Source of the DNA: Ignavibacteria bacterium
Lineage (GTDB): Bacteria > Bacteroidota > Ignavibacteria > Kapaibacteriales > UBA2268
DNA length: 33,399 nt
Assembly (NCBI GenBank): GCA_012522895.1
Contig: JAAYJM010000188.1
Location: 1-33,399 of the forward strand
Direction: 5' to 3'
The position numbers were made by a program, and so were the translations under genes. The notes under the pieces are model-generated. The model was given only the letters and a program-made list of their open reading frames with translations. It did not search any database and was not told the DNA's origin. Shown one piece after another: positions 1 through 33,399 of the stretch. Positions within the stretch are counted from its first letter, which is position 1. Every line of letters starts with the position of its first letter.

Positions 1-107
1 CCTTCCCAAATCCACTTTGGGAAGGATTTTTTTTTGAAAATTCATTGCTTGGATAATTGCTTAATTTTTATTAATTTAATAAAGATAGTGAAAAATCTTG
101 AAATAAA
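1..107 (+). repeat. Cassette-boundary repeat copy A: hairpin/T-run plus conserved AT-rich leader
   Basis: CCTTCCCAAATCCACTTTGGGAAGGATTTTTTTTTGAAAATTCATTGCTTGGATAATTGCTTAATTTTTATTAATTTAATAAAGAT, nearly identical to 1101-1205. Confidence 0.9.
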
Positions 108-560
108 ATGCGAAAACTAAGGATATATATTGATACTTCTGTTATCGGTGGCTGTTTCGACAAGGAATTTGCTGTGTGGTCAAATATGTTGTTTGATGAG
201 TTTATGGCTGGAAAAAAAATTGCTGTAATATCTGATGTAACAATTGGTGAACTATCAAAAGCTTATGATTTTATTAGAAACAAGATAAAAGAAATTCCTG
301 ATAAATATATTGAGGTAATACATAAGACTAAAGAAATAGAGGAATTATCCCATAGCTACATAAAGAATAATGCAACAAGTAAAAAGTATGGAGATGATGC
401 TTTACATATTGCATCTGCTACTATTGCCAAAGCCGATGTGTTAGTTAGCTGAAACTTTAAACATATAGTTAATCTTAGGCGTATTCAAATTTATAATTCA
501 GTAAATTTAATGAATGGATATTCAATAATTGAAATAAGAAATCCAAGAGAGGTGTTATAA
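108..560 (+). pseudogene. VapC-like PIN-domain toxin interrupted by in-frame TGA
   Basis: MRKLRIYIDTSVIGG PIN start; TGA at 450-452 where the paralogue at 1206 has TGG (SWNFKHIVN); same frame continues NFKHIVNLRRIQIYNSVNLMNGYSIIEIRNPREVL to TAA at 560. Confidence 0.85.
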
Positions 561-562
561 CT

Positions 563-730
563 ATGAAAAAAGAACTTGATTGCGTAGAAATGAAGTTAAA
601 AATACAAGAACAATTATGGAAAGAAGCAGGCGAAACCTTTGAAGGTTTAATTAAATTGCACGATAAATTATTAAAAGAAAGTGAGTTATATCATTTTCTT
701 ATGGAGAGAAAAGAAAAGAAAAGCAGTTAG
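563..730 (+). CDS. Small putative antitoxin downstream of PIN toxin
   Basis: MKKELDCVEMKLKIQEQLWKEAGETFEGLIKLHDKLLKESELYHFLMERKEKKSS; resembles ORF at 1660 (DCVEM..KI..QL..EA) in the same position. Confidence 0.6.
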   Translation: MKKELDCVEMKLKIQEQLWKEAGETFEGLIKLHDKLLKESELYHFLMERKEKKSS

Positions 731-908
731 AAACTGCATAATTTTAAAATAAGTATGTAAGTGCGGCATTGCTTTTTTATTTGTTATCAGTAATCAGTGC
801 CTTAAAAGATTTATCCATTGAAAACACTGAATAAGACACTGATTTACACTGAAATTTTTCAGTGTGTTCTGTGGAAAAATAAATCTGCTTTGAAAGTTCC
901 GATAAGGT

Positions 909-1016
909 ATGCTCGAAGAAGGTTTAGAGATTCCCAAACAAACAATATTTGGTATTGACTACTATCATATTTCTGATAAGTATAATATGGGATTGGAAAG
1001 AATCTCTATACCGTGA
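909..1016 (+). pseudogene. Truncated HicB C-terminal fragment
   Basis: Near-identical at nucleotide level to 28462-28569 (3' end of the intact hicB-like gene); similarity continues into downstream sequence to ~1056. Confidence 0.85.
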
Positions 1017-1100
1017 ATTGAAATCTATTCCATGTAATATTTGGGCGCTTATGTTGGGAAAGAAGAATAGAATAAGAGAATAAAATAATAAGAGAATCTC

Positions 1101-1205
1101 CTTCCCAAATCCACTTTGGGAAGGATTTTTTTTTGAAAATTCATTGCTTGGATAATTGCTTAATTTTTATTAATTTAATAAAGATATTGAAAATCTTGAA
1201 ATAAA
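1101..1205 (+). repeat. Cassette-boundary repeat copy B
   Basis: Same block as 1-107, directly upstream of a second PIN gene. Confidence 0.9.
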
Positions 1206-1670
1206 ATGCGAAAACTAAGGATATATATTGACACTTCTGTTATCGGTGGCTGTTTCGACAAGGAATTTGCTGAATGGTCGAATGTGCTGTTTGATGAGTT
1301 TATGGCTGGGAAAAAAATTGCTGTAATATCTGATCTAACCATATCTGAATTAGAATTAGCCCCTGATAAAGTAAAAAACAAAATTGACGAAATACCTGCA
1401 AGCAACTTAATAAAAATTGATATTAATCAAGAAATAATTTCGCTTGCCAATAAATATATTGAATATAAAGCTGTTAGCAAAAAGTTTATTGACGATGCAA
1501 CTCATATCGCTGCTGCTTCTTTGAATAATGTCAATATTTTAGTTAGCTGGAATTTCAAGCATATTGTAAATTATAATAGAATTAAACTTTACAATTCAAT
1601 TAATATGATGATGGGATACCCATTAATCGAAGTAAGAACACCGAGGGAGGTAATTGATTATGAACACTAA
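1206..1670 (+). CDS. PIN-domain ribonuclease toxin (VapC-like)
   Basis: YIDTSVIGG, conserved acidic positions, DDATHIAAA..NILVSWNFKHIVN. Confidence 0.85.
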   Translation: MRKLRIYIDTSVIGGCFDKEFAEWSNVLFDEFMAGKKIAVISDLTISELELAPDKVKNKIDEIPASNLIKIDINQEIISLANKYIEYKAVSKKFIDDATHIAAASLNNVNILVSWNFKHIVNYNRIKLYNSINMMMGYPLIEVRTPREVIDYEH

Positions 1671-1848
1671 AACTTTTGATTGTGTAGAAATGCAAAGAAA
1701 AATTAGATTTCAACTTGTAGAAGAAGCTGAAATGGACTTACAAAAATTTTTCCAGCTAATTAACAAAAAGAAATCTCAAAGTGAATTATACAGAAGGATA
1801 ACAGAAAAAATTGAAAAGCAAAAAAGCAAATCTGAAGTAGTAAGTTAA
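1660..1848 (+). CDS. Putative antitoxin partner of the PIN toxin
   Basis: Overlaps toxin 3' end; MNTKTFDCVEMQRKIRFQLVEEAEMDLQ resembles ORF 563-730; ATG at 1660 is a likelier start than the track start. Confidence 0.6.
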   Translation: MNTKTFDCVEMQRKIRFQLVEEAEMDLQKFFQLINKKKSQSELYRRITEKIEKQKSKSEVVS

Positions 1849-2022
1849 TGATATTGAAGATTTTGCATTGCTATTTGTTTAATAACTTAATAATTATAAA
1901 ACTCCTTCTTAACGATTTCGAAACAACGCGTCCAAAACAAGTTTCAGTCCGCTTCATCGCCCAGATGAATAGGGAGTATTTGAGTGCTTATGTAAGGAAA
2001 GAAGAATAGAATAAAAGAAGTT

Positions 2023-2110
2023 CCTTCCCAAATCTGCATTGGGAAGGATTTTTTTTGAAAATTCATTGCTTGGATAATCGCTTAATTTTGATTAATTTGA
2101 TAATGAAATA
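2023..2110 (+). repeat. Cassette-boundary repeat copy C
   Basis: CCTTCCCAAATCTGCATTGGGAAGGATTTTTTTTGAAAATTCATTGCTTGGATAATCGCTTAATTTTGATTAATTTGATAA. Confidence 0.9.
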
Positions 2111-2140
2111 GTTGTTGGAGGGAAAAAGCAAAATACTCTA

Positions 2141-2377
2141 ATGCCAACATTACTAAACAAAGGTCCGTATAGGTTTTACTTTTATAGTCATGAAAGCAAT
2201 GAACCTCCACATATTCATATTGACAGAGATTTATTTTCTGCAAAGTTCTGGCTTCAACCAGTTTCGCTTTGTAAAAATATTGGGTTTAGTCCCATAGAAT
2301 TGAATAAAATTTACAAAATAATTCTTGAACATCATAAATATTTCATAGAAAGATGGAATGAATACTTTAACACATAA
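2141..2377 (+). CDS. DUF4160 domain protein
   Basis: GPYRFYFYSHESNEPPHIHIDRD...AKFWL, typical DUF4160 pattern. Confidence 0.85.
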   Translation: MPTLLNKGPYRFYFYSHESNEPPHIHIDRDLFSAKFWLQPVSLCKNIGFSPIELNKIYKIILEHHKYFIERWNEYFNT

Positions 2378-2630
2378 TATAGATATGCGAATAAAAGCAG
2401 TCAATTTCAAAGACGAAATGATTGTTGTTAGTTTAATGGATGGCAGAATAATTTCTGTCCCACTTATTTTTTATCCAAGACTATTCAATGCAACAGCGCA
2501 ACAAAGAAATAACTGGGAAATTTGTGGGGGAGGTTACGGCATTCACTGGGCTGATATTGATGAAGATTTGAGTGCTAAAGGCTTGCTTCTTGGCCAGCCG
2601 GCTCCTGCAAAAGAGTTTGATTATGCATAA
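2358..2630 (+). CDS. DUF2442 domain protein (pairs with DUF4160)
   Basis: V.LMDGRIISVPLIFYPRLFNAT..QRNNWEICGGGYGIHWADIDEDLSAKGLL; overlaps the upstream ORF. Confidence 0.85.
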   Translation: MNTLTHNIDMRIKAVNFKDEMIVVSLMDGRIISVPLIFYPRLFNATAQQRNNWEICGGGYGIHWADIDEDLSAKGLLLGQPAPAKEFDYA

Positions 2631-2648
2631 TTTTTTTGCTGAATCTAA

Positions 2649-3061
2649 ATGGAGAAAAAGAAAGTCTATATTGAAACAAGCGTAATAAGTTATTTAACTG
2701 CAAAACCAAGCAGAGATTTAGTCGTTGCCGGTCATCAAAAAATAACTTATGAAAAATGGGAGATAAAAACGCTGCATTAAAACGATTAGAAGCAGTTAGA
2801 GATTTGCCTGATTTAGGATATAGCCCTAATGTTCAAAATTTAGCTATTAAATATATTGATTTATTTAGAATTCCAGAAAAAGCCAGGTTAGACGCTTTTC
2901 ATTTGGCATACGCAGTTTTATTCAAAATTGACTTTTTATTATCTTGGAATTGTAAGCATATTGCTAATGAATTAGTAAACTTAAAATTAAAGAATTACAA
3001 CATTAACAACTCTTTATATGTCCCATTTTTATGCACAGCACATGAATTATTGGAGGTTTAA
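2649..3061 (+). pseudogene. PIN-domain toxin with internal deletion and frameshift
   Basis: Frame 1 from ATG 2649: MEKKKVYIETSVISYLTAKPSRDLVVAGHQKITYEKWE..., stop at 2780; C-terminal part in another frame (ORF 2756-3061): GDKNAALKRLEAV...DAFHLAYAVLFKIDFLLSWNCKHIAN. Confidence 0.85.
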
Positions 3062-3062
3062 A

Positions 3063-3200
3063 ATACAGAAAGACCCAATCATTGCAGTAGTAAGAAAAAA
3101 CAGGGAAAAACTTTTAGCAAAATTTAATTTTGATTTAAAAAAGTTTTCTGAATATATAATTGAAGCACAAAAAAAGAAAAGAGAAAAGTTATTAATTTAG
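3063..3200 (+). CDS. Putative antitoxin remnant of the PIN module
   Basis: IQKDPIIAVVRKNREKLLAKFNFDLKKFSEYI; expected start position reads ATA; upstream in-frame ATG at 3018 lies inside the toxin. Confidence 0.45.
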   Translation: MQKDPIIAVVRKNREKLLAKFNFDLKKFSEYIIEAQKKKREKLLI

Positions 3201-3358
3201 AAGAAACAAGCAATTGAAATGCTTATTTACTTCTTTTGCGAAGCAGTTTGTCCAAAGCAAGTTTCAGTCCGCTTCATCGCCCAGATGAATAGGGAATATT
3301 TGAGTGCTTATATGAAAAATGAGGAGTAGAATAAGAGAAGAATAGAATAAAAGAATCT

Positions 3359-3445
3359 CCTTCCCAAATCTGCATTGGGAAGGATTTTTTTTGAAAATTC
3401 TTTGCTTGGATAATTGCTTTATTTTTATTAATTTAATATTGATAG
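3359..3445 (+). repeat. Cassette-boundary repeat copy D
   Basis: CCTTCCCAAATCTGCATTGGGAAGGATTTTTTTTGAAAATTCTTTGCTTGGATAATTGCTTTATTTTTATTAATTTAATA. Confidence 0.9.
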
Positions 3446-3468
3446 CAAAATGATAAGAAAGCGAAAAT

Positions 3469-5520
3469 ATGCCTTTAAATGTTAGAATCTGCGGAAATAG
3501 CCAAACTTCTGAATTAGACGATGCACGCGCTTTAAAAGAAATTATTGAAAGAGATATTCCAAATAATATTGAAGGAGAGATTTTAATAGTTCCTAATGCT
3601 ACCTTATTTGGTCAAGAAACAAAGGACGTTGACTTAATTCTTATTGGAAGACTGACTGATTATAGACTACCGTTAAACTCAGCGTCAAAGACAGCAATAC
3701 CCAATGAAAATGAAAATAGGCGAAGAGTTAGGAATATTTATTTCCAAAATTTTTGCTTTGTTATTGAAACTAAGCACCATAGATCTGAAGATGTATTTTT
3801 AAAAGGCATAAATCTATGCGTTAAATATAACAATAGATTAGCTGATGTTACTACTCAAAGTGAAAACCAAAAATACGCTTTAAAGAATTTTTTCTCTTCT
3901 AGAATTGAGAGCATCCCTTACATTTGTAATTTTATTTGGTTAAGAAATGTAAACACAGAGTCTTTACGACAGCTTATTGGCAATAATGATGAAATAATGT
4001 ATAATCATAATTATTTACCTTCAGATTTAAAAATTAAATGGCTATTCCAATTAGCTTGTGTCCAAAAGTTTCCATACACGCCTTACGATTCACAAAGACA
4101 ATGCTTTAAAAATTATTCAGTTTTTAAATCAACATTTGGCAATGAAGCAAACAATGATTTGGATAGTATAGAAGAATTATTCAACCAATTTGAAAGAATC
4201 AAGCAAGGGCAAGGAAATTTGACAAGAAGAAAAATAGAAATAATTACAAGACGTTTGTTAAGAGATCAACAGTATGCGCAAGCAATTGGTGAGAAGTTAC
4301 TAATAATTAGAGGTAGAGCTGGAACAGGCAAAACAATTAGGCTACTTAATATCGCTTGTGATTTAACTTCAAACAATGGCAAGCGATGCCTGATACTTAC
4401 ATATAACAACGCTCTAGTTAGTGATATAAGGAGAACATTTGCCTTAGCTGATATGCCAAATCAAATTGATGGTAAATCAATTAACATATCAACATTGCAC
4501 AAATATTTTAGAAAGCTACTTATAAGTTTTGGTATTGTTCAAAACAATAAACTTGATAATTATTTAGAAAATTACGATTACTATATTAAGGAACTTAATA
4601 AATACATCCAAGAAGGCTTAATTCAAGATAAGGACATTGAAGAATTAATGGTCAAAAGTTACGACGAGGTTGCTTGGGATTATGTTTTGATTGACGAGTC
4701 TCAAGATTGGAACTCAACAGAAAGAGATTTAATATTTAAGATATTTACTCACAGAAGAGTCATAGTTGCCGATGGTCAGGATCAGCTTGTAAGGAGACAA
4801 GAACACTGCGATTGGAAGCAAGGTTTAAACGAAAATGAATACCATCGAAGGCAACCAGAAAAACGAAGCTTAAGACAAAAATCAAATCTTGTAAGGGTTG
4901 TTAGGGCGGTTGCTGATGAAATAGGTGTTGACTGGGATGTTGTGCCACAAGATAAACTTGGTGGAGGTAAAGTAATAGTTACTTTTAACCCTTACAATGC
5001 AGATTTACACAATAGAGAGTATGCTAATTGCACAAAGAGTGATAACACCGCTTATGAAATGTTGTTTCTTGTGCCACCTTCGCTTGTTAGTAGAAATGGC
5101 AACGATCCAAGATCACGATCGTTTCGCAATATAAAAGAATTTAGTGATATGGGAATTAAAATATGGGATGGAACAAATACAGATATTCGAACTGAGTACT
5201 CAATTAACCTTGAGGAGCATAGATTAATACAATATGATTCTTGCAGAGGCTTAGAAGGTTGGTGTGTTATTTGCTTGGATTTTGACGATTTTATTAGATA
5301 TAAAACAGAAACGTTTAAAGAAGAAAACAATTCCAATCAATTAGCACTCGAAACATTTGAAGAGAGAAGGCAAAGATTTGTTAATATATGGTCTTTAATA
5401 CCTTTAACGAGAGCAATAGACACATTGATTATTACATTAAAAGATAGAAATTCGAATACTGCAGAACTTCTACGCCAAGTTTATCAGGATAATCCTGATT
5501 ATATTGAATGGATTGAATAG
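3469..5520 (+). CDS. NERD-type nuclease domain plus superfamily 1 (UvrD/Rep-like) helicase
   Basis: N-terminal DVDLILIG...FCFVIETKHHRSEDV (NERD-like), GRAGTGKT Walker A, YVLIDESQDW Walker B, C-terminal LTRAIDTLIITL. Confidence 0.8.
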   Translation: MPLNVRICGNSQTSELDDARALKEIIERDIPNNIEGEILIVPNATLFGQETKDVDLILIGRLTDYRLPLNSASKTAIPNENENRRRVRNIYFQNFCFVIETKHHRSEDVFLKGINLCVKYNNRLADVTTQSENQKYALKNFFSSRIESIPYICNFIWLRNVNTESLRQLIGNNDEIMYNHNYLPSDLKIKWLFQLACVQKFPYTPYDSQRQCFKNYSVFKSTFGNEANNDLDSIEELFNQFERIKQGQGNLTRRKIEIITRRLLRDQQYAQAIGEKLLIIRGRAGTGKTIRLLNIACDLTSNNGKRCLILTYNNALVSDIRRTFALADMPNQIDGKSINISTLHKYFRKLLISFGIVQNNKLDNYLENYDYYIKELNKYIQEGLIQDKDIEELMVKSYDEVAWDYVLIDESQDWNSTERDLIFKIFTHRRVIVADGQDQLVRRQEHCDWKQGLNENEYHRRQPEKRSLRQKSNLVRVVRAVADEIGVDWDVVPQDKLGGGKVIVTFNPYNADLHNREYANCTKSDNTAYEMLFLVPPSLVSRNGNDPRSRSFRNIKEFSDMGIKIWDGTNTDIRTEYSINLEEHRLIQYDSCRGLEGWCVICLDFDDFIRYKTETFKEENNSNQLALETFEERRQRFVNIWSLIPLTRAIDTLIITLKDRNSNTAELLRQVYQDNPDYIEWIE

Positions 5521-5581
5521 AGCTCTCAAGTAAAATTGCACTTACACGTACTAGCAAGGATAGTTAAATTTTTTTACAAAA

Positions 5582-5632
5582 ACTCATTAGTTGGATAATT
5601 GCTTTATTTTTATTAATTTGATAAAGATTTTA
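5582..5632 (+). repeat. Cassette-boundary repeat copy E (leader part only, hairpin lost)
   Basis: ACTCATTAGTTGGATAATTGCTTTATTTTTATTAATTTGATAAAGATTTT. Confidence 0.75.
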
Positions 5633-5645
5633 AGAATATGCTTAA

Positions 5646-5732
5646 ATGAAAAGAAAATTAAAAATATACTTGGATACTTCTGTAATAAATTTTCTTTTTG
5701 CTGATGACGCTCCAGAAAAAGGGTTGCTTTAA
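5646..5732 (+). pseudogene. N-terminal fragment of a PIN toxin
   Basis: MKRKLKIYLDTSVINFLFADDAPEKGLL*, typical PIN N-terminus that then stops. Confidence 0.75.
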
Positions 5733-5750
5733 ATCCAATGGAGGTTCTTT

Positions 5751-5927
5751 ATGAAAAAAGTTGATAAATCCTTAGAAGAAGTGTGGGAAATGAAAAATCA
5801 ATTATATGATGCTTTTGTTAAAAGTGGATACAATAATTATTCGCTATTCATTGAAAACACTGCGAAAGATACTAGAAAAAGATATAATATTAAATATAGA
5901 GATGAAGAGCAGTTAAAAACAGCATAG
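5751..5927 (+). CDS. Putative small antitoxin
   Basis: 58-aa ORF MKKVDKSLEEVWEMKNQLYDAF..., after GGAGG, in the position of the antitoxins at 563 and 1660. Confidence 0.5.
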   Translation: MKKVDKSLEEVWEMKNQLYDAFVKSGYNNYSLFIENTAKDTRKRYNIKYRDEEQLKTA

Positions 5928-5996
5928 ATTTTAGATTGTTACATCTCTGCTTTCAAATTAATGGAAACAATAGAAAAAAGGGTTTTCTAAGGCAAC

Positions 5997-6065
5997 GTTA
6001 ATGAATTAGGAATCAATGTTGCGACTCCTAAAGAATTTCTTCAATTAATTGGAGTTATAAAGTGA
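5997..6065 (+). pseudogene. C-terminal fragment of a PIN toxin
   Basis: VNELGINVATPKEFLQLIGVIK*; ends in GTGA overlapping the GTG start of the next ORF. Confidence 0.55.
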
Positions 6066-6298
6066 ACGTATTACAAATACCCATAAATGAAAATTTATAT
6101 TCTAAAATAAAAGAGTTCTCTGAAAAAGAAAATATAAGTATTGAATCTTTCGCCAGTTTAGCTATAGAAGAAAAAATTGAATACTATTCAGAAAGCGAAT
6201 ATTTTCTTAAACGCTTTAAAAATAAAACAAAAGATGATTTTCGTAGAGCATTACTAAAAGTCCCATCAGTTGAACCACCTGAATATGATAAATTATAA
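6062..6298 (+). CDS. Putative antitoxin
   Basis: 78-aa acidic ORF coupled by GTGA overlap to a PIN C-terminal relic. Confidence 0.5.
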   Translation: MNVLQIPINENLYSKIKEFSEKENISIESFASLAIEEKIEYYSESEYFLKRFKNKTKDDFRRALLKVPSVEPPEYDKL

Positions 6299-6328
6299 TT
6301 TTATCAAAAGATAATTAGGACAATTTCT

Positions 6329-6395
6329 CCTTCCCAAAACACAGTTTGGGAAGGATTTTTTTTGAAAACTCGTTTTTTGGATAATTACTTAATTC
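6329..6395 (+). repeat. Cassette-boundary repeat copy F (right end of array)
   Basis: CCTTCCCAAAACACAGTTTGGGAAGGATTTTTTTTGAAAACTCGTTTTTTGGATAATTACTTAATT, then sequence changes to the convergent gene's 3' end. Confidence 0.85.
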
Positions 6396-6397
6396 TC

Positions 6398-6808
6398 CTA
6401 CTGCTTTAAATAAATATCTCTGTAAATATAGTGCTGCACTCCATTATCATCAACTTCTACTTCTATCAGTCCTTTTGTTATAAAACTTTCTAAAACTTTT
6501 CTTGTCATTTCAATCGAGAGATTCATTTGCAACGTAGCTTCCGTTAAAGTAAACCGACCTTTGCTGTTCGAAGCAAGTAAAAGCACTCGCCTTTCCATCA
6601 TTGGGCTGTCTCTTATCTCCAATGGCGTTTTTTTTGACTTTTTCATAATACTGCGACCAATGAGTAGCGGGATAATTCCAGCAAAAATTAGCATACCGAA
6701 ACTGTTCCCAGGGTTGCTGCCACTAAACAGGCTAATCACTCCAGAAAAAGATGCAATGCTTCCCCAAACAAAAAGGATTTTCCCGACTATTCTTGTTGTT
6801 CTACTCAT
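6398..6808 (-). CDS. Membrane protein with C-terminal winged-helix-like region
   Basis: Two hydrophobic segments, then RRVLLLASNSKGRFTLTEATLQMNLSIEMTRKVLESFITKGLIEVE. Confidence 0.6.
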   Translation of the reverse strand: MSRTTRIVGKILFVWGSIASFSGVISLFSGSNPGNSFGMLIFAGIIPLLIGRSIMKKSKKTPLEIRDSPMMERRVLLLASNSKGRFTLTEATLQMNLSIEMTRKVLESFITKGLIEVEVDDNGVQHYIYRDIYLKQ

Positions 6809-6894
6809 TATTTTACTTGCTTGTTAAATTTATTTTAATCAATTTTGAAATTACAATATATTAAAATAATTAAAATAAAAAAAATAAAAAAATT

Positions 6895-8136
6895 ATGAAT
6901 TGGCAACTAATTAAGTTTATACAAAAAGGCTTTGCAAAGGCTGGCAAGGATAGTAATTTTTTGAAGTTTATTCGTGCTGTAGCGTTTTTTGGAGTTATGC
7001 TTGGAAGCATGGCACTCGTTTTTTCCTTGTCTATTCTTGAGGGTTATGAAGAAAAATTATATGACAGCGTTGAAAAATTATCTGCTCATATAAAAATTTC
7101 ATCTTTTAAAAATGAAGCAATCCCTTACTCAGAAAAAATAATCCAGCATTTAAAAAACAATTTTCCAGAAATAAGCGATATTGCTTCAATCATAAAAAAA
7201 GAAGCACTGCTCCGCTCAAAAGAAGGAGTTGAAAGCATTGCCATTCAGGCTTACGAGGGATTTGGCAGTTTAAATAAAAATTATGATATTGCGAGTAAAG
7301 TGGTAGATGGAAAAAGCAACTTTTCATACGAAGAAGCTAAAGAAATCATTATCGGGAAAAAACTTGCTAAAAAGCTAAATGCTAAATTAGGCGAAGATAT
7401 TTTAGTATTTACGATTAACGATAACAATGGTGCCGAAGGCAACTTTTCTTTCCCAAGTATAAGTAAATTCAAGCTGATAGGGATTTATGAAACAGGTATG
7501 GCTCAATATGACGATATAAATGTTTATGTTCCATTTAAAGCCGCTCAAAGGCTTACCAAAATGCCAAATGGCTGGGTGCAAGAGTATTCTATTTGGCTTG
7601 AATCAATAAATAATTTAGATGAAATAAGCGGCAAAATGCAAGATTTCCTTGGCTATCCCTTTTTCGTAACAAATCTTTTTCAGAATTTCACTTCTATTTT
7701 TTCTTGGATTGAGCTGCAAAAAAAGCCGATTCCCTTAGTGCTGGGACTGATTACGATTGTAGCAGTTTTTAATATTACAACTATTTTGTTCATTACAATA
7801 GTGGAAAAAACAAATTCAATCGGCATACTGCGTGCTTTGGGAATGAAAAATAAGGACATAGCTTTCGTTTTAATATTCAAAGGGACTTTGCTCGGTTTTT
7901 TAGGAACGCTTTTTGGCTGCGCGCTATCGTTTGTTTTACTGTTTATTCAAAAAGAATTTGGAATTATTTCATTAAACCCAGAAATTTATTATTTTGATAG
8001 AATACCTGTAAGCATATCATTAATTAATTACTTAATAGTGATTTTACTTTCCAGCTTTCTTTCTTTTCTTTCCACTATAATTCCGTCTTTTTCGTCATTT
8101 AAGATTATGCCAATTAAGGCAATAAGGTTCAAATAA
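6895..8136 (+). CDS. ABC transporter permease, FtsX/LolC/LolE-like
   Basis: N-terminal TM, periplasmic domain, C-terminal TMs with TNSIGILRALGMKNKDIAFVLIFKGTLLGFLG. Confidence 0.85.
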   Translation: MNWQLIKFIQKGFAKAGKDSNFLKFIRAVAFFGVMLGSMALVFSLSILEGYEEKLYDSVEKLSAHIKISSFKNEAIPYSEKIIQHLKNNFPEISDIASIIKKEALLRSKEGVESIAIQAYEGFGSLNKNYDIASKVVDGKSNFSYEEAKEIIIGKKLAKKLNAKLGEDILVFTINDNNGAEGNFSFPSISKFKLIGIYETGMAQYDDINVYVPFKAAQRLTKMPNGWVQEYSIWLESINNLDEISGKMQDFLGYPFFVTNLFQNFTSIFSWIELQKKPIPLVLGLITIVAVFNITTILFITIVEKTNSIGILRALGMKNKDIAFVLIFKGTLLGFLGTLFGCALSFVLLFIQKEFGIISLNPEIYYFDRIPVSISLINYLIVILLSSFLSFLSTIIPSFSSFKIMPIKAIRFK

Positions 8137-8171
8137 TTAAAAATATGCTAAATTTTTATAAAAGGTTTATT

Positions 8172-9632
8172 ATGAAAAGGATTCTTTGCTTTGCTTTAAC
8201 AGTTTTCTTTTTTATTGCTGTTTTTAACGCATTTTCTCAAGATGTAGAAAAACCCGCTTCAAAAAATGAAATTTAAAGTGCTCCAATTAAACAAATGCCG
8301 GATTACAAAAAGCTTAATCCTGAGGAGGTTAAAATTAAACGCGAGCAATTTTTAAGAAAAACTAATGATAGCGCAAAATTAAATCCTGATATTACGAATT
8401 TTGCAAGCGTTGAAGATGCTCTGCCTTATGCCTCAAGTATGAAAAAATTAATTATTGCTGGCAATGGACTGAAAGAATTATCGCCAAAAATACGCGAGTT
8501 TAAAGAGCTTGAAGCTATTGATTTAACAAGAAATTCCTTAACCACTTTGCCAGATGATCTTGCTGAATTAAAAAAGTTAAAAACTATTGTTCTTCAAAGA
8601 AATCAATTTAAAGACTTTCCTCTCGTTTTAACTCAAATTAGCTCGCTCGAACTTATTGATTTTAGCTTTAATTATCTTGAAACCTTGCCGCCTCAAATAT
8701 CTTCTCTATCAAATTTAGAAGAATTGAAGCTTTTAGCAAATAAGATTTCTTTTCTACCTTCAAGTTTTGCTGATTTAAAAAATTTAAAGTCAATAAATAT
8801 TGACGTTAATAAACTTGAAGCATTTCCGGAAGAGCTTACGCAAATCGAAAATTTAGAATATTTGAATTTAGCAAAAAATCAAATTAGCAGCTTGCCGGAA
8901 AGCATAAAAAGATTGACGAATTTAAAAACATTAATAATAAGTTCAAACAAATTTGCCGAACTAAACGAGCATATTGGGAGCTTAAGTTCTTTAGAGTATT
9001 TAGATGTTCAATATAATTCTCTTGCAAGCCTGCCAAAAGAAATTGGCAAACTTAATAAACTAAAAAAGTTGCACTTGGGAAGCAATGACTTTGTTTCTTT
9101 TCCCGATAACATTTCCGAACTTAAACAATTAGAAGAGCTTACTTTAAGTTCCCTTAAAGTAAAGAAATTTCCAGATTTCTCCAAGTTTAATATGGTGAGA
9201 ACATTAGATTTAAGCAATAATAATTTAACAGAGTTAGCGAAGTATTTAGCAGATTTCAAAAACCTTAAAGAAGTCAATTTAGCTGCAAATAAATTTAAAG
9301 CGCCCCCATCGGTTCTTTTTTCAATGGACTGGCTTGAGAAGTTGAACATAACCAGAAACGAGCTAACGGAAATTCCAAGCGATATTTCTAAAATAAAAAA
9401 TCTAAGTCTTTTGAATATGAATGCTAATAAGATTGAAAAAGTATCTGGAAGCATTGCTCAACTTAAACAACTTCAAACTCTTATGTTAAGTTCAAATAAA
9501 ATAAAAAAATTACCGAATGAACTATCTTCTATGCAAAACTTGAAGTTCATTTACTTGCAGCAAAATAAAATAGAGCAAAAAGACAAAGACGAAATAACTA
9601 AGCTTTTACCCAATGCAAAAGTGAAATTTTAG
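8172..9632 (+). pseudogene. Leucine-rich repeat protein with signal peptide, split by in-frame TAA (LRR part open 8295-9632)
   Basis: MKRILCFALTVFFFIAVFNAFSQDVEKPASKNEI then TAA 8274-8276, same frame continues SAPIKQMPDYKKLNPEEV...; ~23-aa LRR units. Confidence 0.75.
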
Positions 9633-9736
9633 AATTTTCTGCAAATGCTTGGTTTTATTTGATTTAATAAAAAGAATTTGACGCTTTAAGCCAAAATCAA
9701 GAAAGAATTTTATTTAAATGCTTATGATAAAAGGAC

Positions 9737-9760
9737 TTGTCCCCCGCTGGCGGGGGACAA
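9737..9760. repeat. GC-rich perfect inverted repeat
   Basis: TTGTCCCCCGC-TG-GCGGGGGACAA; related CCCCCGC(C/T)(A/G)GCGGGGG cores near 14833, 15230, 15368, 33271. Confidence 0.85.
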
Positions 9761-9771
9761 AAATGTCATTG

Positions 9772-10143
9772 TTAATTTTGTGGAACTGCCTTCTCTTCAT
9801 TATTTTTCATTTTGAGCAAAACAGTTGTAAATAATTCAATTAAAAAGCCGTAAATTATTCCAAGAAAAATATAGCCGAAAAACAAAAGAATATTGTTTTG
9901 TAAGCTGTTTGAAAAAGCGTTAAACGCAATAGGCAATGAAAAAAGTAGTCCAAGCAAAATTCCGTGAGACCACCATTTCATTTTTAGCTTGCTAATTCCA
10001 ATCGCAAAGCCGAGCAATGCCCTTGAAAGTAAAATTGAGATAAAAGCGCTTATTGTCAGCTCATCTCCCCCTTGTTGGGAAATCTGAGTGCATATCACAC
10101 CAAAAATAGCACCTAAAAAAGTTGCAGTAACAATCCTTTTCAT
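9772..10143 (-). CDS. Hypothetical integral membrane protein
   Basis: Four hydrophobic segments, good ORF. Confidence 0.65.
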   Translation of the reverse strand: MKRIVTATFLGAIFGVICTQISQQGGDELTISAFISILLSRALLGFAIGISKLKMKWWSHGILLGLLFSLPIAFNAFSNSLQNNILLFFGYIFLGIIYGFLIELFTTVLLKMKNNEEKAVPQN

Positions 10144-10260
10144 TATAATCCTTTCAAAAAAAATAAATATTTTACGATTAATTTATAAAATATTCCAATT
10201 CTTTCAAACAAAAATCTTTTCCGTTTCAATCTGTTCAAATAATTAATTATTTTTGTTATA

Positions 10261-12756
10261 ATGGAATATGGTAGTTTGGGAACTATTAAGTTGATAGAAT
10301 TTTATAAATTTAGGAAAATTTGGAAAATCTCGAAAAAAGCGGCGCTGGAAAAAGCGATGGAGCGTCTATTTCCCTTTTGCTGCCATAAAAAAGAGCGGGA
10401 AATCCCCCCTACCCCCCTTTTTCAAAGGGGGGAAAGAGAAAGGCATTCGGAACGAAGTGAAGAAAAAGAAATCCCACCTACCCCCCTTTTTCAAAGGGGG
10501 GATATAGAAAGACATTCGGAACAATTTTCCCGTCATCCTGAACGAAGTGAAGAAAAAGAAATCCCCCCTACCCCCCTTTTTCAAAAGGGGGATATTAACG
10601 AGCATTCGGAACAATTTTCCCGTCATCCTGAACGAAGTGAAGGATCCAGAAAATTTATTTTTGAGCAGAAAGAAAGAATATTATTTCTCGCAGAAAAACA
10701 TTTGAATAAAGAGTTTTCCTTGTTTGGGACTGAATGGAAAAAAGCAAAAGTAATAAATGAAAATAATCAAAAGAGAATAGATTGGAATTATGACCTTTTG
10801 ACGGGATTTCGATGGGATAGCTCGCAGCTTGGAAAAAAAATAAAACTTAATCAAGGAGAAGGAATTGACATAAAAAATATTTGGGAACTTGGACGAATGC
10901 AGCATCTTTTGATTTTTCCAATTGCCTCTGTTTTAGCACAGCAAGAGCAAAAGGATTCCAAAGTTCCAAACCAATATTTCGAGGAATTTAAAAGTCAAAT
11001 ATTAGATTTTATCCAATCTAATAAATACACTTATGGCGTCCATTGGTCTGTTGCGATGGAGGCGGGAATTCGGGCTACAAACTGGCTGATTGCTTTTTAT
11101 GTTTATAAAAACGCTGGTTTCATTGCCGATGAAATTTTTAATAAGGTATTTGAAAAAAGTTTGTTTGAGCATCTTTTATTTATCTGTGAAAATTTGGAGT
11201 GGAGCAATGGAATAAGAGGAAATCACTACCTTGCAAATATAGTTGCGATGCTCTTTCTTTCTGCATTTCTCCCAACAACAGAATTTACAAAAAAAACGCT
11301 CTATTTCGCAACTCAAGAGCTATGCAATGAAATTCTTGTGCAGTTCAACGAGGACGGCAGCAACTTTGAAGCTTCCCTCCCTTATCATTATTTTTCTACT
11401 GAAATAGTTCTTGCTGGGCTTTGGCTTATTTTTTCCTTAAAAGAAAATAAAATAAAGGATATGCTAAAAGTTGAGCCTTGTAGGTTTATCAAAAAAAAGA
11501 AAATTCAGCCATTTAAAAAACAACTTTTTTCTATAAATAAAAACAATTTTTCAATAGATTTAAATGCAGCTCTTTATGAAAGAATATCAAAAATCTTGGA
11601 TTTTTCCCATAACTTGCTAAAAAGCAATGGCAAAGCAGAGCAAATTGGAGACAACGATAGCGGCTTTTTCATAAGTGCAGAAATTGAGCCTTTTTTAAAG
11701 GAGTTTTGGGAGCATTTATTACTCAAGATCAGTCCTCCAGAAATTAAGCAATTTTATTTTTACAAAGATTTTGGCATTTTTATCAAAAGGACTAATCAAT
11801 ATTTTGCTACAATTCGCTGTGGCTCTATTGGACAAAGAGGCAAAGGAGGGCATAGCCACAACGACCAGCTATCTCTTACTTTGAATCTTTTTGGTGTTGA
11901 TTTTCTTGTCGACCCCGGAACTTATTCATACACAGGGCAGCCAAAGCTGCGAAATTTGTTCCGCTCTACTGCTTATCATAATACCCTTTCAATCGAGGGA
12001 ATGGAGCAAAACGAGTGGGCAGAAAACAATCTCGATGATCTTTTTTGGTTTAAAACTGATAGAACAAAATCGAAAATGATTGAATATTCTGAAAAACATT
12101 TCATTGCTGAGCATTATGGATTTGGAAAGCCGCATCGCCGCGAAATCTTTTTTCACGATGACTTCATAGAAGGTATAGATTTTTGCAAAATAAAAGGGAA
12201 AAAAAGAGTATGTTTCCATCTCTCGCCTGATATACTTATTGCGCCTATTAAGGAAGATGATGAGAGCAGCTCTGGATTCTTCACTGCGTTCAGAATGACC
12301 CCCCCTTTGAAAAAGGGGGATAAAGGGGATTTTCAGCCCCCTGGATTCTTCACTGCATTCAGAATGACCCCCCCTTTGAAAAAGGGGGATAAAGGGGATT
12401 TTCAGCCCCCTGGATTCTTCACTGCATTCAGAATGACCCCCCCTTTGAAAAAGGGGGGCAGGGGGGATTTCTCGCCTTCTTTGAAAAAGGGGGATAAAGG
12501 GGATTTTCAGACTTCTGGATTCTTCACTGCATTCAGAATGACCCCCCCTTTGAAAAAGGGGGGCAGGGGGGATTTCTCCGCTTTAAGCGATTTCGAGGCA
12601 GTGCTTACATTTACAAACGGCATCGGCTTTATCGAAGAATATAATTTTTCATCGGGTTACAATCAAATGCAGAAATCGAAAAGAATTATATTAGAATTTG
12701 AAGAGGAAAAGTTAAATTGGAGATTGCAGTTTTGCAAAATTGAAAAAAAGATTTGA
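10261..12756 (+). CDS. Heparinase II/III-like protein containing in-frame repeat insertions
   Basis: GGHSHNDQLSLTLNLFGVDFLVDPGTYSYTG...STAYHNTLSIEGMEQ typical of heparinase II/III C-terminal domain. Confidence 0.85.
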   Translation: MEYGSLGTIKLIEFYKFRKIWKISKKAALEKAMERLFPFCCHKKEREIPPTPLFQRGERERHSERSEEKEIPPTPLFQRGDIERHSEQFSRHPERSEEKEIPPTPLFQKGDINEHSEQFSRHPERSEGSRKFIFEQKERILFLAEKHLNKEFSLFGTEWKKAKVINENNQKRIDWNYDLLTGFRWDSSQLGKKIKLNQGEGIDIKNIWELGRMQHLLIFPIASVLAQQEQKDSKVPNQYFEEFKSQILDFIQSNKYTYGVHWSVAMEAGIRATNWLIAFYVYKNAGFIADEIFNKVFEKSLFEHLLFICENLEWSNGIRGNHYLANIVAMLFLSAFLPTTEFTKKTLYFATQELCNEILVQFNEDGSNFEASLPYHYFSTEIVLAGLWLIFSLKENKIKDMLKVEPCRFIKKKKIQPFKKQLFSINKNNFSIDLNAALYERISKILDFSHNLLKSNGKAEQIGDNDSGFFISAEIEPFLKEFWEHLLLKISPPEIKQFYFYKDFGIFIKRTNQYFATIRCGSIGQRGKGGHSHNDQLSLTLNLFGVDFLVDPGTYSYTGQPKLRNLFRSTAYHNTLSIEGMEQNEWAENNLDDLFWFKTDRTKSKMIEYSEKHFIAEHYGFGKPHRREIFFHDDFIEGIDFCKIKGKKRVCFHLSPDILIAPIKEDDESSSGFFTAFRMTPPLKKGDKGDFQPPGFFTAFRMTPPLKKGDKGDFQPPGFFTAFRMTPPLKKGGRGDFSPSLKKGDKGDFQTSGFFTAFRMTPPLKKGGRGDFSALSDFEAVLTFTNGIGFIEEYNFSSGYNQMQKSKRIILEFEEEKLNWRLQFCKIEKKI
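10399..10645. repeat. Palindromic repeat array in the heparinase N-terminal coding region
   Basis: GAAATCCCCCCTACCCCCC... units starting at 10399, 10468, 10558 (spacings 69 and 90 nt). Confidence 0.9.
12272..12580. repeat. Palindromic repeat array in the heparinase C-terminal coding region, inverted relative to 10399-10645
   Basis: CTGGATTCTTCACTGC(G/A)TTCAGAATGACCCCCCCTTTGAAAAAGGGGG units at 12272, 12341, 12410, 12515 (spacings 69, 69, 105 nt). Confidence 0.9.
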
Positions 12757-12795
12757 AAAAATTAACCGATTTTATAATTTTTTAAGGAAATTAGA

Positions 12796-14034
12796 ATGTA
12801 TGCTAAATTAAAGGAACATTTAAGCAAAGAGTTAAACAGTATTAAAGAACAGAAACTCTATAAATATGAAAGGGTTATCGAAAGCAGTCAAGGTGCAGAA
12901 ATTATTGTGAAAGGGAAAAAAGTTCTTAACTTTTGCGCAAACAACTATCTCGGGCTGTCTTCTCATCCAGAGCTAATTGAAGCGGCGCATAACGCAATAA
13001 ATAAACGTGGTTACGGACTTTCTTCCGTTCGCTTTATTTGCGGCACGCAAGATATTCACAAAGAGCTGGAGCAAAAAGTAAGCAAATTTTTAGCGATGGA
13101 CGATACAATTTTGTTCTCCTCTTGCTTTGATGCAAATGCAGCCGTTTTTGAGCCGCTTTTGGATTCCCAAGACGCAATTATTACAGACGCACTGAATCAT
13201 GCCTCGATTATTGACGGGATACGCCTTTGTAAAGCGCAACGTTGGATATACCGACACGCCGATATGAGCGATGAACTTGGAATGGACGAAGCAACTGGAA
13301 AGGAATACAAGGGCTTGGAACGCTGTTTGAAGGAAGCTCAAAACTGCCGCTTCCGTATGATTGCAACTGATGGCGTTTTTTCTATGGACGGCGATATTGC
13401 AAAGCTCAAAGAAATCGTTGCTTTGGCTGAAAAATACGATGCGATTGTGATGGTCGATGACTCTCACGCTTCTGGCTTTATGGGAAAAATGGGTAGGGGA
13501 ACTCACGAATTCCACGGAGTTATGGATAAAATTGACATTATCACAACTACTTTCGGAAAAGCATTAGGCGGTGCTTCTGGTGGTTGTATCTCGGCACATC
13601 AAGAAATTGTAGACTGGATGCGGAACAAGGCACGTCCTTATCTTTTCTCCAATACTATTGCTCCTTCCGTTGCAGGTGCGACTATAAAAGTAATTGATTT
13701 GCTTAGCAGCACAACGGAATTGCGCGATAGACTTGAAGCTAACACAATTCGTTTCCGAAAAGAAATGACTGCGGCAGGTTTCGATATTATTTCCGGCGAG
13801 CATCCAATCGTTCCCATTATGTTTGGCAAATATCCCGATTGCTCCAAGCTCGCTGTGGATTTTGCAAATATGATGTTGGAAGAGGGTATTTACGTTATAG
13901 CGTTTTCGTTCCCGGTAGTTGCGAGAGGGAAAGACAGAATTCGCGTTCAAATCTCAGCAGCTCACAGCGATGAGCATATTAGCACTGCTATTGCCGCTTT
14001 CACAAAGGTAGGCAAAGCATTGGGAATGATATAG
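12796..14034 (+). CDS. kbl: Glycine C-acetyltransferase (2-amino-3-ketobutyrate CoA ligase)
   Basis: [57 protein letters not shown]. Confidence 0.92.
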
Positions 14035-14091
14035 TGGCTTGTATAATATTTTGAACCGTGATTAAAAGATTAAGGGATTTCTTGATTTTCT

Positions 14092-14125
14092 AGATGGACT
14101 CCACTTGGGAAAGCGGAGTCCATCT
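14092..14125. repeat. AGATG...CATCT hairpin family member
   Basis: AGATGGACTCCACTTGGGAAAGCGGAGTCCATCT; preceded by GAACCGTGATT...GGGATTTCTTGATTTTC as at 14731 and 28021. Confidence 0.8.
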
Positions 14126-14225
14126 TTTGTTTCTACTTGGATTGTATTTTTGCCCAAAGAAAATAAAAATAATTATTTTTGTAAAACGTTTTTGATTATA
14201 AATTGTATGAGATTTATAGATTTAT

Positions 14226-14423
14226 ATGGAAATTAATTCTGAAATAAGGAGCTATGTCAAAGACGCGTTGATTGATATTATTGCAAACGAAAAAGAGATT
14301 TTTTTTGATGCTTTTTCTGAAATAATTGAAGATATAGCATTTGGAAAACACATTGATGCTGCTGACCTTGGCGATTATGTTGATGAAGAGCTTGTCCTCC
14401 AAAGCTTAAAAGAAGTCAGATGA
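14226..14423 (+). CDS. Putative antitoxin
   Basis: 65-aa acidic ORF overlapping the RelE-like ORF by ATGA. Confidence 0.6.
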   Translation: MEINSEIRSYVKDALIDIIANEKEIFFDAFSEIIEDIAFGKHIDAADLGDYVDEELVLQSLKEVR

Positions 14424-14686
14424 TAGCCTTATTTGAATCATCTTTCTTAAAAGATATAAAAAAAGTGGATAACGCTGAAATTGCTAATAAGCTTCAAAAT
14501 ATTATAAAGCAAATAAAATCAAGCGAATCAATTAAAGATATTTTTCATTTAAGAAAATTGAAGAGCTACAAGTCGTATTATAGAATTAGAGTTGGTGACT
14601 ACCGTTTAGGGCTAAAAATAGAATCAAACACTGTTGTTTTTATAAGGTTTTTGCATAGAAAAGATATATATAAAGTATTTCCTTGA
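14420..14686 (+). CDS. RelE/ParE-family toxin
   Basis: LRKLKSYKSYYRIRVGDYRLGLKIESNTVVFIRFLHRKDIYKVFP. Confidence 0.85.
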   Translation: MIALFESSFLKDIKKVDNAEIANKLQNIIKQIKSSESIKDIFHLRKLKSYKSYYRIRVGDYRLGLKIESNTVVFIRFLHRKDIYKVFP

Positions 14687-14851
14687 TAACGTTTAATTTT
14701 TTACGGCTATAGTCTGGGCTGTATCTGTTTGAACCGTGGTTTGCTTGATTAAGGGATTTCTTGATTTTCCAGGTGGAGTCCAGAAATCCCCCCAGCTCCC
14801 TTTTTCAAAGGGGGAGGAAGAATGTCCCACACTGGCGGGGGTAGTTGCTTC

Positions 14852-14890
14852 AGATGTGCCACACTTCGAAAGTGTGGCACATCTTTTTTC
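14852..14890 (+). terminator. Strong hairpin with T-run, 15-3-15 architecture
   Basis: AGATGTGCCACACTT-CGA-AAGTGTGGCACATCT followed by TTTTTC. Confidence 0.7.
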
Positions 14891-14961
14891 TGTCTACTAC
14901 TTCCCATTTGAGCTTGGGAAGGAGGAGTTTTTACTTTTGGAATATTGCTAAACTTTTTCAT

Positions 14962-15195
14962 TTAAGCAACAGGTCTAATTATGTAATTCCTGCTCATTAA
15001 ATTAGTTGCAAATAACAAGCAAGCATTTATATCTTCTCTTTCAAGAGATGGATATTGCTTTAATATCTCTTCAGCAGTATCGCCGGCATTTAAAAAACCC
15101 AATATCGACTGAACAGTAATTCTCATTCCTCTAATAGTTGGCTTTCCATTACACAGCGCTTCACTTATAGTTATTCTATTGGATATATATTCCAT
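14962..15195 (-). CDS. DUF433 domain protein (antitoxin-like)
   Basis: ISEALCNGKPTIRGMRITVQSILGFLNAGDTAEEILKQYPSLEREDINACLLFA. Confidence 0.85.
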   Translation of the reverse strand: MEYISNRITISEALCNGKPTIRGMRITVQSILGFLNAGDTAEEILKQYPSLEREDINACLLFATNLMSRNYIIRPVA

Positions 15196-15468
15196 AATCC
15201 TTTCCTTTTTTTACTACTTAAAAGAATGTCCACCGCTGGCGGGGGCAGGGCTGATATTTGGAAACGTCATTTTGAACGTAGTGAAAAATCCAGAAAGCGT
15301 TTCAATTCCGCAATCACTCTGGATTCCTCGCTGCGCTCGGAATGACAGCGCAAAATATCCACCAATTTCCCCCGCCAGCGGGGGATACTGGACTGTTCTG
15401 TTTTTTCTTTCCTTTCACTATTTTCCCACTCCTTCCAAAGCTCAGCTTGGGAAGGAGAAACAGAGTAG

Positions 15469-15501
15469 AGATGGGCGCCAGCTCGAAGGTGGAGTCCATC
15501 T
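15469..15501. repeat. Degenerate AGATG...CATCT hairpin family member
   Basis: AGATGGGCGCCAGCT-CGA-AGGTGGAGTCCATCT. Confidence 0.65.
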
Positions 15502-15525
15502 AACTGTTTCAAGCTGCTTCCAAAA

Positions 15526-15846
15526 TTAATTTACCTTTGGGCTACCGGGAAAGCCCGGAAAAGTATTCGGCTGCCTATCGGTTTTTATTTCTCCGAATTG
15601 CTGCTCGTATTTTCTAATGTTGTCCATAAGAGCGCCTAAAAGCATTTTTGTGTGCTGGGGCGTCATAACAATACGAGCAAAAACTTTTGCTTTCGGAACG
15701 CCGGGCATTACTCTTGTGAAGTCCAACACAAATTCAGCTGGCGAATGAGAGATAATTGCAAGATTCGAATAAATACCCTCCGCTTCTTTATCGCCAATTT
15801 CTAAATTAAGCTGCTGTGTTGTGCCTTCTTGTTTTCTTTCAGCCAT
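15526..15846 (-). CDS. DUF3467 domain protein
   Basis: EGIYSNLAIISHSPAEFVLDFTRVMPGVPKAKVFARIVMTPQHTKMLLGALMDNIRKYEQQFGEI. Confidence 0.85.
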   Translation of the reverse strand: MAERKQEGTTQQLNLEIGDKEAEGIYSNLAIISHSPAEFVLDFTRVMPGVPKAKVFARIVMTPQHTKMLLGALMDNIRKYEQQFGEIKTDRQPNTFPGFPGSPKVN

Positions 15847-15877
15847 ATATTCCTTTTTTATTAAATGTAACTATATT

Positions 15878-17392
15878 TTATTTTCTCAATTCTAATATTT
15901 TTTTCTGTAGCCGTTCACTGTCTTCTGCTCGCCCTCCAATTCTATCGTAAAGCCTTACTAAAGAGGAGTAATAACGTTCTAATTGCTCAAGCGGAATTGT
16001 TTCTTCAAGGGCTTCTAATTCAGCAATTGTGTATTTTTGTTTATCAGTTTCCTTTGTAAATGTATATATTTCAGCGAGTTCAGCAAGAACATCGAAATCG
16101 CGGCTAAATTTCATAGTCTTTCTGCATAGCTCGAAATATTCAGCTGATTTTCGGAGCAAAGGCATATACTCGTCTGGATTTGGCTTATAGTTTCTGTCAC
16201 TATTTACCTTTTCCTGCTGTTCTTTTTGTATGACAAGAACTTTATTTTTGTATGCTGAGGCTATGTTTCTTAGCGCATTATCGTTTTTTGGGTCAATCTT
16301 TATTGCCTTTTCATATTGCTCAATCGATTCGTCAAATTTTTCTAATTGTTGAAGCAAATCAGCATGCTGGACGAGATAGCTGGGGTTATTGGGATTTTTT
16401 TGCACCAGCTCTTGAATATATTTAAGCGATTCCTCTTTTTTTCCTTGTGATTCATAAATAAGGATAAGCGCGGTGTTAGCGTCAATGTTTTGCGGGTCAA
16501 TATAAAGGATTGCGAAAATATTTTGTAGGGCATTGTCCCAATCTTTGTTATCGAAAAAGTATTGAGCTAATGAGAAATATGGAGAAGTAGAAAAAGTGAA
16601 GGGTTGAAAGCGCTCTTGAATAGTAATATCTTTTGGCAAATCAGCACGCCATCCGGTAACCACTATCGGGTTGGAATGCTCTTTTAATGAATAAACTATA
16701 AGCTCTTTAGACTTATAGAGATAAGCGTCAATTATAACGGAATCGCCTTCTTCACCATAAGGAAGAGCCATACTCTTAATAGGCGCCCCAAGAATGCTAT
16801 GAGAGGCACTTCTTTCCATATTGACGTTTAAACCTTTTTCCTTTGCTATCTCAAGTTCTGTTTTTAGCAAGTCGGCATATTTGTTGTTATTCAAATTTGC
16901 ATTTGCAAAGTCGCCTTTTGCTTCATAACCAATTGCTAATAAACGGTATACATCTGGGCTGTTGGGTCTTAGTTTTATACAGTTTCCAAAGCTTTCAACA
17001 AACTTTTTAAAATCGCTTTCATTTTTATCTTTTAAATAATCGTTAAGATACTCTACCCCTTTATTATATGAGGCGCCGTATATGGCATATTTAGTGTGCG
17101 GAACTCTTTCTGTTAAGTCTTTAGAAACAATATACTTTTCTCCTTTAAGAATGGTGCTAACAGCTTCGTCAATTAGATTGAGCTGTTGATTAACCTCGGT
17201 AAGCATAATCCAAGCTTCGCCATTATTATGATTTTTTTCAAGTTCCTTTTCAAAGAACTCCTTAGCCTTGCGCCAGTCTTTGTTTTGAAGAGCAATTTTT
17301 GCGGTTGTCATTTCAGGCGAGGCACACTGAAATCCTTGCATTAAAAAAGTGGCTATTACTAAAAAAGCGCTTAAATAAATTAGCTTTTTCAC
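15878..17392 (-). CDS. Exported TPR-repeat protein
   Basis: N-terminal signal-like MKKLIYLSAFLVIATFLMQGFQC; multiple TPR motifs. Confidence 0.8.
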   Translation of the reverse strand: MKKLIYLSAFLVIATFLMQGFQCASPEMTTAKIALQNKDWRKAKEFFEKELEKNHNNGEAWIMLTEVNQQLNLIDEAVSTILKGEKYIVSKDLTERVPHTKYAIYGASYNKGVEYLNDYLKDKNESDFKKFVESFGNCIKLRPNSPDVYRLLAIGYEAKGDFANANLNNNKYADLLKTELEIAKEKGLNVNMERSASHSILGAPIKSMALPYGEEGDSVIIDAYLYKSKELIVYSLKEHSNPIVVTGWRADLPKDITIQERFQPFTFSTSPYFSLAQYFFDNKDWDNALQNIFAILYIDPQNIDANTALILIYESQGKKEESLKYIQELVQKNPNNPSYLVQHADLLQQLEKFDESIEQYEKAIKIDPKNDNALRNIASAYKNKVLVIQKEQQEKVNSDRNYKPNPDEYMPLLRKSAEYFELCRKTMKFSRDFDVLAELAEIYTFTKETDKQKYTIAELEALEETIPLEQLERYYSSLVRLYDRIGGRAEDSERLQKKILELRK

Positions 17393-17492
17393 AATTTTCT
17401 CCTGTTTTTTATTTATTTTTACTTTATTGGTTTAGCTTAATTTAAAAAAACATATACAATTTAACAAAATTAACTAAAAAAAGTTACAAAAC

Positions 17493-18587
17493 TTGAAAAA
17501 AATATTTATTATAGCAGGTGAGCGCTCTGGCGATATGCATGCGGCTTTTCTTATGGATAAAATCCTTGAAAGGGAGCCAGATACAATGTTTTATGGGATT
17601 GGTGGAAAAGAGATGGAAAAAAGGAGACTTAAATCCCTTGTTCCACTTGAAGATTTTTCTGTAGTCGGTTTTTTTGAAGTTGCTAAAAAAATTTCTTTTT
17701 TCCAAAAAGTATTAAAGCAATGTAAAAATTTACTTGATAGTGAAAAATTTGATGTTTTTATCCCAGTTGATTTTCCCGGGTTCAATATAAGATTAGCAAA
17801 ATATGCAAAGTCCAAAGCTATACCTGTTGCATATTACATTGCTCCACAGCTTTGGGCTTGGGGGCAAAATAGGGCAAAAGAGCTTTCTCAATCTATAGAC
17901 AAGCTGCTTGTTGTTTTTCCATTTGAAGTAGATTTCTTTAAAAAATATGGTATTGATTGTGAATTTGTGGGGCATCCTCTTCTTGAAAGAATAAAGAGCA
18001 TAAAAACGCAAGAAAGACAAAAAAAGATTGCGATTTTGCCCGGCAGTCGAAAACAAGAACTTCTAGCCCATTTGCCTTTGCTTGAAGGAATAGACAGAGA
18101 AATAAAAAGACAACTGCCAGAGTATCGCATAGCACTTGCAAAATCGCCATTGATTAATCAAGATTATTTTGCTAAAATCTCGAAACGCTTTCCAGATTGG
18201 GAATTTGCGGAGGATTCAAACAAGTTAATGCAGGAAAGTAGTTTTGGCATAATTAAAACAGGCACTTCTAATCTCGAAGCTGCGCTTTGCGGCTTGCCTT
18301 TTCTTATGTTTTACAAAACTTCTTTTATTTCCTACTTATTAGGGAAAAAATTAATAAATTTAGATTACATTTCTATTGTAAATATTTTATCAGGGAAAAA
18401 AGTTGTAAGTGAATACATTCAAAAAGACATAAATCCAAAAAAAATTGCAAGCGAGCTGCTTGAATTGGTGAATAATCAAGAAAAGCGTGCTGAGATGCAA
18501 AAGGATTTTTTAAAAATAAGGGATATGCTTGGCGAAAGAAATGCTTCTCAAACTGCAGCAGAAATAATTCTAAATTTTATAAATTAA
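17493..18587 (+). CDS. lpxB: Lipid-A-disaccharide synthase (TTG start)
   Basis: AGERSGDMHAAFLM, YYIAPQLWAWG, FVGHPLLE, ILPGSRKQEL, KTGTSNLEAAL. Confidence 0.93.
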   Translation: MKKIFIIAGERSGDMHAAFLMDKILEREPDTMFYGIGGKEMEKRRLKSLVPLEDFSVVGFFEVAKKISFFQKVLKQCKNLLDSEKFDVFIPVDFPGFNIRLAKYAKSKAIPVAYYIAPQLWAWGQNRAKELSQSIDKLLVVFPFEVDFFKKYGIDCEFVGHPLLERIKSIKTQERQKKIAILPGSRKQELLAHLPLLEGIDREIKRQLPEYRIALAKSPLINQDYFAKISKRFPDWEFAEDSNKLMQESSFGIIKTGTSNLEAALCGLPFLMFYKTSFISYLLGKKLINLDYISIVNILSGKKVVSEYIQKDINPKKIASELLELVNNQEKRAEMQKDFLKIRDMLGERNASQTAAEIILNFIN

Positions 18588-18851
18588 AGTAAAATTCATA
18601 ATTGTTAGCAAACAGATTGCTTTTAGCGCTTAATCATATTTTTTGATAATTCTGAAAAAACAAATAATGCAAATTTCTGTTTTCACTGCCTCCCTTTGCT
18701 ATTTTCTTTTACTTGAAAAATCCACAATTAATAACTATATTTGCTTTAATGGAAGAAACTGTTGGAAAACATTAGTCAAGGATATTCGTTAAAAAAGCGA
18801 CAATAAAAATAATGCAAAACTTTTTGCTAATACAAAAAAAAGGAGAAAATT

Positions 18852-18998
18852 ATGTTTGAAGAAAAATCAATATATATTGTGCTAATCATCGTCTTAATAA
18901 CTTGGCTTGGAATAGCTTTCTCATTATTTGGTATTGATAGTAAGCTCAGAAGAATCGAAAAGAGAATTATCGAAACAAATGAAGATGCAAACAGATGA
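18852..18998 (+). CDS. ccmD: CcmD-like small membrane protein
   Basis: MFEEKSIYIVLIIVLITWLGIAFSLFGIDSKLRRIEKRIIETNEDANR; ATGA overlap with ccmE. Confidence 0.7.
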   Translation: MFEEKSIYIVLIIVLITWLGIAFSLFGIDSKLRRIEKRIIETNEDANR

Positions 18999-19369
18999 AA
19001 AAATCATATATAGCTGCCATTTTAATTGGGGCGATTTCTATAATTGCTGCCCTTACGCTGTTTAATTCCTATTCAATAGAATATTCCGACATAGCAACGG
19101 CAAAAAAGACGGGCAAAAAATTGCAGATACTCGCTTCGCTTGACTCAATGCGCGAGCCGAGCTATGACGCAAACGCAAACATTTTTACTTTCCTTATGCA
19201 GGACGAAAAAACTGAAAGGGCGCAGGTGATATATAAAGGCTCTCCTCCCAACAATTTCAAATTAGCAAAATACTTCGTAGTTAAAGGAGAATACCGCGAC
19301 ACAGCTTTTTATGCAAGCGAAATCTACACCAAATGCCCCTCAAAATACGAAGCAGAAGGGCTGGAGTGA
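18995..19369 (+). CDS. ccmE: Cytochrome c maturation protein CcmE-like
   Basis: N-terminal TM; Y..GSPPNNFKLAKYFVVKGEY...A..IYTKCPSKYE; follows ccmD-like ORF. Confidence 0.85.
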   Translation: MKKSYIAAILIGAISIIAALTLFNSYSIEYSDIATAKKTGKKLQILASLDSMREPSYDANANIFTFLMQDEKTERAQVIYKGSPPNNFKLAKYFVVKGEYRDTAFYASEIYTKCPSKYEAEGLE

Positions 19370-19407
19370 GAGGAATAATTTTTAAACTAAACAACTTATT
19401 TAATTAA

Positions 19408-20487
19408 ATGCTATTTGCAGACAATACATATTTCTATTATAAATTCCCAGAGCCACAGTATCTTGGTGCGAAATACATCTGGTTGCCGTGGATAAATAGG
19501 TTTATCCCTAAAAATATTCGAACTGCTTTTGATGGTTTTGCTGGCTCACAATCAGTTGCTTATTTATTCAAGCAAAATGGTTTTAAAACAATAACAAATG
19601 ATTTTCTTAATTTTAATCATCAAATTGGTCTATCTTTAATAGAAAACAATAATTTTACTCTATCTAAAGAAGAATTAGAATTTATTTTTTCAAATGAAAA
19701 TATTAATAAAAATAACAGTTCATTATTTAAAAACGTATTTTCTAATGTCTTTTTTGATGAAGAACAAGCAATTTTTTTAGATAAAGTAAGAGCTAATATT
19801 GATTTGCTTGATAATCAATATAAAAAAGCACTTGCTTTTACTTTAGTAAACAGGAGCTTAACAAGAAAAGTAACAATGGGACATTTCGCACATAACCAAG
19901 CAATAAATTACGCAAACAACCCAGAAAGGATTAAACGAAATCCTAATTTGGCAAGGCATGTAAAAGATATAATCTCAGATATATTTGTTTTATATAACAA
20001 TGCGATTTTTAATAATGAACAAGATAATAAGAGTTATAATGAGAATGTTTTAGAACTTCTCCCAAAATTAGACAATATAGATTTGGCTTACTACGATCCG
20101 CCATATTGCGATAGTCATGCTGATTATCAGAGCTTTTATCACTTATTAGAAACTTTTGTAGAATATTGGTCTGACAAAGAATTTATTAATACCACAAGAA
20201 GATACGAGCCTAAAAGATATAGCGGCTTTGATAAAAAACAATTAATAATTGATTCCTTAAATCAGCTATTCGCGCTATCAAAAGACATTCCGAACTGGCT
20301 AATTAGCTGGAATAATAGGAGCTATCCAAAAGTTAAAGAATTAGAAAAAATTTTAAAGCAGTATAAAGATGTTAGTATTGAAACACAGACTTATTTAAAT
20401 GGACGAGGTGGAAAAGGAAGCGTAGCAGGAAGCAGAGAGGTTCTGTTTGTTTGCAAAAACAAATTATCAATAAATATTGGTTTGTGA
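19408..20487 (+). CDS. D12-class N6-adenine DNA methyltransferase
   Basis: PQYLGAKYIWLPWI, FDGFAGSQSVAYLFK, DLAYYDPPYCDSHADY. Confidence 0.88.
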   Translation: MLFADNTYFYYKFPEPQYLGAKYIWLPWINRFIPKNIRTAFDGFAGSQSVAYLFKQNGFKTITNDFLNFNHQIGLSLIENNNFTLSKEELEFIFSNENINKNNSSLFKNVFSNVFFDEEQAIFLDKVRANIDLLDNQYKKALAFTLVNRSLTRKVTMGHFAHNQAINYANNPERIKRNPNLARHVKDIISDIFVLYNNAIFNNEQDNKSYNENVLELLPKLDNIDLAYYDPPYCDSHADYQSFYHLLETFVEYWSDKEFINTTRRYEPKRYSGFDKKQLIIDSLNQLFALSKDIPNWLISWNNRSYPKVKELEKILKQYKDVSIETQTYLNGRGGKGSVAGSREVLFVCKNKLSINIGL

Positions 20488-20488
20488 A

Positions 20489-21607
20489 ATGACAAAAGAA
20501 ATAAAGGATTTCGATTATTGGAAAAACGCATATAATTCTGATAAGTTAGATGAATTTAATTTTAATTCATCTGCTTTGCTATGGCTGAAAATTAAGTCTA
20601 TAACCAGAAAAGAACTTTTAAGTGATTTCATTCAATCAAATTCATTGATTATAAAAAGCAAATTATTAAATGACAGATTTAAAGAGATTTATTCTGTTTT
20701 TATTAAAGATTTAGAAAAATCGCATTTAATTTTAGATAAATTTATTAATGATAAAAATCAAGAAAATTTACATAATGTTGACAAAGAGGCAATAGTATCT
20801 GAGTTGTTTAAACTTCGTTCCTTTGAATGGGGCGGGGATTATAAAAACGCTCTTGATAAATATTTAGTAGATAAGTATGTAAAAGCATTTCAAAAATATG
20901 ACGAATTGATTTCCAAATTTGAAACTGAAATAAATAGAGCTGTTATTGGATATATATTGTGTAGCTGGTATAATCATTGGTCAAGTATTCTTATTGAATA
21001 TATTTTTAAAACTCATCCTTTTGTTCTCCCAACCGTTGGAAAAATTAAGAAAGTAGATTTTTTTATCAATAATATTCCTTTCGATTTAAAAGTTACTTAC
21101 TTACCTTCAAATTTTATTGAAAAAAGAAGAAAATCAAAAGGTTTAAAACCGGAATTGACTGAGTTAAAACAAAAAGCCAAACAGGCAAATATTACTTACT
21201 CGAACCACAAGCGGCAAGATGATATTTATTATGAAATAGTTGAAAAAATGAAGAATAAAAATGATGATTTTTGTAAAAATTCCCTAAAAGAATTAAAAGA
21301 CACCCGTATTTCTATTTTAAATGAAACATTAGCTAATCCCAAATTATTAGTTCAGAACCTTTACGAAGAACAAGGTGAAATGAGATTCGATTCATCAAAC
21401 AGATTATTTCTTGTTCTTATTGACTCAGATGATTTTGATAATTCTTGGAAATTAAAAAGAAATCTAAATTTATTAACTCCATCAATTATGAAATACCTTG
21501 ATGAATTCCCTGAAAAAAATATTGATGATTTGAAAGTTAGTTTTAAATACAAAAATAAAAGTAATGTATTTAATGCTTTAGCTGATATTATTTTTGTTGT
21601 AAAGTAG
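20489..21607 (+). CDS. Putative type II restriction endonuclease
   Basis: Lies between two MTases; FFINNIPFDLKVTYLPSNF resembles a PD-(D/E)xK core; ATG at 20489. Confidence 0.6.
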   Translation: MTKEIKDFDYWKNAYNSDKLDEFNFNSSALLWLKIKSITRKELLSDFIQSNSLIIKSKLLNDRFKEIYSVFIKDLEKSHLILDKFINDKNQENLHNVDKEAIVSELFKLRSFEWGGDYKNALDKYLVDKYVKAFQKYDELISKFETEINRAVIGYILCSWYNHWSSILIEYIFKTHPFVLPTVGKIKKVDFFINNIPFDLKVTYLPSNFIEKRRKSKGLKPELTELKQKAKQANITYSNHKRQDDIYYEIVEKMKNKNDDFCKNSLKELKDTRISILNETLANPKLLVQNLYEEQGEMRFDSSNRLFLVLIDSDDFDNSWKLKRNLNLLTPSIMKYLDEFPEKNIDDLKVSFKYKNKSNVFNALADIIFVVK

Positions 21608-21612
21608 CTTAT

Positions 21613-22860
21613 ATGTCAAATTTTATTAAATACATAGAAAACTTTAATTTACAAGATAATTCCTTGTTTTTTGATAATGATAAATATTCTACACGTATTG
21701 AGAATTTTAAATATAATGGTTTTTCTATTCCAAAATATATAAATGAGTTTTGGACTTCAAAGCAAAGACAGGCAAATTCACTTCACGAAGTTTCTTACCG
21801 TGCCTGCTTTAAACCACAATTACCCCGTTTTTTCATTGAAGGATTAACAGAAGAAAAAGACACTGTCTACGATCCTTTTTCTGGAAGAGGAACCTCGGCT
21901 TTAGAAGCATCACTGCTAAACAGGAAAGCTATTGCAAATGACATCAACCCATTGAGTTTAATTCTTTTAAAGCCGCGGCTTAATCCCCCAACAATTTCTG
22001 AAATCAATAAAAGATTAAATGAAATAATTTTTTCTTATAATTTAACAAGTGATATTGATCTTTCAATGTTTTATGATGAAAATACTTTGTCTGAATTAGT
22101 TTCTTTAAAAAATTATTTAATAGAAAAAAAAGATAATAACACTGAAGATGAAGTGGATGATTGGATTAGGATGGTAGCTACTAACCGCTTAACAGGTCAT
22201 TCCAAAGGCTTTTTCTCTGTTTTTACCCTCCCACCTAATCAAGCAGTTTCGCAAAAAAGCCAAATTAGAATTAATGAAAAAAGACAGCAAACTCCGGATT
22301 ATAGAAATATAAAAAAGCTTATTCTTGGTAAATCAAAGCAATTACTAAGTGGAATTAATACAAATACAAGAAAAATGCTGTCAGAAAATTATAATTCCTC
22401 TTTGCTATTAAATTTAGATGCGAGGGATACTCCACAAATAAAAGACAACTCAATTTCACTCACAGTAACTTCGCCCCCTTTCTTAGATCTTGTTCAATAT
22501 GCTAATGATAATTGGTTGCGACTTTGGTTTAACAATTTAAATGCTGATGAGATTGCAAGAAATATTGTTATGGCGAAAACAGAAGAGCAATGGCACAATT
22601 TTATTTTTGATGTTTTTAAAGAACTTTTTCGCATAACGAAACCTAATGCTTATATTGCTTTTGAAGTTGGAGATCTGAAAAACGGAAAGGTAAAATTAGA
22701 TGAAATTGTTGTTAGTATTGGAATTGAAGTTGGGTTAAAATGTCTCGGAATTATCATTAATGAACAAGTTTTTACAAAAACATCAAACATTTGGGGCGTA
22801 AAAAATAATCACAAAGGCACAAATACAAATAGAATTGTTATATTTCAAAAAGGAAGCTAA
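21613..22860 (+). CDS. DNA methyltransferase (N4-cytosine/N6-adenine type)
   Basis: VYDPFSGRGTSALEASLLNRKAIANDINPLS and LTVTSPPFLDLVQY. Confidence 0.88.
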   Translation: MSNFIKYIENFNLQDNSLFFDNDKYSTRIENFKYNGFSIPKYINEFWTSKQRQANSLHEVSYRACFKPQLPRFFIEGLTEEKDTVYDPFSGRGTSALEASLLNRKAIANDINPLSLILLKPRLNPPTISEINKRLNEIIFSYNLTSDIDLSMFYDENTLSELVSLKNYLIEKKDNNTEDEVDDWIRMVATNRLTGHSKGFFSVFTLPPNQAVSQKSQIRINEKRQQTPDYRNIKKLILGKSKQLLSGINTNTRKMLSENYNSSLLLNLDARDTPQIKDNSISLTVTSPPFLDLVQYANDNWLRLWFNNLNADEIARNIVMAKTEEQWHNFIFDVFKELFRITKPNAYIAFEVGDLKNGKVKLDEIVVSIGIEVGLKCLGIIINEQVFTKTSNIWGVKNNHKGTNTNRIVIFQKGS

Positions 22861-22861
22861 A

Positions 22862-23098
22862 ATGAAAAAAAGTGCTTTAGAAGAAAAATTGAATAATTAT
22901 GAGAATATTGTAAGGTCCATTATTGAAACTTTCAATAATATTGATTTTCATATTACCGTAGAAACAACTATTCATAAAAATATTCACAAATTCGATCCAA
23001 AGAACAAACTTGATAATGATTTGCTTAATGACTTAAAATTAATTATCAATGATTTTGCTAAAACATATTCAAACGAAGGAATTACATTATATTTGTAG
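22862..23098 (+). CDS. Small hypothetical protein in the RM island
   Basis: ORF abutting the upstream MTase stop; ATG at 22862. Confidence 0.5.
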   Translation: MKKSALEEKLNNYENIVRSIIETFNNIDFHITVETTIHKNIHKFDPKNKLDNDLLNDLKLIINDFAKTYSNEGITLYL

Positions 23099-23130
23099 CA
23101 AAGCTTATGAAATTAGGAAATTTTGAAATA
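23081..23130 (+). repeat. Left copy of ~50 bp direct repeat around the second RM system
   Basis: ATTACATTATATTTGTAGCAAAGCTTATGAAATTAGGAAATTTTGAAATA; 47/50 by hand against 24779-24828. Confidence 0.9.
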
Positions 23131-23901
23131 AATAATATCTATAACATAGATTGTCTTGTTGGTATGAAAGAGCTACCGAATGATTGTATTGATTTGGTGG
23201 TTACTTCACCTCCTTATGACGATTTGCGTAACTATAACGGCTACCATTTTGATTTTGACAACATTGCAAAGGAATTATTTAGAGTAATCAAAAAAGGTGG
23301 AGTTGTTGTATGGGTGGTTGGCGATAAAATTAAAAACGGTGACCGCACTTTGACAAGCTTTAAACAATGTCTTTATTTTCAAGAAGTTGGGTTTAATGTG
23401 CATGATGTAATGATTTATCAAAAGAAAAACACACCGTTTATGCGTTCAAATGCTTACACAAATTGCTATGAATTTATGTTTGTTTTTTCAAAAGAAAAGG
23501 TTAATACTTTTAATCCATTAAAAACTAAAACAGCCCGGCACGGTTTCGAAAAGTTAGTTACAAACAAAAAAGCAGATGGAGTTAATAAAAAAGTCATTGC
23601 AGAATTGAAAAAAGAAAAAACTATGACTAATATTTGGAATTATGCCGTTGGTCTGGGCGGCTCCACAAACGATAAAATAGCATTCCAGCATACTGCAATT
23701 TTCCCAGAAAAATTAGCACAGGACCATATATTATCCTGGTCTAATGAAGGCGATTTGGTTTTTGACCCGATGAGCGGTTCTGGAACAACCTGTAAAATGG
23801 CTAAACTGAATAATCGAAATTATCTCGGAATGGAAATATCGAAAGAGTATGTTGATTTATCTATTAAAAGATTAGAATTGCTGCAACATCAGCTTCTTTG
23901 A
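23107..23901 (+). CDS. Beta-class DNA methyltransferase
   Basis: VVTSPPYDDLRNY first, then FDPMSGSGTTCKMAKLNNRNYLGMEIS. Confidence 0.9.
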   Translation: MKLGNFEINNIYNIDCLVGMKELPNDCIDLVVTSPPYDDLRNYNGYHFDFDNIAKELFRVIKKGGVVVWVVGDKIKNGDRTLTSFKQCLYFQEVGFNVHDVMIYQKKNTPFMRSNAYTNCYEFMFVFSKEKVNTFNPLKTKTARHGFEKLVTNKKADGVNKKVIAELKKEKTMTNIWNYAVGLGGSTNDKIAFQHTAIFPEKLAQDHILSWSNEGDLVFDPMSGSGTTCKMAKLNNRNYLGMEISKEYVDLSIKRLELLQHQLL

Positions 23902-24461
23902 TATTTTTTCAAATATTTTATTGCTTCTTCAAGAAATTCAATATTGTCTTTAAATCGCCCGAGACCAGTATTGCAGCTATCACAAATCCAAGTTCTTGCA
24001 TCTCCAGTAGCATGGTCGTGGTCAATCACCAGATTAGCCGTAACGCCGGGTATTGAAGCTTTTTTGCATATTGGACAAATAAAAAATATTTCTGGTTTTT
24101 CAGCATTCATTCTTTTCTTTTCAGAATTTTTTAATGCCCTGCCATCAATTGATTTTCTGCATTCTTTGCAAGAAGGTCTTGTAGTTTTTCGTCCCAAAGC
24201 ATCTGTTTGATTAATATCGAAATCTTTATAATCTTCTTTGAGAATATGACAAACATTGCATATTTTATATTTGTGCGATTTGCCAGTTTTTGTTATTTCA
24301 AGAAATTTTATTTTTGACAATTCAATTTCAATTTCACTCATTTTTCCAATGAAAAAAACTTTTGCCTTAGTTTTCTTGATTTCCTTGACAAATCCGACAG
24401 AATTAACTGCTAAATCATTATGCTTTTCAATCAAAACTACAAAATCGTTTACTTTAATCAT
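23889..24461 (-). CDS. HNH (endonuclease VII-like) endonuclease, likely restriction enzyme
   Basis: Cys-rich CxxC pairs and NLVIDHDHATGDARTWICDSCNTGLGRFKDN. Confidence 0.85.
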   Translation of the reverse strand: MIKVNDFVVLIEKHNDLAVNSVGFVKEIKKTKAKVFFIGKMSEIEIELSKIKFLEITKTGKSHKYKICNVCHILKEDYKDFDINQTDALGRKTTRPSCKECRKSIDGRALKNSEKKRMNAEKPEIFFICPICKKASIPGVTANLVIDHDHATGDARTWICDSCNTGLGRFKDNIEFLEEAIKYLKKYQRS

Positions 24462-24687
24462 TCTTGAATAAATCTGAGTTAAAAAAATCTGACACCGTCA
24501 TCCCAAAAGCATTAGCTATTTTTTCAATATTGGCAATAGATACATTTCTTCGTCCCTGTTCAATGCTTGCAATATAGGTTCTATCAAGTTCACATTCATA
24601 AGCAAACTTTTCCTGACTAAGTCCTTTTACCTGACGCAATTCTCGTAGTCTTTTACCAATTTTTTCTTTGATATTCATAAAAAACAA
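24454..24687 (-). CDS. XRE-family regulator, probable RM controller (C) protein
   Basis: IGKRLRELRQVKGLSQEKFAYECELDRTYIASIEQGRRNVSIANIEKIANAFGMTVSDFF; overlaps the HNH gene start. Confidence 0.88.
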   Translation of the reverse strand: MFFMNIKEKIGKRLRELRQVKGLSQEKFAYECELDRTYIASIEQGRRNVSIANIEKIANAFGMTVSDFFNSDLFKND

Positions 24688-24778
24688 AAATACTGCTTAG
24701 TAGTTTATCAAGCAACGGACTTTAAGTATAGTTTTGTTTTAATGCAGAAAAATAATAAAAACCTAATTAAAACGTATA

Positions 24779-24828
24779 ATTACATTATATTTGCAGCAAA
24801 ACTTATGAAATTAAGAAATTTTGAAATA
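24779..24828 (+). repeat. Right copy of ~50 bp direct repeat
   Basis: ATTACATTATATTTGCAGCAAAACTTATGAAATTAAGAAATTTTGAAATA. Confidence 0.9.
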
Positions 24829-25042
24829 TTTCAAGTAGTTAAGGCAGTGATAACAACGAACTGTTCGATATTAGTAAAGGATTTTTTCGGATAAAGTAAT
24901 CTTTTAATTACCGGCTACTGCTTAATTGATTTGTTTGATGTAAAAGTAACGATGAAACCAGAATTTAATACTAACAATTTAGAACTATACAAACAGGAAC
25001 ATATAATTTACGAACAAAGCTTCAACTAAACCCAAAAAAATT

Positions 25043-27292
25043 ATGATTGGAAAATTCCTTGTTTTTATTTCATTTGCATTAGCTTGCGGCTCAGCATATT
25101 TTTTCTTTTCTGCAAATAATAACGAGAAAAGAATCAAAAATGCGCGATTTTTGTTTTATCTTGCCTCCTTTGGGATTTTGCTCAGTTCTGCCCTACTTTT
25201 AGTTAATATATTAAATCACAATTTCCAATACACATATATTTACAGCTATTCTTCAAAAGACTTGCCTTTTTCTTTGCTACTTTCTTCTTTTTGGGCTGGG
25301 CAGGAAGGCTCTTTTCTTCTTTGGGCACTTTTTACGGCAATCGTTGGAATTATTTTCATTAAAAGCATTAAAGGGAAATCCTTAGAACCACTTGCAATGG
25401 GTGTTTATTCGCTGGTTTTCGCTTTTATGATTGTGATTCTTATTGCGAAAAGTCCTTTCGATTATGTTTGGGAGAGCTTTGCGGGTAACAATGTGCAATT
25501 TGGCTATACTCCCGAGGACGGCAGGGGATTGAACCCAATTTTAGAAAATATATGGATTATTATTCATCCCCCTATCCTTTTTATTGGTTACGCTCTGCTT
25601 GCCGTTCCATATTCCATTGCCTTTGCCTCGCTATTTAAAAATGCTTATGAAGAATGGAACGACTTGGCACTGCCTTGGACTAACGCTTCAGCAGCTGTGC
25701 TTGGACTGGGAATTATGCTCGGCGGTTTTTGGGCTTATGAAACGCTTGGCTGGGGCGGTTTTTGGGGCTGGGATCCCGTAGAAAATTCTTCCCTCGTTCC
25801 TTGGATGCTTGTCCTTGCACTCGCTCATACGCAGCTTGTTCAAAAAAAATCGGGTGGAATGAGAAAAACTAATTATATTTTAGCCATTCTCACATTCGTT
25901 TTTGTAATATATTCTACTTTTCTCACAAGAAGTGGAATTTTAAGCGATGTGTCGGTTCATTCTTTTATCGACCCCGGCAAGGTAGTTTATTCAATACTTT
26001 TTGCCTTTCTGTTGCTTTTCTTTCTTGCAGGCATAACTATATTTTTCATTAGATTTAAAAATATTCCGAAAGCTGAAAGCACTTATAAACTTAGTAGCCG
26101 TCCCTTTCTCATTGTTTTTGGAACGATTATCATTTTAATTTCTACATTCATTATTGCTTATGGAACGAGTTTTCCAATTATAACCAGCTTAGTTGGGACT
26201 CTGCAATCAATGGAAATTTCTTTTTACGACAAAATGAACTTTCCATTCATTATTTTAATGATGATTTTAAATGGAGTATCGCTCTTTTTTGCTTGGAATG
26301 GAAATTTCAATAAAAAACAATTAAAGCAAGTAATTTTCCTTTCTGCGCTTTCAATCGTTTTGACTGCCTTTCTTATTTTTATTGCTCTTGACCAATGGGC
26401 ATACATAGTTTTGGCGTTCTCGGCTATTTTATCAATAACGCTGAATATTTTTATAATGTTCAAAAAAATAAGAAAAAAATCTTTTCGGATTGCTGCATAT
26501 CTTTCTCATATTGGTGTTGCTCTGCTTTTTCTCGGAGTGATTGGATCAGCTGGCTATTCAAGTTCTGAGCATTTAGTTTTGCGACCCAAAGAAAGCAGCG
26601 AGAAACTTGGCTATAAAATTACTTTTAAAGGAAAAACGCAGATTGAAAAAGGCAAAAAAGATAGAGAAAAATTTACATATAATCTTGAATTAGAAAAAAA
26701 AGGAAAGCGATTTGAACTGCATCCCATTGTGAGTTGGAGCAGCTATAATGATTGGCAGTTTCCATTTTTTGAGCCGAGCATAAGGACCTCGCTTTTCGAG
26801 GATATTTATATTTCTCCTAAATCTGTTTTAAACGACACTTCATTTCAAAGAGTTACTTTACTTGAAAATGAAACTGCAATTTGTCCGGCAGATTCCTCAC
26901 TTCAAATAAAATTAATCTCACTCGATACCTCAAAGATGGATATTATGCCAGATGAGTTTAGAAAAGTATTTGCCAGCATAGTCGAATTTCAGATGCCAAG
27001 CCAAGTAATCCGCGATACGCTTTATTCTGTTTTAAATTTAGAAAAAGATTCCTTTAGCCCAATATGGTATTCAGTTTTGGGAACAAGCCTTAAAATCGGT
27101 TTAGTTGAGTGTAACTTTGAAAATGGCAGTTTTCAAGCAACATTTAAGTTTGCAAGCGAGCTTTTCACTTTCGAGGTCGCAAAAAAACCATTTATCAATT
27201 TAGTATGGCTCGGCACAATAGCTGTTGTAACAGGCTTTTTCTTTGCGATGTCAAGTCATTTGAGCGGAAAAAGTAATAGGAAAAAAATATAA
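25043..27292 (+). CDS. ccmF: Cytochrome c heme lyase subunit CcmF-like
   Basis: WAGQEGSFLLWAL, WIIIHPPILFIGYALLAVPYS, WGGFWGWDPVENSSLVPWM, TFLTRSGILSDVSVHSF. Confidence 0.93.
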   Translation: MIGKFLVFISFALACGSAYFFFSANNNEKRIKNARFLFYLASFGILLSSALLLVNILNHNFQYTYIYSYSSKDLPFSLLLSSFWAGQEGSFLLWALFTAIVGIIFIKSIKGKSLEPLAMGVYSLVFAFMIVILIAKSPFDYVWESFAGNNVQFGYTPEDGRGLNPILENIWIIIHPPILFIGYALLAVPYSIAFASLFKNAYEEWNDLALPWTNASAAVLGLGIMLGGFWAYETLGWGGFWGWDPVENSSLVPWMLVLALAHTQLVQKKSGGMRKTNYILAILTFVFVIYSTFLTRSGILSDVSVHSFIDPGKVVYSILFAFLLLFFLAGITIFFIRFKNIPKAESTYKLSSRPFLIVFGTIIILISTFIIAYGTSFPIITSLVGTLQSMEISFYDKMNFPFIILMMILNGVSLFFAWNGNFNKKQLKQVIFLSALSIVLTAFLIFIALDQWAYIVLAFSAILSITLNIFIMFKKIRKKSFRIAAYLSHIGVALLFLGVIGSAGYSSSEHLVLRPKESSEKLGYKITFKGKTQIEKGKKDREKFTYNLELEKKGKRFELHPIVSWSSYNDWQFPFFEPSIRTSLFEDIYISPKSVLNDTSFQRVTLLENETAICPADSSLQIKLISLDTSKMDIMPDEFRKVFASIVEFQMPSQVIRDTLYSVLNLEKDSFSPIWYSVLGTSLKIGLVECNFENGSFQATFKFASELFTFEVAKKPFINLVWLGTIAVVTGFFFAMSSHLSGKSNRKKI

Positions 27293-27343
27293 TTTTAATC
27301 TAAACGTTTTATAAGCTATTTAATAATTAATAAAGGGGTTCAA

Positions 27344-28012
27344 ATGCTAAAAAAATTTAATATTTTACTAATTACATTTGCGTTAATAGCAATGTTGCCA
27401 ATTTGTGCTTGCTCAAGCAATAAAGACGAAGAAAGCGGCGAATTTAAAAAGCCTATAATAGCTGAAGAACAAGCGAATAATAACACAATGGTATTAGCTT
27501 CTACATCGGAGAAGACAAGCGATGTTGAAAAGGAAGAAACGTTGCCAGCCCAAGTTTTCACCATTAAGTCTGTGATGAATGCTGTTAAGGGCAGAGCTGT
27601 TGATTTTACTTGGAACGATGGCAAGAAAGACGTTTCCTTTTCACAATACACAAGGGGAAAGGCAGTGTTTTTAAACTTTTGGGGAACTTGGTGCGGACCT
27701 TGCAGAGCTGAAATTCCAGCTATTATTGATATAGTAAAAGACTTGAAAGACAGGGATTTTGTTGTTGTTGGTGTGGCACTTGAGCATGATCCTGCCGCCG
27801 CTCTTAATGGAGTCAAGCAATATGTTCAAAAAGCGGGTATCAACTATATAAATGTTCTTGACCTTAAAAGAGAGCTTGACGCGGCTTATGGTCGCATAAC
27901 AGGCGTTCCTACTTCAATGTTCATAGATAAAAATGGAAATATAAAAGATGTAATAGTTGGCTCAAGGCCCAAAGCTGAATTTATGAAATTAATTGAAAAA
28001 GTGCTTGATTAA
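27344..28012 (+). CDS. TlpA/ResA-like thioredoxin-fold lipoprotein
   Basis: Lipobox-like MLPICAC; FLNFWGTWCGPCRAEIPAI; ITGVPTSMFIDKNGNI. Confidence 0.9.
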   Translation: MLKKFNILLITFALIAMLPICACSSNKDEESGEFKKPIIAEEQANNNTMVLASTSEKTSDVEKEETLPAQVFTIKSVMNAVKGRAVDFTWNDGKKDVSFSQYTRGKAVFLNFWGTWCGPCRAEIPAIIDIVKDLKDRDFVVVGVALEHDPAAALNGVKQYVQKAGINYINVLDLKRELDAAYGRITGVPTSMFIDKNGNIKDVIVGSRPKAEFMKLIEKVLD

Positions 28013-28060
28013 TTTCTTTTGAACCTTGATTTTCTTGATTGATGGATTTCTTGATTTTCC

Positions 28061-28093
28061 AGATGGACTCCACCTTCGAGGTGGAGTCCATCT
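28061..28093. repeat. Perfect AGATG...CATCT hairpin, 15-bp arms
   Basis: AGATGGACTCCACCT-TCG-AGGTGGAGTCCATCT. Confidence 0.85.
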
Positions 28094-28107
28094 CTACGCT
28101 GTTTCTC

Positions 28108-28140
28108 CTTCCCAAATTCAAATGGGGAGGATTTTTTTTG
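28108..28140 (+). repeat. TTCCCAAA/TTTGGGAA-type hairpin and T-run upstream of the Hic locus
   Basis: CCTTCCCAAATTCAAATGGGGAGGATTTTTTTTGAA. Confidence 0.7.
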
Positions 28141-28277
28141 AAGAAATGAACTCCACTTGCTTAATGGAAAGCATTAAAAAAATATTTAAAAAATAAATTT
28201 GCTTTGTATTAAAAATATATTTAATTTTAATTATGATTAAACGAAATAATATATAAAAAGTGAATCTAAAAAACTAA

Positions 28278-28322
28278 TTACAAAAAAGTATTTTAAAACA
28301 AGCTGGTTTAGAAAATGAATAA
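28278..28322 (+). pseudogene. Probable HicA toxin C-terminal relic
   Basis: LQKSILKQAGLENE* ending in ATGAATAA overlap with hicB start; matches typical HicA tail (LKSILKQAGL). Confidence 0.55.
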
Positions 28323-28569
28323 ATATCTTATAATATACGAAAAAACCGAAAGCGGATATTCGGCTTACGCTCCAGATTTGCCTGGATGCGTTGCAGCAGC
28401 TTCTACTAAAAAAGAAACAGAAATTTTAATGAGAGAAGCTATTGAATTTCACATTGAAGGAATGCTCGAAGAAGGTTTAGAAATTCCCAAACAAACAATA
28501 TTTGGTATTGACTACTATCAAATTTCTGATAAGCATAATATGGAATTGGAAAGAATCTCTATACCGTGA
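28315..28569 (+). CDS. hicB: HicB-family antitoxin
   Basis: YLIIYEKTESGYSAYAPDLPGCVAAASTKKETEILMREAIEFHIEGMLEEG. Confidence 0.9.
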   Translation: MNKYLIIYEKTESGYSAYAPDLPGCVAAASTKKETEILMREAIEFHIEGMLEEGLEIPKQTIFGIDYYQISDKHNMELERISIP

Positions 28570-28764
28570 ATTGAAATCTATTCCGGGGAATATTTGGGCG
28601 CTTATGTGAAAAATGAGGAGTAGAAAAACGACCCTTACGGGAAAAAATTTCTCGTTGGGGGGTTTCATAGTAATCTTTTTTAACTTACTTTGGAAGTAAG
28701 AGAAAAAATCATTTGCTTCTTTCAAAAAGTTAGCATATTTTAATAAAAATTTATTGTATCATTT

Positions 28765-31218
28765 ATGAAAGCATTTGTTATGAATGACATTAACAATGAT
28801 TTTATTACATTCAAAGATTTGATAGCTGATTGGATGACTGAAAAATTTCAACATCTTGAAAACTATTGGAATAATAAAGTAATGATTTCCTTAACTGAGT
28901 TTGAGCGGCAAAACCTTAGGCACTTCAATAGAACTCATTTGAAGCAATTGGATGTAAGGATAAACCTCAAAGTTTTTATAAGAAATTGGGATTTCTTTAA
29001 GGATGACTATCCAAATGATTTGCTAACTTATTTTATATTAATCTTACAAATTGCAAATAAGTTTGCTCATCCTTCTGAAGTCCCATGCAATGATGATAAG
29101 TTTCATGCTTATGATACTATGATGAGAATTTGTGATTATTTAAATCTGGACGAAGAGTTTAAAAATCAATGTGAGGCCCAAAGAACTGTTTTTTTTCAAG
29201 GAATTGAAAGTAACGTTGAATTTAATTATGAAATAAAAGATGCATCTCTATTATCGATTTCTAACATTTTTGAGAAAAGAATTATATTAAGAATACCAGA
29301 TTTTCAGCGCGGTTTCTCTTGGGAAAAGAAGCATTTAGATCAATTCTGGCAAGATTTAATGCAGTTAGATAGAGGTGGAATTCATTATACTGGCGTATTA
29401 ACATTAGATAGAGTTATAATTAATGAGAACAACCAAAACCACTGGCAAGACGCATATTCGCTTTTAAATGAATCACCAGAATTTACGCCCTACTATATTA
29501 TTGATGGACAGCAAAGAATTACAACTATATTAATTTTACTATATTGTTTGAGTAATAGATTAAATGAAGAACAAAGAAATGAAATAATCAATAAATATTT
29601 TATTATTAATCGAGGAGGCAATAATTACTATTTATTTAAATACGAAACAAATAACTTTGCTAATGACTATTTTGTTAATAGATTGAGCGGTGAAGGAAAT
29701 CAAATCAATATTAATGACTTATACACTAGGAGGCTAATAGAGGCTGAACATTTTTTTAATAATAAAATCAATGAAAAATTTATATCTGATGATGATGAAA
29801 ACATTGTTGATATTAATGGAATAAGCGGGCTAATTGAAAGAGTTACTAATAAATTTAAATTTAAAATTTACGAAGTTTCTAATGAATTAGAATCCAGCAT
29901 TATATTTGAAACAATGAATAATAGAGGAAAGTCTTTATCTAAATTAGAATTATTAAAAAACAGATTGCTTTATTTAACTTCTATTATTCAAATAAATAAT
30001 ACAGATAGAATTGAATTGAGAAATGAAATAAATAGAACTTGGTCAATTGTTTATGAGTATCTTGGCAAAGACGAGGAAAATGTTATAAATGAAGATGATT
30101 TTTTACTAAAACACTATTTTATGTTTTATCAGTATTACGGTATCCAGGTTGATCTGATTATAAACAGTTTATTTCAAGAAATTAGCGAAGAAGAGATTGA
30201 AGCTAAATTCCCATTGAACATACAAAATGACAATGAGGTTTACAGTAATATTTTAGAATACACTTTAAGTTTGCAAGAAAGTATTAAAGTATGGTTTAAA
30301 ATTAAACTACCATATCATCAAGAAAATAACTTAAATGAAAGCATTTTATTCTGGTTAGAAAAGATCAACAGGTTGCCATATAGGGCATTCGATCCTTGTA
30401 TTATGGCTATATTATTGAGATACCCAAATGAAATCGAACAAATAGTTGAATTGTTAAAAAAAATTGAGATTTTTATTGTAAAGTCATTTTATATAGCTAA
30501 TAGAAATAGTAATTTTAGGAAGAATCATTATTTAGGCAGAGCGAACAGATTATTTAGAGATGACATTGAAGATCAAATTAGCATTCAAGGCTTAATTGAG
30601 GATATCGACGAATCGTTAAACGAAGGTGCTAATAACAATTATTACTTTGAAGCATTTCGGGAAAAAGTTACAGCTTTTCGAAATGAGAAAGGATTTTTGG
30701 ATTGGAACGGATTTAAATACATATTATATGAATACGAATTGAATTTAATGGAAGAGGACCAAGATAACCCTTTATTAGTAGAATGGTCAAGAGCTAAACG
30801 TGATATACAATATGAGCTTATTTACCCCGAAGAGCCAAGAGATGGTGCTTGGAATCAAATTGAGAATGATTTAAATATTCAGACAATTAATAAAAATAGA
30901 TTACGATTTAGCCTTGGAAACATTCTTTTAAAAAGATCACCTGGCCACAAGGCATACCGTAGAAATAGTTTCGAGAACAAAAAAACTCATCAAAATTTTG
31001 GCTATGAGGATGGCTCATATTCAGAAATGGAAGTTTTCGAAAAAGAAAATTGGACTCATAAAGAAATTTTATCAAGAGGAGTTAAAATTTACGATTTTAT
31101 AAAAGAAAGATGGGAGCTTAGTTTCGCTGATGACCTTGCATCAAAGAAAAAAATATTAAGACTAGCTAACGTTCCTCCTATTGCTGATATTAACGATGAA
31201 AACTTTGAAGAGTTTTAA
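28765..31218 (+). CDS. DUF262 / GmrSD-like protein with divergent DUF1524-type C-terminus
   Basis: RIPDFQRGFSWEKKHLDQFW, YYIIDGQQRITT, FETMNNRGKSLSKLELLKNRL; C-terminal LGNILL...NSFENKK..GYEDGSYSEMEV..W. Confidence 0.88.
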   Translation: MKAFVMNDINNDFITFKDLIADWMTEKFQHLENYWNNKVMISLTEFERQNLRHFNRTHLKQLDVRINLKVFIRNWDFFKDDYPNDLLTYFILILQIANKFAHPSEVPCNDDKFHAYDTMMRICDYLNLDEEFKNQCEAQRTVFFQGIESNVEFNYEIKDASLLSISNIFEKRIILRIPDFQRGFSWEKKHLDQFWQDLMQLDRGGIHYTGVLTLDRVIINENNQNHWQDAYSLLNESPEFTPYYIIDGQQRITTILILLYCLSNRLNEEQRNEIINKYFIINRGGNNYYLFKYETNNFANDYFVNRLSGEGNQININDLYTRRLIEAEHFFNNKINEKFISDDDENIVDINGISGLIERVTNKFKFKIYEVSNELESSIIFETMNNRGKSLSKLELLKNRLLYLTSIIQINNTDRIELRNEINRTWSIVYEYLGKDEENVINEDDFLLKHYFMFYQYYGIQVDLIINSLFQEISEEEIEAKFPLNIQNDNEVYSNILEYTLSLQESIKVWFKIKLPYHQENNLNESILFWLEKINRLPYRAFDPCIMAILLRYPNEIEQIVELLKKIEIFIVKSFYIANRNSNFRKNHYLGRANRLFRDDIEDQISIQGLIEDIDESLNEGANNNYYFEAFREKVTAFRNEKGFLDWNGFKYILYEYELNLMEEDQDNPLLVEWSRAKRDIQYELIYPEEPRDGAWNQIENDLNIQTINKNRLRFSLGNILLKRSPGHKAYRRNSFENKKTHQNFGYEDGSYSEMEVFEKENWTHKEILSRGVKIYDFIKERWELSFADDLASKKKILRLANVPPIADINDENFEEF

Positions 31219-31341
31219 AACTTTCATATTAAAATTGGCAATTATGTTTATACTGTTCCTTTTGTAGAAGAAGCGGACAAAATTTTTCTTAAAACAATAT
31301 ATCCAGATAGAATAGCAACTAAAAAATATTTGGGGGAAAAA
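31219..31341 (+). pseudogene. C-terminal relic of a small toxin upstream of a CopG-like antitoxin
   Basis: In-frame NFHIKIGNYVYTVPFVEEADKIFLKTIYPDRIATKKYLGEK with no plausible start. Confidence 0.5.
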
Positions 31342-31611
31342 ATGACTAAATATATAGATCATGAAGAAAAAGAAATAATTGAATCTTTGTATGCTGACGA
31401 GTGGCTTACAGACTTCGATGAATCTATTAAAAAAGCGTATGTAGAATCCGCACAATTGAATAGGTATAGTGCAAAGCAGATCAATATAGAAGTTTCAGAG
31501 CAGGATTATCAAAAGATACTAGCAAAAGCGAGGGAATCGGGAGTTCCATATCAGGCAATTGTTTCTATGCTTATTCAAAAATATAATGAAGGGAAGATTG
31601 CATTTATTTAA
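31342..31611 (+). CDS. CopG/BrnA-like antitoxin
   Basis: DHEEKEIIESLYADEW....KQINIEVSEQDYQKILAKARESGVPYQAIVSMLIQKYNEGKI. Confidence 0.75.
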   Translation: MTKYIDHEEKEIIESLYADEWLTDFDESIKKAYVESAQLNRYSAKQINIEVSEQDYQKILAKARESGVPYQAIVSMLIQKYNEGKIAFI

Positions 31612-31711
31612 TGGCTAAAAATTAATTCTTAAATATGAGTATTTGCATATTAGTTTAAATATTCTTAATTTAGTATGTCTATTTTATTATTTCAAAAAGA
31701 AAGGCTTTATT

Positions 31712-32629
31712 ATGGATGAAAGAAAATACGGCGATATTATACAAAAATATCCTGAGCTTATCGAAGAAAATCTAACATTTATTGGCAGAGAAGTTCGCAC
31801 TGAAGGTGATAGAAGAATTGATTTACTTTTTAAAGATGAAATTGGTAGGAAGCTGATAGTCGAGCTAAAAGTTGTGCCAATTAACGACAAGCATATTGGA
31901 CAGGTAGTTAGATATTTAGGTGCTCTAAATGATCCTAACGCTAGAATTATGCTTGTAAGCCCTGTAATTCCAACTGCCACAAGAAGGGCTCTTGAGTATC
32001 AAGGTGTTGGTTACGTAGAGTTAACTTTTCAAAAAGTTTTAGGCTTCTTAGAAGAACGGGGAGACGAGAGTTTTAACGTTGCACAAGCGGATATAGAGGG
32101 AGCATTTGATGATTTAGGTGTAAAAGCTATAAAAAAAACGAATCTTGGAAATGAAATTAGACATACTAGTAGTGGCTTTTCGAAAATAAAGATAATCGAT
32201 CATGAAAATCTAGCTGATAAATACAAGATTAGTAAGAGGGGAATAACTGATAGCATCGAATTTAAAACCACTGAGTATTTAGCAAATCTTTATTTAAGAA
32301 TTGAGAATGCTTTATATGACAACAACATCAAAATGACAACAGAGCTATTAAATACTCAAAGAAATTTTGGTTTCAGTAGAAGTTATAAAAAGGAACGCGA
32401 AAGTATTGATGATATTGATCATAGAACCTTATGGTTTTGTTACGACACAAGCACCGAACAATTATGGATTGAAATAAGCGTTAACTTATTAAAAAGTGAC
32501 ATTAGGGAAAGGCTGGAGAATATACATATTGACTGTAACAATATATATGAAGATTTTTTAAGAATAGTAAATATAAATAATCACAATATTGACGAATTAA
32601 TAAGCATTCTGATAGATTTAAGTATTTAA
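31712..32629 (+). CDS. DUF91/NucS-like PD-(D/E)xK nuclease-domain protein
   Basis: GDRRIDLLFKDEIGRKLIVELKVVPINDKHIGQVVRYLGAL; ATG at 31712 preferred to track start. Confidence 0.75.
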   Translation: MDERKYGDIIQKYPELIEENLTFIGREVRTEGDRRIDLLFKDEIGRKLIVELKVVPINDKHIGQVVRYLGALNDPNARIMLVSPVIPTATRRALEYQGVGYVELTFQKVLGFLEERGDESFNVAQADIEGAFDDLGVKAIKKTNLGNEIRHTSSGFSKIKIIDHENLADKYKISKRGITDSIEFKTTEYLANLYLRIENALYDNNIKMTTELLNTQRNFGFSRSYKKERESIDDIDHRTLWFCYDTSTEQLWIEISVNLLKSDIRERLENIHIDCNNIYEDFLRIVNINNHNIDELISILIDLSI

Positions 32630-32691
32630 AAAAATACTTAATTTTTTTTTAGAAAAAACCATAACTGATCGTTAAAAAACATAATTCCCTC

Positions 32692-32724
32692 CTTCCCAAA
32701 CCCACTTTGGGAAGGATTTTTTTA
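32692..32724 (+). repeat. Cassette-type hairpin/T-run upstream of TA pair
   Basis: CCTTCCCAAACCCACTTTGGGAAGGATTTTTTT. Confidence 0.85.
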
Positions 32725-32796
32725 TAAAAATACATTTGTTAAGTTGAAAGATTCTATTTAACTTTGCAAATCATTGATTAGAATAAGGAGTTTAAA

Positions 32797-32991
32797 ATGA
32801 TTACATTTACAGATGATAAAGTAATATTTTCAAAAGATACATGGGAAGAATTGAAATCAGACAGCTATTTTAACGAAGTAATTGAAGCAATTGAAGACAG
32901 GGAAGAGTTAAAAAAATCTATTCAGGAAACAGAGTATATTGTTGATTTCAAAGAATATGATAAGCAAAGAAAAGCCAGAATAAATGTATAA
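32797..32991 (+). CDS. Putative antitoxin
   Basis: Acidic 64-aa ORF overlapping the RelE-like ORF. Confidence 0.65.
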   Translation: MITFTDDKVIFSKDTWEELKSDSYFNEVIEAIEDREELKKSIQETEYIVDFKEYDKQRKARINV

Positions 32992-33241
32992 ACTCGGTCT
33001 TTCAAATAAAGTTATTAAGGAATTAGAGAAACTTGATGATACGTTATATCTAAGAATTAGCAATAAAATCCACTCTTTAGAAAATAATCCAAGACCAAAC
33101 GGTTCGATAAAACTATCTGGAATAGAGGGCTACAGAATAAGAATTGGAGATTACAGAATTTTATATACTATAAATGAAAGAACTAAGGAAGTTGTAGTTT
33201 ATAGTTTTGCTCATAGGAAAGAAGTATATAAAAAGCATTAA
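32984..33241 (+). CDS. RelE/ParE-family toxin
   Basis: KELEKLDDTLYLRISNKIHSLENNPRPNGSIKLSGIEGYRIRIGDYRILYTI...VVVYSFAHRKEVYKKH. Confidence 0.92.
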   Translation: MYKLGLSNKVIKELEKLDDTLYLRISNKIHSLENNPRPNGSIKLSGIEGYRIRIGDYRILYTINERTKEVVVYSFAHRKEVYKKH

Positions 33242-33399
33242 GTAATTGCGATGTATAAAGATCCACCCCCTGCCCCCGCCAGCGGGTAATGGCACGTAGA
33301 TAGTGCATTATTTGTATTTTTTATATCTTCCACATTTCAACATCCTTGGATAATGACGATTAGGACGTTTTCGAATTACATGACGTAATATCATCTTTA

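What the first reader, a model, noticed from the sequence alone, without database searches (positions are those of the whole stretch)
1..6395. Repeat-bounded, co-oriented array of TA/defence gene cassettes without recognisable integron parts
Six junctions (1, 1101, 2023, 3359, 5582, 6329) carry the same block: a hairpin (TTCCCAAA-n-TTTGGGAA) with a T-run, then a conserved AT-rich leader (TTGGATAATTGCTTAATTTTTATTAATTT). Between junctions lie unrelated accessory units, all on the + strand: PIN/antitoxin, PIN/antitoxin, DUF4160-DUF2442 plus PIN/antitoxin, NERD-helicase, decayed PIN modules. Lengths are roughly 0.8-2.2 kb. The hairpin looks like a terminator and the leader like a promoter, so each cassette could be transcriptionally self-contained. 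The pattern resembles an integron cassette array, but no attC-type core (RYYYAAC/GTTRRRY) and no integrase is visible. Copy F abuts the 3' end of the convergent gene at 6398, giving a sharp right end. The hairpin alone recurs at 28108 and 32692 before other TA genes. I infer the block is either the substrate for cassette gain and loss by recombination or a mobile boundary element.
Basis: partly seen in the sequence, partly recalled or inferred. Interest (0 to 1): 0.75.

Follow-up and report, generated by a model that had tools for sequence, protein, structure and literature searches.

The report
Shuffled, decaying toxin–antitoxin gene array
A run of toxin–antitoxin and defence genes in a bacterial genome is separated by copies of one terminator-plus-promoter block, three of them still carrying the tail end of a metabolic gene (sdhB), which points to duplication and ordinary homologous recombination rather than a new kind of integron.

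Summary
The repeated block is real. Four copies are full (1, 1100, 2023, 3359), one has the leader without a hairpin (about 5568), one has the hairpin and a truncated leader (6329). One more full copy lies on contig C19, downstream of sdhCAB; 60 relatives show only weak matches.

Another tail follows the HicB gene at 28586. The hairpin belongs to a genome-wide palindrome family of about 80 sites; hairpin plus leader is array-specific. The leader resembles a Bacteroidota promoter.

The integron reading fails: no attC core pairs, one Xer-like tyrosine recombinase, no serine recombinase, no Y1 transposase. Block edges vary. Units A and B are mosaic: 3.4% divergent up to position 237, inside the PIN gene, then 29%. 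Four of five PIN genes are broken.

Best explanation: an accessory-gene hotspot that began at the sdhB 3' end, grew by tandem duplication and homologous recombination using the sdhB-tail/terminator/promoter block as homology, and is decaying. Gain and loss between strains could not be tested.

The parts
1..102 (+). Block copy A: hairpin, T-run, leader; the contig begins here, so anything to the left is unknown
108..557 (+). Unit A PIN gene, broken by an in-frame TGA
   Evidence: weak PIN matches when TGA is read through; translation
563..730 (+). Unit A antitoxin-like ORF (55 aa), open
   Evidence: sequence; start, stop and frame
904..1075 (+). 3' fragment of a HicB gene plus sdhB tail, 91% identical to 28457-28628
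1038..1070 (+). sdhB 3' tail, YLGAYVGKEE*
1100..1200 (+). Block copy B
1206..1670 (+). Unit B PIN gene, the only intact one
1660..1848 (+). Unit B antitoxin-like ORF
1909..2014 (+). sdhB 3' tail, 81% identical to native sdhB
2023..2109 (+). Block copy C
2141..2377 (+). DUF4160 gene (weakly like the DhiT toxin family)
2358..2630 (+). DUF2442 gene
2652..3061 (+). Unit C PIN gene, split between frames
3237..3334 (+). sdhB 3' tail, 96% identical to native sdhB
3359..3444 (+). Block copy D
3469..5520 (+). UvrD/SLFN-type helicase, 683 aa
5568..5637 (+). Block copy E: leader without hairpin
5646..5729 (+). Unit E PIN remnant, about 375 nt deleted relative to C19
5751..5927 (+). Unit E antitoxin-like ORF, open
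6329..6394 (+). Block copy F: hairpin with leader cut at 6394, next to the 3' end of the convergent gene 6398-6808
28107..28139 (+). Hairpin with T-run, no leader, upstream of the HicB gene
28586..28659 (+). sdhB 3' tail with sdhB's own downstream sequence, after the HicB gene 28315-28569
32691..32736 (+). Hairpin with T-run, no leader, upstream of a RelE/ParE-type pair

Best explanation
The array is an accessory-gene (toxin–antitoxin and defence) hotspot that originated at the 3' end of the sdhCAB operon and grew by tandem duplication, ectopic homologous recombination or gene conversion, and gene loss. The shared block (sdhB tail, intrinsic-terminator-like hairpin, promoter-like leader) is the inherited edge of the duplicated or imported segments and serves as homology for further exchange. 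Because each block ends one unit with a terminator and opens the next with a promoter, exchanges at the block leave the units transcribable. Shown: the block copies, the sdhB tails, the A/B mosaic breakpoint, the decay of most PIN genes, the absence of dedicated recombinases. Inferred: RecA-type exchange, copying from sdhB outward, terminator and promoter activity.
For: sdhB 3' tails precede the hairpin at B, C and D and one follows HicB at 28586; native sdhB is on C19, followed by HEPN and PIN genes and a full block. The tails keep the sdhB frame and stop codon. A and B are 3.4% divergent up to position 237 and 29% after, break inside the PIN gene; max-chi2 49.2 against at most 13.1 in 1000 permutations. 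C and D share tail, hairpin and leader between unrelated flanks. Unit E and C19 share 94-99% identical PIN–antitoxin sequence with one internal deletion. One tyrosine recombinase, no serine recombinase, no Y1 transposase in a 97%-complete genome. A related PIN–antitoxin relic on C81 has no block, so the block is not an inherent part of the PIN module.
Against: No second strain is held, so exchange is not observed directly. Linkage of C19 to the array is not shown; in relatives sdhB and the gene at 6895 are not neighbours. The C and D tails start within about 10 nt of each other, which a fixed crossover site would also give, although common ancestry explains it. The promoter motif is only modestly enriched upstream of genes.
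Confidence: 0.65

Rival explanations
1. The units are small mobile elements inserted site-specifically at the 3' end of sdhB by a recombinase acting in trans (an unseen integrase or the host Xer); each insertion restores the sdhB end and leaves a tail copy, so the tails are att sites.
For: In-frame sdhB tails at cassette 3' ends, C diverged (81%) but frame-keeping; unrelated cassette contents; one Xer-like protein present.
Against: Tail lengths differ (33 to about 106 nt) and the right edges of the block differ (2109, 3445, 6394). No integrase in any unit. Dif-like matches in the window are at the chance level and none lies in a block. No cluster of this kind follows sdhB in the relatives examined.
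Confidence: 0.15
2. Plain descent: duplicated PIN–antitoxin modules each kept their terminator and promoter; the shared block reflects only gene-family ancestry and selection on expression signals, with no recombination role.
For: A, B, E and C19 are homologous PIN modules starting directly behind the leader; hairpin and leader have expression-signal features.
Against: C and D have the block without a homologous gene directly behind it; sdhB tails are not part of a PIN module; sharp A/B breakpoint; PIN–antitoxin relic on C81 without a block.
Confidence: 0.13
3. Assembly artefact: strain variants of one locus downstream of sdhB were joined into one contig through the repeated block.
For: The contig starts exactly at a block; the end of C19 is 98.8% identical to window 5729-5896, its last 84 nt exactly; 275 contigs.
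Against: Unit contents differ; long unique stretches lie between most blocks; 29% divergence between the A and B units is beyond strain noise.
Confidence: 0.07

Closest known systems
[quoted passage not shown]
   Same: Accessory genes next to a core gene, no integrase needed, housekeeping recombination invoked
   Different: Here the core gene's 3' tail is itself multiplied between units, joined to a terminator/promoter block
Integron cassette arrays (reviewed in PMC8618304; found in a search, not read in full)
   Same: Co-oriented small accessory units, many toxin–antitoxin, separated by a palindrome-bearing repeat (resemblance only)
   Different: No attC core pairs, no second tyrosine recombinase, a promoter-like leader for each unit, variable edges
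Acinetobacter dif (pdif) modules rearranged at Xer sites (PMC13141974)
   Same: Small modules, often toxin–antitoxin
   Different: No dif-like site at the junctions above chance; not shown to be on a plasmid; all units co-oriented
REP-like interspersed palindromes
   Same: The hairpin belongs to a genome-wide palindrome family of about 80 sites, some in pairs 31 bp apart
   Different: No Y1 transposase in the genome; array copies carry a T-run and leader

Membership tests
Integron cassette array | attC sites with RYYYAAC and GTTRRRY cores at cassette boundaries | tested here: not met
   No core pair in any junction; only two single GTTRRRY matches in E
Integron cassette array | integron integrase | tested here: not met
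   PF00589 finds one protein in the genome, which reads as Xer; 97% complete, so a missing integrase is unlikely but possible
Xer dif modules | dif-like sites bounding the modules | tested here: inconclusive
   9 loose matches in the window against 10.2 expected, none in a block, but the host's own dif was not identified
Xer dif modules | excision or inversion between sites | not testable with these tools
   needs reads or an experiment
REP/RAYT system | Y1 (REP-associated) transposase in the genome | tested here: not met
   PF01797 not found
Homologous-recombination hotspot at a core gene | accessory genes adjoining a core gene, no dedicated recombinase | tested here: met
   C19: sdhCAB followed by HEPN and PIN genes. 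Linkage of C19 to the window array itself is not shown
Homologous-recombination hotspot at a core gene | traces of exchange in shared sequence | tested here: met
   A/B breakpoint at 237; block shared between unrelated flanks at C and D
Homologous-recombination hotspot at a core gene | gene content varies between strains | not testable with these tools
   no genome of the same genus among the relatives searched

The most novel reading that the evidence does not exclude
A recombinase acting in trans exchanges small toxin–antitoxin and defence cassettes at an sdhB-end/terminator site, giving an array of self-promoted cassettes distinct from integrons and dif modules.
Probability: 0.08. Interest if true: 0.75.

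Novelty: new variant of a known kind. Interest (0 to 1): 0.42.

Why it matters
If right, it shows how a core gene's 3' end with a terminator and a promoter can be multiplied into ready-made joints that let an accessory locus grow and shuffle without any integrase while its units stay transcriptionally separate. It also warns against calling every repeat-bounded toxin–antitoxin array an integron.

Tried and rejected
Block search in 60 relatives: only weak matches. Leader pattern in the genome and viral collections: none. Relatives of the helicase in genome contigs: none confirmed. Rfam: nothing at gathering threshold. tRNA genes as an insertion target: none in the window. attC core pairs and dif-like sites at the junctions: none. 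Y1 transposase and serine recombinase: none. sdhB next to the gene at 6895 in relatives: no. Similar clusters downstream of sdhB in relatives: none seen. Comparison of tail C with relatives' sdhB codons: the script's register for tail C, and for the loci lying on the other strand, was wrong (0-2 of 63 matches), so it is not used.

Full report
What is there. The window is contig C124 of a genome of 275 contigs and 2.66 Mb, 97% complete. The block of hairpin, T-run and AT-rich leader is repeated at 1, 1100, 2023 and 3359; the leader without hairpin recurs at 5568, and the hairpin with a cut leader at 6329. All of these exceed the best match in 50 shuffles of the window (58-93 of 94 against 52). 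The one other full copy in the genome is on contig C19, 626-721, minus strand. Sixty relatives show only weak matches.

The hairpin is not special to the array. Its palindrome, with up to three mismatches, is at 82 places in the genome against 0 for the reversed control. Contexts that I read look intergenic, and some copies come in pairs 31 bp apart. The versions CCTTCCAAAA..TTTTGGAAGG and CCTTCCCAAG..CTTGGGAAGG differ by paired changes on both arms, so the stem is kept. With an exact stem and a T-run it occurs at nine sites, seven of them in this window or on C19. The stems fold at -14.4 to -16.8 kcal/mol; junction E has none.

The leader looks like a Bacteroidota-type promoter, TTG-N19-TTAATTTG (consensus from my own knowledge). 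C, E and C19 match 8 of 9 scored positions, A, B and D 7 of 9. The motif is modestly enriched upstream of long ORFs: 21 of 76 regions score 8 or more, against a shuffled mean of 11.75 and maximum of 16. A similar sequence stands upstream of a gene on C221 that reads like a 3-phosphoglycerate dehydrogenase. Promoter and terminator roles are inferred, not shown.

C19 carries sdhC, sdhA and sdhB, then a small ORF, a HEPN gene, another small ORF, the block, and a PIN gene. The last part of sdhB recurs in the window at 3237-3334 (96%), 1909-2014 (81%) and 28586-28659 (89%, with sdhB's own downstream sequence), and as 33 nt at 1038-1070. The copies keep frame and stop: C reads PKQVSVRFIAQMNREYLSAYVRKEE*, D PKQVSVRFIAQMNREYLSAYMKNEE*, native PKQVSVRFIAQMNREYMGAYMKNEE*. 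Three junctions are therefore sdhB tail + hairpin + leader. The stretch 904-1075, a HicB end plus sdhB tail, is 91% identical to 28457-28628.

Traces of exchange. A and B are 3.4% divergent up to position 237, inside the PIN gene, and 29% after; the max-chi2 of 49.2 compares with a maximum of 13.1 in 1000 permutations. C and D share tail, hairpin and leader between unrelated flanks. Unit E is the C19 PIN–antitoxin unit with about 375 nt missing and 94-99% identity elsewhere. A PIN–antitoxin relic on C81 without a block shows that the block is not an inherent part of the PIN module.

Decay. The PIN gene of A has an in-frame TGA, that of C is split between frames, that of E has an internal deletion and that of C19 is split between frames; only B is intact. 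The antitoxin-like ORFs of A, B and E are open. Loss of toxins with antitoxins left behind is what relaxed selection on the toxins would give (inference).

Mechanism. No attC core pair lies at a junction. Dif-like matches in the window are at the chance level and none is in a block, although the host dif was not identified. PF00589 finds one tyrosine recombinase, which reads as Xer; PF00239 and PF01797 find nothing. The edges of the block vary on both sides. I therefore prefer duplication and homologous recombination to site-specific exchange. The published precedent is hotspots without mobile elements and with recombination at flanking core genes (PMC5635113). Site-specific insertion at the sdhB end by a recombinase in trans is the main rival; dif modules (PMC13141974) are its closest model.

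Limits. The contig begins at a block, so what lies left of unit A is unknown. C19 ends in sequence 98.8% identical to window 5729-5896, the last 84 nt exactly, so C19 may be the left flank, a strain variant or a second locus. In relatives sdhB is not next to the gene at 6895, and no such cluster was seen after sdhB.

Noticed in passing
10398-10590, 12236-12583: Repeats with CCCCCTTTTTCAAAGGGGG palindromes lie inside the reading frame of the 831-aa ORF 10261-12756, apparently kept in frame; related copies lie at 14782-14814.
   Followed up: no
14852-14884, 15469-15501, 28061-28093: Further palindromic families (AGATGTGCCACACTT..AAGTGTGGCACATCT and AGATGGACTCCACC..GGTGGAGTCCATCT), often beside the CCTTCCC palindrome elsewhere in the genome; no Y1 transposase found.
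   Followed up: partly
19408-23901: Cluster of what read like DNA methyltransferase and restriction-type genes; not searched against families.
   Followed up: no
28765-31218: 817-aa protein with a GmrSD N-terminal (DUF262-type) domain and a weak Swt1-like HEPN match, similar to PADLOC HEC-06 and Orf5 models.
   Followed up: partly
L165 1390-1760 (contig C81): PIN–antitoxin relic related to units A and B, with an internal deletion and no block, between palindromic repeats.
   Followed up: partly
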